Assembly: GCF_030816965.1 (NCBI RefSeq)
Contig: NZ_JAUSYQ010000002.1
Coordinates: 5,367,501 to 5,431,500, forward strand
Source: Streptomyces canus
Lineage (GTDB): Bacteria; Actinomycetota; Actinomycetes; Streptomycetales; Streptomycetaceae
Length of the DNA stretch: 64,000 nt
Reading direction: 5' to 3'
Under the pieces are notes generated by a model. The model was given only the letters and a program-made list of their open reading frames with translations, did no database searches and was not told where the DNA came from. Shown in pieces: positions 1 through 64,000 of this stretch (its first letter is position 1; every line of letters begins with the position of its first letter). The translations under genes and the position numbers were made by a program.

Positions 1-848
1 ACCGGCGACTGGCCGGGTTCTCCGGCGCGCCCTCGCGTCTCGTCCCGGCCTGGTGGGCCGAGGAGCTCGCGGAGCGGTTCGTCACCGAACTCGGTGTCGC
101 GGCCAACCCCGACAAGCTGATCGATCTCGACGCGGCCTCCCTGGTGGCCGCCCTGCACAAGGTCTGCCCGACGGATCTCGGAGTCCGTGGCGGGATGGAC
201 AACCAGAGCCTCGGCGTCGTCCTGGACGCCGAACAGCCCGGCGGGGTGCTGCGCGCCCACCCCCTGGACGTCCTGGCCTCGGGCTCGCACCGGGACATCG
301 ACGTACTCCTGAGCACGGCCGGCGACGAGATGGGGTGGTGGGTGGCGAACGACCTCGACCGGTTCGACCCGCACACCGTCGACCGCGTCACCGACGAAGT
401 CGCCAGGTGGCGCATTCCCCGCTCCCGCGCCAAGAAGATCGTCGACAGCTACGACCAGGGCGGCCGCACCCCTGCCGAGGTCCGCGCCGCGCTCCTGGCG
501 GACTACATTTTCACGCTCCCCGCAGCCCGCGGCGCTCTGGCCCACGCCGCCGCAGGCGGCAACGCCCATCTTCTCGCGATCGGGCCCGCCGAGGGCGCGC
601 CCGCCGTGCACGGCACCGAGATGTACGCCCTGGTCGGCCAGGAACAGCCGGGCCGCAGTCCCGAACAGGCCGACCGTGACACGCGTATCCGCGACATCGT
701 GCTCGACTTCGTCACCGGCGAGCAGACCCGCCTGCGGCCCGCCGTCACGGACCGGCCCACCTCGGGAAGTGTCGGCAACCCTCCCTTCGAGCCCAGCGCC
801 CACTACCAGGCGGTACTCGACCTGTTCGAGAACATCGCCCGCCCCTGA
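1..848 (+). CDS. Type B carboxylesterase, C-terminal part (5' end outside window)
   Basis: The reading frame is open from base 3 with no start in the window, so only the last ~282 residues are present. The family is carboxylesterase/para-nitrobenzyl esterase (alpha/beta hydrolase fold), which hydrolyses carboxylic esters. The conserved histidine context is visible as AVHGTEMYAL (about nt 600-630), matching the family aHG.E motif that carries the catalytic His. An upstream SGAPSRLVPAWWAEELA stretch and the DVLLSTAGDEMGWW stretch (position of the usual G...DE loop) fit the C-terminal half of the fold. The nucleophile serine would lie upstream of the window. The stop is at 846-848. Substrate cannot be told from sequence. 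Family call good, specificity unknown. Confidence 0.8.
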   Translation, partial: RRLAGFSGAPSRLVPAWWAEELAERFVTELGVAANPDKLIDLDAASLVAALHKVCPTDLGVRGGMDNQSLGVVLDAEQPGGVLRAHPLDVLASGSHRDIDVLLSTAGDEMGWWVANDLDRFDPHTVDRVTDEVARWRIPRSRAKKIVDSYDQGGRTPAEVRAALLADYIFTLPAARGALAHAAAGGNAHLLAIGPAEGAPAVHGTEMYALVGQEQPGRSPEQADRDTRIRDIVLDFVTGEQTRLRPAVTDRPTSGSVGNPPFEPSAHYQAVLDLFENIARP

Positions 849-850
849 CG

Positions 851-1054
851 GCCGTCGGACGACAGGGAACAGCGCAGGGCCACCACGGGCTGATCACCTG
901 GGTTCCCGGTCCCGACATCGCCATCTTCTATGACCACGACGGCCAGTCCATCCCCGTCCCCGGCATCGTCATCCACGGCGAAATCGACTCGGGGGCCGAT
1001 GCCTTCAAGAAGTACGACGGCACGGTCGACGTCACCATCGAGGCCGTCGACTGA
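851..1054 (+). pseudogene. Remnant of a cyclophilin-like fold protein (COG2164-type)
   Basis: In the frame ending at the TGA at 1052-1054 the sequence reads ...HGLITWVPGPDIAIFYDHDG, then IPVPGIVIHGEIDSGADAF and DGTVDVTIEAVD. This matches the C-terminal part of small cyclophilin-like proteins (pattern: dlaiFy.d...pG.v.lG.idsg...l...dg.V.v.ie). No ATG/GTG start with a ribosome binding site precedes it in frame; the frame runs back into the end of the esterase gene. I read it as a 5'-truncated gene remnant of about 65 codons. It could instead be the end of a short gene using an unusual start. Confidence 0.55.
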
Positions 1055-1080
1055 TACCCGGCCGGAAACCACCGAGATCG

Positions 1081-2028
1081 TCAACCAAGGAGAGGAGGGG
1101 TGGCGGTCGTGGCCTCGTCGGCCGCGAAGGCGGCCGGGGTGAGACCGGTGCGGTCGCGGAAGAAGCGGCCGAAGTTCGCGGGGTCGGTGAACCCGAGGTG
1201 GGCGGCCACAGCCCGGGCATCCCACCGGGCGCCTCCCAGCAGGCGCCGGGCTTCGAGGAGGCGCCGCTCGTCGATGAGTTCACGTACTCCCTTGCCGGTG
1301 GCGTCCCGGGCGGCACGGCTGAGGGTGCGGACGGAGCAGCCGAGCAACTCGGCGTAGTCCGCGGCTTGGTGCAGTTCGCGAAAGTGCAGCTCCAAGGCGT
1401 CCAGGAAGCGTCCGTACCTGTCGGCGCGGTCGGTGCCGGCCGTGGCCGTGCCGATGGGGGCGATGCCCGGGGAGTTGGCCAGGCGCAGCAGCAGCGATTC
1501 GAGCAGGCTGCGCCGCAGGGCGTGGTGGGTGTCGAGGGGGCGGCGCCCCAGTGCGCGGTGTTCGTCCAGGAGCTGGAGTGCCGTCTGCCGGAGCCAGGCG
1601 GTGTCTTCGGGGTGCGGGCTGAGCACGGCAGGGGCTTCATGCGCGGTGAGCGGGGCCAGGAGACGGGCGAGGTCGGGCCGCAGTACGTCCGGTTCGAACA
1701 GGATGAACGGGCCGCGGGCCGCGCCGGGCGGATGCCAGCACTGCACGTGCCCGGGACGCACCCACAGCCACTGACCGGGGGCGACGGTCCACGTGACGTG
1801 GTCGACGTCGTGCCGTAGCTCACCCTCGGTGACCGCGATGAGGTAGTGGAAGGTGGCGCGGCCCGGACGGGGCGGGTTCCACGGCCAGTCGTCGTGCTCG
1901 GCGAAGAAGTCCTCGACGGTACTCACCTCGAGGCCGTACGGAGTACCGACCGGGGGCTGGAAACCGTAGAGCGGAACCGCAGCTGGTCCGGCCTGCCTGA
2001 TCGGCCCGGAGTGTCGCTTGTCGACCAT
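1081..2028 (-). CDS. AraC family transcriptional regulator
   Basis: A 315-residue protein. The N-terminal ~140 residues are cupin-like, as in AraC_binding sensor domains (WTVAPGQWLWVRPGHVQCW, a typical beta-barrel stretch). The C-terminal ~100 residues form two helix-turn-helix units; the conserved part is DARAVAAHLGFTDPANFGRF followed by FRDRTGLTPAAF, the HTH_18 signature. I chose the ATG at 2028 (MVDKRHSG) because homology-like sequence begins there; an in-frame upstream extension to 2262 would run into the divergent promoter. The adjacent GTG at 2031 is an alternative. It is transcribed divergently from the SDR gene at 2268, so it probably controls that gene, itself, or both. The effector is unknown. 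Confidence 0.85.
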   Translation of the reverse strand: MVDKRHSGPIRQAGPAAVPLYGFQPPVGTPYGLEVSTVEDFFAEHDDWPWNPPRPGRATFHYLIAVTEGELRHDVDHVTWTVAPGQWLWVRPGHVQCWHPPGAARGPFILFEPDVLRPDLARLLAPLTAHEAPAVLSPHPEDTAWLRQTALQLLDEHRALGRRPLDTHHALRRSLLESLLLRLANSPGIAPIGTATAGTDRADRYGRFLDALELHFRELHQAADYAELLGCSVRTLSRAARDATGKGVRELIDERRLLEARRLLGGARWDARAVAAHLGFTDPANFGRFFRDRTGLTPAAFAADEATTATPPLLG

Positions 2029-2172
2029 CACGTGTCCGCAGCCTACCGCCCTTCTGGTCGGCGGTGCCGAGGTGTGCCCGTCAGCCGGCTCCTCGCCGAC
2101 GGCAGCGACATGGCCTTCGAGCCGATGCCGGCCACCTTCTCCGGCGTGGCCGAACCGCTCCAGGCCCCCGAT

Positions 2173-2192
2173 GGTAAGTGGATCGACTTGCC
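2173..2192. promoter_or_regulatory. Inverted repeat, candidate operator between AraC and SDR genes
   Basis: GGTAAGT-GGATCG-ACTTGCC has 7-bp arms with six matching pairs. The related half-site GACTTACC recurs at 2235-2242, and an imperfect dyad ACCTTCACGAGGT lies at 2213-2225. All sit in the 239-bp gap between the divergent AraC (2028) and SDR (2268) starts. Binding by AraC or by the downstream TetR is inference. Confidence 0.45.
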
Positions 2193-2267
2193 TTAAGGGT
2201 GGCGCGGGAGTTACCTTCACGAGGTGAGTCCATTGACTTACCTTCGACTCGGCAAGGAACAATCACC

Positions 2268-3029
2268 ATGAATCGTCTGGCGGGCAAGCGCGCCCTCATC
2301 ACCGGCGGCACAAGTGGGATCGGTCTGGAGACCGCGCGGCGTTTTGTCGCGGAGGGGGCCGACGTGCTGGTCACCGGCGTCACCCCGGCCAGCATCGACA
2401 GGGCGCGACAGATCCTCGGGGACAAGGTGCCGGTGGTGCAGGCCGATGCCCGCGATCTCGATGCGCAGCGCGGCCTGGCGGAGCGGGTGCGTGAGCACTT
2501 CGGGGAGCTGGACGTGGTGTTCCTGAACGCCGGCGTCTCGGACTGGCGGCCGTTCGAGGACCACACGGAGGACAGTTTCGACCGGCTCTTCGACATCAAC
2601 GTCAAGAGCGTCTTCTTTCTCACGCAGGCCCTGGTGCCCGTGCTGGCCAACCCGTCCTCGGTCATCCTCAACGCGTCCAACAGTGCGCACGGCGGCTATG
2701 GCCAGTCGAACGCCTACGCCGCGACGAAGGCGGCTGTCGGCTCCCTGATGCGGTCGTGGAACGCGGACCTGCTCAGATCGCACGGCATCCGGTTCAACGC
2801 GGTCAGTCCCGGCCCGGTGGACACCCCGCTGTACTCAGCCTCCAAGCTCGGGATCGAGGACCCCGCGCACCAGACGGCGGTTGTGGAGGCGATCAGCTCC
2901 GGCATCCCGCTGGGTCGCATGGGTATGCCCGAGGAGGTCGCGGAAGCCGTCGTGTACCTGGCCTCCGATGTCTCCGCCTTCGCTGTGGGCCTGGACCTTA
3001 TCCTGGACGGCGGCCAGACCGTCCTCTGA
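2268..3029 (+). CDS. SDR family oxidoreductase
   Basis: A 253-residue classical short-chain dehydrogenase/reductase with a Rossmann fold. The nucleotide-binding motif TGGTSGIG is at residues ~13-20, the NAG motif (LNAGVSDW) is near residue 87, and the active-site Ser and YxxxK are seen in NAYAATKAAV near residue 150. The length is normal for the family. An acid a few residues after the second strand is absent, so NADP(H) use is possible but unproved. ATG 2268 was chosen over a longer frame because it begins the canonical N-terminus (MNRLAGKRALITGG). It is followed after 40 bp by a TetR regulator and is divergent from an AraC gene, so this is a locally regulated redox gene. Substrate is unknown. 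Confidence 0.9.
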   Translation: MNRLAGKRALITGGTSGIGLETARRFVAEGADVLVTGVTPASIDRARQILGDKVPVVQADARDLDAQRGLAERVREHFGELDVVFLNAGVSDWRPFEDHTEDSFDRLFDINVKSVFFLTQALVPVLANPSSVILNASNSAHGGYGQSNAYAATKAAVGSLMRSWNADLLRSHGIRFNAVSPGPVDTPLYSASKLGIEDPAHQTAVVEAISSGIPLGRMGMPEEVAEAVVYLASDVSAFAVGLDLILDGGQTVL

Positions 3030-3069
3030 CAGCGAGGACGCGGCTGGGAGACGGACGAGGGGCGTGGAT

Positions 3070-3762
3070 ATGTCGGTGGCGGACCGTGACCGAGCGCAAA
3101 CCGGCGGCGATACGTGCCAGGCCGGGTATCACGCGCAGATCAAAGCGGAGAACCGCGCGCGCATCATCCGCGCCGCCCGCGACCTCTTCCTCGAGCGGGG
3201 ATACGACAAGACCTCCCTGGCCCAGATCGCCAGGGAGGCCCGCGTCTCCACCGGCACCCTCTTCAAGCGGTACCCCTCCAAGGCCGCGCTGTTCGCGGCC
3301 GTCGCCTCCGAGCAGTGGCAGCTGGACGTGCAGTACGCCGAACCGCCCCCGCCCGGTGATCCCCGGTACGGGCTGGACCACATCGGCCGCGACTACGCCT
3401 GCCTGGTCTCCCGGCCCGGCACGGCGGCCCTGTGCCGCCTCATCATCACCGAACTTCCCCAGATGCCGGAACTCGCCGACATCGTCGGCACCGGCTTCGC
3501 CATCGACCGCGGACCCTTCTTCGACCGGCTCCGCGACTACCTGGACGCCGAAGTACAGGCCGGCACACTCGACTTCCGTTCGGCCGACGGACAGACACAG
3601 CCGGCATCCGCAGTGGCCGAACAGTTCCTCGGCATGATCTGCGGCCAGCTCCTGTGGCCTCAACTCGTGCGGACCGACTTCGTCCCGCCCGACCCCACCG
3701 ACACCACGATCGTGGACGAAGCCGTCGCCCTCATGCTCACCCGCTATCGCGCCGGATCCTGA
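3070..3762 (+). CDS. TetR/AcrR family transcriptional regulator
   Basis: A 230-residue protein. The N-terminal HTH is clear: RARIIRAARDLFLERGYDKT, then SLAQIAREARVSTGTLFKRY and PSKAALFAAV, at residues ~30-78. The C-terminal ~140 residues are a ligand-binding domain like those of AefR-type TetRs (TAALCRLIITELPQMPEL; a mid-domain FLGMICGQLLWPQL). ATG 3070 is used; an in-frame GTG lies two codons upstream. It follows the SDR gene by 40 bp in the same direction, so the two probably form one unit with the TetR controlling the SDR promoter region. The ligand is unknown. Confidence 0.88.
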   Translation: MSVADRDRAQTGGDTCQAGYHAQIKAENRARIIRAARDLFLERGYDKTSLAQIAREARVSTGTLFKRYPSKAALFAAVASEQWQLDVQYAEPPPPGDPRYGLDHIGRDYACLVSRPGTAALCRLIITELPQMPELADIVGTGFAIDRGPFFDRLRDYLDAEVQAGTLDFRSADGQTQPASAVAEQFLGMICGQLLWPQLVRTDFVPPDPTDTTIVDEAVALMLTRYRAGS

Positions 3763-3822
3763 ACCCCGTACTACCGGTTCACGCTGCCAGGGCCCCGACG
3801 TCGCCCCACCGAGGCACGGAGC

Positions 3823-4533
3823 TCAGGCGGGTCCAGGCTGTTGCCGAGCCTCGTCGGCGACCTGCCTGCCCGAGTCGCGTGCCTGGTCGGTCACCCGGGT
3901 GGCCTGGTCGCGGGCCTCGTCCTGAGTGGTGCGGGCACCTTCCGCGGCGGTGTCCTTCACCTCCTGCGCCGCGCTCTGCGTAGCCTCCTTGGCGCCCTCC
4001 ATCAGGTCTTGCGCGGAGTCGAGGGCGGCCTGCTTCGCCGGCTCCAGCGCCTCGCCTCCGCGTTGCATCAGGTCGGTGGCCTTCTCCTGCTCAGCCTGGG
4101 ACGCGGGCAGCATCGAGGAAACCAGCATGCCGAAGCCGAAGGCGATCAGACCGGCGGCCAGCGGATTGCCCTGGGTCTGACGCATCGCCTGGTTGGGCGC
4201 CTGCCGTACCGCTTCCCCGGCCTGGCCGGCCGCCTCACGCGCCGTGTCGGCCGCCTGCTGGGTGCTCTCCTGCAGCGAGCCAGCTGCCTGCTGAGTGCTC
4301 TCCTGCACCGAACCAGCCGCCGACCGAGCACTGCTTCTGACCCCGTGGGCGGTGTCCGAGGCGGACCCCATGACCCGTTCCCGTATGCCCGAGACAGCGC
4401 CCCGCATCCTTCGGGTGCGGCGACGGACCACACGTCGAGGGCTGGCACGGTCCGCGAGCCGGTCCACGTCCGCGGACAGCCGGTCCCGAGTGGCGTCGAT
4501 CTCGGCTCTCACCTGGTCGGATGACGTGCCCAT
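3823..4533 (-). CDS. DUF3618 domain protein, alanine/glutamine-rich
   Basis: A 236-residue protein. The N-terminus (SSDQVRAEIDATRDRLSADV, then DRLADRASP) is the DUF3618 signature. The middle has a near-exact repeat SVQESTQQAAG / SLQESTQQAAD. One hydrophobic segment (LAAGLIAFGFGMLVSSML, ~residues 128-145) is followed by a long amphipathic coiled-coil-like tail rich in A, Q, E and D. It overlaps the preceding holin-like gene by 25 bases, and its start has GAAGGAG seven bases upstream. It is the last gene of a three-gene minus-strand operon of a kind widespread in Streptomyces and tied by inference to envelope or osmotic stress. Molecular function is not known. Confidence 0.85.
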   Translation of the reverse strand: MGTSSDQVRAEIDATRDRLSADVDRLADRASPRRVVRRRTRRMRGAVSGIRERVMGSASDTAHGVRSSARSAAGSVQESTQQAAGSLQESTQQAADTAREAAGQAGEAVRQAPNQAMRQTQGNPLAAGLIAFGFGMLVSSMLPASQAEQEKATDLMQRGGEALEPAKQAALDSAQDLMEGAKEATQSAAQEVKDTAAEGARTTQDEARDQATRVTDQARDSGRQVADEARQQPGPA

Positions 4534-4925
4534 TGCGCATTCTCCTTCATCGTTTCGACAGTCTGCTCAGGCTTCGGCGCCACGGCGCGCATCCGTGTGC
4601 GGCCCCGCTGGTACAGCACGGCTGCGATCACGGCCCACACCGCGGTGACGATCAGGGCGGCCCAGCCCCCGTCCATCACGTTGGCCAGGCCCAACACCGC
4701 GGCCAATGACAGGAACAGGAGCACCATGTAGCCGGCGAATCCGGCGCCGCCGTACATGCCGGCGGCCTTGCCCGCCTTGGTCGCCTCCTGCTTGACCTCG
4801 TGCTTGGCCAGTTCGACCTCCTGGCGGAACAGGGTCTGGACGTCCGAGGTCACGGCGGACAGCAGTTCACCCACCGAGCTGTCCCCACCGTGCGACTCCG
4901 CCGAGTGGGACGGGATCGAGGACAT
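4509..4925 (-). CDS. Phage holin family protein (actinobacterial holin-X type)
   Basis: A 138-residue protein of the Phage_holin_3_6 family (PF07332-like). An N-terminal amphipathic region (SVGELLSAVTSDVQTLFRQE, then VELAKHEVKQEA) precedes two membrane spans (~residues 63-82 and 88-108: FAGYMVLLFLSLAAVLGLA and AALIVTAVWAVIAAVLY). GGAGG lies 8 bases before ATG 4925. Despite the name these genes are chromosomal and lie beside DUF3618 genes, so a role in envelope stress rather than lysis is likely. It is the middle gene of the operon, 3 bases from the upstream gene and overlapping the downstream one. Confidence 0.85.
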   Translation of the reverse strand: MSSIPSHSAESHGGDSSVGELLSAVTSDVQTLFRQEVELAKHEVKQEATKAGKAAGMYGGAGFAGYMVLLFLSLAAVLGLANVMDGGWAALIVTAVWAVIAAVLYQRGRTRMRAVAPKPEQTVETMKENAQWARHPTR

Positions 4926-4928
4926 CTC

Positions 4929-5633
4929 TCACACCTCCGGATACGGACGACCCGGAGCACCGCCCGGGGGCATACCGACGGACGGCGGGACCTGTGGCGG
5001 AGCGGGCGGCACCACCGGCGGCGGCTCCTGCGCGGTGCCCGGCGGAGGACCGGCCGGGAGTGCCGCGGATCCCTGCTCGTTCAGCGGCGCCTGCTGCGAG
5101 GTTCCGGGGGACCTCTGCTGTCCGTTTCCAGAAGACTGGTTCGCCTTGGCCGCCACCTTCACCAGTCGCCCGACGGCCAGCCCTGCCAGTAGCGCGCCAC
5201 CCAGGAACGCTCCGGGGCGACGGCGGGCGAAGCCCTGCACATCGGAGAGAACGCCCTCGACTCCCTGCTTCTCCACGTATTCGGCCGCCCGGTGCCCGCC
5301 GTCGGCCGCCTGGGCCGCGAGGCTACGGGCGGGGGAGTCGCTCTGGGCGTTCTCCGCCAGTCCCGCCAAGTCGTCCGCCCAGTGGCGCAGCGCCCCGGCC
5401 ACCCGCCTGGTCTGGTCCTCGACCTCGTCTCTCGCGCGACTCCGCAGGTCCTGGACGACCAGGCCGGCCTGCTGCCGCGCCTCCCCCGCCACGGCCTTGG
5501 CCTGATCGGCGGCGGTACCCGCGACCTCGCCCGCGGCCTGCTTCGCCTGACCGGCCGTGACCGACATCTCCGCTCTGGCCGTCTCGCCGGTCTGCTGCAA
5601 CCTCGCCGCGTTGCCTTGTATCGCCTCACTCAT
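4929..5633 (-). CDS. Alanine-rich coiled-coil membrane-associated protein
   Basis: A 234-residue protein. Residues 1-80 form a heptad-like A/Q/E-rich helix resembling apolipoprotein or LEA proteins (AGQAKQAAGEVAGTAADQAK). A short hydrophobic segment (FLGGALLAGLAVGRLV, ~residues 147-162) follows, and the tail is rich in Pro and Gly (PPPVVPPAPPQVPPSVG). AGGAGGAG lies upstream of ATG 5633. It is the first gene of the operon with the holin-like and DUF3618 genes. The likely site is the inner face of the membrane. No enzymatic motif is present and the function is unknown. Confidence 0.8.
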   Translation of the reverse strand: MSEAIQGNAARLQQTGETARAEMSVTAGQAKQAAGEVAGTAADQAKAVAGEARQQAGLVVQDLRSRARDEVEDQTRRVAGALRHWADDLAGLAENAQSDSPARSLAAQAADGGHRAAEYVEKQGVEGVLSDVQGFARRRPGAFLGGALLAGLAVGRLVKVAAKANQSSGNGQQRSPGTSQQAPLNEQGSAALPAGPPPGTAQEPPPVVPPAPPQVPPSVGMPPGGAPGRPYPEV

Positions 5634-5944
5634 CAGCCACTCCTCCTCGACACACGCTCAAGCGTCGGCAAGTTGGGTTTATTGGCGAGTGACTGTTTTG
5701 GGGGCATTCACACATATACGCGAAAATTACCGCGAAAAGGCCCACTACGTGGTCCTGTCGAACCGTTCCTCGAGAGCGAGTGGGAGGTCGTCCCGACCGC
5801 CTCCACGACGGGGTCGGCCTGATGCCCCTGGTCCCCGCCGGCCGAGTAGCGCACAGTCCGTCGACATGCTCATGGGCAACGTCGTCAACGACACCTGCAC
5901 CGGCGTGCTCGACGTCAAGGTGACGCGGACGACGGCCGTACCGC

Positions 5945-6325
5945 GAGATGCCGACAACCTGCGCGTTCGGGTCCGTCTCGCCGAGCCGGAGCGGATGAAC
6001 CGGCGACGCGTCCAAGGAGACACCAAGTCCGAGGCCGGCACCGGACGGTGATTCTTCCCGCCTTCCTCCGCCGCGAGCTCCGCTGGCACCTGGAGAGCTA
6101 CGCCGAGCCGGGCTCCGATGGGTCGCTCTTCGTCGGTGAGAAGGGTGCTCCCTCCGGCGTAGCACCTTCGGGCGGAAGTGGCGAGAGGTGGGTGAGATCG
6201 TCGGCATGCCCGAGGGCCTCCGGTTCTACGATCTCCGGCACACTGGGCACACACTGTCCCGCCCTCCGGTGCCACGCTGAAGGACACGGTCCGGGCCGGG
6301 CAGTCTTCTGAGAAGGCGGCGCAAG
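5945..6325 (+). pseudogene. Degraded tyrosine integrase (multiple frameshifts)
   Basis: Pieces of one integrase C-terminal domain are spread over different frames: VRLAEPERMN, then GDTKSEAG, LPAFLRRELRWHLESYAEP, SLFVGEKGAP, FGRKWRE, GLRFYDLRHTGHTLS, and GATLKDTVRAGQSSEKAA. The same order occurs in the intact integrase at 45633-46808 (VRVAEPERTN ... GETKSDAG ... LPAFLHKEV ... FVGEKGAPF ... FYDLRHTGHTLS ... SGATLKDTMVRAGQSSEKAA). At least three frame changes and the loss of the Tyr-containing end make it inactive. No tRNA is visible next to it. It marks an older insertion by an element related to the resident AICE. The stretch 5700-5944 shows no recognisable gene. Confidence 0.8.
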
Positions 6326-6464
6326 CGCAGGAAGCTGCGGCCGTGCCAGAACCGAAGACCATGGATCCCGACGATCAACGGGCCGGCACGAATCTGGCAC
6401 GCGAGCGCCGCCCGTGCCCGGCGGCTCCTGATCGTCTTCCACCTGCTCTTCGCCCGCGCGGTTT

Positions 6465-6750
6465 TTGTTCCTGCTCGCCCACCAGATGCCGTGGCTCGGC
6501 ATGCTGCTGTCGACGGTGATCACGGTCGGGCTGAAGCCGCGTTTCCGGCAGCTCGGCCGGATGTCGCGCAAGGTGTGGCTGACGCTGCACATCGGCGTCG
6601 GTGTCGGCCGGCTGGGCGTCTCCCTTACCGCGCTCGCCCTGTCTGTCGTCGGCGTGACCACGGCCGACCATGAGGTGCGGCACAGCTCCTATGTGCTCAT
6701 GAACACGTTCGACGTCGCCCTGGCGATCCCGCGCGTCTTCCTGGCGCAAC
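6465..6750 (+). pseudogene. Truncated DUF2269-like membrane protein remnant
   Basis: The frame contains MSRKVWLTLHIGVGVGRLGV, then SLTALALSVVGVTTAD and SYVLMNTFDVALAIP. This is the N-terminal third of a common Streptomyces multispanning protein (DUF2269-like). It then runs out of frame and is cut off by the convergent sugar-isomerase gene. The upstream part (FLLAHQMPWLGMLLSTV) may come from the same or another broken membrane gene. I infer a gene fragment left by the deletion or insertion that also destroyed the integrase next to it. Confidence 0.5.
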
Positions 6751-6783
6751 ATCGCCATCGCGCAGGCCCTCTCCCGCCCGCGC

Positions 6784-7650
6784 TCAGCCGGTTCGCCAGG
6801 CCGACTCGAGGGCCGTCCGGTTGGTACGCAGAAGATCCTCCAGGTCCGTCTCGTAGAGCGAGTCCGGCACGTTGTCGGAGAAGATCTCCAGGACGCAAGG
6901 GCCGCGGTAGCCGACGTCGTAGGCGGCGTGCAGCAGTTGGCCGACCGGGATGTCGCCGGTGCCGACGCCACGTCGGTCCATCCGCGAGCGGGGTGTGCGC
7001 CAGTCGCTGACCTGGAGCAGGAACAGGCGGTCGGGAGCGTCCGCGAGGCGGGGGACGAGGTCCGGGTCCTGCCACAGGTTCCACAGGTCGAGGCAGACGC
7101 CCACGTTCTCCCGGTCGACCTCCTGGACGATGTCGAGCGCCTGCCGGTAGGTCCAGATGGCGGTCTCCGCGTTGAGCAGGACGGGGTTGAGGGGCTCCAG
7201 CGCGATCCGTGCACCGTGGTCGGCGGCGATGTCCGCCAGTTCGCGGTGATGGGTGACGACCTGGCGGATCGCCTCGTGCAGGTTCCCGTCGGGCGCCGGC
7301 CCGGTGTTGGTGACGAAGACCGCGCCCGGGGCGAACGGTGCGATCAGCTCCAGGCTGCGGCGAAAGCGGTCCAGACGGTCGCGCCGGTCGGCGGGCTCGG
7401 GCTGGGTCTCGCTGGGGAACACGGTCCGTACGAGGGGCTGGACCGAGCTGATCGGCAGTCCCGCCCCGGCGACCGAGGCGAGTTGCGCCTTGGCGCGGTC
7501 ACGGTCGTGGTCGAGCTTGGCCTCGCACAGCTCGATCGCTTCGACACCGAGGTCGGCGTAGTGCTTCAGGTCCTCCTCGAAGGACCAGGGCATGGTGGTG
7601 AACTGGTTGACGCCGTAGGGGAAGGGGAACGGAGGCGTGGGGCTGTTCAT
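6784..7650 (-). CDS. Sugar phosphate isomerase/epimerase family protein (TIM barrel)
   Basis: A 288-residue protein of the AP_endonuc_2/IolE-like TIM-barrel family. Visible family features are LGVEAIELCEAKL near the N-terminus, the metal-site glutamate in IALEPLNP (~residue 155), CLDLWNLW (~residue 190) holding the metal-binding Asp/His-equivalent loop, and CVLEIFSDN near the C-terminus for the second metal-binding Glu. Divalent-metal-dependent isomerisation or epimerisation of a sugar or inositol derivative is the family role. ATG 7650 overlaps the stop of the upstream hydrolase (ATGA), so the two are translationally coupled. It is the last gene of the manA-hydrolase-isomerase operon. Substrate is unknown. 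Confidence 0.85.
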   Translation of the reverse strand: MNSPTPPFPFPYGVNQFTTMPWSFEEDLKHYADLGVEAIELCEAKLDHDRDRAKAQLASVAGAGLPISSVQPLVRTVFPSETQPEPADRRDRLDRFRRSLELIAPFAPGAVFVTNTGPAPDGNLHEAIRQVVTHHRELADIAADHGARIALEPLNPVLLNAETAIWTYRQALDIVQEVDRENVGVCLDLWNLWQDPDLVPRLADAPDRLFLLQVSDWRTPRSRMDRRGVGTGDIPVGQLLHAAYDVGYRGPCVLEIFSDNVPDSLYETDLEDLLRTNRTALESAWRTG

Positions 7651-8519
7651 ACGAGTACGTCCGTGTCGTTGCTGTCGTCGTTCCTGCTGTCGTTCGCGCC
7701 GTCGTTCCCGCTGTCGGTCAGGAAGCCGGTGACCGTCCTGTGGAACTTCTCCGGCTCGTCGAAGAAGAGCGCGTGGCCGCTGTGCTCGAAGAAGACCGTC
7801 CGGGCGTCCGGGAGCGCCTCGCCGACCCAGGCGGGGCCCTGCCAGGGGAACACCTGGTCCTGACGTGCCACCAGGACCAGGCTGGGCAGCCGGATCGTGG
7901 GCAACAGGTCGCGCCAGTCGTGGCGGGTGTGGTCGGCCATCAGGGCGTTGCGCGCGTACGGGGGCGACTTGGCCATCTCGGCCAGGAGCAACTCCCTTTC
8001 CGGCGGGGTGGGTTCGGTGGCGAAGACGGTGCGGATCTGGTCCTCGTCGAAGGCCGGGGTGTCGCAGGTGAGCTGTGTCCGCAGGGCGGCCAGGGAGGGT
8101 TCGTCGTAACAGGTGGCGTGGGCGTGCTTCCAGTCCGGTGCGTAGTACTGGCGGGGCGCCTGCTCGACGTACACCGCGCGGGCCACGCGGTGGCTGCCGA
8201 ACAGTTCCAGATAGCTCCAGATGACCGGGCAGCCCAGTGACCAGCCCAGGACGGTGACCTCGCGCAGGTCGAGTGCTTCGAGGAGGTCGAACAGGTCCTT
8301 GGCCAGCCTCGGCACCCGGTAGCCGTGGCGGGGTTTGCCGGAGTCGCCGTGACCGCGCAGATCGACGGTGACGACGCGGGCGTGTTCGGCGAGTGCGTCC
8401 ACGTTGCGGGTGAAGAAGCGGCCACTGAAGCCCCAGCCGTGGATCAGGACGAGAGGGGGGCCGGAGCCCTGTTCCTCGTAGTGGATCGTGACGCCGTCGC
8501 TGGTGGTGATGTCGCCCAT
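7647..8519 (-). CDS. Alpha/beta hydrolase
   Basis: A 290-residue alpha/beta hydrolase. It has the oxyanion motif HGWGFSG (~residue 26), the DLRGHGDSGKP loop, the nucleophile elbow GWSLGC (Ser near residue 95), an acid in VARQDQVF and the catalytic His in HSGHALFF. A cap domain lies between residues ~130 and 200. The C-terminus is an odd Asn/Asp-rich tail (GNDGANDSRNDDSNDTD), absent from usual homologues and encoded by a degenerate repeated stretch at 7655-7700. GAAGGAG lies 6 bases before ATG 8519. It sits between phosphomannose isomerase and a sugar isomerase, suggesting hydrolysis of a sugar ester or lactone; that is inference. Confidence 0.87.
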   Translation of the reverse strand: MGDITTSDGVTIHYEEQGSGPPLVLIHGWGFSGRFFTRNVDALAEHARVVTVDLRGHGDSGKPRHGYRVPRLAKDLFDLLEALDLREVTVLGWSLGCPVIWSYLELFGSHRVARAVYVEQAPRQYYAPDWKHAHATCYDEPSLAALRTQLTCDTPAFDEDQIRTVFATEPTPPERELLLAEMAKSPPYARNALMADHTRHDWRDLLPTIRLPSLVLVARQDQVFPWQGPAWVGEALPDARTVFFEHSGHALFFDEPEKFHRTVTGFLTDSGNDGANDSRNDDSNDTDVLV

Positions 8520-8589
8520 GGATCTCCTTCGACGCGGTGTGTTCCGCCATGCGGTGTCCGCGTCAGCGGTGGCGTGCCGGGGTGTTCCC

Positions 8590-9699
8590 TCAGCGCCCGT
8601 CCCCGTGCCGCCCGGCGCCTGGCCCGGGCGGCCCCGGGGCCAGACCCTCGCAGAGCGCGGCCACGGCGGCGGCCCCGTGCCCGGCCGCGAGCAGCGGCGT
8701 GCGGACGTCCTGCTCCAGGTCGGGCAGGTAGCCGAGGAGGACGTCGGCGGGCCCCTGGATCCGTACGCGGCCCAGCGCGGCCGGCAGCAGCAGGCTGCGG
8801 GCGCGCCCGAGCCGCTCGGAGCGGCCACCGGACTCCACGGTGACCGGGGCGCCGGCGTTGCTGACCACCAGCGCGGTGGAGAAGTCGTGCACCAGGGGGG
8901 CCGCGGTGCCCGCCCGCCACTGCTCCAGGGCGAAGTACGGCCCGGCGCACAGCACGGTGCGCTCCACCGCGTCGTCGACCCGGACGCTCAGGCCGGAGTG
9001 GAACTCGGGGCGTGGACCGGGGCGCCACTCGTCGAGGAGCCGCCCGAGGTTGGTGTGCCACTCCCCGTCGTCCAGTTCCGAGCCGTCCTCCATGTGCCGG
9101 CGCATGGCGTGCTGCTGGATGTCGGAGGTCTGCTCGATCTCGTAGACCAGGGTGCCGGGGCCGAAACTGTGCAGGGTGCCGCCGGGTACGTAGACGGTCT
9201 GCCCGGCCCGCACCGGAAGCCGGCGCATGACCGCGTCGAAGTCCTGTGCGAGCAGGGCCCGGTGCAGCGTCTCCCGGTCCACACCGGCCTTCGTCCCCAC
9301 CAGGGCGGTGGCTCCCGGGGCCGCGTCGAGGATGTGCCACGCCTCGGTCTTGCCGTGGGGCTCGCCCTCCAGCCGGCGTGCGGTGTCGTCGTCGGCGTGC
9401 AGATGGACCGGGAGGGCACCCGTGCCGTCGATGAACTTGGTCAGCACGGGGAACCACGGACCGCGCCACCCGCGCCCCACGAGTTCGTCGGGATGATCCT
9501 CGACCAGCCGGCGCAGCGTCTGTCCGGCCAGCGAGCCGTCCGTGACCCGCGCTCCCTCGCCGTCCACATCGCTGACCTCCCAGGTCTCGGCGACCGGGCC
9601 GTCGGGCAGGCCGGTGCGGCCCAGCCGTTCGCTGAGGGCCCGGCCGCCGAAGACGTGCTGCTTGACCGGGGTGGTCAGCCGCAAGGGGTACCAGTCCAC
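8590..9699 (-). CDS. manA: Class I mannose-6-phosphate isomerase
   Basis: A 369-residue zinc-dependent isomerase that interconverts mannose-6-phosphate and fructose-6-phosphate. The bicupin fold is visible. The first cupin holds the metal ligands in LPVHLHADDDTARRL (~residues 97-111) and GKTEAWHIL (~residues 116-124, Glu ligand), and PGGTLHSFG (~residues 172-180) gives the last His. The C-terminal half is the second cupin-like domain. GTG 9699 follows AGGAGG at ideal spacing. It leads a three-gene operon with an alpha/beta hydrolase and a sugar isomerase, so it may be a pathway-specific paralogue rather than the housekeeping ManA. The C-terminus (PGPPGPGAGRHGDGR) looks like a read-on tail. 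Confidence 0.85.
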   Translation of the reverse strand: MDWYPLRLTTPVKQHVFGGRALSERLGRTGLPDGPVAETWEVSDVDGEGARVTDGSLAGQTLRRLVEDHPDELVGRGWRGPWFPVLTKFIDGTGALPVHLHADDDTARRLEGEPHGKTEAWHILDAAPGATALVGTKAGVDRETLHRALLAQDFDAVMRRLPVRAGQTVYVPGGTLHSFGPGTLVYEIEQTSDIQQHAMRRHMEDGSELDDGEWHTNLGRLLDEWRPGPRPEFHSGLSVRVDDAVERTVLCAGPYFALEQWRAGTAAPLVHDFSTALVVSNAGAPVTVESGGRSERLGRARSLLLPAALGRVRIQGPADVLLGYLPDLEQDVRTPLLAAGHGAAAVAALCEGLAPGPPGPGAGRHGDGR

Positions 9700-9742
9700 A
9701 AAACCCTCCTGGCTCCTGATGCCTTGTCAGGGAACGTGAACG

Positions 9743-10585
9743 TCAGAGGATGGGCTGGCCGCCGGTGACGGCGATGCGCGCGCCCGAGACGTACGCGGCC
9801 TCGTCCGAGGCGAGCATGACGTACACCGGGGCGAGTTCGGCCGGCTGCCCGGCCCGTCCCAGCGGTGTCTGGCCGCCGAAGTCCTCGACCTGCTCGGGCG
9901 GCATCGTGGCGGGGATCAGCGGCGTCCAGATGGGGCCGGGGGCGACGCTGTTGACCCGGATGCCCCGCTCGGCGAGCGACTGGGACAGGGAGCCGACCAT
10001 GTTCGCGATGCCCGCCTTCGTCGCGTTGTACGCCAGCAGGCCAGGCGGCGGCGAGTCGGAGTTCACCGAGGTGGACGCGATGATCGACGCACCCGACTTC
10101 ATGTGCGGCACCGCCGCCTTGCAGAGGTGGAACATGGCGCTGAGGTTGGTCGCCAGCGTGTGGTCCCACTCCTCGTCGGGGATCTCCTCGATCGAGTCAC
10201 GGAACATCTGGAACGCCGCGTTGCTGACCAGGACGTCGATGCGGCCGAACGCCTCGACGGCCCGGGCCACCACCTCCCGGCAGTGGGCCGGATCGGACAG
10301 GTCGCCCGGCACCAGGACCGCCTCGCGGCCGGCCTCCTCCACCCAGCGCGCCGTGTCGCGGGCGTCGTCCTCCTCCTCGTTCAGGTGCGAGAGGAGGACA
10401 TCGGCGCCCTCGCGGGCGTAGGCGATCGCGACGGCCTTGCCGATGCCGCTGTCGCCACCGGTGATCAGGGCTTTCTTCCCTGCCAGTCGGCCTGATCCGC
10501 GGTAACTGTGCTCACCGTGGTCGGCCTTGGGCCGCAGGTCCGCTTCGGTACCCGGAGGCTGTTGCTGCTGTGCGGGCTTGTTCAT
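9743..10585 (-). CDS. SDR family oxidoreductase, general-stress (YghA/GSP39) type
   Basis: A 280-residue SDR with the extended hydrophilic N-terminus of the YghA / general stress protein 39 group (KPAQQQQPPGTEADLRPKAD). The cofactor motif TGGDSGIG is near residue 43, the acidic-loop region is LSHLNEEEDD, and the catalytic YxxxK is in LLAYNATKAG near residue 190. ATG 10585 has GAGGTAGG upstream. The divergent gap to the malic enzyme holds a SigB-like promoter pointing at this gene. The family reduces aldehydes or ketones with NADP(H); the natural substrate is unknown. It is not the same subgroup as the SDR at 2268. Confidence 0.88.
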   Translation of the reverse strand: MNKPAQQQQPPGTEADLRPKADHGEHSYRGSGRLAGKKALITGGDSGIGKAVAIAYAREGADVLLSHLNEEEDDARDTARWVEEAGREAVLVPGDLSDPAHCREVVARAVEAFGRIDVLVSNAAFQMFRDSIEEIPDEEWDHTLATNLSAMFHLCKAAVPHMKSGASIIASTSVNSDSPPPGLLAYNATKAGIANMVGSLSQSLAERGIRVNSVAPGPIWTPLIPATMPPEQVEDFGGQTPLGRAGQPAELAPVYVMLASDEAAYVSGARIAVTGGQPIL

Positions 10586-10791
10586 GGGGACCTACCTCGT
10601 TCTCTTTCCTTGCGTTGTCCGGTCGTGTGGCAGGGCTCGTGCCTGCCCGCTCCTGGCCGGAGCACCCCGAGCGAGCGGGGAAGCGAACCCCCTGGGACGG
10701 AGGTGGTGGTGCCGTCGGACCTGAGGGGACGGCCACGTCAAAGGAGCGGCAAAAAGGGACGGGCGGCGGTGCCCCTGTCCCGGCGAGCGGG

Positions 10792-10815
10792 TTACCCGGC
10801 TGCGCGGGGACAAAC
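10792..10815 (-). promoter_or_regulatory. SigB-like promoter for the stress SDR
   Basis: On the minus strand GTTT is followed after exactly 14 bases by GGGTAA. This matches the Streptomyces SigB-group consensus (GTTT-N14-16-GGGTAT) in both boxes with one mismatch. It points to the SDR of a stress family about 200 bases downstream. Activity is inferred. Confidence 0.45.
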
Positions 10816-10852
10816 AAGCCCCGACGGCACGCACCCGACATGAGGAGACCCG

Positions 10853-12547
10853 ATGACCCCGCCCCGCAACCGCGCACAACACGTCGACAAGGGAGAGGGA
10901 AAAGGCCGCACCGACCGTGAGGGACCGAGCGGCCGCGCGCTGCTCGCGGACCCGCTGAGCAACAAGGGCATCGCCTTCACCCAGGAGGAGCGGGAACGCC
11001 ACGGCCTGGTCGGGATGCTGCCGACCGCCGTGCTTTCGCTGGAGCTCCAGGCGCGCCGCGCCTGGGAGCAACTGCGCTCGCAGCCGGACGACTTGGCGAA
11101 GAACGTGTACCTGGAGCAGCTCCACGACCGCAATGAGGTCCTCTACTTCCGGTTGCTCACCGACCACCTCACCGAGCTGCTGCCGATCGTGTACGACCCC
11201 ACCGTGGGCGAGGCGGTCAAGCGCTACAGCCACGAATACCGGCGCCCGCGCGGCGTCTACCTCTCCATCGACCGCCCCCAGGACATCCGCCCCGCGTTCG
11301 AGGCGCTCGGCCTCGGCCCCGACGACGTCGACCTGCTGGTGGCCACCGATGCGGAGCAGCTCCTCGGCATCGGCGACTGGGGCGTCGGCGGCATGCAGCT
11401 CTCGGTCGGCAAGCTGGCGGTCTACACCGCCGCCGCGGGCATCCACCCGGGGCGGGCCGTTCCGGTGATGCTCGACGTCGGCACCGGGAACCAGGAGCTG
11501 CTCAACGACCCGCTGTACGCAGGCAACCGGCACAACAGGGTGCGCGGCGAGGCGTACGACTCGTTCGTCGCCGCCTTCGTGGAGGCGGTGGGCGAGCTGT
11601 TCCCGCACGCGCTGCTGCACTGGGAGGACTTCGGCCCGGGCAACGGCCGCCGCATCCTCCAGCGGTACGGCGAGAAGATCTGCACGTTCAACGACGACAT
11701 GCAGGGCACCGGCGCGATCACACTGGCCTGCGTCATGAACGCGGTACGGGTCACCGGCACGCCCATGCGAGACCAGCGGATCGTGGTCTTCGGCGCCGGG
11801 ACAGCGGGCGTGGGCATCGCCGACCAGCTGCGCGACGCCATGGTCCGCGACGGACTGGAACGGGAGGAGGCCACCCGCCGCATCTGGTGCGTGGACCGCC
11901 AGGGCCTGCTGCGGCAGTCCACCGAGGGACTCCGCGACTACCAGCGGCCGTACGCGCGCCCCGACGACGAGTGGCCCGACGACAGCCCGGCCGACCTGCC
12001 GGGCGTGGTGGACCGGGCACACCCGACCGTGCTGGTGGGGACCTCCACCCAGCACGGGGCCTTCACCGAGGACGTGGTGCGTTCCATGGCCCGCCACGTG
12101 GACCGGCCGGTCGTCCTGCCGCTGTCCAACCCTACGGAGAAGATCGAGGCCATGCCGCAGGACGTGCTCCGATGGACCGGCGGCAAGGCCCTGATCGCCA
12201 CCGGCATCCCGGTACCTCCGGTGGAGCTGGACGGCACCACGTACGTCATCGGCCAGGCCAACAACGCCCTCCTCTACCCGGGGCTGGGGCTGGGCGCCGT
12301 GGTGGCCCGCGCCGAGCGGATCACCGACGGCATGCTCCAGGCCGCGGCGGAAGCCGTCGCCGGCCTCGCCGACCTGTCGGAGTCCGGCGCCCCCCTGCTG
12401 CCGGAGGTGGGGAACCTGCGCACCTCCTCGGCCGTGGTCGCCGCGGCCGTCGCCCGCCGCGCCGCCGAGGAGGGCGTCGCCAGGACCCGCCTCGACGACG
12501 TGATTCAGCAGGTCCAGGACGCCATGTGGCAGCCCGAGTACGCCTGA
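10853..12547 (+). CDS. NAD-dependent malic enzyme (oxaloacetate-decarboxylating)
   Basis: A 564-residue protein that converts malate to pyruvate and CO2 with reduction of NAD(P). The long form without a phosphotransacetylase domain fits the SfcA/MaeA class. Signatures: RNEVLYFRLLTDHLTELLPI, then VYDPTVG (N-terminal malic domain, ~residues 88-125), DAEQLLGIGDWGVGGM (~residues 164-180), FNDDMQGTGAI (~residues 283-294; metal and substrate Asp residues), and the Rossmann motif GAGTAGVGIA (~residue 318). The C-terminal region has LSNPTEKIEAMP. GAGGAG lies 6 bases before ATG 10853. It stands alone, divergent from the SDR, and is followed by a hairpin at 12654-12690. Confidence 0.92.
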   Translation: MTPPRNRAQHVDKGEGKGRTDREGPSGRALLADPLSNKGIAFTQEERERHGLVGMLPTAVLSLELQARRAWEQLRSQPDDLAKNVYLEQLHDRNEVLYFRLLTDHLTELLPIVYDPTVGEAVKRYSHEYRRPRGVYLSIDRPQDIRPAFEALGLGPDDVDLLVATDAEQLLGIGDWGVGGMQLSVGKLAVYTAAAGIHPGRAVPVMLDVGTGNQELLNDPLYAGNRHNRVRGEAYDSFVAAFVEAVGELFPHALLHWEDFGPGNGRRILQRYGEKICTFNDDMQGTGAITLACVMNAVRVTGTPMRDQRIVVFGAGTAGVGIADQLRDAMVRDGLEREEATRRIWCVDRQGLLRQSTEGLRDYQRPYARPDDEWPDDSPADLPGVVDRAHPTVLVGTSTQHGAFTEDVVRSMARHVDRPVVLPLSNPTEKIEAMPQDVLRWTGGKALIATGIPVPPVELDGTTYVIGQANNALLYPGLGLGAVVARAERITDGMLQAAAEAVAGLADLSESGAPLLPEVGNLRTSSAVVAAAVARRAAEEGVARTRLDDVIQQVQDAMWQPEYA

Positions 12548-12653
12548 CGGGACGAGGCAGCGTACGCCGCGACGCGGACCTGCCCGTGATCACCTCGGCG
12601 GCGGCGCCGGCCGAGGTGATCCACCCGGAGATCGACGAAGCCGTGCCCACGGG

Positions 12654-12690
12654 AAGCTCCCGGCTCCGGGTGTCCGGAACCGGGAGCTTT
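12654..12690. terminator. Hairpin terminator between convergent malic enzyme and subtilase genes
   Basis: The left arm GAAGCTCCCGGCTCCGG pairs with the right arm CCGGAACCGGGAGCTTT, a ~16-bp stem with one or two mismatches and a very short loop. It lies between the stops of convergent genes at 12547 and 12714 and can serve both. Confidence 0.7.
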
Positions 12691-12713
12691 CGCCGGTGCC
12701 CGGCGAGAGTGGG

Positions 12714-15700
12714 TCAGTGGGCCGTGGCGATGCGATAGGCCCGTATGACGGTCTGGGTGACGGTGTTGCCCGCCTTGTCCGCGGCGGCGATGCGCAGGGA
12801 GGTGTAACCGGCGTGGCCCGGGTGGTGGAGGAGGGCGTCGGCCGTGGCGCCGTGGCGGGTGACGTGGACGGTCTTCCAGGTGCGGCCGTCGTCGTAGGAG
12901 ACCTGGAGGGTCAGCCGGGTCACGGGGGTCCGCTCGGCGCCCGCGGGGCGCCGCACGGTGAGGGGGAGGCGGAAGGCGCGGCCGGCGGGGGCTGAGTCGG
13001 TGAGGTCGACCGCTCCGCCGGCGCGCACGGTGAGCAGCGGCAGGACCGAGGACGCCGAGCCGCGTGGGCGTGCGGAGGTGAAGCCCCAGGTGACCGAGGA
13101 GCGGGTGCCCAGTGCCGTCCAGTCCGCCGTGCGGGTGGTGTGCGCGGTGAGGGTGTAGCGGCGCTTGCCGGCGGTGGGTGTGGTGATGTCGACCAGGAAG
13201 GGGCTGGATCGGTCGATCACCCGTCCGCCGGACGAGAGCACCACCTCTCCGTCCAGTTCCCCGGTCGCGTAGGACTCGTCGGACTGCTGCCCGGTGCCGG
13301 CGGCCGCGTAGGGCGCGAGGTCCAGGTACAGGTCGTCGCCTTCGCGGGTGGGGCTGTAGACGGCGGGGCCGACAGGAGCCCGGTTCCAGTCGGTGCGGTA
13401 GGTGTGGCCGGCCTGGTAGCGGCGGACCGCGGTGGTCGTGTCGTGGTCGGGGAGGCTGCCGTCGGGCAGGGGCTGCGTGCTGCCGAAGAGGTCCAGGGTG
13501 TGGGTCCAGGTGAGTCCGGGAGAGTAGTACTCGGTCACCCGGCTCGGCAGCGTCGTGCGCAGGGTCGGTATGAACGGCATCTGGTAGTCGTTGGTCGAGG
13601 GCTCGTCAGAGCGCACGGCGACCGCCCGCCTGCCGCCCTGGGAGGCGTAGGTGGCGTGCACGGTGGCCAGTTGCCGGTTGTGGACGACGGGGTCGGTGCC
13701 TGCGGGGACGCCCCCGTTGTGGGAGGTGCGCAGGGAGTAGCGGTAGGCGTGGCCCGCGTCCGTGCCCGTGAGGGTGGTGGAGGCGGCGTAGGTGACGCGG
13801 TGGCCGGTGGCCTGTGCGGTGGGAGTGGCGTACAGGGTGGCCTTGCGTCCGGCGACAGCGGTGAGGGCGTAGACGCCGTCTCCCTGCACGGGGTCCAGTT
13901 CGACGGTGGCCGTGGTGGAGAGGGCGGTGGCGTCCCGGTGGTCGGTGCGGGCTCCGACCTTGCCTGCCGTGCGGCCGTCGAGGGTCACGGAGCGGTCCTG
14001 GTCGGTGCGTACGCCGGTGGCGGTGAGCAGGGTCCGGGGGCCGGTGGTGGTGCCGGAACTGCCGGTCCTGGCGAGGCTGTCGTCGAGGCCGACGATGTCG
14101 TAGTCGTCCTCGGGCAGCCGCAGCCGGAACGTGCCGTCGGGGCCCAGCTTGACCTCCTGCTGGATGCCGGTGCGCGGGCCGAAGACCGTCAGCAGCGTGC
14201 CCGCGGCGGGCCTGCCCTCGTGGTTGAGGCCGGTGATGGTCAGCGTGTGGCGTGCGGGTTCGGCGAAGAGGCCGACCGCGGTACGTACCGTGGTGGTCCC
14301 GGCGGTGGCGACCACGGCGCCGCCGAAGCGGCCGACCTGGGCCTTCGTGGTGCGGCCGGTGACGGTCGCGGTCGCGGTGCCGTGGGCGGGGACGGTGAGG
14401 CCGGTGGCGCCCAGGGAGAAGATGCCCGCCGGGGCCGGCTTGCCGCCGGGACCGTACACGTCCAGGGCGAGCTTGAGGGTGACCGGTTCGTCGCCGTCGT
14501 TGCGGTAGGTGACCTGCCGGGCGGCGGTGGTGCCGGCGTGCGGCCAGGCGAACAGGCCCAGGTTCGCGGCTCCGGAGGTGGCGTACACCTTCTGCCTCAG
14601 CGCGCGCACGACGTCGAGGCGGCCGGAGCCCTGCTGGAAGGCGGTCAGGTTCTTCAGGCCGTGCGTGGAGGAGGTGAGGGCCTGCTTGAAGTCGGCGGCC
14701 TTCCAGGTGGGGTGGGCCTGGGCAAGCAGGGCCACCGCGCCGGTGACGTGCGGGGTGGCCATGGAGGTGCCGGACGCCTGCTCGTAGCGCGGGTTTTCCA
14801 CCGGGGCGTCCATGTTGGTGCCGTCGGCGCGGGCGCCGACGATGTCCTCGCCCGGCGCCACCAGGTCGGGTTTGACGGCGTCGTCGCCGAGCCGGGGGCC
14901 CTGGCTGGAGAAGTCGCTGAGGGTGTCGCGCTTGGTGCTGCTGCCGACGGTGAGCGCGGCATCCGCGCTGCCGGGGCTCCCCACGGTGCCGTCGACGCCG
15001 TTGCCCGTCGGTCCGCCCTCGTTGCCCGCGGCCACCACGAACAGGGTGCCGGTCTGCGCGGTGATCCGGTTCAGGGCGGTGGACACCGGGTCGGTGCCGT
15101 CGGTGGCCGTGTCGCCGAGGCTCAGGTTGACGGCGACGGCGTGCTGGGCCGCGGCCCACTCCATGCCCGCGATGATCTCGCTGTCGGGGCACTCGCCGTT
15201 GTCGTCGCAGACCTTGCCGATGAGCAGCCTGGCGCCCGGCGCGACTCCCGCGTACGTGCCGTGGGAGGCCGCGCCCGTGCCGGCGATGGTGGAGGCGGTG
15301 TGGGTGCCGTGGCCGTAACCGTCCTTCATGCCGGTGCCGGTGAAGTCCTTGGTGCCGGCGATGCGGCCCTTGAAGTCCGGGTGGCCGGCGTCGATACCGG
15401 TGTCCAGGTCGGCGATCAGGACGTTCTTGCCGGTGACACCGGACTTCCAGGCGGTGGGGGCACCGATGATCTTGTTGCTCTCGTCGTCCAGGACCTTCGC
15501 CCTGCCGTCCAGCCAGAGCTTGCTGACGCGGTCGGACAACGTGCCCTTGAGCAGCGACTGCCACAGGCCGCCGGTGCCGTCCTTGGGCTGGGTGAGCGTA
15601 CTGCCGTTCAAGGCGCTCAGGGTGCGGCCGAGCCCGGCGCCGTGAGCGGTGAGGGCGGAGAGAGCGGGTGCCCGGCCGCGCCGCCCGGCGACGATCAACG

Positions 15701-16118
15701 GCAGTGAGCGCGAGTGCGCGTCGTCCCGGCCGATGCGGACCAGCTCCGTGACGTCGAACAGCCGCGCGTCCAACGTACCGGCGGACAGCAGGCGTTCGGC
15801 GTCGGCGGGGACCACGCTGATGTGCTGCTTCCCGGCACGACGGGTGTGCTCCACGCGGAAGCCCATGTCCTCCCGGCCCTTGCCGGGCAGCACGGACACG
15901 GAGGGGCTGCCGCCGCCGGCCCGGGTGCGCAGGGTGACCCGGTCTCCGGTGACGAGGGTGACCGTTCTGGCCGCCTCCTTCCCTGTCCCCGCATGCCGCT
16001 GGGCCGACGTCGCGGCCGGGCCGGCGGCCTCGGCGACCGGCCCCGACACGGCGACCGCGACGGTCACCACGCCTGCGACGGCGGGGAGCATCCCCCACCT
16101 GACTGACTTGGGCAGCAA
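12714..16118 (-). CDS. Secreted S8 family serine peptidase (subtilase), large
   Basis: A 1134-residue secreted subtilase. I chose TTG 16118 because GAAGGAG lies 6 bases upstream; longer frames start within the gap. A signal peptide follows (VRWGMLPAVAGVVTVAVAVS ... AEAAG). The prodomain is residues ~45-190. Catalytic residues: Asp239 (IADLDTGID), His270 (GHGTHTAS), Asn in VAAGNEGG, Ser452 (GTSMATPH). After the ~300-residue peptidase core come ~600 residues of beta-rich, Ig-like and Ca-binding-like domains, usual in large Streptomyces subtilases. It sits 92 bp after the polysaccharide lyase on the same strand. Role: extracellular protein degradation. Confidence 0.92.
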   Translation of the reverse strand: MLPKSVRWGMLPAVAGVVTVAVAVSGPVAEAAGPAATSAQRHAGTGKEAARTVTLVTGDRVTLRTRAGGGSPSVSVLPGKGREDMGFRVEHTRRAGKQHISVVPADAERLLSAGTLDARLFDVTELVRIGRDDAHSRSLPLIVAGRRGRAPALSALTAHGAGLGRTLSALNGSTLTQPKDGTGGLWQSLLKGTLSDRVSKLWLDGRAKVLDDESNKIIGAPTAWKSGVTGKNVLIADLDTGIDAGHPDFKGRIAGTKDFTGTGMKDGYGHGTHTASTIAGTGAASHGTYAGVAPGARLLIGKVCDDNGECPDSEIIAGMEWAAAQHAVAVNLSLGDTATDGTDPVSTALNRITAQTGTLFVVAAGNEGGPTGNGVDGTVGSPGSADAALTVGSSTKRDTLSDFSSQGPRLGDDAVKPDLVAPGEDIVGARADGTNMDAPVENPRYEQASGTSMATPHVTGAVALLAQAHPTWKAADFKQALTSSTHGLKNLTAFQQGSGRLDVVRALRQKVYATSGAANLGLFAWPHAGTTAARQVTYRNDGDEPVTLKLALDVYGPGGKPAPAGIFSLGATGLTVPAHGTATATVTGRTTKAQVGRFGGAVVATAGTTTVRTAVGLFAEPARHTLTITGLNHEGRPAAGTLLTVFGPRTGIQQEVKLGPDGTFRLRLPEDDYDIVGLDDSLARTGSSGTTTGPRTLLTATGVRTDQDRSVTLDGRTAGKVGARTDHRDATALSTTATVELDPVQGDGVYALTAVAGRKATLYATPTAQATGHRVTYAASTTLTGTDAGHAYRYSLRTSHNGGVPAGTDPVVHNRQLATVHATYASQGGRRAVAVRSDEPSTNDYQMPFIPTLRTTLPSRVTEYYSPGLTWTHTLDLFGSTQPLPDGSLPDHDTTTAVRRYQAGHTYRTDWNRAPVGPAVYSPTREGDDLYLDLAPYAAAGTGQQSDESYATGELDGEVVLSSGGRVIDRSSPFLVDITTPTAGKRRYTLTAHTTRTADWTALGTRSSVTWGFTSARPRGSASSVLPLLTVRAGGAVDLTDSAPAGRAFRLPLTVRRPAGAERTPVTRLTLQVSYDDGRTWKTVHVTRHGATADALLHHPGHAGYTSLRIAAADKAGNTVTQTVIRAYRIATAH

Positions 16119-16209
16119 CGCATACTCCTTCGGTGTCCGGCTCCGTGCCGGAATCTGATGAATCGTCAATAGAGGTGCTGCTGAGCGGAGTTCCTGCCGC
16201 CCTGGTCAC

Positions 16210-17901
16210 TCAGGGCAGGAGCTCGATCACGTCGTACGACACGCCGGGGCTGAGGTAGGCACTGCCGCCGGATCCGCTGACGATGTCGAGAGTCAGCTCC
16301 TGGTAGGCGTCAGGGGACTTGACCCAGGCGCTCGCCGGGACGGCGTAGCTGTAGGTGTGGTTGTTGCCCCGGTAGGAGCCCACGGTCAGTGACCGGGTCG
16401 TCGGCTCCTTGGCCGGCGCGGGGACGGCCGAGACCCAGTCGTTGACCCGGACGCGCGGCCTGCCGTTCGCGAACGCCGTGGTGATGGCGATGTTGAGGGT
16501 GTGGCCCGAGGCCAGCTGCTGGGCGGTGAGCCTGAAGCGGATCTTCTGGCGGTCGTTGACGTCCGCCCACTGGTAGCAGGGGAAGTCGTCGGTCCGCGAG
16601 GCACCCACCGTGAAGACGGCGCCGGTCCAGGGCCTGGCCCGTGCGTCGGAGGGGTGCATGGTGGTCATCAGCGAGGCGTTCTTGAAGCCGCGCGGTGTGC
16701 CGCTGAAGTCGCCGATGCGCCAGATCGCCTGCTTCCTGCTCGGGTCGGCGCCGATCGTCAGGGTGTGCAGCGGGGCCGTCCGCCCGGCGGTGACCGTGAC
16801 CCTCGTGGTGTGCACCGCCAGTTCTTCCTTGTAGACGGTGAGCGTGTAGGTGCCGGGCAGCATGTACGGGGACAGGAAACGCCCGGTGGCCGGGTCGACC
16901 TCGGTCCAGTACTGCGCCTCGGCGTTCGCGAAGCCGACGGTGTAGGCGTACGCCGTGTCCCGCCCGGCGATGCCGACCCCCGCGACCCGGCCGCGACCGC
17001 TGCGGCCGACCCAGCCGGCCAGTCCCAGGCCGTCGGCCCAGGAGGTGTCGACACGGTCGTGGCGCAGCGAGGCAGCGGGCTGTCCGCCGTCGGTGAAGGC
17101 CAGGACGTACGGACCCTGCAGGCCGAAGCGCATCGGCTCGGTCTGGTTCTCGCCGTAGTAGAGGATCTCGTACAGGCCGGCGCCGTCCTCGTAGTGGTGG
17201 CGCATGAGCGAGCGGTAGAACGGTCCGCCGGACGCCTTCTCGTGGTTGCTGCGCACCATCCACATGCCGACCTTGCCGTCGCTCCAGCCGACGTGGTCGT
17301 AGTCGATGACGCGCTGGTTGGAGTAGTGCTTGGAGCGGGTGGTGCCGTTCGGCTTGCGGCGGACGTCCTGTGCCTCGATCACGGTGTCGGTGCGGGCGTC
17401 CCAGGAGTCGGGAAGGTTGTTGGGGAACAGGCCGGGCCGGACGCGGACGATGTAGCGGGTGGCGGTGATGGAGGCGTCCGCCTTGTTCGTCCACATGTAG
17501 ACGTTGTTCTCGCCGCGGCGGGCGGCGTAGTAGTGGTGCATCGTGCCGTGCACGACCGTGATCAGGATCGTGTCGCCGGTCCTGCGGATGCTCACGGACG
17601 ACGTCCCCAGGCCCGTCTCGACGTGCGAGTTCTTGCCGCCGTAGCCCTGGTACTCGGTGCCCTTGTACACCAGCGAGGTCAGGTCGCCGTTGCGGTGGTC
17701 GACCTTGAAGACCAGGTCGGCGCCGGTACCGACCACGTACGCGTTCCCGTCGTCGCGGTAGCCGAAGGTCGAGGTGGCCGCGTCGGCGCCCGAGACGAGC
17801 GGTCCGGCGATCGCGGCGCCCCCGGCGAGGGCGAGGCCGCCGACGGCGGTTCTGCGCAGGACGGTGCGTCGGGTCAGGTGTCGGCGAGCGTGCTGGGGCA
17901 T
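16210..17901 (-). CDS. Rhamnogalacturonan lyase-like protein (polysaccharide lyase family 4), Tat-exported
   Basis: A 563-residue secreted protein. The N-terminus (RRTVLRRTAVGGLALAGGAA) carries a twin-arginine signal with an Ala-rich h-region ending near ADAAT. The body has the three-domain layout of PL4: a beta-super-sandwich catalytic domain (residues ~45-330; VDHRNGDLTSLVYKGTEYQG is the usual opening), a fibronectin-III-like domain (LPGTYTLTVYKEELAVHTTR), and a jelly-roll carbohydrate-binding domain to the end. The family cleaves rhamnogalacturonan-I of pectin by beta-elimination. It lies in a run of three secreted enzymes; the neighbours point to plant-polymer or wall degradation. Confidence 0.85.
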   Translation of the reverse strand: MPQHARRHLTRRTVLRRTAVGGLALAGGAAIAGPLVSGADAATSTFGYRDDGNAYVVGTGADLVFKVDHRNGDLTSLVYKGTEYQGYGGKNSHVETGLGTSSVSIRRTGDTILITVVHGTMHHYYAARRGENNVYMWTNKADASITATRYIVRVRPGLFPNNLPDSWDARTDTVIEAQDVRRKPNGTTRSKHYSNQRVIDYDHVGWSDGKVGMWMVRSNHEKASGGPFYRSLMRHHYEDGAGLYEILYYGENQTEPMRFGLQGPYVLAFTDGGQPAASLRHDRVDTSWADGLGLAGWVGRSGRGRVAGVGIAGRDTAYAYTVGFANAEAQYWTEVDPATGRFLSPYMLPGTYTLTVYKEELAVHTTRVTVTAGRTAPLHTLTIGADPSRKQAIWRIGDFSGTPRGFKNASLMTTMHPSDARARPWTGAVFTVGASRTDDFPCYQWADVNDRQKIRFRLTAQQLASGHTLNIAITTAFANGRPRVRVNDWVSAVPAPAKEPTTRSLTVGSYRGNNHTYSYAVPASAWVKSPDAYQELTLDIVSGSGGSAYLSPGVSYDVIELLP

Positions 17902-17958
17902 GGGTGTTCCGTTCGTGCGTACGGGGGTTTGGGCGTACGGGATGAGGGTGTGGTGCGC

Positions 17959-19404
17959 TCAGAGGGTGGCGCGCAGGTGGCTGACCGTGACGAAGTGGTA
18001 GCCGCGGGCGGTCAGCGTGCGCAGGATCTGCGGGACCGCGGCGACCGAGGTGGGGTGGATGTCGTGCATCAGGACGACGCTGTTGCGCCGCGCCTTGGCG
18101 ATGACGGTCTGGGCGACCTTGTCGGCGTCGGGGTACTTCCAGTCCTCGGTGTCCACGTCCCACAGCACGGGGGAGAGCGTGGTCGCGGCCTTCACCTGGG
18201 CGTTGACGGCGCCGTAGGGCGGGCGGAAGAGGGTGGGGGCCTCGCCGGTGGCGGCCTTGATGGCGGCGCTGGTGCGGCTCAGCTGGTAGGTGATCTGCTC
18301 GGAGGTGAGCTTGGTGAGGTCGGGATGGTTCCAAGAGTGGTTGCCGACCTCGTGTCCGGCGCGTGCCTCGGCGCGGACCAGGTCGGGGTGGGCGGCGACG
18401 TTCTGGCCGACGGTGAAGAAGGTGGCGCGCGCCCTGTACTGCGCCAGGTAGGTCAGCAGGGTCGCGGTCTCCGGCGCCGCCGGCCCGTCGTCGAAGGTCA
18501 CCGCGATGCACGTGACCTTCTTGCAGTCGGTGTCGTCGTCGCCGGAGGCGGTGGGGGCGGCGGCGGTCGGCGTGGAGGTGTGGGTCGCACCCAGGTCGAG
18601 CGAACGGCTGGGCGTCACCGTCTGCCGCTGGACACGCCTTCCGAACGCGGACAGCCAGGGGGTGACCGTCCCCCTGGAGAGGACCACCGTGTAGGCCCCG
18701 GCCGCCGGGACGCCCACGTCACCGCGGTCGAAGGTCACCCGCAGCCCGCCGTCGGCGGTGAAGGCCATGTCGTCCAGGACGGTGGTGCGGGAGGCCGGGT
18801 CGGAGAAGGTGTCGTCGAGGGCAGCGGTGTCGACGCCTTCGCGCCCCTTGAGCCGGTCCTTCAGGGCGGCGAGGAAGGCTTCCCGGGAGTTTCCGGCGAC
18901 GAGCCCGAGGGCCGTGCGGTACGCGCCGGCCTGGCCGTCGTACCAGTACGTCCTGCTCGACAGGCCCGACCCGGCGGCGGCGTGGTCCAGCGTGGTGAGC
19001 CGGACACCGAGGACGTCCCCGGAGGCGACCAGGAACTGATGGCTGATGTTGAGCTCGCGGCCCTCCGGGCTGTCCGAACCGCCCCCGCACGTGTCCGAGC
19101 GGAAGCCGGACAGGCGCTCCTCCACGTCCTTCTTCATCGCGGCCGTCATCGCCTCCGCACCGGGCACGTCCGGATAGCTCGCGGCGAAGGGGCAGGAACT
19201 CTGCTCGCTGCTGTCGCTGACGATCCGCAGGTCCTCGATCTTGGAAGGATCGATGCTGCGGACCGGTGAGGGAGTGGCGGCGGATCCGTGTCGGGCGTCG
19301 GCGCCCGCCACACCCGAGGAGCCGTCCGATCCGGACGAGCAGGCCGCCGTGAGGGAGAGGGAGCCGAGCAGGAGGAGCGAGGGGACGAGGACGTGAGTGC
19401 GCAT
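17959..19404 (-). CDS. Polysaccharide deacetylase (NodB domain) lipoprotein
   Basis: A 481-residue protein with a lipoprotein signal (LLLLGSLSLTAACSSGSDG; lipid-modified Cys at ~22). Residues ~50-270 are an RsiV/DUF3298-like extracellular domain (SSCPFAASYPDVPGAEAM). Residues ~290-481 are a NodB deacetylase: TFDDGP holds the catalytic Asp pair, HSWNHPDL gives the metal HxxxH, RPPYG, the WDVDTEDW motif, and VLMHDIH with the late His. All five NodB motifs are intact, so activity on N- or O-acetyl groups of a glycan is likely. It is first in line before the lyase and subtilase on the same strand (57-bp gap). Confidence 0.9.
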   Translation of the reverse strand: MRTHVLVPSLLLLGSLSLTAACSSGSDGSSGVAGADARHGSAATPSPVRSIDPSKIEDLRIVSDSSEQSSCPFAASYPDVPGAEAMTAAMKKDVEERLSGFRSDTCGGGSDSPEGRELNISHQFLVASGDVLGVRLTTLDHAAAGSGLSSRTYWYDGQAGAYRTALGLVAGNSREAFLAALKDRLKGREGVDTAALDDTFSDPASRTTVLDDMAFTADGGLRVTFDRGDVGVPAAGAYTVVLSRGTVTPWLSAFGRRVQRQTVTPSRSLDLGATHTSTPTAAAPTASGDDDTDCKKVTCIAVTFDDGPAAPETATLLTYLAQYRARATFFTVGQNVAAHPDLVRAEARAGHEVGNHSWNHPDLTKLTSEQITYQLSRTSAAIKAATGEAPTLFRPPYGAVNAQVKAATTLSPVLWDVDTEDWKYPDADKVAQTVIAKARRNSVVLMHDIHPTSVAAVPQILRTLTARGYHFVTVSHLRATL

Positions 19405-19561
19405 GAGACCAGAACCTGACTGAGGGGATGTGCGGACGCCGCCGACGGGACGCCGCGGTCGTTCTGGTCACTGATCGTCCAGGTCAGAGGCGTTTTTCAG
19501 CGACCCGCGAGGCCACCCTGAACAATCCGGTCCCCAGGTGGTTCGTCCGGTTTCAGTGGCT

Positions 19562-22500
19562 TCAGTCGCTTTTGGCGCACACGTTCTCGTACGGCGCGTC
19601 AGGGACGTAGGTCCGCCACTGCGCCTCGGTCAGCCCGCCACCGGTCCGGGCGCAGATGGTGCGGACGGCCCGGTCCGGGGCGATGGCGAAACGCTGGAGC
19701 AGTACGTCGGGGCCGCCGGCGTAGACCGTCCCGCCGTCCTCGGCGAAGGCGAGGGAGCGGATCCCGTCGCCGGGCGTGGGCAGGTCCGTCCCGAGCGGTT
19801 GCTGGGTCGCGGTGTCCCACAGCCGCAGGGTTCCGTTCGCGCCGCCCACCGCCAGCGTGCCGCCGTCCGCGGAGAAGGCGAGCGCCCCCACCGCCTCCGG
19901 CTCGCCCTGGGAGGCCGTGTCGGAGGTGCCGGTCAGTGCACCCGCACGGTGACGGACATCGCCGTCCCACAGGGTGACGTGCCCGGTGGAGTCGCCGACG
20001 GCGAGCCGGGTGCCGTCGGGACTGAACGCCAGCGCGGTCACCTGGCGGCCGTCGGCGAGCGCGCGCCCGGAGACCTTCCCGGCCCTCGGATCGGCGTACT
20101 GGTCGTCGGAGGTCACGAGCAGATCCCCGTCGGGTCGCACGGCCAGGGCCGCCCCGGACAGACCGCGCACGGTCCCCGACCGCCGGTGGGCGCGGGTGTC
20201 CCAGACCTCCGTGGTGGAGACGTCGGGGGCGGCGCGGGCCGCCAGCAGCGTGCGGCCGCCGGGACCCAGGGCCAGGGCGGTGACCGGACGGTCGGCGGCG
20301 CCGGACGTGTCGAGGACCGTACGCACCCGGTGCGCCCTCACGTCCCACACGGTGAAGCGCAGCCGCAGGGAGCCGTGCGAGGACACGGTGTCGGCGACGG
20401 CCAGCGATCCCCCGTCCGGGCTGAAGGCCAGCAGGGGGACGTCCGTATCGGACACGCTCGGCAGTGTGCCGAGCGCTGCGCGGGCGAGGACCGCGCCCAT
20501 GGGGGTTCCCCCGCTCGAGCGAAGCCGGGAGTGGGGGAGCGTCGAACGCAGCTCGAAACGGTAGCCGCCGCCGGACCCGGTGACGATGGCCAGGGCGGTG
20601 CCGTCCGGGCTGAGCGCGCTCGCGTCGGCCGGAGTGCTCTGCCATGGCGGGGTGAGACGGTCGGTCAGGTCGAAGGTGTGGACTGTGGCACCGTCCAGGT
20701 AGCGCAGGAGGCGAGGCGTGCCCAGGTCCCAGGTCAGCCCAACGGCCTCGTCCTTGGACAGCTGCCGGTGGAACACCTGCGTACCGCCGGTGGACAGTCG
20801 CCACACGGCGAGTTCGTGGTCGTCCGCCGTGGCGAGGAACTCGCCGTCGCGCGAGAGAGCGGCCTGGGTGAAGCCGGTGATCCCGTCACCGGCGAAGTCG
20901 GCGAGCGTGCGTCCGCTGCGGATGTCCCAGGCCAGGGCCCTCGTGCCGGAGGCGGCGGCCAGCCGTCTGCCGTCCGCGCTGAACCGCAGCAGGCGTGCAC
21001 CGCCGTCCGCGCCGGAGCCGGTGCCGCACACGGTCCTGTCCGCCTTCTCCCAGGCACCCGGCAGCCGCTTGCGGCCGGCCGTGTCCCACAGCTGGAGCGG
21101 CCCTTCGGCGGGACAGAGGGCGAGCAGGCGTCCACCGGGGCCGACGGCCGCCGAGGCGAGCGTGCGCCCGAGGCCGGTGGTGAAGAGGACCTTGCCGTCG
21201 TCCGTCCGGCGCAGCCGGACCGTGCCCGGACCGTCCGGCGGCGCGACGAGATAAGCGCTCCCGTCGGGCGCGCTGCCCTGGAGCGACGCGTCGCCCAGTT
21301 CGGCTTCGGACCTGCCCCGCGGAAGGTTCCACACCTTCTCGCCCGCGTCCGGCCCGATGACGTCGAGATACCGGGAGCGGGGCCCGACGTCGGCCACCTC
21401 GGTGCCGCTCGGCAGGCGGTAAGTGGCGGTGACCTTGTGGTCGGCCACGTTCCGGGCAGTCACCGCGGAGCCCTCGACACTGACCAGCGTCCGGCCGCCG
21501 TCGGAGAGGAAACGCCTGACGCCCTTGCCCGCCTGGGGGTCGGTGAAGGCGTCCCGTTCCGGCTGCGCCAGGGCACCCAGCAGCGCCGAGCGGGACTCGG
21601 TGAGCGGGGCGGTCTTCCATGCCGCCACCCCGAGCAGGGCGGCGGTACGGGGATCGGTGGAGCGCAGACTGCCGGCCACGGTGGCCAGGCGGCGGGCGGT
21701 GGCCTTGGCGGTCTCCTCCTGGCTCACCTCATTGCGCTGCCAGGCGACCAGGCCGGCGGCCAGCGCCAGCACGAGGAACACGGACAGGCCGACGGTCAGG
21801 GAACGTGTCCGCCGCACGGAGCGGGTCGCGGTCTCCCGCTCGGCGTCCCGGGCGGCGAGGGAAGCGGTGAGGAAGGCTCGTTCCGGCCCGGTCAGATCGT
21901 CTTCTCGTGCCCGCTGGCCGTCGTTCTCCTGCCGGGCGAACAGTTCCTCGGCCCGGGTCAGCCGCGTGCCCCGGTACAGTGCGCCGGGGTCGTGTGCCAG
22001 CTCCTCCCAGCCGCGCGCCGCCTCACCGAGCCGACGCTGCTCGCGCAGCCGCTCCCGGCCCTCCTCGATCCAGCCGGCCAGCCGCGGCCAGCCGGTGATC
22101 AGCGCCTCGTGCGCGAGTTCCACCGTGTCGCCGTCCAGGGTGACCAGACGGGCGGCGACGAGACGTTCCAGCACCTCCTGCACACCGTTGCCCAGCTCGG
22201 CGCGGGACGCCGGACGACGGGTGTCGGCCGTGTTGTCGCCGGGCGTGATGAGCCGCAGCAGGATGCGTCGGGCCGCCCTGCCCTGCTCCGCCGGCAGCGC
22301 CCCGTACGCCTCCTCCGCGGTGGCGGCGATCGCGCCGCGTGCGCCGCCCGTCTCCTCGTAGGCAGCCAGGGTCAGCAACCGACCGCGGCGGCGGTGCCAG
22401 GTCTCCAGTAGTGCGTGGGAGAGCATGGGCAGCGCGCCCGGCTGGTCCATGACCTCGTCGAGGATGCGGGCGGTGAGAGCGCGCTCCACGTTCAGGCCGA

Positions 22501-23338
22501 CGGAGGCGGCCGGTCCGGTGATCACCTCGCGCAGCTCGTCCCGGCTCATCGGCCCGACCAGCAGAGCGGCCCGGCAGACGGTCTCTGCCAGCTCACGGTG
22601 ATCGGCGCAGTGGCCGTAGAAGTCGCCGCGCACCGCGACCAGCACGCGCAGTCGGCTCTCCGGCCGGCGGGCCGCGAGCAGCAGATCCAGGAACCGGTCC
22701 CGTTCCGCACGGTCGCGGCACAGGGTGAACAGCTCCTCGAACTGATCGACGATCACCCAGGTCTCCCCGTCGCCGTCGCGGGGGAGGAACGCCTTCTCGT
22801 GCGTGCGGGCCGGCCGCTCACCGGGGGTGAGCACACGGATCACCGCCGGCCGCTCGGCACCTTCCGCCTGCCGCAGTCTCGGAATCAGCCCTGCCCGCAG
22901 CAGCGACGACTTGCCACTGCCGGATGCCCCGAACACCGCCGCGAACCGGTGCTCGCGCACCAACTCCATCAGGTCGGTGACGAGAGCCTCCCGGCCGAAG
23001 AACAGGTCACTGTCGTCCGGCTCGAAGCGGGCCAGCCCCCGGTACGGCGGCCTCTCGTCCGGCGCAGGCGCCCGGACCTCGGCGTCCGCCTCCCGCCAGC
23101 GCCGTTCCCATTCGTCCGGGTCGGCATCCAGTGCCTCGGCGTACGCCCGCACCACCGCCGGTGAGGGCAGCCGATCTCCGGCCGCCGCCTGGGACATCGC
23201 GGTGAGCGAGTATCCCGACCGCTCGGCCATCTCCCTGTACGGCGGCTTCCCCGCCTTCTCCCGCAGGACACGGAGGTCGTGCGCGAGCCGTTGTACGGGA
23301 CCGGCGTCCGGGTCGACCGGCTTTTCGCGACGTCCCAC
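19562..23338 (-). CDS. HTH - nSTAND1 NTPase - WD40 repeat protein
   Basis: A 1258-residue protein. Residues ~15-85 are an XRE-type helix-turn-helix (LAHDLRVLREKAGKPPYREM ... YSLTAMSQAAAGDRLPS). Residues ~105-450 are a novel-STAND NTPase: the RGLARFEPDDSDLFFGR lead-in, Walker A GASGSGKSS (~140), Walker B WVIVDQFEELF (~195). A coiled region and one membrane span (TVGLSVFLVLALAAGLVAW, ~545) follow, then ~650 residues of WD40 repeats with LAFSPDG / LAFSADG units. The start is GTG 23338 after GAAAGG. Such proteins act as signal-responsive switches in Streptomyces; related architectures occur in defence and in antibiotic regulation. Trigger and output are unknown. An in-frame repeat insertion lies at 20501-20539. 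Confidence 0.9.
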   Translation of the reverse strand: MGRREKPVDPDAGPVQRLAHDLRVLREKAGKPPYREMAERSGYSLTAMSQAAAGDRLPSPAVVRAYAEALDADPDEWERRWREADAEVRAPAPDERPPYRGLARFEPDDSDLFFGREALVTDLMELVREHRFAAVFGASGSGKSSLLRAGLIPRLRQAEGAERPAVIRVLTPGERPARTHEKAFLPRDGDGETWVIVDQFEELFTLCRDRAERDRFLDLLLAARRPESRLRVLVAVRGDFYGHCADHRELAETVCRAALLVGPMSRDELREVITGPAASVGLNVERALTARILDEVMDQPGALPMLSHALLETWHRRRGRLLTLAAYEETGGARGAIAATAEEAYGALPAEQGRAARRILLRLITPGDNTADTRRPASRAELGNGVQEVLERLVAARLVTLDGDTVELAHEALITGWPRLAGWIEEGRERLREQRRLGEAARGWEELAHDPGALYRGTRLTRAEELFARQENDGQRAREDDLTGPERAFLTASLAARDAERETATRSVRRTRSLTVGLSVFLVLALAAGLVAWQRNEVSQEETAKATARRLATVAGSLRSTDPRTAALLGVAAWKTAPLTESRSALLGALAQPERDAFTDPQAGKGVRRFLSDGGRTLVSVEGSAVTARNVADHKVTATYRLPSGTEVADVGPRSRYLDVIGPDAGEKVWNLPRGRSEAELGDASLQGSAPDGSAYLVAPPDGPGTVRLRRTDDGKVLFTTGLGRTLASAAVGPGGRLLALCPAEGPLQLWDTAGRKRLPGAWEKADRTVCGTGSGADGGARLLRFSADGRRLAAASGTRALAWDIRSGRTLADFAGDGITGFTQAALSRDGEFLATADDHELAVWRLSTGGTQVFHRQLSKDEAVGLTWDLGTPRLLRYLDGATVHTFDLTDRLTPPWQSTPADASALSPDGTALAIVTGSGGGYRFELRSTLPHSRLRSSGGTPMGAVLARAALGTLPSVSDTDVPLLAFSPDGGSLAVADTVSSHGSLRLRFTVWDVRAHRVRTVLDTSGAADRPVTALALGPGGRTLLAARAAPDVSTTEVWDTRAHRRSGTVRGLSGAALAVRPDGDLLVTSDDQYADPRAGKVSGRALADGRQVTALAFSPDGTRLAVGDSTGHVTLWDGDVRHRAGALTGTSDTASQGEPEAVGALAFSADGGTLAVGGANGTLRLWDTATQQPLGTDLPTPGDGIRSLAFAEDGGTVYAGGPDVLLQRFAIAPDRAVRTICARTGGGLTEAQWRTYVPDAPYENVCAKSD
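20501..20539. repeat. Streptomyces CTCGAGCGAAGC-type short repeat inserted in frame
   Basis: GGGGGTTCCCCCGCTCGAGC followed by GAAGCCGGGAGTGGGGGAG is a form of a short partly palindromic repeat that I recognise as scattered through Streptomyces genomes. Here it lies in the WD40 gene and adds about 13 residues (HSRLRSSGGTPMG) between two repeats without breaking the frame. Confidence 0.6.
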
Positions 23339-23339
23339 C

Positions 23340-23362
23340 GAAAGTACCTTTCACCTGGTGAA
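23340..23362. promoter_or_regulatory. Overlapping palindromes at the start of the nSTAND gene
   Basis: GAAAG-TAC-CTTTC (23340-23352) overlaps the perfect palindrome TTCACC-T-GGTGAA (23350-23362), both directly before the GTG start at 23338. They could be an operator for autoregulation by the protein's own HTH domain. The rest of the gap (23363-23791) has no recognisable gene. Confidence 0.4.
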
Positions 23363-23791
23363 CCCGGACAGCAGGCGGTCAAGGTACGTTTTTTTCCGAT
23401 TCCCTCGCAATCCTGGCCCCTGTGAGGCTGCCCACGGGTTCACCCTGAAGGGCACGCCATGGCCCGACGCCGTGAGGGGGACGAGTGCCGTGACTGCGTC
23501 GCCTTCTCCGTGCTCGGGGCTCGTCGACGCGTAGGTCGACTGAGGAGGGCGTCGCGACTGCACGTGGATGCCGGTCCCCGCACTGGTTTGCGAGATCACA
23601 TGGAGCGGATCGGGGACCGGTCCCGGACGCTCGTCCTAGCATCCGACATCAGCTGCGGGCAGCACCCACGACCGGCCTCCACCGGAGTCAAGTGCCTCGC
23701 GTGCGACCAACGATTCGGGTCCGGTACGCGCAAGCCCGGTCTTCATTGCAGATGCAGTGTGTGCTGGAGACACCGGTGAAGGGGGACGACC

Positions 23792-24238
23792 GTGGGGCAG
23801 GTGCGCGAGGGTGCACGATTGGCGGCTTGGGCCGTCAGCGGGGTCATCGGCCTGGCGGTGTTGTACGTGATCGGGGTGTTCGCCTTCGGCGGTGCCGAGT
23901 GGATCACCGCCCCGTTCCGCGGTGAGGCGGACAAGCGCGAGAACACCGTCGGCTCGGGCGAGTTCCGTCAGACCGCGTACGAGGAGTTCTTCGATCTGTG
24001 CGAGGCGGTGCAGAACGCCGAAGGGACGATCCAGGCGCTCCAGGAGGAGCGGGAGGTCGCTTCGGAAACTCGCACGACGCAGATCGACCAGTCGATCACC
24101 GCGCTGAAGGCCACGCGGATCGAGTCGGTCAACACCTACAACTCGAAGGCCGCCCAGGAGCACCGCGCACCCTTCCGCGACAAGGATCTGCCGTACCGGC
24201 TGGATGCCACCGCCGAGCACACCACGTGCACCAACTGA
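23792..24238 (+). CDS. Hypothetical membrane-anchored protein
   Basis: A 148-residue protein with one N-terminal membrane span (LAAWAVSGVIGLAVLYVIGV, ~residues 10-32). An extracytoplasmic helical, charged region follows (VQNAEGTIQALQEEREVASE), with a late CTN end. GTG 23792 is preceded by AAGGGGGA at good spacing. A 34-bp gap separates it from a lipoprotein gene in the same direction, so the two are probably cotranscribed and may work together at the membrane. I recognise no family. Confidence 0.75.
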   Translation: MGQVREGARLAAWAVSGVIGLAVLYVIGVFAFGGAEWITAPFRGEADKRENTVGSGEFRQTAYEEFFDLCEAVQNAEGTIQALQEEREVASETRTTQIDQSITALKATRIESVNTYNSKAAQEHRAPFRDKDLPYRLDATAEHTTCTN

Positions 24239-24272
24239 TCCCCGTCTCATCCCGGGAAGAGGGCAGCACCGC

Positions 24273-24836
24273 ATGAAGAAGTTCGCACGCATGGCCCAGG
24301 CCACCGTTGCCGCACTCGTTGTGGGCCTTGCCCTGACGTCCTGCACCGACTCCAGCCAGGACAAGGAGAACAAGGCCAAGCAGGACAACTACGACCACCT
24401 CGTGGCCCAGCAGCCGGCGGGCCGCATGGCGTACTCGCCGACCCGCGAAGCGATCAACCAGTGGATCAGGACGTGGGGGAAGCGGGGCAAACTCTCGTAC
24501 GTCTACATCCAGAACGCCAAGGGCGAGTACGGGTACTTCATCATGAAGGGCCTGCCGGTGCCGCGCTGCAAGATGCTCACTCCGACGGAGAGGGTGGAGT
24601 CCTCCTCCAACGGCGTCGCGGTCCTCGCACAGCCCGGCATGGACGGCACGTACACGTCGGGTTCCACCTGCAACGCCTACTACGGTTTCGATGCCACGAC
24701 GGGCGCGTACATGGAGTTCACGGTCGGCACGAACCAGTCGTTCTTCCTGTTCGACAAGCCCATGACGATGCCGGAGTACGCCAGCGCCAAGCAGTTGGGG
24801 CCGACCTCGGTGAAGGATGTCGGGCAGCAGCCTTGA
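24273..24836 (+). CDS. Hypothetical lipoprotein
   Basis: A 187-residue protein. The signal AALVVGLALTSCTDSSQDKE carries a lipobox with Cys at ~25. The mature part (residues 26-187) has two further Cys (RCKML and STCNAYYG) that may form a disulfide, and aromatic-rich strands (YVYIQNAKGEYGYFIMKGLP). ATG 24273 is chosen because it opens the lipoprotein signal; a longer frame from 24204 lacks one. It follows the membrane protein at 23792 by 34 bp. No family recognised; the same gene pair next to an nSTAND gene may be a unit. Confidence 0.78.
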   Translation: MKKFARMAQATVAALVVGLALTSCTDSSQDKENKAKQDNYDHLVAQQPAGRMAYSPTREAINQWIRTWGKRGKLSYVYIQNAKGEYGYFIMKGLPVPRCKMLTPTERVESSSNGVAVLAQPGMDGTYTSGSTCNAYYGFDATTGAYMEFTVGTNQSFFLFDKPMTMPEYASAKQLGPTSVKDVGQQP

Positions 24837-24916
24837 GCGGGCGGGGCCGGTTGGAAGAGTTCCGGCCCCGTGCCCCGTCACGCGGCGTCGATGGCGACGG
24901 TGTCCCTGCGGGCAGG

Positions 24917-26767
24917 TCAGTACGCCGACTTCAGCGTTCCTCCGGGGAGTTTCTTCCCGTCCTCCCGGGCCACGCCGCACAGCACCCATCGGAACCCGGC
25001 GTCCCACTCCTCGTCCGAGGAGTACCAGCCCCACATCTCGTGTCCCTGGCCACGGGCCCAGTTGACGCCGTACTTCTCGTCGCAGAGGTCTCCCGCGTCG
25101 ACACTGCCCGCCGAGCCGTCGCCCGAGGCCCGGGTCCAGCCCACCATCTGCTGGTCGTGCGGTCCGCCGCAGTTCACCAGGGTCTCGGTGTGCGTGTCGT
25201 CCTCCTCCTCCCGCGTGTCGATGCAGTCACCCGGGCCCAGTTGCGTGACGTACACCTCGTCGCCGAACTTGCGGAAGTCGCCGAGCGGGCCGCCTGCGGT
25301 GGCGTTCTTCAGGAAGAGCAGGCAGGCCGAGGGCGGCGGCTCGCTCTGCCCCGTCCCGGGCGTGAGGACGTACAGCACCGGGTCGGCCATGGTCGCCCGC
25401 AGCTTGGCGGTGCGCCGGGTGCACTCGTCCCGCACCGCCCGCGCGCCGCCGGCTGCGACGGTCGTGATGACCTGGCCGTCGGGATTGTCGTCGTAGCAGT
25501 CGACGAGCTTCACCTTGCGCAGCTCCTTGAACTTCCCGTCCTTCCCGTCGGCGTCGACGCACTGTCCCGGTGTGAGCTCCTCGCGCAGCCCCGCCTGCCG
25601 GCCGTACGGGTACGCAAGTCGGGTCACGGTCGGGGAAGGGCCCGCGGCCACCTTCTTGCCGACCTCCGACCCCTTCACCCCGGCCTTCTCCGCCGAGTAC
25701 GTGGCGGCGCCCAGCGCGAATCCGCCGCCCCCCACCAGCACGGCAACCAGCGTCAGCAGTACGGACGTTCGCAGGCCGGGCGCTCGGCGAGCAGCGCCCG
25801 AGGCGCTCCCCGACGCGCTCCTGGAGCCGGTCGCGGCGGTGGAACCGGCGCTGGAACCGGTCCTCTCCCGGGCGGTTCCGGCGAGCGCGGGCAGCGGCGT
25901 ACGAGGGGTCCCGGTTCCCTCGGCCTCCGCGAGCAGCTCACGCGCTCGCTCCACTCGCATACGCTCCGCCGGATCCTTGGCCAGCAGCCCCATGATCACG
26001 CGCCTCAGCGGGTCGCTCGCCCGCTGCGGTACGGCGGGTTCCGCGGTCAGCGCCGCCATGAGGGAGGCGTCGAGCGTGTCCCGCTCGAAGGGGGAGGCGC
26101 CCTCGACGGCGAAGTAGAGAGTGGCACCGATCGAGAACAGGTCGGTCGCTTCCGTCGCTTCGCCGCCGGACAGCCGTTCCGGCGCCAGGTAGCCCGGGGT
26201 GCCCACCACCATGCCGCTCCGGGTGACCCGGGTCTCCCGGGGCCACAGCGAGATGCCGTAGTCCGTGAGCAGGACCCGTCGATCGGCGGCGCCGGACGGG
26301 TCCGGCGCCAACAGGACGTTGGAGGGCTTCACGTCCCGGTGGATGATGCCGAGCCGGTGCCCGGCGGACAGCGCGTCGAGGGTGGCGGCCCCGATCCCGG
26401 CCACCTCCTCGCTCGGCAGCGGCCCGCGGTCCTCCACCACGGCCCGCAGATCCCGGGTGCCGGGCAGGTACTCCATCACGATCCACGGGCGGTCGTCGTC
26501 CTCCACCACGTCGTACACCGTGATCACGTTCGGGTGCTCGCGCAGCTGCGCCGCCTTCAGCGCCTCCCTGCGCCCGCGGTGGACGGGGTCGTCGCCGGGT
26601 CCGTCCGACTGGTGCGGAACGGCGATCTCCTTGACCGCGACCCGGACCTTGAGGTCCTCGTCCTCGGCCAGCCACACGTGTCCGCCACCGCCGGAGCCCA
26701 GCCGCTCCCGGAGCCGGTACCGTCCGGCGATGACCCCGCCGAGGCCACGGTCCGCGCCGCCGCTCAC
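24917..26767 (-). CDS. Ser/Thr protein kinase with extracellular septum-formation-like domain
   Basis: A 616-residue transmembrane kinase. The Hanks-type domain (residues ~15-290) has the glycine loop GSGGGG, Lys46 (VAVKEI), HRD at 143-145 (IIHRDVKPSN), a DYG in place of DFG at 169-171 (LLTDYGIS), and GTPGYLAPE. A Ser/Gly/Thr-rich linker follows, then one membrane span (LLTLVAVLVGGGGFALGAAT, ~345) and ~240 extracellular residues with paired cysteines (GQCVDADG ... LVDCYDD; GDCIDTRE ... VNCGGPHDQQ), the repeated 'Septum_form'-like pattern. It overlaps the upstream membrane gene by 4 bases (ATGA). Likely role: sensing outside, phosphorylating inside. Confidence 0.9.
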   Translation of the reverse strand: MSGGADRGLGGVIAGRYRLRERLGSGGGGHVWLAEDEDLKVRVAVKEIAVPHQSDGPGDDPVHRGRREALKAAQLREHPNVITVYDVVEDDDRPWIVMEYLPGTRDLRAVVEDRGPLPSEEVAGIGAATLDALSAGHRLGIIHRDVKPSNVLLAPDPSGAADRRVLLTDYGISLWPRETRVTRSGMVVGTPGYLAPERLSGGEATEATDLFSIGATLYFAVEGASPFERDTLDASLMAALTAEPAVPQRASDPLRRVIMGLLAKDPAERMRVERARELLAEAEGTGTPRTPLPALAGTARERTGSSAGSTAATGSRSASGSASGAARRAPGLRTSVLLTLVAVLVGGGGFALGAATYSAEKAGVKGSEVGKKVAAGPSPTVTRLAYPYGRQAGLREELTPGQCVDADGKDGKFKELRKVKLVDCYDDNPDGQVITTVAAGGARAVRDECTRRTAKLRATMADPVLYVLTPGTGQSEPPPSACLLFLKNATAGGPLGDFRKFGDEVYVTQLGPGDCIDTREEEDDTHTETLVNCGGPHDQQMVGWTRASGDGSAGSVDAGDLCDEKYGVNWARGQGHEMWGWYSSDEEWDAGFRWVLCGVAREDGKKLPGGTLKSAY

Positions 26768-28191
26768 CGGACGACCAGCGGGCGGAAGGCGGACCGCACA
26801 TCGGACGTGGACGGGTCGACGTACATCGAGACCGTGCTCTCCGCGGTGAAGATGGTCGAAGGGCAGCTTGTACCGCTGATCTGGATCTTGCGGTCGGCGA
26901 CCAGCCTGCCGGTGCGCAGCTCGTAGACCTTCACCGGGATCTCGATCTTGTGGAAGCTCACGTACGAACTGGATCCGGAGAACCCGCTGTTGTAGTACGG
27001 GCAGGTCTCGACAGAATCCCCGAAGGTGTCCTCGCCCATGCAGACCACCAGCACCGCGTCGGCGGCATCGTGCGCCTTCCAGGAACCGGGGAACTGCTTC
27101 GGGTAACCGGACGCGGTGCCGTCCTCGTCAAAGGCGTAGAACAGCGCGCGGTTGGTGCCCTTGCCCATGGGCTTGGCGCCGCTGTACTTCGCCGGATTGG
27201 CGCAGTACTCGGGTTGTGTGCCGGTCTCTCCGGAGAGCAGGTTGCTGACGTTCGCCAACTCGATGCTCAGGGTGGCCTTCCTGGCTCCCTTCCGGGCCCG
27301 GTCCGCGAGGACGCTGCCGGGATACCGGTCGAGCAGCCGCTCGTAGTACGTACGCGCCTCCTCCCAACTGTCGTCCGCCAGGTGGTCGTCACCGCATCCG
27401 ACGAGTGCCGCGGGCGCGGTCAGCGCGGCCGTGTCGGCGGCCCGGTCCAGTACGTCGTGGCTGCGCCCCCGGTCGCTGAGCCAGTCGGTGACGGCGGCGG
27501 TGTCGCAGGGGTCCTTGGCGGGCAGCCTGCCGAGGAATCCGTTCAAGGTCGCTTCGACCGTCTTCTCGTTGCCGCCTTCTGCCAGCACCGAGGCGAGTGT
27601 GCCGAAGCCGTCCGCCAGGGCCTCGGTGTCCCCGGTCAGCGCCGTGCTCAGCTCGGCCCGGGCCGTCCCCAGCCGGTCGCACGCCGCTACGGCCTCGTCA
27701 CCGCGGGCGGTGAGCGGGGCGTCGGCGACGCGGTGCCCGAACCACACGCTGTCCTGGGCGGTCGACACCCGTGCGCAGTCGCCGCTTTCGCGTGCCTCGG
27801 TGACGCTCCGACCGATCCTGAACGCGTCGAAGCGCAACAGCCCCACCACCAGCAGCACCGGCAGCGTGACGCCGAGCGCGACCAGGCGCTGTCTGCGCGC
27901 GGTGCCCCGGCCACCGCCTCCGCGCGCCAGGAACCACCCGTGGACGACCACGGCCGCCCACCACACGAGCACGGCCACCTCGTACGACGGCGAGGCGGTC
28001 GTGACGAGACCGAAGACGAGTACGGCGGTGCCGGCCACGGCGGCGAGGGCGAGCCGGCGTCGCCGCAGCATCAGATAGCCGACGCCGAGCAGCGAGGCAT
28101 TGCCCAGGGCGACGGCCACCGGGTCGGGTGCCCTGGGCTCGTCGGGCGCGGCACTCGGCATGGTGGGCAGGGCGTACGTCGGGTCGCTCAT
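26764..28191 (-). CDS. Multispanning membrane protein with extracellular tetratricopeptide-like region
   Basis: A 475-residue protein. An N-terminal cytoplasmic Pro-rich tail is followed by about four membrane spans (residues ~28-130; LASVAVLVWWAAVVVHGWF-like segments). A ~340-residue extracellular part follows, with a helical segment containing EEARTYYERLLDRYPGSVLA, a TPR-like motif, and several Cys (GDCARVS, DPCDTAAV, VGCGDD, YCANPAKY, VVCMGED, ETCPYY, TSCPST). The end is beta-rich. The start of the kinase gene at 26767 overlaps its stop, so it is coexpressed with the kinase and is a good candidate for its sensor partner or substrate. No family is certain. Confidence 0.75.
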   Translation of the reverse strand: MSDPTYALPTMPSAAPDEPRAPDPVAVALGNASLLGVGYLMLRRRRLALAAVAGTAVLVFGLVTTASPSYEVAVLVWWAAVVVHGWFLARGGGGRGTARRQRLVALGVTLPVLLVVGLLRFDAFRIGRSVTEARESGDCARVSTAQDSVWFGHRVADAPLTARGDEAVAACDRLGTARAELSTALTGDTEALADGFGTLASVLAEGGNEKTVEATLNGFLGRLPAKDPCDTAAVTDWLSDRGRSHDVLDRAADTAALTAPAALVGCGDDHLADDSWEEARTYYERLLDRYPGSVLADRARKGARKATLSIELANVSNLLSGETGTQPEYCANPAKYSGAKPMGKGTNRALFYAFDEDGTASGYPKQFPGSWKAHDAADAVLVVCMGEDTFGDSVETCPYYNSGFSGSSSYVSFHKIEIPVKVYELRTGRLVADRKIQISGTSCPSTIFTAESTVSMYVDPSTSDVRSAFRPLVVR

Positions 28192-28408
28192 CCTGATCTC
28201 CCCCGGTCTCGATCACGAACAGGTCCGGTGCCCGCATGGTGCGGCGCCGTTCCCGGGAGGGGTCCCGGGGCGGACCGTGAACCGGCCGTGCTGTGGGGGA
28301 TCTGGGCGGGTCCGCGCGAAGTCCGGTGAAAGAGATCACCGCCAGGTGTGGGCTGAGTACACTCCGTGGTCTGGCAGGACCATTGGCGGTGGGGTGAGGG
28401 GCGGGTCG

Positions 28409-30367
28409 GTGCTGGTGACGCCGGAGGCCGGGGACAAGATCGCCGGCCGGTACCTCTTGCGGGAGCCCATCGGCAGAGGCGGGATGGGCGTCGTCTGGCT
28501 GGCCTGGGACGAGCGGCTCGAACGGCGGGTCGCGGTCAAGTGCGCACGCCTGGACGACGATCGGGCCACGCGACGGCTCATGGGCGAGGCGCGCAACGCC
28601 GGGCGGCTGCACCACCCGAACATCGTGGGCGTCTTCGACTTCGTCGACGAGGGCGCCACCTGCTGGATCATCATGGAGTACGTCCCCTCGCGCAGCCTCG
28701 CGCAGATCCTGACGGAGAGCGGTCCGCTCACGCCCGAGGCGGCCGGGTCGATCGGCTGCCAGATCGCGGCCGCGCTGGCGAAGTCCCACCACGAGGGCGT
28801 GGTGCACGGCGATGTGACACCGGAGAACATCCTCGTCACCGGCGAAGGCGTCGCGAGACTGACCGACTTCGGGATCTCGCGGGCCCTGTGGAGCGACGTC
28901 ACACACAGCGGGACGAGCAGTGTGCCAGGCAAACCCCGGTATCTGGCCCCCGAGTTGGCCAAGGGGCAGCCCGCGGGCGAGAAGTCCGACGTGTTCTCCC
29001 TGGGCGCCTCCCTGTTCATGGCGGTCGAGGGCCGGTCGCCGTACGGCGAGGTCGAACACCCCATGGCCTACCTGGCCCGGGCCGTCGAGGGACACATCGA
29101 GCCCGCGCACCGGGCCGGCCCGCTGGAGGGGCCGCTCACCGCCCTGCTGGAGGTGGAGCCCCGGCGCCGGCCCGACGCCGCCAAGGCGCAGAGGCTGCTG
29201 ACGCGCGCCGCGCCACCACCCCCGCACATAGCGGAGCAGTTGCACGACAGCCGTATGCGGGACTTCACGTCCCCAACCCTCCGGCTGCGGCGACTCGTAC
29301 GCCGCGCACCGGACTCCACGCCCTCCTTCGTGCCGCAGTCGCAACAGCCCCCACGCCGACGCCGGTTGGCCATCACGGCGGTGGCGCTGGCCGCGGCGGG
29401 CGCGATCACGGCAGGGCTGGTTGTCTTCGGCCCGTGGGCCTCGAAGGACGAAGGAGACGAGGGCGGCCGTAAGGGCGCGACCGACGCGAAACCCTCGGCC
29501 ACGGCGCCGGCCGGTGCCGTCGGCGACGAGCGTACGGCGGACCCTTGCGGACTGCTCGACGCCGCCTCGCTGAGCCGCTTCGGCGACACCGTACTCGCCC
29601 CGGAGTACGGGGAGTTCGACCGCTGCGACGTCCTGGTGCGCAACAACAGCGGTGACGACAACGCGGACGTCCAGGTCAACCTCGACTCGGACCGGGACGA
29701 CTTCGACGACATCGAATCCACCCACCTCGCCGGCGGCCTCACGGTCGTGACCCTCAAACGAAACGGGAGGGCCTGCGAGCGGGCCGTCCTCACCGCCGAC
29801 GGCAAGCAGATCCGCGTCATCGGGAAACAGCTCGGCGAAGTGGCGCCCGACCCGTGCCAGATGGCCGACGCCGCCACCGACCGCGTGGTCGGCGTGCTGG
29901 CCGACGGCCCGGTGCCCCGGCGTTCGTCGTCACCGGCCGCGAACTCCCTGGCCCGGCTGGACACCTGCACCCTGCTCGACGCCACCGCGCTCAAGCGGCT
30001 GCCCGGCGTCGACGCGGACAACCGGGACCGCGGCTTCGGTTCCTGGAGTTGCGACTGGTCCAGCGACGACGGCAAGCGCGAGGTCGAGATCCAGTTCAGC
30101 CGGGACAACTCGCTGGACGCCGACGACGGAACGGCGGTGGACGTCGCCGGGACGCGGAGCTACTACGTGGCGGACGAGGCCGAGGACGACAGCTGCACCG
30201 TACGGACACCGCACCGTACGTACACGGACTCCGTCGGCGACCGCACGACCGAACTGGTCCAGCTGACCGTGTACGCCCCGCAGCCGGACCGGCAACTGTG
30301 CGACAGCGCGGCGGAGTTCGCGGCCGTCGTCGTGCGGAACATCGCGAAGCGGCTGCCGGAGGCGTGA
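28409..30367 (+). CDS. Ser/Thr protein kinase with HGD catalytic loop and tandem DUF3558-like domains
   Basis: A 652-residue transmembrane kinase; GTG 28409 has GAGGGGC upstream (GTG 28394 is an alternative). The kinase domain (residues ~12-270) has IGRGGMG, Lys44, HGD at 133-135 (VVHGDVTPEN) instead of HRD, and intact DFG (LTDFGIS). Loss of the HRD arginine suggests activation-loop phosphorylation is not needed. One span (LAITAVALAAAGAITAGLVV) leads to an extracellular part with two related units beginning DPCGLLDAASLSRFG and DTCTLLDATALKRLPG, which resemble DUF3558 lipoprotein domains. It is coupled to the FHA gene (TGAGATG). Probably a substrate-recruiting pair with FHA. Confidence 0.9.
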   Translation: MLVTPEAGDKIAGRYLLREPIGRGGMGVVWLAWDERLERRVAVKCARLDDDRATRRLMGEARNAGRLHHPNIVGVFDFVDEGATCWIIMEYVPSRSLAQILTESGPLTPEAAGSIGCQIAAALAKSHHEGVVHGDVTPENILVTGEGVARLTDFGISRALWSDVTHSGTSSVPGKPRYLAPELAKGQPAGEKSDVFSLGASLFMAVEGRSPYGEVEHPMAYLARAVEGHIEPAHRAGPLEGPLTALLEVEPRRRPDAAKAQRLLTRAAPPPPHIAEQLHDSRMRDFTSPTLRLRRLVRRAPDSTPSFVPQSQQPPRRRRLAITAVALAAAGAITAGLVVFGPWASKDEGDEGGRKGATDAKPSATAPAGAVGDERTADPCGLLDAASLSRFGDTVLAPEYGEFDRCDVLVRNNSGDDNADVQVNLDSDRDDFDDIESTHLAGGLTVVTLKRNGRACERAVLTADGKQIRVIGKQLGEVAPDPCQMADAATDRVVGVLADGPVPRRSSSPAANSLARLDTCTLLDATALKRLPGVDADNRDRGFGSWSCDWSSDDGKREVEIQFSRDNSLDADDGTAVDVAGTRSYYVADEAEDDSCTVRTPHRTYTDSVGDRTTELVQLTVYAPQPDRQLCDSAAEFAAVVVRNIAKRLPEA

Positions 30368-30368
30368 G

Positions 30369-31169
30369 ATGACGGAGCTGGGAACTCCCGACGGCACAGG
30401 CGCCAGGCGGTTGCCCGCCACCCATGGGAGCCTCGCCCGTGGCGCGTCCGCACCGCTGCCCGGCACCGTCTTCGCGCTCGCGCTGACCGGCGGTATGACG
30501 TTGGGGCCGGGGGAGGGCCGCCAGGTGCTGTTCGGGCGCAACCGCCCCGAGGTGCATGTCTGCCTCGGGGAGGACGACCCGCAGGTCAGTCGCCACCAGG
30601 GCACGCTCACGCACCGGGGCGGCCGCTGGTGGGTGAGCAACTCCGGGCGGCTGCCGATCCGTTGTCCGGGTGGCCGGCTGCTGTTCCGGGACGAGGAGCC
30701 ACTGCCGCTCGACACCGGCTACACGCCGCTGTTCGTCGGCGGTTCCCGCGGGCGCGAGCACCTGCTGGAGGTCTTCGTCACCGGCCCCGGGGGCGACCGG
30801 CCGCCGCCCCGGCACGAGGACGTCACCCGCCCGCCCCGGGTGTGGGCGCTCACCGAACAGGAGAAGCTCGCCCTCGTCGTTCTCGGCCGGCGCTACCTGC
30901 TGCACGAACCCCGGCCACAGCCGCTGACCTGGCGGCAGACCGCCGCCGAACTCGCCGAGGTGCAGCCCGGTGCCGGCTGGACGGACAAGCGCGTCGAGCA
31001 CCTGGTCAACGGCGTGCGCACCCGGCTGTCCCGCGACGGGGTGCCCTGGCTGACCCGCGAGGAGCTCGGCGAGCCGGTGGGCAACGCGCTCAACGACCAC
31101 CTGATCCGGGCCCTGCTGGCGTCGACCACGCTCGTACCGATGGACCTGGCACTGATCGACGCCGCCTGA
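30369..31169 (+). CDS. FHA-domain protein with C-terminal winged-HTH-like region
   Basis: A 266-residue protein. The FHA fold is at residues ~40-115, with FGRNRPEVHVCLGEDDPQVS then RHQGTLTHRGGRW and NSGRLPI giving the phosphothreonine-binding GR...S.H...N pattern. Residues ~160-260 are helical (TEQEKLALVVLGRRYL, TWRQTAAELAEVQPGAGWTD, VNGVRTRLS), similar to winged-HTH segments seen downstream of FHA domains in actinobacteria. ATG 30369 lies one base after the kinase stop. FHA domains bind phosphothreonine, so it is probably the reader or substrate of the adjacent kinase and may carry the signal to DNA or another partner. Confidence 0.85.
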   Translation: MTELGTPDGTGARRLPATHGSLARGASAPLPGTVFALALTGGMTLGPGEGRQVLFGRNRPEVHVCLGEDDPQVSRHQGTLTHRGGRWWVSNSGRLPIRCPGGRLLFRDEEPLPLDTGYTPLFVGGSRGREHLLEVFVTGPGGDRPPPRHEDVTRPPRVWALTEQEKLALVVLGRRYLLHEPRPQPLTWRQTAAELAEVQPGAGWTDKRVEHLVNGVRTRLSRDGVPWLTREELGEPVGNALNDHLIRALLASTTLVPMDLALIDAA

Positions 31170-31174
31170 CGCCG

Positions 31175-31660
31175 TCACCATGGCCGCCGACGGAAATACG
31201 TGTTGCCGCGACGGCCGTAGAGCAGGGCCACGCCGGTGCCGGTCAGGACCACCGCCACGACGGCCAACACGGCGTACTCCCGCCCGTACGGATTCTCCGG
31301 GTCCATGAAGCCCCACGCCAGGGACCCCGGTACGACGAGGAGCCACACGGCAGCGGCCGTGCCGACGATCCTGGCTGTCCACCGGCCGCGACGGATGCGT
31401 GCGGCGGCCCAGATGTAGCAGCAGAAGATCGCAACGGTCCCCTGCTGCTCGGCCAGGCCGACGCTCCCGCTGACCAACACCCAGAGCACCGCGGACGTGA
31501 TCAACAGCCAGAACGCCACGGTGATCACCCGGGGCCTGCGGGCGTCCGCCTCTACCTCTACCTCTACCTCTACCTCTACCTCCTCTTCCTCCTCCTCGGG
31601 CTCCTCGGGCTCCTCGGGCAGGAGTTCCGCCGCGCCAGCTTCGTTCGGCGAGCCGGTCAC
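31175..31660 (-). CDS. Hypothetical membrane protein with acidic repeat N-terminus
   Basis: A 161-residue protein. The N-terminal ~45 residues are an acidic low-complexity run (EEPEEPEEEEEEVEVEVEVE) made by nucleotide repeats. Three to four membrane spans follow (VITVAFWLLITSAVLWVLVS; TVAIFCCYIWAAARI; WLLVVPGSLAW; AVLAVVAVVLTGTGVALLYG). It ends with a basic tail. ATG 31660 overlaps the stop of the upstream lipoprotein-like gene, so the two are coupled. It converges on the FHA gene with a 5-bp gap. No family recognised. Confidence 0.7.
   Translation of the reverse strand: MTGSPNEAGAAELLPEEPEEPEEEEEEVEVEVEVEVEADARRPRVITVAFWLLITSAVLWVLVSGSVGLAEQQGTVAIFCCYIWAAARIRRGRWTARIVGTAAAVWLLVVPGSLAWGFMDPENPYGREYAVLAVVAVVLTGTGVALLYGRRGNTYFRRRPW
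31550..31618. repeat. Coding short tandem repeats: 5 x CTCTAC and 3 x CTCCTCGGG
   Basis: Five exact copies of the hexamer CTCTAC (31550-31579; Val-Glu codons on the minus strand) and three exact 9-mers CTCCTCGGG (31592-31618; Glu-Glu-Pro) encode the acidic N-terminus of the membrane protein at 31175-31660. Units are multiples of three, so copy-number change would keep the frame. Confidence 0.9.
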
Positions 31661-32064
31661 GGGCGTACCTCCGCTGTACGCCGACGGGCCGCCCGCGCGC
31701 CGATCGCGGTTCCGAGCACCAGCACCGCGACGACCTTTCCCTCACCCGGCACGGAGGTGATGTCGGCCGGCACGAGGATCACGTCGTCGGGGAGGAGCAG
31801 CGTGATCAGCTCCAGCGACCGGTTGCGACGCTTGACCAGAACGGAGCGTTCGAACGGCGTGCCGCGAGAGGCGAAGTTCGCAGTCCGATCCGCACTCGTC
31901 CCGCCCTCGCCGCCCGACCAGTCGTTCTTCACGTGGGTCGGATTGACGTACTCCTGGAACAACTCCTTCCGCGACGTCTGCGGCGCCGCCGCGCCACACG
32001 CCGACACCGGTACGGCGACCAGGGCCACGACGGCCGGGGACGCCCCCGAGCGTGCTCGCACCAT
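31657..32064 (-). CDS. Hypothetical lipoprotein-like protein
   Basis: A 135-residue protein. The N-terminus (MVRARSGASPAVVALVAVPV, then SACG) is a short signal with a plausible lipobox (VSAC, Cys at 23). A polar middle (QEYVNPTHVKNDWSGGEGG) is followed by a hydrophobic C-terminal segment (VVAVLVLGTAIGARAARRR) that may be a membrane anchor. Start ATG 32064 has GGGGGAAG upstream (minus strand). It is the first of two coupled minus-strand genes, overlapping the next by 4 bases. No family recognised. Confidence 0.65.
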   Translation of the reverse strand: MVRARSGASPAVVALVAVPVSACGAAAPQTSRKELFQEYVNPTHVKNDWSGGEGGTSADRTANFASRGTPFERSVLVKRRNRSLELITLLLPDDVILVPADITSVPGEGKVVAVLVLGTAIGARAARRRTAEVRP

Positions 32065-32221
32065 GCACTTCCCCCTTCACGAGTCTGTCGGGCAATGCCT
32101 ACCGGCACAGCGTCGGGAGGGGTCCCGGAACGGCCCCGGGAAGCTGGGGCGCGTTCAGGTTCGGAGGGGAGAGGGGGGAGGATCTCGTGGTCACTCAGGC
32201 CAGGCCCAGGTGCCGGAGCGT

Positions 32222-32437
32222 ATGCCGAGGGGCGTCAAGGGCGCGTTGGTGGTGGTGTGGTGCCAGGCCGTGCTCAACGGCCTGGCCGGATGGCTCGGCT
32301 GGACCCTGATGAACGACCGTCTCACCCACCGTCAGGACGTCGAAGCACTGGGTGCCGCGTTCACCGTGGACGAGCGGGGCACGGCGTCGGGAGACCGGGA
32401 ACACGAGGTCGACCTCCTGCTCCGGACGAAGCGGTGA
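32222..32437 (+). CDS. Small membrane protein, possibly truncated
   Basis: A 71-residue protein with one clear span (GALVVVWCQAVLNGLAGWLG, residues ~7-28) and then a charged tail (DERGTASGDREHEVDLLLRTKR). It resembles the N-terminal part of small Streptomyces multispanning proteins, so the C-terminus may have been lost or shifted out of frame. It lies just outside the left end of the integrated element (tRNA-fragment terminator at 32533), where rearrangement is expected. ATG 32222 has a weak ribosome binding site. Reality and completeness are both uncertain. Confidence 0.45.
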   Translation: MPRGVKGALVVVWCQAVLNGLAGWLGWTLMNDRLTHRQDVEALGAAFTVDERGTASGDREHEVDLLLRTKR

Positions 32438-32532
32438 CGATGATGACCATCGGCGCGGAGCCTGCGTGCTCGGTGATGACGTACGTGACGTGCCCGGCGA
32501 CTCTCCCCTCGGATTGGTCTGGACAACAAACA

Positions 32533-32557
32533 ACCCCCAGGCCGCTGGCCTGGGGGT
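32533..32557. terminator. Displaced tRNA-Gly terminator (left of attL)
   Basis: ACCCCCAGGCC-GCT-GGCCTGGGGGT is a perfect 11-bp stem, followed on the minus strand by TGTTTGTTGT. A near-identical hairpin follows the intact tRNA at 46868-46892, so this is the original terminator left behind when the element inserted. Confidence 0.85.
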
Positions 32558-32563
32558 GAACTC

Positions 32564-32611
32564 TGGAGCGGGTGACGAGAATCGAACTCGCGCTCTCAGC
32601 TTGGGAAGCTG
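32564..32611. repeat. attL core (48-bp tRNA-Gly 3' fragment)
   Basis: Identical over 48 bases to 46899-46946. The tRNA reading (minus strand) is broken after the anticodon-stem position, so only the 3' half remains here. Paired TTCCCC motifs at 32695 and 32705, one helical turn apart, look like integrase arm sites. A TGGTGC pair at 32719-32736 recurs at 46820-46837 by the other end. Confidence 0.9.
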
Positions 32612-32666
32612 CGGGCATTTGCGGCGGGTAGGGCTGCTGAACTGGGCGTTCACCTGGAACCGGGTC

Positions 32667-33020
32667 TCATCGCCCTCGGTCGCTTTCACCGTGGTTCCCC
32701 GCAGTTCCCCGCTCGATCTGGTGCGCTTGTGGTGCGTCGGTCATGTCCTGGCCCGCTGCCGTCGACTCGTCGGCTCCGCTGTACAGATCGGCGCGGAGAC
32801 GCTCCTTGGCCGCTTCAAGGCGTGGGCCGTAGTCGGGCATGAAGATCTCGCTCAGCGTCTTGTCCAGCGTTCCGGAAATCGCGTAGATCGGCGACCAGAC
32901 GGCTCGGTCGTGCACGATCCCGTCAAGGTCGTCCGACTGGAACATGACTTGGTAGAGCCAGTCCGACAGCACGAACGCTTGATCGCGCGTGAGCTTGATG
33001 CTGATCGCTTCCTCGTCCAC
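32667..33020 (-). CDS. Hypothetical protein (element cargo)
   Basis: A 117-residue acidic protein (KLTRDQAFVLSDWLYQVMFQ, then SDDLDGIVHDRAVWSPIYA). The helical N-terminal part resembles small immunity or regulatory proteins of actinobacterial elements, but I recognise no family. The C-terminal ~30 residues are low-complexity and polar. It lies between the left att site and the Cys-rich gene, in the segment that may be a separate accreted unit. The 324-base gap to the next gene holds an 11-bp inverted repeat GTTCACGGCCG / CGGCCGTGAAC at 33138-33148 and 33190-33200. Confidence 0.6.
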   Translation of the reverse strand: MDEEAISIKLTRDQAFVLSDWLYQVMFQSDDLDGIVHDRAVWSPIYAISGTLDKTLSEIFMPDYGPRLEAAKERLRADLYSGADESTAAGQDMTDAPQAHQIERGTAGNHGESDRGR

Positions 33021-33345
33021 GCCCTCAACCTAGCTGCCGCGACTGGCGGCGTCGTGGGCCGGCGCTGCCGTGAGGACCAACACGCCTTCCAACTGTGGTG
33101 GTGAGGTTGTGGGCTGAGTTCAGGGGCGTTTACCTGGGTTCACGGCCGGTTGGCCGCCGATGCAGGGACGGGTGCAAGTCTCGCCTGAACGGCCGTGAAC
33201 GCAGCTGTATGAGACGGAAATTGAGGCGGTCGCGCGTTCTACAGACCTTCTTGCTGCCGTGATAGGCCCAAGAGGAGGTCACACAGCTTCTGTTGGCCGA
33301 ACAGGCACGCTTGTCCACTTCTTGGCATGTCCTCACACTTCCGCC

Positions 33346-34131
33346 ATGGTGTATCGGTGCCGTGCGCAGACCGACGACAGGACATTGTGCAAGAACCGAG
33401 TGACCGGCCCAGACGTGCGATGTCACCTCCATCGCGGTCGGCCGGCTGGGCGCGTCCCCACGCCCCGCAAACGACCTGCGAAACGCGCACACCCCCCGCG
33501 TCGAGCACCGCGGCGGTCAGCCGCGCCCAGACCCGCTACTCGGTCCCAGCCACGCCCTCAGTCTCCAACCCAAGCCACCAGAGAGCGTCAGAGAGCAGAG
33601 GAGGCGGCACGACTATGTCTGGACGTCATCGAACGGGGTGGCACCTCGGTCATCGCTGAGCGCGCGTCTGCCTACGTCTCGGACGAGACGTGGAAAACGC
33701 TCGTGAAGCGCCATCGCCGACGAGGCTGTGATGACCTCGCCCAGTTGGCGCGCAGCGTTCTCAAAGGCAAGGAGCGGTTGCATGAGGCCGTTGGCCGCGC
33801 TGCAGGCGGCCTCTTCGGCTTGTTGGGCCGCCCCAGGATCGAGCGGGTCTTTGCACAAGAGCTGGCCCGGAGGATCCCGCTGCCGATTGATGCGAAACTC
33901 TCGGCAGCTGCGAGGGGCTTGCAGATCGCGGGTATCTACATCTGCATCGTTGGCAACCGGGACCTAGCCGACTGCGCCTGCCTGCGAGACGTGCTCAAGG
34001 TCGAAGGCAAGGAACGCCTACAGCGACTGATACAGGGTGCGATGGGGGACTGGGAGGGGCTTCCTCGCCGCATGCGCGATGCCGTAACCGAGTCAAGAGA
34101 ATCCGGCAGCGGGGAGGTGCGTGATCCCTAA
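33346..34131 (+). CDS. Hypothetical protein with N-terminal CxxC-H-type zinc-finger-like motif
   Basis: A 261-residue protein. The N-terminus YRCRAQTDDRTLCKNRVTGP then DVRCHLHRG has the C...C...C.LH spacing seen in DUF5763-like small zinc-binding modules. A Pro/Arg-rich linker (residues ~30-75) follows, then a helical domain (residues ~80-250; ARLCLDVIERGGTSVIAERA). The start ATG 33346 was chosen because it opens the Cys motif. Its stop lies six bases before the second att-like core at 34137. The basic linker suggests nucleic-acid binding. No known family for the main domain; cargo of an accreted segment. Confidence 0.65.
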   Translation: MVYRCRAQTDDRTLCKNRVTGPDVRCHLHRGRPAGRVPTPRKRPAKRAHPPRRAPRRSAAPRPATRSQPRPQSPTQATRERQRAEEAARLCLDVIERGGTSVIAERASAYVSDETWKTLVKRHRRRGCDDLAQLARSVLKGKERLHEAVGRAAGGLFGLLGRPRIERVFAQELARRIPLPIDAKLSAAARGLQIAGIYICIVGNRDLADCACLRDVLKVEGKERLQRLIQGAMGDWEGLPRRMRDAVTESRESGSGEVRDP

Positions 34132-34136
34132 AGCTG

Positions 34137-34155
34137 GCTCTTAGCTTGGGAAGCT
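34137..34155. repeat. Internal att-like core (second copy, 18/19 match)
   Basis: GCTCTTAGCTTGGGAAGCT differs from the att core GCTCTCAGCTTGGGAAGCT by one base. It is followed by TTCCCC motifs 84 and 94 bases after the core end, against 85 and 95 bases in attL, so the arm-site layout is repeated. This makes chance similarity unlikely and marks the junction of two tandem integrated units. Confidence 0.7.
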
Positions 34156-34284
34156 CAGGGTGTTCAGGGTGTGTTCGAGGACTGATCTGCAGCGGCGTAG
34201 CCTCGTCGCCTGGCGGGTGGTCGACGAGTTGCCCGGTGTTCCCCGTGGTTCCCCGAACGAACTGTAATCGGGCACGCGCGGCTA

Positions 34285-37200
34285 TCAATCCATGAGCCCT
34301 CTCTCTAGCAGTGTATTGCGGAGCCGACGGTATTCGGCCGTGTTGGCAAGTGAACCAGCGGAAAGTAGCGCATTTCGAGCGTGTGTGGCCACTTCCCTCC
34401 GATCCCATTCCTCTTCGAGCCCTCTAACAAGTGAGTCAAGTATTGCCAAAGTTTCCGTCGTTTGTTCCTGACCTGCCGCTCTCTCGGCTACGGATTGCGG
34501 CAAATCAATCTTTCCGCGGGTGGAGGTCAGCATGACCTGTGTTATGCGACTCCAGTCGCTATCTGCAATAGTCTGAACTTCGGCCATCCAGCCAAATCCG
34601 AACAACTCGTGAGAATGATCCCTTACCGCTATCTCCCAGAATTCTGTAGCCGCAGCAACATGATCATCTGAGACGCTTTCGCCTCTCAGTACGAGTCCGA
34701 GTGTCTTTCCTGCCTCAGAAACCTCCCCCTCGTTTTCGGAGAGGAAGGCAAGGGTCTCACTAGGGGAGTAACCTTGAACTCTCCAAAGCATTGCAATCAT
34801 GTAATGGGAGAGTGCGTTTTGCACTCCTCTCCGAACGGCATCCCTGATAGCGCTCCGATAATTTTCGAGGAGCCATTCGTAGGGTTGCCCCCACTGCAAG
34901 GCAAGGTCGACAGCCGTTTGCCCCAAGGCCGGAGGGGATTCGTCACCAAAGAGTTTTGGTGCAATCGCATGTAGCCATTCAGGAGCGACGTATGCGATAA
35001 ATCTAACTTTTGGTGCAATAATGGCGCGAGCCTCCGCGCCGTCACGTCCGGTAAGCGTCAACAGTGAGTCGATGATGCGCAGGCCATCTGGCCGAACAAG
35101 GCCTGCTTTGTGCTCCATTGAGACTACGGAGAAAATCGCCTCCAAGGCCCGCGTGAAAGGCCTGTTGATCGCCGTCTCCAGGTAATCGACTGAGTCCGAG
35201 ATGATGCCGGAAGATTCAGACCGGTCTTCAACCTCACTTGTAAGGGCGGACCAGACATAGTCATCTCGATTACCGAAACCGATATTGGATTGCGCGAGTG
35301 CTTTGATCAGAGCCACACCGGCATGTTCCGTCGGTCGCCATGTAGGGTCATAATCAAAGTCATTATTCCCCAGGGACGCGACTGGCCACGGATGAGTGCG
35401 AGTCAGCTCGATCAAATCAACTATCTTGCTGGCTGATTCATTCTGTACTGCGGAGATACCGTTGGCCAGGCCCTGCAGATAATGGGCGATATATGTCGGA
35501 TGGCGAAGCTGGCTGGCAATGACTACTGGATCTCGCGCCCACTCTGCGGCGTTGGATGACACGGCAGATTCTAGAGCCCTCCCGAGCTCGCGCGCACTAA
35601 CCAGCCACTCAGCGTCGCTGGGGGACCAGTTAGCTACCCACAGCGCAGCATCTTGAGGTGACATGGCACCCAGTTCTTCGCTGGCTATCGGACTTCTGCC
35701 GAAACCAAACGTTGTCCTAATAGGATCCTTGTGCTTTACCGGTGGCCCGTATGCGCCTGAGATCACTGCTACAACAGTTGCCCAAGATACGCTTACCTCG
35801 GCGGGAAGGAAGACACTCCAGCGATAGGCTCGAAGCCATTCGTCGTCCATATTGCGCTCAGCGAGTGCAGTTCCCAGCTCTTGCAGCCCAGGTGGAGTCC
35901 CCAGCGAATCCTGCCAAGCGGATACGTATGACTCCTCTAGACTTTCGTCAACCACGCGCTGTATCAGCAGCTCATCATCGGAAAGTGGATCACGCGTTGC
36001 GATGGCCGACACTAGCTCGTCATTAATCGGACCAATTTCGACATCCTGCGAGTTCGCCAGAATCCACGATCGAGCACGCTCCCTCAAGGCAGCGGGAAGC
36101 GGGCTCGTTGCTGTAAGTAGATCACCAGAGTTGAACAGCTCAACCAACTGCTTGAGGCAGGAAACCAATCCTTTCAACAGTATTGGAAGTATTCCGCGAT
36201 CACTTTCTTGCCCGCTATATTCACTCAAAGATGCATTTTGCATTAGGAAGAGGGTGTGGGTCAAGTCTTCCTTCGGCGCGTCGGATATTCTGTATGCCAG
36301 AATTTTCAGGCGCTTCAAGCCATTTTCTTGATTCAGTCCAGAGCAATAGGTGTCCATGAATTTCTGGATGTAGGTCTGGGAGTGAGACCAATTAGAATGG
36401 TTCAATACAATATTGGCGACGAACTCCATGAAGGCGCCTGCATCGGGGTTTGCCTCGGCCGAGCTCACAGCAAAGGTCGATATGGCTGGCGACCGCGGAT
36501 GCTTCTGCAGGCAAAGCCTTAGGATCGAGTGTCCGTGTTCAGCGATGTCGAGAGCGGCTCGTGCGGGATACCAAGTGGCTGTCTCGGTGCGGATGAACTT
36601 CCTAGCTATTTTTTCAAGGATGCCAGCCAGTTGATAGGCATGCTCATCCTTAAGTTCGTCAACTGCAGCAAACATAGGCCATCCCTGACCATCTGTGGGT
36701 GGGTCCAAAAGCTGCGTATCCAAAAGGAGTTCTAGCCATGCAGGGTGACTAAGCTGTCCCAGGAAGCGGCGTAGATGGTAGGGACTTACAATCAGCTGTT
36801 TGAGTTTTTCAAGGTCCTGAGGGGTTGGAGAATGCAGTAGTGCCAATTCATCGAGTTCGGCAATTCGGACCTCTGGCGGCGTGAAGAGTTGCCGCAGTAT
36901 TGACGCGCAGTCACGCCATAGGTCTCTGGCTGCATTGATCGTTATTCCGCTGTGTAGACCCCTATCCAAGCGGCTCAAAATCTTCTGGTATGACGTGATT
37001 GGGGCTACGTCTCCAGCAGTAAGCGGTTGAGTGCCGGTACGGTTTACGATTACCGCAATTAGTCGCCGTTGATGTACGGCGTCTTGTTTGTGGAAGGTGT
37101 CGAGAGCGTCGACTTTATTGAAGAGGCGTTGAATCGCACTCTCTCTATCTTCATCAGTCAGTTCGGCAGCGGCCAGAAGCTGCTGTTTGGCCTCTACGAC

Positions 37201-37440
37201 CTCACGAGACAAGACTTTCCATTCCCCGCCGCTGCTGGCTGTGCTCTGTGAAGAGGGGATCGCCTTCATCGCCTCCCTCAAGGCGTAGGCAATGAGTGAA
37301 CCGTGCTCTGGGATGGAGTTGTCGTCAAGAGCAGTCAAGGCCTGGGCCGATCGCAGGAAGCTAACTGCCCGCTTGCCATCGTCGTTCAGTTCGTCGACGA
37401 GGTGGGCCAGCAGTGTCTCGTCTAGCTCTGGAATCTCCAT
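34285..37440 (-). CDS. Large alpha-solenoid-like protein of unknown function, low GC cargo
   Basis: A 1051-residue protein; ATG 37440 has AAAGGGA upstream, favoured over a longer frame from 37647. It is almost wholly helical (many LxxL, AxxA helical repeats). A segment at residues ~195-260 (VSPYHLRRFLGQLSHPAWLE then LLLDTQLLDPP...WPMFAAVDELK) resembles the 'NP.QLRWFF..L.DP.WL..L...GFF..PP' stretch found in large HEAT-like proteins near NTPases of actinobacterial islands. No Walker, nuclease or TIR motif is seen. GC and codon use are clearly lower than all neighbours, showing recent transfer. Position in element cargo makes anti-phage or immunity function plausible, but that is inference. No family assigned with confidence. 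Confidence 0.75.
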   Translation of the reverse strand: MEIPELDETLLAHLVDELNDDGKRAVSFLRSAQALTALDDNSIPEHGSLIAYALREAMKAIPSSQSTASSGGEWKVLSREVVEAKQQLLAAAELTDEDRESAIQRLFNKVDALDTFHKQDAVHQRRLIAVIVNRTGTQPLTAGDVAPITSYQKILSRLDRGLHSGITINAARDLWRDCASILRQLFTPPEVRIAELDELALLHSPTPQDLEKLKQLIVSPYHLRRFLGQLSHPAWLELLLDTQLLDPPTDGQGWPMFAAVDELKDEHAYQLAGILEKIARKFIRTETATWYPARAALDIAEHGHSILRLCLQKHPRSPAISTFAVSSAEANPDAGAFMEFVANIVLNHSNWSHSQTYIQKFMDTYCSGLNQENGLKRLKILAYRISDAPKEDLTHTLFLMQNASLSEYSGQESDRGILPILLKGLVSCLKQLVELFNSGDLLTATSPLPAALRERARSWILANSQDVEIGPINDELVSAIATRDPLSDDELLIQRVVDESLEESYVSAWQDSLGTPPGLQELGTALAERNMDDEWLRAYRWSVFLPAEVSVSWATVVAVISGAYGPPVKHKDPIRTTFGFGRSPIASEELGAMSPQDAALWVANWSPSDAEWLVSARELGRALESAVSSNAAEWARDPVVIASQLRHPTYIAHYLQGLANGISAVQNESASKIVDLIELTRTHPWPVASLGNNDFDYDPTWRPTEHAGVALIKALAQSNIGFGNRDDYVWSALTSEVEDRSESSGIISDSVDYLETAINRPFTRALEAIFSVVSMEHKAGLVRPDGLRIIDSLLTLTGRDGAEARAIIAPKVRFIAYVAPEWLHAIAPKLFGDESPPALGQTAVDLALQWGQPYEWLLENYRSAIRDAVRRGVQNALSHYMIAMLWRVQGYSPSETLAFLSENEGEVSEAGKTLGLVLRGESVSDDHVAAATEFWEIAVRDHSHELFGFGWMAEVQTIADSDWSRITQVMLTSTRGKIDLPQSVAERAAGQEQTTETLAILDSLVRGLEEEWDRREVATHARNALLSAGSLANTAEYRRLRNTLLERGLMD

Positions 37441-37538
37441 ATTCCCTTTTAGCACATCACCGCAACATGCGACATCGCTTTGAACGCGTAGGTGAGTTAC
37501 TGAGTGAAGGTCGGTGGAGCGGCTTTGGGGTGGCGCTG

Positions 37539-37649
37539 CTTTGGCGCGAGTGATCATGGCCCCGTAAGCTTCCGGCGCGTCGGGCAGTCTGTGGACCTGC
37601 CCGTTAAAGCACGACGTTGGGGCCATGATCTTCGAGGCTCGCGCCAAAG
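37539..37649. repeat. Long nested inverted repeat, candidate replication or transfer origin
   Basis: CTTTGGCGCGAG (37539-37550) pairs perfectly with CTCGCGCCAAAG (37638-37649), and GATCATGGCCCC (37552-37563) with GGGGCCATGATC (37619-37630). The single-base and 7-base bulges are TTCGAGG side. The loop contains CGGGCAG/CTGCCCG (37581-37587, 37597-37603). A further hairpin GGCTCCG/CGGAGCC follows at 37651-37672 and GCCCGGCC/GGCCGGGC at 37780-37798. The gap 37441-37850 has no gene. This dense structure fits a single-strand origin or clt-like transfer locus of a rolling-circle element. Confidence 0.6.
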
Positions 37650-37850
37650 TGGCTCCGTAAAGCCGCGGAGCCGACCGCCCCAGCCACGACGTACCCCTTC
37701 TCTGGCATCAGGTGGCTGCACGCTTTGAGCGCGGCGCGGACGCCGGCCGGGTTGGAGCGGGGCGGAGACAGGAGCGCAGGCCCGGCCGGGGGCCGGGCCG
37801 CGCGCGGGGAGCGGAGCGAGCCGCCTTGAATCAGTAGAGAAAGTTGTAAC

Positions 37851-38255
37851 TCAGTCGGCCTGCCGGGGCGTGTGAGGCTCTGTGTGTGGTTTGAAGTCCT
37901 GAGCGCAGGACGGAAGTTCGGCCTCTTGGCGGTGTGCCAGTGGCAGGAAGATCACGGGTCGGATCGTCCAGTTGATGCGAGTACGGGCCTGGGTGAGCGT
38001 CACTGTGCAGGGCTCGGCGCGTAGGAGTGCCTTCCTCGTGGTGATGCGGCCGTCGTACAGCCACTCCCACGCGTCCTGGGAGGCGTCGGGATCCAGTGCC
38101 GGTGAGATCGTGCGCAGTGCGACCGCCACCCATCTGTCGGCCTGTGGTGCCGAGTACGCGTCGAAGGAAGCCCGGAGGGTCGGCAGTGTCTCGGCGGTGA
38201 GGTCTTCGGTCCAGCACTCGCACCAGTAGCCGCGCTGCGGCTTGTCCATCAGCAT
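37851..38255 (-). CDS. AICE-encoded hypothetical protein
   Basis: A 134-residue soluble protein (MLMDKPQRGYWCECWTEDLT, then TLPTLRASFDAYSAPQADRW). Trp and Cys are frequent in the N-terminal half. Proteins like this occur beside the HATPase gene in other Streptomyces integrative elements, as far as I can recall. Its ATG 38255 overlaps the last codons of the HATPase gene (ATGCTGA), with GGGAGG upstream, so the two are coupled. It is the second gene of a two-gene minus-strand unit. No biochemical role is known. Confidence 0.7.
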   Translation of the reverse strand: MLMDKPQRGYWCECWTEDLTAETLPTLRASFDAYSAPQADRWVAVALRTISPALDPDASQDAWEWLYDGRITTRKALLRAEPCTVTLTQARTRINWTIRPVIFLPLAHRQEAELPSCAQDFKPHTEPHTPRQAD

Positions 38256-38677
38256 GGGTGGCCTCCCACAGGCGGGCCCGTGAAGAGCTCCGCGGTGACC
38301 GTGTGGCCGCCGTCACTCTCGTGGACCACAACCCGGTGAGCGATCACGCTGACCATGCCCAGGCCTCGGCCGTGTTCAGCGTCCTGGTCCTGACGCTCGA
38401 TCTTCGGGGCGGTGCCGGCGCCTCCGTCGTCCGTGACCGACAGCGCGATTACCTGTGCTGATACGGCCAGGGCCAGATGGAAGCTGCCCGAGTCCTGGCC
38501 GCTGGCGGTGTGGAGGATCGCGTTCGCGCTCAGTTCGCTCACGATCAGTTCGGCGTCCTCGGCCAGCGGTGATCCGTGCAGGATGTCGCGGGTCCAGCGG
38601 CGGGCCCGGCTGACCTCTTCCGGGAAACCTGGGCAAGTGAGCCCCCAGACCCGGGCCGTACTCGTATACTCGTGCAT
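38249..38677 (-). CDS. ATP-binding protein, RsbW-like HATPase_c
   Basis: A 142-residue GHKL-type ATP-binding domain alone, as in anti-sigma factors. N-box DAELIVSELSANAILHT (~residues 43-59) has the Glu/Asn pair; the G1 motif is VTDDGGAGTAP and the G2 motif GRGLGMVSVIAHR. Start ATG 38677 has GAAGGA upstream, preferred over ATG 38707. Such standalone kinases phosphorylate or bind anti-anti-sigma factors; single copies are frequent in Streptomyces and in AICEs. It may alter the host's sigma regulation. The first codons contain two copies of the element's ACGAGTA half-site (see 38660-38678). Confidence 0.8.
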   Translation of the reverse strand: MHEYTSTARVWGLTCPGFPEEVSRARRWTRDILHGSPLAEDAELIVSELSANAILHTASGQDSGSFHLALAVSAQVIALSVTDDGGAGTAPKIERQDQDAEHGRGLGMVSVIAHRVVVHESDGGHTVTAELFTGPPVGGHPC

Positions 38678-38678
38678 A
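38660..38678. promoter_or_regulatory. KorA-type operator-like repeat at the HATPase start codon
   Basis: ACTCGTATACTCGTGCATA has two direct copies of ACTCGT, the reverse of the ACGAGT half-site near korA, 40577 and 43713. It covers the first codons of the HATPase gene (minus strand). Confidence 0.45.
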
Positions 38679-38723
38679 CAAGTTCCTTCGTGCTGGTAGG
38701 CCGCCATGTGCAGCGGGTTCGGG

Positions 38724-39155
38724 CTAGACGAGTTTCACGCCGTCGTGGGCGCGGATGGCGGGTGGAGACGCCGCGTCCATCGCGTCCAGGACGCGGATGG
38801 CGTACGCCTCGTCGGCAAGCTCGGAGACTTCTTCGCGGGTGGCCCAGCGCAGTGCGCGGGTCTCGTCGCCTGTGGTGGGTGTGCCGTCGGCGGCCTGGCA
38901 GCGGAAGACCAGGGAGACGATCAGGCCCGTCATGTTCTTGTAGACGCCGGTGAGAGTCGCAGGAAGGGCGATCTTGATGCCGGTTTCTTCGAGGACTTCG
39001 CGTTGCAGGGCCTCGGGGATGGTCTCCTCGCGTTCGAGGACGCCGCCCGGGGGTTCCCATTTGCCGTTGTCGCGGCGCTGGATCAGGAGGGCCCGGCCCA
39101 GGTTGTCGACGACGACTCCGGCCACGCTCACGGAGTGCGGGCGTTCTCTGCTCAC
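38724..39155 (-). CDS. pif: Nudix hydrolase, Pif-like
   Basis: A 143-residue protein with the Nudix box at residues 38-60 (GVLEREETIPEALQREVLEE, then TGI) complete: G-x5-E-x7-REUxEExGU. Start GTG 39155 follows CGAGGAAC at good spacing, giving MSRERPHSVSV; a longer in-frame start at 39212 is less likely. In pSAM2 the Nudix protein Pif blocks transfer into a host already holding the element. It is next to the KorA-like regulator, as in pSAM2. The exact substrate is unknown. It starts 86 bp from korA, divergently. Confidence 0.82.
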   Translation of the reverse strand: MSRERPHSVSVAGVVVDNLGRALLIQRRDNGKWEPPGGVLEREETIPEALQREVLEETGIKIALPATLTGVYKNMTGLIVSLVFRCQAADGTPTTGDETRALRWATREEVSELADEAYAIRVLDAMDAASPPAIRAHDGVKLV

Positions 39156-39212
39156 GTTCCTCGGCCCTCTCGGATGGCTAGGCTCTCCACCGTAGCAACA
39201 ACACTCGCCCAC

Positions 39213-39223
39213 ACGTCTAGATA
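39213..39223. promoter_or_regulatory. Half-site upstream of korA
   Basis: ACGTCTAGATA lies 18 bases before the GTG of the GntR regulator and shares CGTCTA/TAGACG with the repeated element motif. It may be an autoregulatory site. Confidence 0.35.
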
Positions 39224-39240
39224 CCTAAAGGAGTGCACTC

Positions 39241-40032
39241 GTGACCCCTGCCCTTCCCTCCGGCCAGCTCGGTGATCTCGACCCCACGAGCGATCGTGCG
39301 GTCTTCCGGCAGATCGCCGACCAGTTGCGCGAGGCCATCGACCGTGGGCGGTTCAGAGAGGGCGAGAAGCTGCCCTCCGAGGCTGAGCTTGTGGACCACT
39401 ACGGGGTATCCCGGATGACCGTCCGCAACTCCTTCTCCATCCTGCAGGGGGAAGGACTCGTCCATGCCGAGCATGGCAAGGGTGTGTTCGTCCGGCCCCG
39501 CCCGCCCGTACGGCGACTCGCCTCCGACCGGTTCGCCCGCCGGCATCGGGAGCAGGGCAAGTCTGCCTTCATCGTCGAGGCGGACACGGTCGGCAGCCAT
39601 CCCCAGGTCGACAGCCTTGAGGTCAAGGAAGAGAAGGCCAGTCAGGACATCTCCACGCGGCTCGGCTCGGTACGGCGTGTACTCGCCCGGCGCCGGCGGT
39701 ACCTCCTCGACGGTCGGCCGGTCGAGTTCGCGACCTCCTATCTCCCCCTCGACATCGCCCGCGGTACGCAGATCGCCGAGCCGAACCCCGGGCCGGGCGG
39801 TATCTACGCCCGTCTCGAAGAACTCGGCCACCGCTTGGACCACTTCGAGGAGGAGATCCGGGCCCGGATGCCCTCGCCGGACGAGGTCAAGACGCTCCGG
39901 CTGGCCTCCGGCGTGCCCGTCATCCACCTGGTCCGCACCGCCTTCGACACCGAGGGTCGAGCCGTTGAAGTCTGTGACACGGTCATGGCGGCAGACGCAT
40001 ACGTCCTGTCGTACCAGCTCCCCGCGACCTGA
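39241..40032 (+). CDS. korA: GntR family regulator of the element, KorA/KorSA-like
   Basis: A 263-residue protein. The N-terminal winged HTH (residues ~18-88; PSEAELVDHYGVSRMTVRNS, LQGEGLVHAEHGKGVFV) is the GntR type; the C-terminal ~160 residues are a UTRA effector domain (SVRRVLARRRRYLLDGRPVE). GTG 39241 has AAAGGAG at ideal distance. In pSAM2 the equivalent KorSA represses pra and its own gene, keeping the element integrated. Several ACGAGT motifs occur at the gene starts it should control. Divergent to the Nudix gene. DNA binding itself is inferred. Confidence 0.85.
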   Translation: MTPALPSGQLGDLDPTSDRAVFRQIADQLREAIDRGRFREGEKLPSEAELVDHYGVSRMTVRNSFSILQGEGLVHAEHGKGVFVRPRPPVRRLASDRFARRHREQGKSAFIVEADTVGSHPQVDSLEVKEEKASQDISTRLGSVRRVLARRRRYLLDGRPVEFATSYLPLDIARGTQIAEPNPGPGGIYARLEELGHRLDHFEEEIRARMPSPDEVKTLRLASGVPVIHLVRTAFDTEGRAVEVCDTVMAADAYVLSYQLPAT

Positions 40033-40417
40033 TCGCATGGGCGGCGGCGCAGTTCTGGACGGTCGGATGGTCCTCATTCTCATGGGCTGGAGTGAACCAG
40101 TGGCCAATGTTGGTCCACATGAAGCCCTCCCGCCACGCGGGCTTGTCGGCCACCCAGTCGAGGAGTGCTTGCAGGGCCTTCTCCTGCGACACCGTCTGCG
40201 TCTGGTAGTGCTCTGCGGGAACGCCGTCTCGGCACTCCAGCTGGTAGGTGTTGTTCTCGCGGACCAGCACCTGGACGTACCAGTTGCCTTCCCGGCTCTC
40301 GTCTTGCCGCTCAAGAATCAAGTGATCGCCCTGATCCAGGTCAGCGAGCATCGTGCCTATCTTCGGCTTCGAAGGGCGCTTCACCACATGGCCCTGACTG
40401 TTGGTCGCAATCAGCAT
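39983..40417 (-). CDS. AICE-encoded hypothetical protein
   Basis: A 144-residue protein (NSQGHVVKRPSKPKIGTMLA, DLDQGDHLILERQDE). Its C-terminal part (HYQTQTVSQEKALQALLDWV) is well folded in appearance, with Trp-rich segments (WREGFMWTNIGHWF). The ATG at 40417 (MLIATNSQ) is chosen over a longer frame from 40489; its ribosome binding site is weak. It overlaps the 3' end of korA tail-to-tail by 50 bases. Small proteins at this place are usual in this element type but lack known function. Confidence 0.6.
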   Translation of the reverse strand: MLIATNSQGHVVKRPSKPKIGTMLADLDQGDHLILERQDESREGNWYVQVLVRENNTYQLECRDGVPAEHYQTQTVSQEKALQALLDWVADKPAWREGFMWTNIGHWFTPAHENEDHPTVQNCAAAHAIRSRGAGTTGRMRLPP

Positions 40418-40493
40418 GGGCAGAGCATGTCGGAGGGGTCTGACAATGGCCTGGTCCGTGAGGCTTCCCGAACTCGTACACCTCAGCATGCAT

Positions 40494-40509
40494 ACTCGTA
40501 TAGACGAGT
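40494..40509. promoter_or_regulatory. Perfect dyad ACTCGT-ATAG-ACGAGT, candidate KorA operator
   Basis: A 16-bp palindrome with 6-bp perfect arms. It lies in the promoter gap between the divergent genes at 40417 (minus) and 40602 (plus), 93 bp before the latter. Its ACGAGT half-site recurs at 40580-40585 and 43716-43721. Confidence 0.6.
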
Positions 40510-40576
40510 GGGCAAGTTGTGTGGCAGGGTGATCGTCGTGAGCCCGGGAGATCGGGTTCGCAGATCGCTACATGTA

Positions 40577-40590
40577 TAGACGAGTAGATA
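40577..40590. promoter_or_regulatory. Repeated element motif TAGACGAGTAGATA (copy 1)
   Basis: Identical over 14 bases to 43713-43726. Ends 11 bases before the TTG start at 40602. May be an operator half-site or part of the promoter of the transfer operon. Confidence 0.5.
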
Positions 40591-40601
40591 GGGAAACTGC
40601 C

Positions 40602-40958
40602 TTGCGCACCATCCGTGTTGAGACCTCCGCCGCCACGATCCTCCTCACCGAGGCTCCTGAGCCCAAGGTCCGCGACCGTCAGACCGGCGAGATCGCCAAG
40701 GACGCCGTCAGTGGTGAGGCGCTGATGACGCTCGGCGTCGTCTACATCGAGGACGGCGAGTCCTCGCTGATCAAGGTCACCGTGCCGGAGGGCGGTGTCT
40801 CTGAGGGATTGAACCTCGGCGCTCCGGTCTCGCTGCCGGGGCTTTTCGCCCGGCCGTGGGAGTCCGTGTTCAACGGGCAGCAGCGTCACGGCATCGCCTA
40901 CCGCGCCGCCGCCGTCACCCCGGCCGCCTTCCCGGCCGCCATGGGAGCCACCGCCTGA
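40602..40958 (+). CDS. SCO3933-like regulatory protein of the transfer module
   Basis: A 118-residue protein (MRTIRVETSAATILLTEAPE, then PKVRDRQTGEIAKDAVSGEA after a TTG start). Proteins with this pattern are annotated as SCO3933-family regulators and lie before the tra gene in Streptomyces elements; their role is likely in control of conjugation. TTG 40602 begins the conserved N-terminus; an ATG at 40572 would start inside the operator-like motif. The stop TGA overlaps the ATG of the tra gene (TGATG). beta-rich middle, no catalytic residues seen. Confidence 0.75.
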   Translation: MRTIRVETSAATILLTEAPEPKVRDRQTGEIAKDAVSGEALMTLGVVYIEDGESSLIKVTVPEGGVSEGLNLGAPVSLPGLFARPWESVFNGQQRHGIAYRAAAVTPAAFPAAMGATA

Positions 40959-42334
40959 TGGCCGACCTGACGACGCTCCTGGAGGTGGGTGGTCCTGTCG
41001 CCGCGCTCGGCGGCGGGGCTGCCTACACCCGGGCCAAGTACCCGGCGGTCTACTGGTCCGCCGTCGGCGGCCCGATATCCACCGTCCGCCTGCTCAACTC
41101 GTACAGCTCCGTCATGGAGGCCTGCGGCCTGACCGTCGCACCCTCCCGGCTGCGGGTTCTCGCCGTGAAAGCCACCACCCGGCGAGAAGTCCGGCCGGTC
41201 CCGCCCCGCCGGGGACTCATCCGACCCACCTCGACCGGGCTGCGCATCCGGCTGCGGCTCGCACCCGGGCAGGAACCCGCCGACGTCGCCGCCTCGGCCG
41301 AACGGCTGCGGCACGCCTGGGGCGTTCACGCCGTCTACGTCACCACGATCAAGCCGGGTGTGGTCGAACTGCGGCTCGTCGGCTACGACGTCCTGCGGCG
41401 GGTGCGCATGCCCCGTAAGGCAGACTCCGGGTTTCTCAAGGTGCCGGTAGCGCTGCGGGAGAACGCCACGCCCTTCGTACGCGACTACCAGACCGTTCCC
41501 CACCAACTCACCCTCGGCGCAACCCTGTCCGGCAAGTCCATGTATCTGCGCCATCTCATCGCGGGACTGGCTCGACAGGCGGTCGCTCTCGTTGGCATCG
41601 ACTGCAAGCGGGGCGTCGAACTGGCGCCCTTCGCCGCTCGCCTGTCCGCCCTCGCCACCGACCCGGACGAAGCCGCAGAGCTGCTGCCCGTGCTGGTCAA
41701 GGAAATGGAGGACCGATACGACCTGATCAAGGCCAGGCAGGGCATCGCGCCCGGCACCCCGGACGAGGAGATCACCTCCGACATCTGGGGCCTGCCCGAT
41801 AGCGAACGCCCCGTGCCCATCGTCCTGTTCGTCGACGAGGTGGCCGAGCTCTTCCTCACCGCCACCCGCAAGGACGAGGAACGCCGGGACGAGATGGTCA
41901 CCCAGCTCATCCGCCTCGCCCAGCTCGGCCGAGCGGCCGGCATCTACCTGGAGGTGTGCGGGCAGCGCTTCGGTGCCGAACTCGGCAAGGGCGCCACCAT
42001 GCTCCGGGCCCAGCTCACCGGCCGGGTCTGCCACCGTGTCAACGACGAGGCCTCCGCCAAGATGGCGCTCGGCGACATCGCCCCGGAAGCGGTCTCCGCT
42101 GCCTGCGCCATCGCCCCAGAACTGCCCGGCCTGGCCGTCGCGGGCGACAACTCCGGCGGCTGGTCCCGCATCCGCACGCCATATCTCTCCCTCGGCGATG
42201 CCGCCGAGATCTGCCGGGAGTCGGCGCACCTCGTGCCCGACCTGCCCGCGCTCAAGCCCTTCCGGCCCGACGTCCCCGTACGCCTCGTAGAGACCTCGGG
42301 CCCGGTAATCCTGCCGCACCCGGTGACCGACTGA
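40958..42334 (+). CDS. traSA: FtsK/SpoIIIE-type DNA translocase, TraSA-like conjugation protein
   Basis: A 458-residue protein. The N-terminus has a single weak membrane segment (VGGPVAALGGGAAYTRAKYP). The FtsK core has Walker A GATLSGKS at ~187-194, Walker B IVLFVDEVAEL near ~289, and the downstream LAQLGRAAGIYLEVCGQRF. The C-terminal region ends without a clear FtsK gamma domain, as in TraSA/TraB. In Streptomyces a single TraB/TraSA protein moves double-stranded DNA through the mating contact. ATG overlaps the stop of the upstream gene (TGATG). The upstream regulator and downstream Spd genes form one transfer operon. Confidence 0.9.
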   Translation: MADLTTLLEVGGPVAALGGGAAYTRAKYPAVYWSAVGGPISTVRLLNSYSSVMEACGLTVAPSRLRVLAVKATTRREVRPVPPRRGLIRPTSTGLRIRLRLAPGQEPADVAASAERLRHAWGVHAVYVTTIKPGVVELRLVGYDVLRRVRMPRKADSGFLKVPVALRENATPFVRDYQTVPHQLTLGATLSGKSMYLRHLIAGLARQAVALVGIDCKRGVELAPFAARLSALATDPDEAAELLPVLVKEMEDRYDLIKARQGIAPGTPDEEITSDIWGLPDSERPVPIVLFVDEVAELFLTATRKDEERRDEMVTQLIRLAQLGRAAGIYLEVCGQRFGAELGKGATMLRAQLTGRVCHRVNDEASAKMALGDIAPEAVSAACAIAPELPGLAVAGDNSGGWSRIRTPYLSLGDAAEICRESAHLVPDLPALKPFRPDVPVRLVETSGPVILPHPVTD

Positions 42335-42416
42335 CGCTCCCCTCAACCCGGTCGGCGTGACCGCATCGTGCCACGTCCCTACCCCTGCCATGCCCGAAAC
42401 CGAAAGGAGCCGGACC

Positions 42417-43046
42417 GTGCGCGCCCATCTGGCCCGTGTCGACGCGGTGTTGGTCCAGGCGCTCATCGCCGCCGCGCTGTCCTTCGCCCACATCCACGAC
42501 ATCGCCATGGCGGCCGGACAGGACGGCTGGAAGGCGTGGGCCTACTCGATCAGCGTTGACCTGTTGCTCGTCGCCGCATGGCGTCGACTGCGCTCCGGTA
42601 CGGCCAAAGCGGCGGCCTGGTGCTGGTTCGTCATCGCACTCACCGCCTCCCTCGGCGCCAACGTCGCCACCGCCGGACTGCTCGACATGACCGACGTGCC
42701 GGCCTGGCTGCGCATCCTCGTCGCGGGCTGGCCCGCGGTCGCCTTCCTCGGCGGGACCCTCCTCGCCCACTCGGCGCCCAAGGCGGCCAACGACGAGCTC
42801 GGCACAGAGGTCATGGAGGACCAGGAGGACGAGCCCGAAGCCACACCCGACCCGGCTGACCAACCCACCACCGAATCGACCCCGCCAAACCCGCCCGTCC
42901 CGGTCCCGGTCGCCCTGGTCGACCACGCCCGCAAGGTCGCCGCCGAACACCACACCCGCACCGGAACCCGGATCGACACCCCAACCCTCCGCGCCCGCCT
43001 CGGCGTTCCCGCACCCCTGGCCGAAGCCATCGCCGCCCAACTCTGA
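42417..43046 (+). CDS. DUF2637 spread-type membrane protein
   Basis: A 209-residue protein. GTG 42417 has AAAGGAG 8 bases upstream, better than an upstream ATG at 42390. Three to four membrane spans lie in residues ~8-120 (AVLVQALIAAALSFAHIHDI; VSVDLLLVAAW-like; WCWFVIALTASLGANVATAG; ILVAGWPAVAFLGGTLLAHS). A Pro/Glu-rich linker and a C-terminal helical, DNA-binding-like part (ARLGVPAPLAEAIAA) follow. DUF2637 proteins are common between tra and rep of AICEs and Streptomyces plasmids and are thought to help intramycelial spread. Belongs to the transfer operon. Confidence 0.85.
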   Translation: MRAHLARVDAVLVQALIAAALSFAHIHDIAMAAGQDGWKAWAYSISVDLLLVAAWRRLRSGTAKAAAWCWFVIALTASLGANVATAGLLDMTDVPAWLRILVAGWPAVAFLGGTLLAHSAPKAANDELGTEVMEDQEDEPEATPDPADQPTTESTPPNPPVPVPVALVDHARKVAAEHHTRTGTRIDTPTLRARLGVPAPLAEAIAAQL

Positions 43047-43068
43047 AGGCGGGCCCTGTCGGGAGGCT

Positions 43069-43260
43069 TTACCGCTTCCGCCACACTCGCCGCGTTCCGA
43101 CAACGGCCGAAATGATCAGTACCTCAAGGCAGCACGTGGTGATCACGGTGGCCCAGGACTCGCCCAACCACCACCTTGCCCCGACCCAAGCGAGCCCGAG
43201 TACCAACGCGGCCGAACCGAAGGCGGCCAGCTGCCGCGCCCCTTGTGACATGCCGCTCAT
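43069..43260 (-). CDS. Small membrane protein, minus strand (uncertain)
   Basis: A 63-residue frame with two hydrophobic segments (LAAFGSAALVLGLAWVGARW and VITTCCLEVLIISAVVGTRR) and basic ends. No good ribosome binding site. It runs against the transfer operon in a 266-base gap, so it could be a shadow. The hydrophobic pattern and positive ends make it possible as a small membrane protein. Confidence 0.35.
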   Translation of the reverse strand: MSGMSQGARQLAAFGSAALVLGLAWVGARWWLGESWATVITTCCLEVLIISAVVGTRRVWRKR

Positions 43261-43312
43261 CTACGCACGTCCGCGCGCCCCAGACAAGCGAACAAAGGAA
43301 AGGAAACCGGCT

Positions 43313-43504
43313 GTGCCAGCCAACCGCCGCTTCCGCAACGCCACCCGCATCGGCCCCGTCCAGGTCGCCACCTCCTACGACGGCCGGGGACGCGAGAAGC
43401 ACACCGCCGCCTGCACGGCCCCGCGCTGCGGCTTCTCCGCCGACTACGACAGCCGCGCCGCCGCCGAACTGGCCGCCCGCACCCACCGCTGCCCCGCCCG
43501 CTGA
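43313..43504 (+). CDS. Mobile element transfer protein (small, Cys/His-containing)
   Basis: A 63-residue basic protein (NRRFRNATRIGPVQVATSYD, CTAPRCGFSADYDSRAAAEL). GTG 43313 with AAGGAAAGG upstream. It has C..CGF and a late HRC that could bind zinc. Very similar small proteins are annotated as mobile element transfer proteins in Streptomyces AICEs and lie between tra and spdB. DNA binding is likely but unproved. Followed by a second small gene after 16 bases. Confidence 0.8.
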   Translation: MPANRRFRNATRIGPVQVATSYDGRGREKHTAACTAPRCGFSADYDSRAAAELAARTHRCPAR

Positions 43505-43520
43505 AAGGACCCGTCGCCCT

Positions 43521-43715
43521 GTGACCGTCAGCCTTCCGCTCGTCGTCGTCCTCGGCTTCTTCGCCTGGGGAGCGGTCAAGTTCCTCGGCGTCCGCACCTG
43601 GATCGTCGTCCTGATCGCCCTCTTCGGCTTCTGGCTCTCGCACACCTTCCTCGCCCCCGCCATCGAGTCCGGCACGCGCTCCGGCGTGACCGTCATAAAC
43701 GGCTCACACGCCTAG
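43521..43715 (+). CDS. Small Spd-like membrane protein
   Basis: A 64-residue protein with two membrane spans (LPLVVVLGFFAWGAVKFLGV and TWIVVLIALFGFWLSHTFLA). GTG 43521 with GAAAGGAC upstream. The length and place between the mobile element transfer gene and the SpdB-like gene fit the small plasmid-spread proteins of Streptomyces. Function in spreading is inferred. The stop TAG lies inside the repeated motif CTAGACGAGTAGATA, ending the upstream unit and beginning the next. Confidence 0.75.
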   Translation: MTVSLPLVVVLGFFAWGAVKFLGVRTWIVVLIALFGFWLSHTFLAPAIESGTRSGVTVINGSHA

Positions 43716-43726
43716 ACGAGTAGATA
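43713..43726. promoter_or_regulatory. Repeated element motif TAGACGAGTAGATA (copy 2)
   Basis: The same 14-mer as at 40577-40590, 14 bases before the GTG of the SpdB-like gene. It overlaps the stop codon of the upstream small gene. Confidence 0.5.
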
Positions 43727-43740
43727 AGAAAGGCTCTGCC

Positions 43741-43989
43741 GTGTTCCTGCCCAAGTACCCCGACAACCCGACCCCGCCGCCCGCACACACCCACACCGCA
43801 ACGACCGACCCGGCACCCGCCCGCCGCGCACTGCCCTCGGTGTCCATCGATCAGAAGACGGTCGTCGCCCTGGTCGTCGGTGGCGTTGTCCTCACCGCGC
43901 TCCTGGCCGCCGTCGCCGTCACGGCCATCTCCGTAGCCGTGGCCGCCGTGGTCCTGCGCTCCCTGCTCCGCGACCACAACCGCCGCTGA
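43741..43989 (+). CDS. spdB: SpdB-like spread protein
   Basis: An 82-residue protein. A Pro/Thr-rich cytoplasmic N-terminus (DNPTPPPAHTHTATTDPAPA) is followed by one or two hydrophobic segments (VVALVVGGVVLTALLAAVAV, SVAVAAVVLRSLLRDHNRR). GTG 43741 with GAAAGG upstream. SpdB-type membrane proteins of Streptomyces plasmids act in intramycelial spread after conjugation. The Rep gene follows. Small, so the family call rests on position and composition. Confidence 0.7.
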   Translation: MFLPKYPDNPTPPPAHTHTATTDPAPARRALPSVSIDQKTVVALVVGGVVLTALLAAVAVTAISVAVAAVVLRSLLRDHNRR

Positions 43990-44080
43990 ACCTGGCCTCC
44001 GGGGCGGCGGCACACGACCAAGCATTTCGCCGCCCCGGGGCCTGTTCCTCCCGACCGAGCCAGTCAGAAGGAGAAGCGTC

Positions 44081-45424
44081 ATCTTCACCCGCACCACCCC
44101 AGCCCCCGTGCCGGAACTCGCGAACCTGGCCGCCCAGGGCACCCTCCCCGGTATCCTCCGCCAGCTCTCCAGCCTCGGCGGCTGCACTCACCCCATCCGC
44201 CTCGACGGCCACCGCACCGAATACGACCTCGACACCACCACCGGCGAGATCGGCCGCATCCTCCACCACCTCGACTCGACCAGCCTCCCCGCCGGCCAAC
44301 TCCTCGTCCGCTGCAATAACCGCCGCACAACCCGCTGCCCGGCCTGCGCAGAGGTCTACCGCCGCGACACCTTCCACCTGATCACCGCCGGACTGCGCGG
44401 CGGCAAGGGCACCCCGGAACAGGTCGGCGCCCACCCCCGCGTGTTCGCCACCTTCACCGCCCCCGGCTTCGGCCCGGTCCACAACCGCCGCACCGACGGC
44501 CGCCCCTGCCGCTGCGGCCTCCACCACGACCAGGACGACGACACCCTCGGCACCCCGCTCAACCCCGACACCTACGACTACGAAGCCGCCGTCCTCTGGA
44601 ACGCCCACGCGGGAGCTCTCTGGCGCCGCTTCTCGATCTACCTCCGCCGGGAAGTCGCCAAGCGCGCAGGCCTCTCACAACGCCGACTCCGCGACCACGC
44701 CCGCGTGTCCTTCGCCAAGGTCGCCGAGTACCAGAAGCGCGGAGCCGTCCACTTCCATGCAGTCATCCGCCTCGACGGCCCCGGCGGTGGAGACACCTCA
44801 CCGCCTGCTTGGGCCACCGCCGAGCTGCTCACCGACGCAATCCAAGCCGCGACCACGAAGGTCCGCGTGGACGGCCCGGTCATCAGCGGCCGCACCCACA
44901 CCTTCACCTTCGGCGACCAACTCGACGTCCGCACCATCCGATCCGCCGACTTCAACGACGGCCAGGAGCTCACCGAACGAGCCGTCGCCGCCTACATCGC
45001 CAAGTACGCAACCAAGGGCGCCGAAACAGCGACCGGCGCCCTCGACCGCCCGCTTAAGTTCGTCGCCGAGCTTGCCCAACTCGACATCAACGACCACGCC
45101 CGCCAACTCATCCGCACCGCCTGGACCCTCGGCGCCCGCAAAGACCTCGAACACCTCCGCCTGCGCGACTGGGCCCACATGCTCGGCTTCCGAGGCCACT
45201 TCTCCACCAAATCCCGCGGCTACTCCACCACCCTCGGCGCTCTTCGCAACGCCCGCGCCGAATGGCGCCGCGCCCAAGCCGCAGAAGCCACCAACCCTCA
45301 GCCGGAGACGACGTACGTCCTCGCCCACTGGGTCTTCGCCGGAACCGGCCTCTCCGACACCGAAGCCTGGCTGTCCGCATCCCTCGAACCCGCCCCCGGA
45401 ACGGAAGGGGAACCCACCGCATGA
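44081..45424 (+). CDS. repSA: Rolling-circle replication initiator, RepSA-like
   Basis: About 447 residues if it starts at the in-frame ATC 44081, which follows GAAGGAGAAGCGTC; 438 residues from GTG 44108. The HUH motif AVHFHAVIRLD (~residue 214 from GTG) binds metal, and AAYIAKYATKG (~residue 300) carries the likely catalytic Tyr. A Cys pair (RRTTRCPACAEVYRR) and CRCGLHH near residue 140 form a zinc-binding-like site common in Rep proteins of AICEs. It nicks the double-strand origin and begins replication after excision. Its stop overlaps xis (ATGA). Confidence 0.88.
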   Translation: MFTRTTPAPVPELANLAAQGTLPGILRQLSSLGGCTHPIRLDGHRTEYDLDTTTGEIGRILHHLDSTSLPAGQLLVRCNNRRTTRCPACAEVYRRDTFHLITAGLRGGKGTPEQVGAHPRVFATFTAPGFGPVHNRRTDGRPCRCGLHHDQDDDTLGTPLNPDTYDYEAAVLWNAHAGALWRRFSIYLRREVAKRAGLSQRRLRDHARVSFAKVAEYQKRGAVHFHAVIRLDGPGGGDTSPPAWATAELLTDAIQAATTKVRVDGPVISGRTHTFTFGDQLDVRTIRSADFNDGQELTERAVAAYIAKYATKGAETATGALDRPLKFVAELAQLDINDHARQLIRTAWTLGARKDLEHLRLRDWAHMLGFRGHFSTKSRGYSTTLGALRNARAEWRRAQAAEATNPQPETTYVLAHWVFAGTGLSDTEAWLSASLEPAPGTEGEPTA

Positions 45425-45633
45425 CCGATCGCTACCTGTCCGTCGACCAGGTCGCCGAGCTGCTCGGCACGACCGCCCGCTTTCCCCGGCGGCTGATCGA
45501 GGAACGGCGCATCCGGTACGTGAAGCTCGGCCGGCATGTGCGCATCCCGGAGAGCGCGGTCGAGGAGTTCGTCCAGTCCCGCACAGTCGAGCCGATCAGA
45601 CTCCGCCGCACCGGACTTCGGAGGGTCGCCTGA
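45421..45633 (+). CDS. xis: Excisionase, MerR-like helix-turn-helix
   Basis: A 70-residue protein (RYLSVDQVAELLGTTARFPR, then RLIEERRIRYVKLGRHVRIP) matching the MerR-like/DUF excisionase HTH_17 fold, with the helix-turn-helix in residues ~5-28 and basic wing 35-55. ATG 45421 overlaps the rep stop and its TGA overlaps the int start (TGATG), so rep, xis and int are translationally coupled. It is needed with Int for excision. Confidence 0.87.
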   Translation: MTDRYLSVDQVAELLGTTARFPRRLIEERRIRYVKLGRHVRIPESAVEEFVQSRTVEPIRLRRTGLRRVA

Positions 45634-46808
45634 TGGCCAACAAGAAGGGGAGACGTCGCCGCTTCGGGGCAGTGCGGCAGTACCGGTCCGGCCGCTGGAC
45701 CGCCTCGTACCTCGGTCCCGACGGTGAACGCATCCGCGCGGAGGAGACCTTCGAGACCAAGAAGGACGCGGAAGTCTGGCTGTCCCAGGTAGAGGCAGAC
45801 CTCACCCGAGGAGACTGGCGCGCTCCCGACGCCGGAGAGGTCAACTTCCGCGTCTACGCCGAAAAGTGGGTGGAGGAACGAGAGCTGGCCGTTCGCACCG
45901 ACGACCTGTACAAGCACCTGCTCCGCCTGTACATCCTCCCCACCTTCGGTGCCCTCGACCTGGACGAGATCACCGCTCCCCGCGTCCGTGAATGGAGGGC
46001 CGAGCGACTCCGTACGACCAAAGCCAAGACAACCGTCGCCAAGGCGTACCGCCTCCTCAAGGCCATTCTTGAGACAGCCGTCGACGACGATCTGATCACT
46101 CGCAACCCGTGCCGTATCAAGGGCGCAGGCAAGGAGTCAGCCACCGAACGTCGTATCGCCACTGTCGCCCAGGTCGACGCCCTCGCCAACGCCATCGGCA
46201 TCCGCTGGCGCCTGATGGTCTACCTGGGCGCGTACGGCCCCATGCGGCCCGAGGAACTGGCCGGCCTCCGCCGCCGAGACGTAGACCCGGACAACCTCGT
46301 GATCCACGTCCGCGTCGCCGAACCCGAGCGCACGAACGGCAAGCGGGCTCCCGGTGAGACCAAGTCCGACGCGGGTGTCCGTGCCGTCGTCCTCCCGGCC
46401 TTTCTTCACAAGGAGGTGAAGCAGCACCTCGCCTGGTTCGCGGAGAAGGGGGATGACGGGCTGGTGTTCGTCGGCGAGAAGGGAGCTCCGTTCCGGCGCA
46501 CTTCCTTCGGCCGGAAGTGGCGTCGGGCCCGCGCCGCTGCCGGTCTCCCAGACGGTTTCCGCTTCTACGACCTTCGCCACACCGGACACACGCTCTCGAC
46601 CCGCTCCGGTGCCACCCTCAAGGACACGATGGTCCGCGCGGGCCAGTCCTCCGAGAAGGCGGCGCTTATCTATCAGCACTCCGACGAGGAGCGGCAGCGA
46701 GACATCGCCTCCGGCCTCGACGACATGGTCCGTGCCGAGCGTGCGAAGCACCACAAGCAGGGGAGCGACCGCCCCGCGCACCACAAGGAGAAGTCCACCG
46801 GAAGCTAG
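45633..46808 (+). CDS. int: Tyrosine integrase
   Basis: A 391-residue tyrosine recombinase. The N-terminal arm-binding domain (residues ~8-65) has GAVRQYRSGRWTASYLGPDG; the core-binding domain covers ~75-160; the catalytic domain ~175-370. Catalytic residues: Arg205 (GPMRPEEL), Arg315 and nearby His in FYDLRHTGHT (His316/His319), Tyr347 (IYQHSDEE). It lies 90 bp from attR and integrates the element into the 3' end of tRNA-Gly. A degraded relative is at 5945-6325. Its C-terminus (RAERAKHHKQGSDRPAHHKE) is basic and low-complexity. Confidence 0.93.
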   Translation: MANKKGRRRRFGAVRQYRSGRWTASYLGPDGERIRAEETFETKKDAEVWLSQVEADLTRGDWRAPDAGEVNFRVYAEKWVEERELAVRTDDLYKHLLRLYILPTFGALDLDEITAPRVREWRAERLRTTKAKTTVAKAYRLLKAILETAVDDDLITRNPCRIKGAGKESATERRIATVAQVDALANAIGIRWRLMVYLGAYGPMRPEELAGLRRRDVDPDNLVIHVRVAEPERTNGKRAPGETKSDAGVRAVVLPAFLHKEVKQHLAWFAEKGDDGLVFVGEKGAPFRRTSFGRKWRRARAAAGLPDGFRFYDLRHTGHTLSTRSGATLKDTMVRAGQSSEKAALIYQHSDEERQRDIASGLDDMVRAERAKHHKQGSDRPAHHKEKSTGS

Positions 46809-46867
46809 CCGAGTCCTTATGGTGCAGTTGTGGTGCGCGACCTGCCCATCGGTCTAGACAACAAAGA

Positions 46868-46892
46868 ACCCCCGGGCCTCTGGCCTGGGGGT
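46868..46892. terminator. tRNA-Gly terminator carried by the element
   Basis: ACCCCCGGGCC-TCT-GGCCTGGGGGT is a 10/11-bp stem, followed on the minus strand by GTTCTTTGTTGT. It resembles the displaced chromosomal copy at 32533-32557. It can also end int transcription. Confidence 0.85.
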
Positions 46893-46898
46893 TTCGCA

Positions 46899-46946
46899 TG
46901 GAGCGGGTGACGAGAATCGAACTCGCGCTCTCAGCTTGGGAAGCTG
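46899..46946. repeat. attR core (48 bp)
   Basis: Perfect match to attL at 32564-32611. The intact tRNA is on this side, so the element brought a copy of the tRNA 3' half and restored the gene. The TGGTGC pair at 46820-46837 lies 60 bp inside and matches the pair near attL. Confidence 0.92.
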
Positions 46947-46972
46947 ATGTTCTACCATTAAACTACACCCGC
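46899..46972 (-). tRNA. tRNA-Gly (anticodon CCC)
   Basis: The minus strand folds as a tRNA: acceptor GCGGGTG/CACCCGC, D-stem GTTT/GAAC, anticodon stem TCAGC/GCTGA with loop TTCCCAA (anticodon CCC), and T-arm with GTTCGATTC. 71 nt without CCA (46902-46972); CCA is encoded at 46899-46901. The 3' half (46899-46946) is the attR core, restored by the integrated element. Confidence 0.95.
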
Positions 46973-47243
46973 GTAACACACCGGACGGACCGGTGCCGAA
47001 CGCAACGTTACCTTACCTCATCCCAGGCCCCCGGCGCTGAAGCCGTGGGGCCTGAGTGCGTCTCAGGGGCGGGACGGGGCTGCGGGCGGCGGGAGTTGGG
47101 GCGTACGGTGGAGAGGTGGAAGAGGGTCCGGGCGGGACCGGAGTGCCGCCTGGAGGGCCGTCCCGTTCATCCCGTAATGTGGCATTTGTCGTCAGGTGAG
47201 CAGTAGCCCGACGCGGCTCTTGGGGAAGGGACTCTTGGACTTG

Positions 47244-47402
47244 ATGGAGCGCACCGTCGTCCGTTGTGCCGATGGGCACGTGTTCAGCACCGCTTCGTTC
47301 CCGATGCAGCAGGCCGAGCGACTCGGTCCCGGACGGCTCGTCCGCTGTCCTCGCTGTGCGCGGCTTCGGAGTGTCGTTCCGGTGACCTTGGAGAAGCACT
47401 GA
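47244..47402 (+). CDS. Small zinc-ribbon-like protein
   Basis: A 52-residue protein ([35 protein letters not shown]) with C.....H and CPRC, a short zinc-ribbon-like arrangement. I chose ATG 47244, with GAAGGGA 13 bases upstream; a GTG 16 codons earlier (47196) lacks a ribosome binding site. Small Streptomyces proteins of this kind lie before dcd. Function is unknown. The 270-base gap to the tRNA holds no other gene. Confidence 0.65.
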
Positions 47403-47470
47403 AAGATCGGTACCAGGCGCGCGGTCCGTCCGATGGTGGTCGGTCCGCGCGCCTTGCGTATCCTCGGGGC

Positions 47471-48046
47471 GTGCTTCTCTCAGACAAGGACATCCGGGCC
47501 GAGATCGACGCCGGGCGGGTACGGATCGATCCCTACGACGAATCCATGGTGCAGCCGTCCAGCGTCGACGTGCGCCTCGACCGCTTCTTCCGGGTGTTCG
47601 AGAACCACCGCTACCCCCACATCGACCCCTCCGTCGAGCAGGCCGACCTCACACGACTCGTGGAGCCGGAGGGCGACGAGCCGTTCATCCTGCACCCCGG
47701 GGAGTTCGTCCTCGCCTCCACGTACGAGGTCATCACGCTTCCCGACGATCTCGCCTCCCGCCTCGAGGGCAAGTCCTCCCTCGGCCGGCTCGGACTCGTC
47801 ACCCACTCCACGGCCGGTTTCATCGACCCCGGCTTCAGCGGACACGTGACCCTCGAACTCTCCAACCTGGCCACGCTCCCCATCAAGCTCTGGCCGGGCA
47901 TGAAGATCGGCCAGCTGTGCATGTTCCGGCTCTCCTCGCCGGCCGAGTTCCCCTACGGCAGTGAGCGCTACGGCTCCCGCTACCAGGGCCAGCGCGGCCC
48001 GACCGCCTCCCGCTCCTTCCTCAACTTCCACCGGACCCAGGTATGA
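47471..48046 (+). CDS. dcd: dCTP deaminase
   Basis: A 191-residue trimeric enzyme that deaminates dCTP to dUTP in thymidylate synthesis. The active-site region [20 protein letters not shown] (~residues 117-137) contains the conserved Glu, and the dUTPase-like fold shows [15 protein letters not shown] and the C-terminal [14 protein letters not shown] 47471 gives the standard MLLSDKDI start. The length is normal. Its stop overlaps the start of a phosphoribosyltransferase (ATGA). Confidence 0.96.
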
Positions 48047-48552
48047 GCGCGGTACGCGAGAACCTGACGTACGAGGACTTCGGCACGGCCGTCCGTGAGC
48101 TCGCGCAGACCATCGCCGACGACGGCTACGAGCCCGACATCGTGCTCTCGATCGCCCGCGGCGGAGTCTTCGTCGCCGGCGGCCTCGCGTACGCCCTCGA
48201 CTGCAAGAACCTCCACCTGGTGAACGTCGCGTTCTACACCGGCGTGGGGACCACTCTGGAAATGCCGGTCATGCTGGCCCCCGTTCCCAACACCATCGAC
48301 TTCTCCGAGAAGAAGGTCCTCATCACCGACGACGTCGCCGACACCGGCAAGACACTCAAACTGGTGCGCGACTTCTGCCTCGACGCCGTCGCCGAGGTCC
48401 GCTCGGCGGTCATCTACGAGAAGTCCCAGTCCCTGGTGAAGTGCGAGTACGTCTGGAAGCGCACGGACGACTGGATCAACTTTCCGTGGAGTGTTTTGCC
48501 TGTAGTTCGTAAGTCGGGCGAGCCGATCACTCCGTCGAAGGAAGCGCTCTGA
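48043..48552 (+). CDS. Phosphoribosyltransferase
   Basis: A 169-residue type I phosphoribosyltransferase. The PRPP-binding motif [14 protein letters not shown] (~residues 92-105) has the acidic pair, and the pyrophosphate loop is in [15 protein letters not shown] (~residues 35-49). It resembles hypoxanthine/xanthine-type enzymes but the base cannot be told. It overlaps dcd by 4 bases (ATGA), so the two nucleotide-metabolism genes are coexpressed. Followed by a hairpin at 48569-48597. Confidence 0.9.
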
Positions 48553-48568
48553 CCTGCTGCTCTGCAAG

Positions 48569-48597
48569 ATCCCCGGCCTTGGTAGACCAGGGATCTT
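48569..48597 (+). terminator. Terminator after the phosphoribosyltransferase
   Basis: AGATCCC ... GGGATCT arms with GGCC/GGTC-like inner pairs and a short loop, then TTCGTTTT. It ends the dcd operon. Confidence 0.6.
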
Positions 48598-48709
48598 CGT
48601 TTTGGACACAGGATTGGAACCTGGCCTCATCCTTATCAGGTCGATCATGAGGTCTCGGCGAGGTCGGTCGACCGCCTGACTCCGTGACTGTTGGTGTCAG
48701 CCGCTGGTG

Positions 48710-48919
48710 TCAGGCACCGGGTGCCCTCTTGACAGGTCCGGCAGTCGCTGCTGCACCGCTGACTGTGAGAGCGAGCGTAAGGAGCGCTGCTGCATCCGCG
48801 TACGCACCCACGATCTCGGCCCAAGTCGGTGAAGCGAGCACGACCACGACGATGATCGTGATCACTGCGAGTTGCTGGCGCGGGTTTGACACACAGCCCT
48901 CAGCAAGGGGCAAACTCAT
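48710..48919 (-). CDS. Small membrane protein
   Basis: A 69-residue protein with GGAGG 7 bases before ATG 48919, a strong argument that it is real. Two hydrophobic segments (LAVITIIVVVVLASPTWAEI and DAAALLTLALTVSGAAATAG). No family is known. It stands alone between the dcd operon and the toxin locus. Confidence 0.6.
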   Translation of the reverse strand: MSLPLAEGCVSNPRQQLAVITIIVVVVLASPTWAEIVGAYADAAALLTLALTVSGAAATAGPVKRAPGA

Positions 48920-49042
48920 GTCTGAGCCTCCGGGTTCAATGGCCCACCTGCCGCTCGGCCTGTCAGCATGCGCGGTCAGGTGGGCTCCGTCGTGACGATG
49001 AGGACTCTAGCCAGCCACAAGCGGACTCCCTGGGCGGTGCGA

Positions 49043-49492
49043 TCACTCTCGGATCATTCGTCCACCACCACGGATACCGGGCGTCATGGGAAATGCAAGA
49101 AGAGCTTGCATTACGGAGAGTTGTATGACCTCCAGGTCATATACCGGTGAGTAATATGACGCAGAGTGTTGGCTGGTTTTCGCCTCAGCCTGCTCTAGGG
49201 CGCGACACGGCGCTACTTGGAGGTGCGCAGCTCCAGCAAGCGTCCACTCACGGGCCTGTTCGTCCGCGCTCTCACCGACCGGGGTCCAGGCGTTCTTGGT
49301 GATGTCGTACGACTGCTCCTCGGTGCCGACCGTCATGCCCGCCTCGGTCGTGTAGTCGTTGCCGCGGATGAGGTAGACCGACGGCAGTCCAGGGTCAGCC
49401 GGCCCGGGGGCCTCGCCGGCCACTGCCGCCGTGCCGGCGGGCGCACCGTCGCCCGTGCCCATGAGTTTCTTGCGATACGACCTCGACGGCAT
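49043..49492 (-). CDS. Hypothetical protein, uncertain
   Basis: A 149-residue frame. The N-terminal part (PSVYLIRGNDYTTEAGMTVG, EEQSYDITKNAWTPVG) looks like folded protein; the C-terminal ~40 residues come from a lower-GC, less coding-like stretch. ATG 49492 has GAAGGGA upstream; a GTG at 49513 is an alternative. May be a truncated gene. Next to the polymorphic toxin it could be a leftover of an old toxin or immunity module. Confidence 0.35.
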   Translation of the reverse strand: MPSRSYRKKLMGTGDGAPAGTAAVAGEAPGPADPGLPSVYLIRGNDYTTEAGMTVGTEEQSYDITKNAWTPVGESADEQAREWTLAGAAHLQVAPCRALEQAEAKTSQHSASYYSPVYDLEVIQLSVMQALLAFPMTPGIRGGGRMIRE

Positions 49493-49513
49493 GGGAAAAA
49501 GTCCCTTCGTCAC

Positions 49514-49929
49514 ATTCCTGGCTCATTGTTCCGGACGAGGAACAACAGCAGGGAACGCATTTCGCGCACTGGCGTGAAGGAACACGGAATACATACGCAG
49601 CCTCCCACTCCCGGCAATGCAACCGCGCACCCGTGAGCCTGTCCGCTTCGTGAACTCTCCTAGATCGGGCGGGAGTCGACGGGGTGACGTGAGGCCGGTC
49701 ACGCTCGCAAATGGTTGTACTGAAGAGGATTGAGAAAAGGTAACGAAAATGTCAGGACGAGGCATAATAAATTGGTCAAACGGGGCTCCTCGGATGGAAG
49801 CAGGCCGTGAATTGGGTGTGAAAAATGTAAGGTGCCGTTAAAGATTGACGGTCTGTACGGGGGGCATGTGATGGCGTACGCAAATCTGTCACCGGATTCG
49901 CTCCCCGTGCTCGGCGAGGGAGAAACACG
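49514..49929. promoter_or_regulatory. AT-rich upstream region of the toxin gene
   Basis: A 416-base gap without a gene, distinctly richer in A and T than its surroundings from ~49690 on, with GCATAATAAATT at 49762-49773 as a possible -10 region. It is probably the promoter region of the toxin gene. Confidence 0.4.
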
Positions 49930-52900
49930 TTGAGTGTCAGATTGCGGACCGCGCCGGTATGGCGCGGCTCCGTGGCAGCGCTGATAGCCCTGGTCATGGT
50001 CCTGGGCATCGATCCGCGCCCCGCCGCGGCGGTGGACGAGGAGCCTGAGTACGACCGGGCCGCCGTCCTCATGGAGTGGGAGTACGGCGGTCAGGGCGTC
50101 CGGCGCGAGGCCGAGGCGGCCCTGCTGGGTTCGATGGACGACATCCAGACGTTCATGGACGTGGACCTGCCGACCGCCCAGCTGGAGGACCTGCGGGTCG
50201 AGGTCGCGCAGATCATGGCCATCGGCGGTCCGGCCGTGCGGGCCGGGGCCGACGCCGCGATGGGCGGCGGTGAGGCGGAGCTGCAGGCCTTCCTGGACGA
50301 CGGCTACATCGCGGCGTACGAGGAGGACCAGCGCGTCCAGGCGGCGCAGATCATGGCCTTCGGCGGTCCGGGCGTGAAGAAGGCCGCCAACACGGCGCTC
50401 AGCGGCACGGCCGACGACGTGAACGCGTTCCTCAAGACCGGGCAGTACAAGGCGCGGGCCGACGACAACCGGGTCAAGGTCGCCAAGCTGCTGTACACCG
50501 GCGGCACGAACGTGAGGCTGCTCGCGGGCCAGGCACTGGACGGCACGGACGAGGACGTACAGGAGTTCCTGGACGACGGGTGGGCGGTCGCGGCCGCGCG
50601 GGACCAGGAGACGATCACCGTCGCGCAGCTCGCCGAACTCGCCGACACGGCGCAGAAGCGGGCCAAGGAGCTGACCGAGACCGCCAAGGAAGAGGCGGCC
50701 AAGGCGGCGAAAGCCACCCAGGCGGCGAAGGCGGCGGCGCTGGAAGCGGCGGCGGAGGCGCAGGAGTCCAAGGAGTCGGCGGGCCGGGCGGCCGCGGCCG
50801 CGTCGCGGGCTGCCGCTGCCGCCGATCGGGCGGCACAGGCGGCGCGTACAGCGGTCTCGGCGGCCGCCGCGGCGAACGCGACGGCACGGATGGCTGCCTC
50901 GGCGGCGGCGCAGGCGGCCTTCGCTGCCGGACAGGCCGGCAACGCGGCGGCCGTGGCCAGGTCCGCGGCCGGTGCGGCGGCCAGTGACGCGGGGCGGGCC
51001 GAGGCGGCGAGGAAGGCGGCGGACAAGGCGAACGCGGCCGCCGCCGGGGCGCGCAAGGCGGCGGACGCCGCCGACCAGGCAGGTATCGCCGCCGAGCAGG
51101 CGGCGACCGCCGCCGGTGCCGCGGCCAGCGCGGGGGCGAACGCGGCGGCTGCCGCAGCCGCAGCCGCGGACGCGGGCCGGTGGGCCGGCGAGGCGGGTGC
51201 CAAGGGCGAGGAGGCCGCCGCGGCGGCCGCCAAGGCCAAGCGGCTCGCCGACCAGGCGACGCGCGCGGCCAACTCGGCGCAGTCCAACGCCCGGCAGGCC
51301 GCCACGGCCGCCCGGCAGTCGCGCGACGCGGCCAACGAGACCGCCGCGCACGCCGAGGCCGCGGCGATCGCGGCGAACAAGGCCGCCGACGAGGCGGGCA
51401 AGGCGGTGGACGCGGCCAAGGCGTCCACCGAGGCGGCGAATGCGGCCACCGAGGCCGCGAACAGGGCGATGACGGCGGCCGAACAGGCCTCGACCGTGGT
51501 GGAGCTGGCTCGCAAGGCGGACACCGAGCGGCTGGCCCAGCAGCAGGACGAGGCGGTCCTGGCGGCCGAGGAGGCCGCCGAGGCCTACGACGAGAAGGTC
51601 GCCGCCTCCCAGTGGGAGATCGGCCGCATCCAGGAGCTCGGTGCTCAGACGCAGCGACTGCTGACGGAGGCCGCGGCGGCGACCGACCTGTCGGTCACGG
51701 CAGCCAAGGGCCGCCAGGCCGCGGTCAACCTGCTGAGCAGCGGCGGGACCTGGGTGAAGGACGCCGCCGGGGACGCGCTCGCGGGCAGCGACGACGACGT
51801 GGCCGAGTTCGTGCGCGTCAGGCTGGCTCTCGCGATGGAACAGGACGACCGCGCCGGCGTCGGCCACATTGCCACGACGAGCGAGGTCCCCGCGCAGCGG
51901 CAGGCCGCGCTGGACGTGCTGGACAAGCCGATCGACGAGGTGCGTGCCTGGCTGCGGACCCGTGACTATCCGGGCAAGGCGGACGACGACCGGGTGGCCG
52001 TCGGCAAGATCGCCGCCGGGGGCGGTCCGGGCGTGAAGGCCGCGGCGAGCAGGGCGCTGGACGGAACCGCGGCCGATCTGGCGGCGTTCCTGGAGACGGG
52101 GCAGTACAAGGCACAGGAGGACGACGACCGCGTCGCGGTCAGCGAGGCCCTCGCCACCGGAGGCCCCGAGGTGCGGGCCGCGGCGCAGGCCGTGCTGTCG
52201 GGTCCGGCGTCCGGGCTGCGGCCCTTCCTGGAGATCGGTCTGTACAAGGCGCGGCAGCGGGACGCCAACACCGCCGCCCACATCGCCGAGGTCAACGTCT
52301 TGCTGCAGGCCGCCTACAAGTCGGCGGCGCTCGCGCAGAAGGACGCCTCCGAGGCGCAGAAGGTCGCCGCGGAGGCCCGTAAGGACGCCGTCAAGGCCAC
52401 CGAGTGGGCCAACAAGGCCAACGATTCCTCCGAGCAGGCGAACGCGTACGCCGAGCAGGCCGACAAGTCCGCCGACCAGGCCGAGGACTCCGCCGCCGAG
52501 GCGGCCGAGTCCGCGCGGACGGCCCGTAACGCGGCCGCCTCGGCCCGGGCTGACGCCCAGTCGGCGGCCCGTTCGGCCGAACGTGCCCAGCACTCCGCCG
52601 CCATCGCCTACGGCTACTCCGTGGAGGCCAACAACTCCGCCTACCAGGCCGGTCTTTCCAAGCTGGCCGCGGAAGCGGACTCCGCCGCTGCCGCCAAGGC
52701 GGCCACCGAGGCGATGAAGACCGCGGCCGACCTGCTGGTGGCGGAGCTGAAGGAGCAGATCAAGGAGGAGGCCGCGCTGGAGACCAGCAAGCCGCTCTCC
52801 GACAACGAGCTGCGCGCGGCACTGGAGAGGCGGTTGGTCGACTACCGCTCCATCCTCTGGGAGAACGGGGAACTGAGGCCGGGCGAGACGATGCTCGTCT

Positions 52901-53877
52901 GCGGCGGTGACGGCGCCGGCGGAATGGGCTGCATCACCAGCACCACCCTCGACCGCCTGATCGCCTGGTACGTCGGTGCCGAGGAGATCGAGGAGTGCCT
53001 GCAGACCAAGAAGCCCTCGTGCCTCACGGGCCTCGCTCTCAGCGCCCTCAAGCTCAAGTTCCTCAAGAAGATCCACTGCGGGAAGAGCAGCTTCGTGCCG
53101 GGCACCCGGGTGCTGATGGCCGACGGCCGGACCGCGGAGATCGAGGACATCCGGATCGGCGACCAGGTCGTCGCCACCGACCCGGAGACGGGCCGTACCG
53201 AGGCGAAGCGGGTCCGGGCGACCATCGGCAGCGGCGGTCCGAAGAATCTGGTGGACGTCACTGTCACCGGTCCCGACGGGCGGTCCACGGGCTCGGTGGT
53301 CGCCACCGAGAACCACGCGTTCCGGGTGGACGGTGACCAGGGCACCTGGGTCGACGCCGGGGACCTGGAGCGCGGTGCCGCGCTGCGCACCGACGCCGGT
53401 GCCGCCGCGAAGGTCGACACGACCCGGGCGTGGGCGGTGCCCGAGCAGCGGGTCCACAACCTGACCGTCGCCGACTTCCATACGTACTATGTGCTGGCGG
53501 GCGCGACCCCTGTTCTGGTGCACAACGCGAGCTGCCCCATCGGTTTCACCGAGGACACCGTCGCGGATGCCTTCACCGGGATGAACAAGGGCGGTGGCCA
53601 CGCCATCCGGCACCTGATCACGGACGGTCTGATTCCCAACAAGGGAAGCGTCGCCTCGCAGGTCAAGTACTTCCAGGACAATTTCGGGCACGTTCTGACG
53701 TCACCGGAGAAGACGTTCGACTGGAAGATCGGCGGCACCCAGGCCAAGGGCTTCGCCAAGAAGGTCAACGGCAAGGTGGTGGTGATTTTCGTGGCGAAGG
53801 AAGGGCCCTATCAGGGCAAGATCCTGAGCTCGATGGTGCCGGGTGCCAAGAACATGACGAAGTGGGGACTGTGGTGA
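49930..53877 (+). CDS. Secreted ALF-repeat/Hint polymorphic toxin
   Basis: A 1315-residue protein from TTG 49930 (GGGAG upstream). Signal peptide RGSVAALIALVMVLGIDPRP ... AAA. Two blocks of ALF-type short repeats (e.g. KARADDNRVKVAKLLYTGGT; KADDDRVAVGKIAAGGGPGV) flank a ~330-residue Ala-rich coiled coil; a second coiled coil precedes the Hint domain at ~1050-1199 (SFVPGTRVLMADGRTAEIED ... LVHN). The last ~116 residues are the toxin (GHAIRHL, VVVIFVAKEG, SSMVP), possibly of the BECR RNase type. The Hint likely releases the toxin. Its stop overlaps the next gene. Confidence 0.9.
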   Translation: MSVRLRTAPVWRGSVAALIALVMVLGIDPRPAAAVDEEPEYDRAAVLMEWEYGGQGVRREAEAALLGSMDDIQTFMDVDLPTAQLEDLRVEVAQIMAIGGPAVRAGADAAMGGGEAELQAFLDDGYIAAYEEDQRVQAAQIMAFGGPGVKKAANTALSGTADDVNAFLKTGQYKARADDNRVKVAKLLYTGGTNVRLLAGQALDGTDEDVQEFLDDGWAVAAARDQETITVAQLAELADTAQKRAKELTETAKEEAAKAAKATQAAKAAALEAAAEAQESKESAGRAAAAASRAAAAADRAAQAARTAVSAAAAANATARMAASAAAQAAFAAGQAGNAAAVARSAAGAAASDAGRAEAARKAADKANAAAAGARKAADAADQAGIAAEQAATAAGAAASAGANAAAAAAAAADAGRWAGEAGAKGEEAAAAAAKAKRLADQATRAANSAQSNARQAATAARQSRDAANETAAHAEAAAIAANKAADEAGKAVDAAKASTEAANAATEAANRAMTAAEQASTVVELARKADTERLAQQQDEAVLAAEEAAEAYDEKVAASQWEIGRIQELGAQTQRLLTEAAAATDLSVTAAKGRQAAVNLLSSGGTWVKDAAGDALAGSDDDVAEFVRVRLALAMEQDDRAGVGHIATTSEVPAQRQAALDVLDKPIDEVRAWLRTRDYPGKADDDRVAVGKIAAGGGPGVKAAASRALDGTAADLAAFLETGQYKAQEDDDRVAVSEALATGGPEVRAAAQAVLSGPASGLRPFLEIGLYKARQRDANTAAHIAEVNVLLQAAYKSAALAQKDASEAQKVAAEARKDAVKATEWANKANDSSEQANAYAEQADKSADQAEDSAAEAAESARTARNAAASARADAQSAARSAERAQHSAAIAYGYSVEANNSAYQAGLSKLAAEADSAAAAKAATEAMKTAADLLVAELKEQIKEEAALETSKPLSDNELRAALERRLVDYRSILWENGELRPGETMLVCGGDGAGGMGCITSTTLDRLIAWYVGAEEIEECLQTKKPSCLTGLALSALKLKFLKKIHCGKSSFVPGTRVLMADGRTAEIEDIRIGDQVVATDPETGRTEAKRVRATIGSGGPKNLVDVTVTGPDGRSTGSVVATENHAFRVDGDQGTWVDAGDLERGAALRTDAGAAAKVDTTRAWAVPEQRVHNLTVADFHTYYVLAGATPVLVHNASCPIGFTEDTVADAFTGMNKGGGHAIRHLITDGLIPNKGSVASQVKYFQDNFGHVLTSPEKTFDWKIGGTQAKGFAKKVNGKVVVIFVAKEGPYQGKILSSMVPGAKNMTKWGLW

Positions 53878-54350
53878 CTTCCCTCAAGGAGGCCCTCACG
53901 TGGAGCGGCCCGGCGGTCGTCGTGCTCTTCACCCTCGGACGGGCCGAATCCGCCATGGCGGAGGGCGCGTTCGACCTCGTCGGCACGCGTCCGGACGACG
54001 TCGGCCGCTTTCAGGTCTCCACCGAGTCCTGGGATCGACAGGCGGTCGTCCAGGCCTACGACCTCACCTTCGAGGAAGAACGGCTGGACGACCCGGAGCT
54101 TCCCGGCTACCTCCGGGAGTGCCTGCGCGAGGCGTCCGCGCACGCGCAGGGCATCGCGTGGCTGACGTTCGAGGGAGCCTTCCATTTCGACCACCTCTTC
54201 ACGGACGACATCGCGGACCAGGTCTACGGCTACTGCGTGACGGGCGATGAGCCCGTGGTCGTCTGGGATCGCGAGCTCATGAAGAGCGACCGATGGAAGC
54301 GTGAGATCGGGGACGTGCGGTCGGTTCTGGACCGGGATTTCCCGGCGTAG
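53874..54350 (+). CDS. Likely immunity protein to the upstream toxin
   Basis: A 158-residue acidic protein (ASHAQGIAWLTFEGAFHFDH, then YCVTGDEPVVVWDRELMKSD). GTG 53874 overlaps the toxin stop (GTGA). In polymorphic toxin loci the gene directly after, often overlapping, encodes the immunity protein. The sequence has no signal peptide, so it acts in the cytoplasm. No known immunity family is recognised. A strong hairpin follows at 54368. Confidence 0.75.
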   Translation: MTSLKEALTWSGPAVVVLFTLGRAESAMAEGAFDLVGTRPDDVGRFQVSTESWDRQAVVQAYDLTFEEERLDDPELPGYLRECLREASAHAQGIAWLTFEGAFHFDHLFTDDIADQVYGYCVTGDEPVVVWDRELMKSDRWKREIGDVRSVLDRDFPA

Positions 54351-54367
54351 CGGACGGCGCGAAAGAG

Positions 54368-54397
54368 AAGGGCTCCCGGTCGGTACCGGGAGCCCTT
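54368..54397. terminator. Strong bidirectional terminator after the toxin-immunity unit
   Basis: AAGGGCTCCCGGT-CGGT-ACCGGGAGCCCTT: a perfect 13-bp stem with a 4-base loop, followed by TCTCGTC. It separates the immunity gene from the convergent Yip1-like gene. Confidence 0.9.
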
Positions 54398-54427
54398 TCT
54401 CGTCTACGCCTGAAGAAGCCCGGAACG

Positions 54428-55312
54428 CTAGAACGTGCCCAGCTTCACGATCGACAGCAGCGCGATCAGCTGGATCGCGGAGGCGCCGAGCGCCTTCGGC
54501 CACGGCAGGTCGTGGGACCTGGACACCATCAGGGTGAGCAGGGCGCCGGCCGCGACCCAGGTCGCCCAGCCCAGGAGCTGGACGAAGGACGCGTCGCCGC
54601 CGAAGAACATGGCCACGATCAGACGGGGGGCGTCGGTCAGGGACATGATCAGCATGGAGAGGCCGACGGTGGGCTGCCACGCGCCGTCGCCGCCCAGCTG
54701 CCGGGCCAGGGCGTGGGTGACGACGCCCAGGACGAAGGCCGACAGGACCATGGCGACGGCTGTGGTCAGGACGATCGGGATCGCGTTCGACAGGGTGGCA
54801 TTGATCGCGTCCTCTCGGGCGCCCTCGAAGCCGAACACCGCGAGCAGGCCGTAGAGGAAGGTCACGACGAGGGCCGGGCCCCACATCGTGTAGTCCCGCA
54901 TCTGGAGGAAGGTCTGCCTGGGGGAGAGCAGGATCCCCTTCAGGAGTTCCTTCCAGTGCAGGCGGGGGCCCGCCGGGCCCGCCGGGGCCGAGCCCGCGCG
55001 GTAGGTGCCGCCCTGGTTGTAGGGGTCCTCGCCGACCGAGAAGGCCTGGGTGTGGCCCGGGTTGTTGGCCGCGTACGGGTCATGGCCGCCCTGCGGGTGC
55101 GGGGCACCACCGGCGTCGGCGCCGTCGCCGAAGTACTCCGGCTCGTCGTAACCCCCGCCGCCGCCCTGGGTCCACTGGCCCGGGTGGGGCTGCGGCGCGG
55201 GGGGATAGCCGTACGGCTGTCCCTGGGGCGCCTGCTGCCCGTACGGAGGTTGTTGCGGTCGCGCGTGAGGAGCGCCGTTGTCCCGGCCGCGTCCGATCCT
55301 GAATCCAGCCAC
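54428..55312 (-). CDS. Yip1 family membrane protein
   Basis: A 294-residue protein. The Gly/Pro/Gln-rich cytoplasmic N-terminus (residues ~10-120; RPQQPPYGQQAPQGQPYGYP) leads to five membrane spans (LVVTFLYGLLAVFGF; IPIVLTTAVAMVLSAFVLGV; GLSMLIMSLTDAPRLIVAMF; LGWATWVAAGALLTLMVS; ALGASAIQLIALLSIVKLG), the Yip1 layout. GTG 55312 (MAGFRIGRGRDN) is chosen as it starts the conserved N-terminus; an ATG at 55393 is an alternative with AAGGG very close. Function in bacteria is unknown. Confidence 0.8.
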   Translation of the reverse strand: MAGFRIGRGRDNGAPHARPQQPPYGQQAPQGQPYGYPPAPQPHPGQWTQGGGGGYDEPEYFGDGADAGGAPHPQGGHDPYAANNPGHTQAFSVGEDPYNQGGTYRAGSAPAGPAGPRLHWKELLKGILLSPRQTFLQMRDYTMWGPALVVTFLYGLLAVFGFEGAREDAINATLSNAIPIVLTTAVAMVLSAFVLGVVTHALARQLGGDGAWQPTVGLSMLIMSLTDAPRLIVAMFFGGDASFVQLLGWATWVAAGALLTLMVSRSHDLPWPKALGASAIQLIALLSIVKLGTF

Positions 55313-55463
55313 GTCTTCGAACGTACCTGGTCCCGGGGAGCGGTGTGCGCGGCCCGGCGTTTCGGGGACGGCTTTGCTGCCGAGCTGTGACATCCCTTAA
55401 GGGGGTTCTCATCCGTCCCCTACGGGGCTCCCGCACCCCGGCGCCGTGTCGCCCCCGGTGAGG

Positions 55464-56762
55464 TCAGGGGCTGAGGAACGCGGACGTGGAGAAGGTGACG
55501 GCCGGCTCGGCGCTCACGAGCCCCTTCTTCGCGCCGGGGAAGACGGCGACGGTGTCCTTCGTCTCGCTCCGGTACGTCCGTACCGCCAGGTCCGCCCGGC
55601 CGTCGCCGTCGAAGTCGGCGACGGCGACGACGCGGCTGGTGCCGGTGGCGGGGGGTTCGACGGTGGCCGTCGTCCGGGCGGACAGCCCTGTCGTACGGCC
55701 TTGGAAGATGCGCAGGCGCGAGCCGCTGGAGACCAGGTCGCTCAGGCCGTCGCCGTCGAAGTCGGCGGCGTCCAGGACCGAGCCCGGGGTGGCCAGGGAA
55801 CCCTTCGCCGCGGTGGGAAGGTCGTAGCGCAGTGACGTTCCGCCCATGGCGCCGACCGCCGCGTCGAGGGCCATGCCGCGTCCGAAGGAGCCGAGGGCCA
55901 CGTCGATGCCGGACGGCAGGACGGCTCCGGTGCGGGTCGGGCCCGCCGGACCGCCGAGGACCACGGCCGAGGGGCCGGTGCCCTGTGTCGTACGGACGAT
56001 CAGGTCGTCGTAGCCGTCGCGGTCGACGTCGGCGGCCGGGCCCGTGGGGACCTCGCCGGGAGACGGGATCGGGGCGCCGGCCTTGCTCGGCTCGCCCTGG
56101 CGGGTGAACGGGCCGCGCAGGTAGGTGAGGTGACCGCCGGTGGCGTGCAGGGCCAGGTCCTTCGTGCCGTCGCCGTCGAAGTCGCCGCAGACCGGCTGGT
56201 CGGGCCAGTCGTTGCCGACGCGGGCGGCGGACGGGACGGTGAGGTGAACGGCCTTGCCCGCCAGGCCGGTCGGGGAGCCGAAGAGGATCTGGAGCGGGAC
56301 CGGGGGCCGGCCCTGGCCGTCGTAGGGCGGGTCGGTGGAGACGACGAGGTCCGTGAAGCCGTCCTTGTCCAGATCGCAGGTGGCCTCCGCGTCGAACACG
56401 GCGGGGAGTTGGCCGTCGGTGGCCGCTCCCTGCCCGCTCGGGGTGATCAACTGCCGTGCGCCCGGGACCAGTCCGCGCTCGCTGCCGTAGACGATGCCGA
56501 TGCCGGGGTCGTCGGCGTGGGCCTGCGCCTTGACCAGATCGCCCAGGACGAGGTCGCGGTGGCCGTCGCCGTTGAAGTCGTCCGGGGCCCTGCTGCCCTT
56601 GCCCTTCGGCACCGGGAGCCGGGCCGGGGCGTCGGCGATCCGTACGGGGGTGCGGTCCGCCGAGCCGGTGTGGTGGGTGGGTCCGCAGGCGGCGAGGAGG
56701 AGGGTGGCGGCGAGTGCGGCGAGTGCGGTGACCAGGGTGCCGCCGGGGGGCGTCGTACACAT
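55464..56762 (-). CDS. FG-GAP/VCBS repeat lipoprotein (integrin-alpha-like propeller)
   Basis: A 432-residue exported protein. Signal ALAALAATLLLAACGPTHHT, lipobox LAAC (Cys ~26). The body is a beta-propeller of FG-GAP repeats with Ca-binding loops: DDFNGDGHRDLVLGD, CDLDKDGFTDLVVS, GDFDGDGTKDLALH, ADVDRDGYDDLIVR, ADFDGDGLSDLVSS, ADFDGDGRADLAVR. Six to seven blades fit a full propeller. ATG 56762 has GGAGAG upstream; an upstream ATG at 56783 is less good. Role: surface binding or structural; ligand unknown. The 336-base gap to the next gene shows nothing recognisable. Confidence 0.85.
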   Translation of the reverse strand: MCTTPPGGTLVTALAALAATLLLAACGPTHHTGSADRTPVRIADAPARLPVPKGKGSRAPDDFNGDGHRDLVLGDLVKAQAHADDPGIGIVYGSERGLVPGARQLITPSGQGAATDGQLPAVFDAEATCDLDKDGFTDLVVSTDPPYDGQGRPPVPLQILFGSPTGLAGKAVHLTVPSAARVGNDWPDQPVCGDFDGDGTKDLALHATGGHLTYLRGPFTRQGEPSKAGAPIPSPGEVPTGPAADVDRDGYDDLIVRTTQGTGPSAVVLGGPAGPTRTGAVLPSGIDVALGSFGRGMALDAAVGAMGGTSLRYDLPTAAKGSLATPGSVLDAADFDGDGLSDLVSSGSRLRIFQGRTTGLSARTTATVEPPATGTSRVVAVADFDGDGRADLAVRTYRSETKDTVAVFPGAKKGLVSAEPAVTFSTSAFLSP

Positions 56763-57098
56763 CACGTCTCTCCGCACGCGCACCGTTCACCTCGTCAGCA
56801 TCATTGGCAACGACCCCAGCAATGATGCACTTGTTCGACATACGGCGACAGCCCTGGGTGCGCCGTCGACGGGGAAGAGGCGGAAAGCGTGCGGTCCGCC
56901 CCGGTCCGGACGGTGTGCGCCGTCCTGATCACCGCGGTCTTCGTCGGCCGGCCACCCCTTGCTGCTGGGCGACGATGCGAGTGTGGCGGAGGGGCTCCTC
57001 GGGGTGGGGGCTTCGGGCTCCTGGTGATGGCGTACATGCTTGTAGCGGGGCCGGAGTATCGGAGAGAGCTGAAGGCGAGAGCTGAAGGCGGGGCAGCG

Positions 57099-57548
57099 GT
57101 GGACGCTGACGATGTGTTGCATGTCCTCAACCTGTTGCGGCGGGCCGGCACGGAGGTCTGGATCGGCGGCGGCTGGGGGATCGACGCGCTGGTCGGCAGG
57201 CAGACCAAGGACCACCGTGACCTGGATCTGATGCACCGGCAGGAGCAGGAGCCGGCCGTCGTGGCGGCGCTGGCCGCCGCGGGGTTCGTGGAGAGCCTGG
57301 ACGGGCGGCATCTGCATCCGCTGGTCTTCGCCCGGGACGGCTCCGCCGTGCAGGCGTCCGGGGAGCCGGAGCGGCCCTTCGGCTATCCGGCCTCCTGCTT
57401 CGTGACCGGGACCGTCGGCGGGACGGCCGTTCCGTGTCTGTCCGCCGAGCAGCAGGTCTACTTCCACCAGGGTTACGAGCCCGCGGAGCGTGATCGGCAC
57501 GACATGGTTCAGCTCCGGCGGGTCTTCGGGATCGCCACCCACTTCTGA
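57099..57548 (+). CDS. Aminoglycoside-2''-adenylyltransferase-like nucleotidyltransferase
   Basis: A 149-residue protein. The motif VWIGGGWGIDALVGRQTKDH then RDLDL (~residues 17-41) has the G-W-x-D...D-x-D pattern of the minimal nucleotidyltransferase fold seen in AadB-like and LinB-like enzymes. Metal-binding Asp residues are intact. The family transfers a nucleotide to an antibiotic or another hydroxyl, but many Streptomyces copies have no known substrate. GTG 57099 starts the conserved N-terminus with GAAGG upstream; earlier in-frame starts exist (57027). Followed by a strong terminator. Confidence 0.75.
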   Translation: MDADDVLHVLNLLRRAGTEVWIGGGWGIDALVGRQTKDHRDLDLMHRQEQEPAVVAALAAAGFVESLDGRHLHPLVFARDGSAVQASGEPERPFGYPASCFVTGTVGGTAVPCLSAEQQVYFHQGYEPAERDRHDMVQLRRVFGIATHF

Positions 57549-57577
57549 CCCGCGGCTTTCTGATCCCCGACGCGACG

Positions 57578-57611
57578 GCGCCCCCGGGTCCGATGGGACC
57601 TGGGGGCGCCG
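57578..57611. terminator. Bidirectional terminator
   Basis: GGCGCCCCCGGGTCC-GAT-GGGACCTGGGGGCGCC: a ~15-bp stem with a bulge. It lies between the convergent nucleotidyltransferase and Fe-S genes. Confidence 0.85.
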
Positions 57612-57645
57612 AACGGCACAGCTGTGACCGCTACTTCACCGACTC

Positions 57646-59928
57646 CTACTTCACCGGTTCCGGCTCCGGCTCGTTCACCGTCTCCGCCTCGTCCTCCGGG
57701 TCGAGCGGGGTCCGCACGGACTCCAGCAGCAGCTGGGCCACGTCGACGACCTTGATGGACTCCTTGGCCTTGCCGTCGTTCTTCTTGCCGTTGACCGAGT
57801 CGGTCAGCATGACCAGGCAGAACGGGCAGGCCGTCGAGACGATGTCCGGGTTGAGGGAGAGGGCCTCGTCGACGCGCTCGTTGTTGATGCGCTTGCCGAT
57901 CCGCTCCTCCATCCACATCCGCGCGCCACCGGCGCCGCAGCAGAAGCCGCGCTCCTTGTGGCGGTGCATCTCCTCGTTCCGCAGGCCCGGGACGTTCGCG
58001 ATGATCTCGCGCGGCGGTGTGTAGATCTTGTTGTGGCGGCCCAGGTAGCAGGGGTCGTGGTAGGTGATGATGCCCTCGACCGGCGTGACCGGGACCAGCT
58101 TGCCCTCGTCCACCAGGTGCTGGAGCAGCTGGGTGTGGTGGATGACCTCGTAGTCGCCGCCGAGCTGCGGGTACTCGTTGCCGATCGTGTTGAGGCAGTG
58201 CGGGCAGGTCGCGACGATCTTCTTGGCCGACTTGGGCTTGGCGGACTCCGGGACCACCTTGCCGTCGTCGTCGAGCTCCTCGCCGAACGCCATGTTCAGT
58301 GCCATGACGTTCTCCATGCCGAGCTCCTGGAACAGGGGCTCGTTGCCGAGGCGGCGGGCGGAGTCACCGGTGCACTTCTCGTCGCCGCCCATGATCGCGA
58401 ACTTGACGCCCGCGATGTGGAGGAGCTCGGCGAAGGCCTTCGTGGTCTTCTTGGCCCTGTCCTCCAGGGCGCCGGCGCAGCCGACCCAGTACAGGTACTC
58501 GACCTCGGTGAGGTCCTCGATGTCCTGGCCGACGACCGGGACCTCGAACTCGACCTCCTTGAGCCACTCCAGGCGCTGCTTCTTCGCCAGGCCCCAGGGG
58601 TTGCCCTTCTTCTCCAGGTTCTTGAGCATGGTGCCCGCCTCGGACGGGAACGCGCTCTCGATCATCACCTGGTAGCGGCGCATGTCGACGATGTGGTCGA
58701 CGTGCTCGATGTCGACGGGGCACTGCTCGACACAGGCGCCGCAGGTCGTGCAGGACCACAGGACGTCCGGGTCGATGACGCCGTTCTCCTCGGCCGTGCC
58801 GATCAGCGGGCGCTCGGCCTCGGCGAGAGCGGACGCGGGCACACCCGCCAGCTGCTCCTCGGACGCCTTCTCCTCGCCCTCCATCGTCTTGCCGCCGCCG
58901 GCCAGCAGGTACGGGGCCTTGGCGTGCGCGTGGTCGCGCAGGGACATGATCAGGAGCTTGGGGGAGAGCGGCTTGCCGGTGTTCCAGGCGGGGCACTGCG
59001 ACTGGCAGCGGCCGCACTCGGTGCAGGTGGAGAAGTCCAGCAGGCCCTTCCAGGAGAACTGCTCGACCTGGGAGACGCCGAAGACGTCGTCGTCGCCGGG
59101 GTCGGTGAAGTCGATCGGCTTGCCGCCGGAGGTCATCGGGAGCAGGGCGCCCAGGGAGGTCTCGCCCGTCGCGTTCCGCTTGAACCAGATGTTCGGGAAC
59201 GCGAGGAAGCGGTGCCAGGCCACACCCATGTCGGTCTTCAGGGCGACCACGATCATCCAGATGAAGGAGGTCGCGATCTTCAGGCCGGCGAAGAAGTACG
59301 TGAGGTTCTGGAGCGTGGAGAGGTCCATGCCCGCGAGCCAGTGGACCACCGGGTACGAGATGAAGAACGAGGCCTCGTAGCCGTCCACGTGGTGCTGGGC
59401 GCCCTCAAGGGCGTGCAGCATGAAGATGCAGACGCCGACGACGAGGATGACGGTCTCGACGAAGTAGGCCTGGCCGACGTTGGAGCCGGCGAAGCGGGAC
59501 TTGCGGCCCGGCTTGCCCGGCCTGCTCAGCTGGCGGATCACGATCAGCGTCAGGATGCCGAGCACCGTCATCGTCCCGATGAACTCGACGAAGACGTTGT
59601 ACGGCGCCCAGTCGCCGAGGACCGGCAGGATCCAGTCGGCCTGGAACAGCTGGCCGATGGCGTTGACGATCGTCAGCAGCAGGGTGAAGAAGCCCACCGC
59701 CACGAACCAGTGCGCGACACCGACGATGCCCCAGCGGTTCATCCGGGTGTGGCCGAGGAACTCCTTGGCCACGGTGACGGTGCGCCGGCCGGGCTCGTCG
59801 GTTCGGGTGCCCGCGGGCACGTCCTGACCGAGCCGCATGAAGGCGTAGATCTGAAGGAGGGCGCGGGCGAACAGGGCCACGCCGACCACGATCAGAACCA
59901 GCGACACGATGATCGCGGCGAGTTGCAT
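57646..59928 (-). CDS. Membrane-bound Fe-S oxidoreductase (heterodisulfide-reductase-like)
   Basis: A 760-residue protein. About six membrane spans (residues 1-240; DsrM/NarI-like, His residues in VAHWFVAVGFF and YPVVHWLAG as possible haem ligands). Two 4Fe-4S motifs: CTECGRCQSQCP (~301-312) and CTTCGACVEQCP (~392-403). Two CCG domains follow: YWVGCAGALEDRAKK ... CPHCLNTIGNEYP, and HDPCYLGRHN ... FCCGAGGARMW. The same domain set is standard for a conserved actinobacterial Fe-S protein that probably passes electrons between quinone and a soluble flavoprotein, as in fatty-acid oxidation. GAGGAG 8 bases before ATG 59928. Acidic C-terminal tail. Confidence 0.9.
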   Translation of the reverse strand: MQLAAIIVSLVLIVVGVALFARALLQIYAFMRLGQDVPAGTRTDEPGRRTVTVAKEFLGHTRMNRWGIVGVAHWFVAVGFFTLLLTIVNAIGQLFQADWILPVLGDWAPYNVFVEFIGTMTVLGILTLIVIRQLSRPGKPGRKSRFAGSNVGQAYFVETVILVVGVCIFMLHALEGAQHHVDGYEASFFISYPVVHWLAGMDLSTLQNLTYFFAGLKIATSFIWMIVVALKTDMGVAWHRFLAFPNIWFKRNATGETSLGALLPMTSGGKPIDFTDPGDDDVFGVSQVEQFSWKGLLDFSTCTECGRCQSQCPAWNTGKPLSPKLLIMSLRDHAHAKAPYLLAGGGKTMEGEEKASEEQLAGVPASALAEAERPLIGTAEENGVIDPDVLWSCTTCGACVEQCPVDIEHVDHIVDMRRYQVMIESAFPSEAGTMLKNLEKKGNPWGLAKKQRLEWLKEVEFEVPVVGQDIEDLTEVEYLYWVGCAGALEDRAKKTTKAFAELLHIAGVKFAIMGGDEKCTGDSARRLGNEPLFQELGMENVMALNMAFGEELDDDGKVVPESAKPKSAKKIVATCPHCLNTIGNEYPQLGGDYEVIHHTQLLQHLVDEGKLVPVTPVEGIITYHDPCYLGRHNKIYTPPREIIANVPGLRNEEMHRHKERGFCCGAGGARMWMEERIGKRINNERVDEALSLNPDIVSTACPFCLVMLTDSVNGKKNDGKAKESIKVVDVAQLLLESVRTPLDPEDEAETVNEPEPEPVK

Positions 59929-60170
59929 TTCGGGGCTCCTCGGGCCTGCGAGGGGTGTTGTCGGGGGTCTCTCCCTGAAGGGGGTTCCCCGGAATTACTA
60001 AGCGGTAACTTATGTGGTCCTCTGAGAGTACCCGCATCCTGCGCCGCACTGTAGCCAGAGGTGCGGTGATCTGTGCTACTGAGGCAGACCTCAGTGGCCC
60101 TGCGGCGGCGGCGCGCCGAATCGCTCGTGTTATTCACGGCAAATCATTACATCCGGCTTAATTTGGACCT

Positions 60171-61385
60171 GTGCTCTACGAGATTCTCGCCGCCGTCGCC
60201 GCCCTGCTCCTCGCCGCCGCGCTCGCCGCCCTGCTCCGGGTTCCGGCCCGGCGCCTCGGGGTGATCGACCGACGGCGGCAGCGGGCCGTGCCGCTGTGCG
60301 GCGGCGTGGCGGTCGTGCTCACCACCTGTCTGGTCGTGGCGGCCTGGGAGTGGACCGGGGCCCCGCCGCTCGGGGACGGGATCCGGGAACTGCTCGTGGC
60401 CGGGTCCGCCGTCGCCGCGCTCGGGCTGGTCGCCGACGTGCGGCGGGTCAAGGCACGGTTCCTCGTCTGCGGTACGGCCGTGGCGGCGGCCTGCGTGGTG
60501 CCGTACGGCGAACTCGGTCTGGGCGGCGGGGTGCTGGCCGTGGGGTGGATCGTCTTCGTGGCCCTGGGGTTCCGCGCGCTCGACCACGCGGACGCGCTGG
60601 CCGGGACCGTGGGTGTGGTGACCGCCTTCGGGGTGGGCGTGGTGGCGGCGGCCGAGGTGATGGACGGGCCGGCCGTGCTGCTGAGCGTGCTGGCCGCCGC
60701 GCTGACCGGGTTCCTGATGCACAACTGGCCTCCCGCCCGCGTCGGGCTGGGTTCCTGCGGCTCCTTGTTCACCGGGTTCCTGCTCGCCTCGGTGGCCGCG
60801 CTCGCCCGCACCGGGTACGCACTGGCCTCCAGCGCGGAGGTGCTGTTCGCGCTGACGGCGGTCGCCACGGCGGACGTACTCCTGGTGCTGCTGTCGCGGC
60901 GGCTGGCGGGGCGGCCCCTGCTGCGAGGGGGCCCGGACCATCTCGCCCACCGGCTGCGGCGGCTCGGGCTCACTCCATCGGGCGCGACCGTGCTGGTCGC
61001 TGCCGCCGCCTTCTCCGCGGTGGTCGTCGGCGTGCTCGTGCACATCGGCTGGGGCACACGGACGGCCACGCTGTGGGTGGCCGGCGTGACCCTGGCGGTC
61101 GTCCTGGGACTGCTCAGGGTTCCGGTGTACGGGCTGCGGCGCCCGACGGGCGTGCACAGGGTGGGGCGGCAGGCCGTGGTGCGCGGCACGGGAGCGCCCG
61201 GCACCGGGGTGCGCACCGGGGTGCACGGCACCCGCCGCACCGCCGCGGGGCTCGCGACCCGGCCTGCGGGCGAGTCCTACGGTTCAGCGCGGCCGCCCCG
61301 GCAGTCCGCACCGGGGTGGGTGCCGGGCGGTACGGCGACGAGGAGCTCCGCGGGATCGGCGAGGCCGGGAGGCGGCGGGCAGTGA
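60171..61385 (+). CDS. MraY/WecA-like glycosyltransferase family 4 protein with altered catalytic motifs
   Basis: A 404-residue protein with ~10 membrane spans and a ~75-residue Arg/Gly-rich cytoplasmic tail. The fold fits the UDP-GlcNAc/MurNAc:undecaprenyl-P phosphotransferase group: LGLVADVRRVKARF (normally DD-x-x), FRALDHADALAG (normally N-x-x-N-x-x-DG), GLGSCGSLFTGFLLA (normally GDxGS), and HLAHRL (normally HxHH). Several catalytic Asp/Asn are replaced, so enzymatic activity is doubtful. GTG 60171 has no clear Shine-Dalgarno; TTAATT 8 bases upstream may be a -10 box, which would make it leaderless. It opens the sugar-polymer cluster. Confidence 0.75.
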   Translation: MLYEILAAVAALLLAAALAALLRVPARRLGVIDRRRQRAVPLCGGVAVVLTTCLVVAAWEWTGAPPLGDGIRELLVAGSAVAALGLVADVRRVKARFLVCGTAVAAACVVPYGELGLGGGVLAVGWIVFVALGFRALDHADALAGTVGVVTAFGVGVVAAAEVMDGPAVLLSVLAAALTGFLMHNWPPARVGLGSCGSLFTGFLLASVAALARTGYALASSAEVLFALTAVATADVLLVLLSRRLAGRPLLRGGPDHLAHRLRRLGLTPSGATVLVAAAAFSAVVVGVLVHIGWGTRTATLWVAGVTLAVVLGLLRVPVYGLRRPTGVHRVGRQAVVRGTGAPGTGVRTGVHGTRRTAAGLATRPAGESYGSARPPRQSAPGWVPGGTATRSSAGSARPGGGGQ

Positions 61386-61449
61386 GGCGAGGGATGCGCG
61401 AGCGGTGAGGTACTTGCCTCCGCTCTTCGGGGTCGGTGGCGGGATGCTT

Positions 61450-61575
61450 GTGCCGCTCCCTCGTGTCCGGCAGTGAGGGAGTCGCGCCGCTCTTTCATGT
61501 CCGGCGGCGAGGTTCTCGTGCCGCTCCTTCATGTCCGGTAGTGAGGTGCTCGTGCCGCCCCTTCGTCTCCCGGCC
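61450..61575. repeat. 34-bp tandem repeat, about 3.7 copies
   Basis: Units at 61450-61483, 61484-61517, 61518-61551 and a partial unit from 61552, each built on GTGCCGCTCC-TTCATGTCCGG-nAGTGAGG-nnCTC. The units differ at several bases. They lie in the 192-base gap between two convergent genes (stops at 61385 and 61578). 34 is not a multiple of 3, so it is not part of a coding repeat. Confidence 0.8.
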
Positions 61576-61577
61576 CC

Positions 61578-62369
61578 TCACCGACCGGCCCGACGTGCCC
61601 AGTGGGAGGCGGTGAGCGCGACGAACCGGGCGTTGCCCACGGCGTAGCGCAGGAACATCCGGCGTGGCTCCTGGACCATCCGGTGGAACCACTCCAGGCC
61701 GGCCTTTCGCATCCATCGCGGTGCCCTGCTGCGCAGCCCCGCCACCACGTCGAACGAGCCGCCGACACCGACCACCAGCGCGCAAGCCAGGTCGTTCTGC
61801 CGGCGTGCGAGGAAGTACTCCTTGCGCGGACTCGGCACCGCGAGGAACAGGATGTCCGGGCGGGTCTCGCGGACGGCCGCCACCACTGCCTCCTCCGCCG
61901 CCTCGTCCCAGTAACCGTCCCGGTGTCCGACGACCTCGATCCCCCGCGAGGCGGCGACGCGCGCGGTCTGCGCGACCACCTCCGGCTCGGCTCCCAGCAG
62001 GTAGACGCGGTACCCGTTGCGCGCGGCGCTGCGCCACAGGGCCAGCATGAAGTCGATGCCGGCCACCCGCTCCGGCAGCGGACTTCCGAGAAGGCGTCCG
62101 GCCCACACGATCGACTGCCCGTCCGCGTTGACGAGTGAGCACGACCGGATGATCCGTGCCAGCTCCGGGTCGTCGTGCGCCTTGACGACCTTGGCCGCGT
62201 TCAGCACGACGTGCTGGTGGGGGCCGCCGGTCGCGATCAGCGCCTCGGCGGCCCCCACCGACGCCTCCAGGGTGAGCGGGTGGACGGGCAGCCCGCACAC
62301 CGTCACAGGCCGACCCGGGCCGGCCTGCCCGGGCCATGGGTCCTCGTCCAGCAGTCCGGTCGTACGCAC
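61578..62369 (-). CDS. WecG/TagA/CpsF family glycosyltransferase
   Basis: A 263-residue GT26 protein. Conserved features: VVLNAAKVVKAHDDPELA (N-terminal T.N...V), LVNADGQSIVWAGRLLG (ADG...W), VPSPRKEYFLARR (PxQE region), and VGGSFDVVAGLRSRAPRWMR, then GLEWFHRMVQEPRRM. All match N-acetylmannosaminyltransferase-type enzymes that add the second sugar to a lipid-linked acceptor. GTG 62369 has GGAGGCACAGC upstream, much better than an ATG at 62414. With the adjacent MraY-like and GT4 genes it fits assembly of an exopolysaccharide. Confidence 0.9.
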   Translation of the reverse strand: MRTTGLLDEDPWPGQAGPGRPVTVCGLPVHPLTLEASVGAAEALIATGGPHQHVVLNAAKVVKAHDDPELARIIRSCSLVNADGQSIVWAGRLLGSPLPERVAGIDFMLALWRSAARNGYRVYLLGAEPEVVAQTARVAASRGIEVVGHRDGYWDEAAEEAVVAAVRETRPDILFLAVPSPRKEYFLARRQNDLACALVVGVGGSFDVVAGLRSRAPRWMRKAGLEWFHRMVQEPRRMFLRYAVGNARFVALTASHWARRAGR

Positions 62370-62445
62370 GCTGTGCCTCCGTTCCGTCGTGGTCCTGTCC
62401 CAAAGCCGCGTCACCCCTCCGCCCCGTCAGGCCGCGTCACTCATG

Positions 62446-63549
62446 TCACCGGAGCCGCACCGCCGCGTTCCGCCAGAACCGCACGAACGCCTCCTCGACG
62501 CGCCCGGGTTCGTAGCGCGGCCGCAGTTCCTCCCAGGCCTTCTGTTGGCGGCCGCGGATCTCCGCCAGATCGTCACCGCACGCCTTGAGGAATCCGGCCA
62601 CCGAGTCCACGGTGGCCTCGACCGGCTCGACGCATCCCTGGCCGAAGAGCTCGGCACAGCCGGGGGACGGGGTCGCCGCCACGGCACAGCCCGCCTGGAG
62701 CCCTTCGAGCAGGACGAAGGGCAGCCCTTCGGCCCAACGGGCCGGAAGGACGAACACATCGACCTCGGCCCAGAACGCGGGGACGTCCGCCGGGTCGAGG
62801 ACACCGAAGTCCTCGTCCACGCATGCCATGGCGGAAGCCGGAACGTCGAGGCGCATCCCGGCGACGCGGAACTCCACGTCGGCGCCCTGGCTCTTCAGCC
62901 GCTCGACCGCTCCGCACAGCACGTCGAACCCCTTGGCCCGGCACACCGTGCCGAGCCAGCCGACGCGCAGGGCCAGAGACGGGCCGGTCGGCCGCGTCTG
63001 CGGGAACGTCGATGCCGGAGGGGCCGGATTCCGGATCACCGTGACCGATCTTGTCCGGCAGCCGCTGGCTCGCAACTGCTCCGCGACGGCCTCGCTCAGC
63101 ACGATCCAGTGGGCGTCGGCGAGCACTGCGCGAAGTCCCCGGCTTGCGGACAGCCGGGACGGGAGTTGCGCACCGTGAAGGTGCAGCACGGGGGTGCAGC
63201 CGGCGACTCTGCCCAGTGTGACGACAAGACAGTCCCGAAGCAGTGCCAGGCCCCACTGAGCGATCGGCAGGTAGAAAGCCTCCGGTGTTCTCACCGCCAG
63301 CAGGGTGGCACACTGCCCGAGGACCGCCGCCGCAGCTCTTACCTTCGCATCCCAGGACGCCTTGAACCGGTCCGAACCGGCGCGGTCCGCCGAGAGGGAA
63401 ACGACAGCCGTGACATGGCAGTTGTTCTCAAGAACAGGTGTGAAGAACTCGGCTGCCCTTCCCATTCCACCGAGTTCCGGACTGTGCCTGAGGACGAGGA
63501 CGGTGGGTGGCGAGCCTTGCTGTGGATTCATTCGGCAGATCGGGTGCAT
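62446..63549 (-). CDS. Glycosyltransferase family 4 (GT-B)
   Basis: A 367-residue GT-B glycosyltransferase. The N-terminal acceptor domain has LRHSPELGGMGRAAEFFTPV (the usual GG.......L loop); the C-terminal nucleotide-sugar domain has RVGWLGTVCRAKGFDVLCGA (G...KG), EFRVAGMR, and the conserved acid motif FVLPARWAEGLPFVLLEGLQ with the EGLP-E7E-like pattern, then AVAATPSPGCAELF. ATG 63549 is used (GGAAAGACGGGAGA upstream); ATG 63531 is an alternative. It precedes the WecG-type gene on the same strand (76-bp gap). Donor and acceptor are unknown. Confidence 0.88.
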   Translation of the reverse strand: MHPICRMNPQQGSPPTVLVLRHSPELGGMGRAAEFFTPVLENNCHVTAVVSLSADRAGSDRFKASWDAKVRAAAAVLGQCATLLAVRTPEAFYLPIAQWGLALLRDCLVVTLGRVAGCTPVLHLHGAQLPSRLSASRGLRAVLADAHWIVLSEAVAEQLRASGCRTRSVTVIRNPAPPASTFPQTRPTGPSLALRVGWLGTVCRAKGFDVLCGAVERLKSQGADVEFRVAGMRLDVPASAMACVDEDFGVLDPADVPAFWAEVDVFVLPARWAEGLPFVLLEGLQAGCAVAATPSPGCAELFGQGCVEPVEATVDSVAGFLKACGDDLAEIRGRQQKAWEELRPRYEPGRVEEAFVRFWRNAAVRLR

Positions 63550-63622
63550 TCTCCCGTCTTTCCACGTAGGGATGCGGAACTTGGTAGTTCGTCATACATC
63601 CGCATAACGTCACGGGCATCAC

Positions 63623-63644
63623 TGGGCTGGAGCAGTCCAGCCCA
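63623..63644. promoter_or_regulatory. Perfect inverted repeat in the divergent GT4 / membrane-protein gap
   Basis: TGGGCTGGA-GCAG-TCCAGCCCA, 9-bp perfect arms with a 4-base spacer, 74 bp before the GT4 start (63549) and 147 bp before the GTG at 63791. It may be an operator shared by the two divergent units. Confidence 0.5.
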
Positions 63645-63790
63645 ACACTTCGAGATTTATTGTGCACAGGATATGTGAGGCCGGTCCCAGAAGTACCACA
63701 ACACGTCGGCGTGGAACCATGCGGCAAGTCGGCGCGGAATGTGCCGCCTGCGCGTGATACAAAAATTCGGAGACTGGTGGAAGGAGCAAC

Positions 63791-64000
63791 GTGACGTCGC
63801 CCAGCGATACCGAACTGCTGCTCTTGTGCGTCTTCGCCGTGGTCTGTACCGCGGCTGTTCTTGTGGTGAGCATCTGCGTTCAGAGCACCGTCTGGCTTTT
63901 GTGGGGCCTGTGTCTCCTTCCACTCTTCCTGTTCGGTCGGACGTACGCGGCGGTGGGTATTTCACCGGTGTACCTCCTGGACCTATTCGCCGTCATAGCG
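63791..64000 (+). CDS. Membrane protein, N-terminal part (O-antigen polymerase-like), cut by window end
   Basis: GTG 63791 follows AAGGAG at perfect spacing. The 70 residues visible have two hydrophobic segments (TELLLLCVFAVVCTAAVLVV; VWLLWGLCLLPLFLFG) and then RTYAAVGISPVYLLDLFAVI, which fits the start of an O-antigen ligase/polymerase-like protein. The end lies outside the window. Divergent from the GT4 gene, it starts the plus-strand part of the polysaccharide cluster. Family call is tentative. Confidence 0.6.
   Translation, partial: MTSPSDTELLLLCVFAVVCTAAVLVVSICVQSTVWLLWGLCLLPLFLFGRTYAAVGISPVYLLDLFAVIA

Follow-up and report, generated by a model that had tools for sequence, protein, structure and literature searches.

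A low-GC gene for a large helical protein on a Streptomyces integrative element: a candidate single-gene defence protein with a stepwise link to Dsr1

Organisation of the integrative element and its cargo gene

The window analysed here, a stretch of 64,000 nucleotides from Streptomyces canus, contains a 14.4-kb pSAM2-type integrative element (AICE) inserted in a tRNA-Gly gene. A repeat search delimited the element by a perfect 48-bp direct repeat, of which the attL copy (32564-32611) is identical to part of the tRNA-Gly and the attR copy (46899-46946) lies inside tRNA-Gly(CCC) (46899-46972, minus strand). On the plus strand, Pfam searches identified a tyrosine integrase (45633-46808, Phage_integrase, 5.1e-11), an excisionase-like HTH_17 protein (45421-45633), the pSAM2-type replication initiator RepSA (44108-45424, PF20199, 2.6e-152), an FtsK-like Tra translocase (40958-42334, PF01580, 1.2e-34) and a GntR/UTRA regulator (39241-40032). 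On the minus strand they identified a NUDIX protein (38724-39155, PF00293, 7.1e-19) and a HATPase_c_2 protein (38249-38677, PF13581, 2.2e-14). The element thus has the features by which a pSAM2-type AICE is recognised, namely a tyrosine integrase, att repeats in a tRNA gene, a RepSA-type Rep and an FtsK-like transfer gene.

Between attL and the HATPase/NUDIX end of the AICE lies an intact open reading frame of 1051 codons on the minus strand (34285-37440; ATG at 37440, stop at 34285), which encodes the all-alpha protein P0001 and was characterised by ORF calling, base composition, AlphaFold and 36 homologues. It is alone between attL and the element core, the adjoining ORFs being only small or weak, and is present in a single copy in the 10.66-Mb, two-contig genome. 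A TTG start would lengthen the frame as far as 37647; the ATG at 37440 is the exact start in 10 of the 14 close relatives P0002-P0015, the other four having extensions of 5 to 129 residues, and AAAGGGA is found directly upstream of it. The GC content of the gene is 53.9% (62/45/55% by codon position), compared with 71.5% on average (sd 2.4%, minimum 67%) in the 30 called window genes longer than 600 bp, a set that leans to high GC because the caller, which did not call the cargo gene itself, was trained on high-GC3 frames. The same dip appears in the 1-kb GC profile of the window. The original prediction had described a low-GC gene of 1051 residues, unlike its neighbours and carried as cargo of an element; the intact frame, the deviant composition, the att copies and the AICE gene set bear this out.

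The cargo slot in sibling elements and the structured region upstream of the gene

Matches to the AICE integrase at E ≤ 1e-100 were found in 73 of 219 genomes of the genus, the own genome included, and 11 stretches fetched around such matches served as sibling elements. The AICE core was matched by blastn in all of them, at least in part, and the cargo gene (34285-37440) in none of the 11 (E ≤ 1e-5). Shorter matches were obtained for 33078-33230 (153 bp) in L070 and for 33081-33218 in L076. Seven siblings were readable across the slot; of the other four, contig ends truncate L073 and L077, and L076 and L078 have undergone rearrangement. Both direct repeats are present in six of the seven, and L074, whose contig ends early, shows no repeat. 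The left repeat of L080, with 4 mismatches of 48, was seen in the extended stretch L081, and it encloses both slot genes.

Nine longer or low-GC ORFs from the slots of six readable siblings (L070 was left out) were scanned with PADLOC, and five of the nine proteins, belonging to four of the seven readable siblings, matched at E ≤ 1e-3. The matched genes of these four slots have a low GC content, 53-55%. Matches were strong in two slots, that of L080 with a PDC-S73 protein containing nSTAND3 (7.8e-95) and a GmrSD/NsnA protein (1.4e-29), and that of L075 with a type IIG/ISP restriction enzyme (type IIG RM, 7.4e-92). They were weak in L074 (a DUF4365 protein, Aga-REase, 6.8e-9) and L071 (a DUF4238 protein, DUF4238-Pers, 1.1e-5), and the scanned slot ORFs of L072 and L079 gave none. 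As a rough control, at least 2 of 24 window genes outside the AICE also match PADLOC models, one of which is described as a kinase. The slot cargo of L080, at 11317-13077 and 14073-16598 of that stretch, combines a GmrSD/AlbA-like gene with the nSTAND3 gene (PDC-S73). Streptomyces AICEs are described, in the sections considered here of a study of their cargo (PMC9513070), as shared cores with variable cargo, restriction and Abi genes included; the window's element resembles them in this respect, and the P0001 family is not named among the cargo in those sections.

The region upstream of the cargo gene is strongly structured (z = -3.98, with none of 100 shuffles as good), as had been predicted for this apparent single-gene unit. 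Repeat searches and blastn against the siblings delimited a GC-rich hairpin block bordering the slot (37658-37858), with inverted repeat arms at 37729-37751 and 37781-37803, and a second inverted-repeat set just upstream of the gene (37532-37656; arms 37532-37550/37638-37656 and 37552-37563/37619-37630). The hairpin block is conserved over at least 124 bp at 82-91% identity in 6 of the 11 sibling AICEs (L070, L071, L072, L074, L075 and L080), even where the adjoining genes differ, so that part of the upstream structure is AICE backbone. It is absent from L079, though the core of L079 is the closest there (92.5%). The second set is matched by blastn in one sibling, L074, from 37555. The structure is real, but much of it is a feature of the element rather than of the gene. 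The hairpin block may act as a terminator, or in cis as a site for transfer or replication. Rfam gave no match, promoters numbered 3 where 1.6 were expected, and terminators 4 where 3.8 were expected. Should P0001 prove defensive, the variable slot between attL and the conserved hairpin block would offer a simple place to search for further Streptomyces defence genes.

Predicted structure and conserved residues of P0001

The AlphaFold model of P0001 is all-helical (pLDDT 86.7, pTM 0.62). Alignments and a separate model, in which it was folded alone with a pLDDT of 80.6, define an N-terminal helical domain of residues 1-205 (36826-37440, minus strand), and the model, fold searches and profiles a solenoid-like helical part of residues 206-1051 (34288-36825, minus strand). 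Fold matches of the latter are HEAT/ARM-like and generic only, with low Foldseek TM-scores (about 0.1-0.25). Importins and PP2A are prominent among the fold matches of P0001, the VIA Z values of its model reach 11.9, as those of any helical model may, and a viral fold library gave nothing below 1e-3. The fold search thus designates no single housekeeping family.

Neither Pfam nor PADLOC, Dsr1 models included, gave a match to P0001 at E ≤ 10, in agreement with the earlier statement that it has no recognisable enzyme domain. The sole NCBIfam match, LctobiosidLnbX (0.026), and the RidL/Interaptin matches at about 1e-3 in a PDB sequence search were dismissed as short chance similarities.

Residues 232-255 (36676-36747, minus strand) read HPAWLELLLDTQLLDPPTDGQGWP, and alignments show here the family motif HPAWLELL...LLDPP....WP. 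An alignment of 22 diverse members shows no variation at G22, R55, W235 and W254. The stretch resembling 'L.DP.WL..L......PP' that had been pointed out in P0001 is thus present, and the helical solenoid-like model agrees with the prediction made from it; the proposed tie of the motif to proteins beside STAND NTPases did not hold, the motif going instead with Dsr1-related proteins. A STAND-like gene was found near one relative, L036 (Avs1b, 4.6e-9).

Residues 1-205 gave no clear fold match, a HEPN toxin being among several tied helical bundles. The HEPN motif is R-x4-6-H. In P0001 we find R157-x5-H163. Arginine occupies position 157 in 26 of the 35 close relatives and in 9 of the 22 diverse ones, whereas H163 is retained in all 35 and in 21 of the 22. 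A separate alignment of 19 N-terminal pieces has R55 in all 19 and H163 in 13. R157-x5-H163 fits the motif in 26 of the 35 close relatives, so that a HEPN-like output would be conceivable; we do not claim the N-terminal head as a HEPN domain.

The P0001 family and its stepwise link to Dsr1

When the 7992 candidates sharing most words with P0001 were scored, 36 proteins matched it by sequence, 16 at 70% identity or more (12 of them named Streptomyces) and the rest at 28-46%. Alignment A1 comprises 35 of the 37 proteins, P0016 and P0017 (994 aa) being left out; length and N-terminal residues are conserved across the close family. The distribution is patchy: among 295 genomes of the genus the single protein retrieved its own genome only, a profile built from 35 sequences had matches in 13 of 392 genomes of the genus and in 3 of 396 of the phylum, and a wider profile in 9 of 325 of the class, the own genome being included in each of the three profile counts. 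In a collection of genome contigs the single sequence found no relative and the profile found one; viral contigs, phages and, by tblastn, plasmids gave none. A bridging group centred on two relatives, L007 and L065, comprises at least 105 proteins in the database. We did not meet the family in the open literature; it is nameless, so this is no sign of its being unpublished.

L007 matches the PADLOC Dsr1 model PDLC04166 at 3.7e-29 over 508 residues (profile positions 545-1020 of 1227); of the six other distant relatives among the seven scanned, L026 gave 0.023 and five no match. The profile of the close family, which contains no bridging member, matches L007 at 3.8e-18, L065 at 5.9e-13, fusions with a YyaL-like half at 2e-9 (L068) and 7e-8, L066 at 1.2e-5 and the Dsr1 ORF L067 at 5.9e-4. 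Outside the family the best value was E = 22, in a control set of 297 other ORFs together with reversed and shuffled decoys; 11 of these ORFs are family members that score in between and were not counted as unrelated. We prefer these close-family values to others of 4e-16 to 5e-53, since the profile behind the latter already holds L007. By hhalign, the L067 Dsr1 ORF aligns with the close family at a probability of 53%, with L007 at 95%, the YyaL-like fusions at 91% and L065 at 86%, and with TEL, STR2, STR3, L062 and INT at 7% or less; L007 against the contig-end group TEL gave 0.3%.

Importins, PP2A and the DSR2 chain are not among the seven PDB sequences listed by the family profile at E ≤ 10, and the absence of the first two argues that the Dsr1 link is no general solenoid effect. 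A search of L007 and the L067 ORF against solved structures found no relative, with one match at 0.89. SIR2 was not found in P0001 by Pfam at E ≤ 10, nor among the weak matches of the 19 N-terminal pieces. In the genome G353, Dsr1 spans two ORFs (L067 5025-8159 and 8159-9154), the SIR2 part being separate.

From these profile comparisons the family appears to be linked stepwise to the helical part of Dsr1-type proteins, the last step, from the close family, being weak. Via L007 and L067 it may share with Dsr1 (PDLC04166/PDLC04167) the helical region behind SIR2; P0001 differs from Dsr1 by its lack of a SIR2 match, its other helical head and the lack of its own match to the Dsr1 models. P0001 thus appears to be distantly related to a known sensor module without belonging to Dsr1 itself, and a family for which searches yielded no Pfam, PADLOC or NCBIfam model can tentatively be placed next to Dsr1's sensing half.

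Genomic contexts of the relatives

Neighbouring genes were scanned with PADLOC at 8 of 18 relative loci, and 6 of the 8 had matching neighbours, which is no unbiased rate because the loci were picked by eye, partly for looking interesting. Relaxase, integrase, GTPase, DUF3644, biotin genes and sigma factors in these contexts were named from reading of translations. A HNH protein (PDC-M68A, 8.2e-25) neighbours L027, a PDC-S28 match (1.6e-293) L029 and a HEC-05 match (1.7e-44) L032; Lamassu LmuA/LmuB lie 12-16 kb from L034 (L040). One neighbour protein each was scanned for L062 and L066, with no PADLOC match.

In the genome G336, L007 sits behind DruE/YprA-like, DpdE/DrmD-like and DrmMI-like genes and PDC-S19, from which it is separated by 9 bp; small genes in between read as toxin-antitoxin parts, and an ORF overlapping L007 reads as a GTPase. 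ARMADA type I is composed of YprA, BrxHII/RapA and PglX, according to the sections considered here of the study describing it (PMC12458937). The G336 gene set is much like it, plus extras, and a protein like L007 is not mentioned in those sections. The AICE of the window contains no ARMADA-type genes that we could find. Since the G336 relative shares an ARMADA-like operon with several other genes and P0001 has no recognised enzyme domain, P0001 could be conceived as a sensing or scaffolding subunit that depends on a partner whose gene lies elsewhere and is inert or regulatory when alone on this AICE. The isolation of the gene between attL and the element core and the conserved length and N-terminal residues of the close family speak against such a dependence, which we consider rather improbable.

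Two proteins of 1600 aa, L068 (336-5132) and L069 (5812-10623), join a YyaL/DUF255-like half to the family solenoid and lie beside biotin-type genes; PF03190 (YyaL) is also listed in the database for two proteins of the bridging group, P0142 and P0146. The original prediction would have been weakened by homologues in mainly core contexts, and these fusions do lie in metabolic surroundings. The fusions, together with the generic fold matches, would suit an accessory metabolic or regulatory protein outside conflict, with a Dsr1 likeness that reflects a shared protein-binding module only. The patchy distribution, and the occurrence of several relatives as cargo or at contig ends, make this very improbable.

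AICE-like genes adjoin L065, which has the corresponding place and orientation by reading of translations and seems to be the cargo of a second AICE; L066 lies directly behind xis- and int-like genes, also read from translations. Four further relatives (L026 382-3723, L028 665-4009, L034 539-3946 and L036 371-3946) start 371-665 bp from a contig end, behind a stretch rich in short palindromes whose loops read CTGG/CTGA, which resembles the ends of linear replicons. G252, a single contig of 11.3 Mb, has family matches at both ends. Members of one branch of the family may occupy the outermost gene position on linear Streptomyces replicons, three of the contig ends, outside G252, being possibly assembly ends.

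Such locations would also be expected if P0001 served the element or a linear replicon, by excluding rival AICEs at entry, in conjugation, or in the protection and partition of DNA ends, with the solenoid scaffolding transfer proteins of the element itself: the gene is AICE cargo, L065 and L066 lie beside mobile-element genes, and four relatives follow palindrome arrays near contig ends. The 11 sibling AICE stretches do without the gene, however, P0001 has no tblastn match in the plasmid collection, L007 belongs to a defence-type operon and L027, L029 and L032 are near PADLOC matches. A service to the element is on this evidence unlikely.

Proposed function of P0001

We favour, with moderate confidence, the interpretation that P0001 is a single-gene immune protein carried by the AICE. 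A role in phage defence is plausible and better supported than before: the PADLOC matches in the slots of four of seven siblings, the apparent AICE cargo L065, the operon of L007 and the link to Dsr1 all point to the candidate defence system originally proposed, and it is from them that we infer it. DSR2, in the part considered here of a study on it (PMC11087589), combines an N-terminal output domain with an alpha-solenoid that binds the phage tail tube. P0001 would resemble it as a putative output head followed by a solenoid, a mechanistic analogy, and differs in having no SIR2 match. By this analogy the likeliest role of P0001 is that of a solenoid protein that senses a phage or plasmid product. 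Much as the DSR2 solenoid grips the tail tube, the solenoid of P0001 would bind a conserved molecule produced by an invading phage or a rival element; binding would alter assembly, and the N-terminal domain, in place of the SIR2 NADase, or a partner would then block the invader or the cell. Candidate outputs are RNase-like HEPN activity, a switch in oligomeric state and simple sequestration. If P0001 does defend, solenoids of this kind would work with outputs other than SIR2. A more tentative and rather doubtful extension is that the family represents unrecognised single-gene immune sensors, made of a Dsr1-related solenoid with exchangeable heads (SIR2 in Dsr1, a helical and perhaps HEPN-like one here, YyaL-like in others) and carried as AICE cargo, with one branch placed outermost at palindromic linear Streptomyces ends, which it may guard.

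Two minor arrangements were also observed among the relatives. The locus L031 holds two tandem family paralogues (8188-12543 and 12872-16414), and L063 (9576-10253) and L064 (9617-10375) hold family pieces of 225 and 252 aa, apparently remnants.
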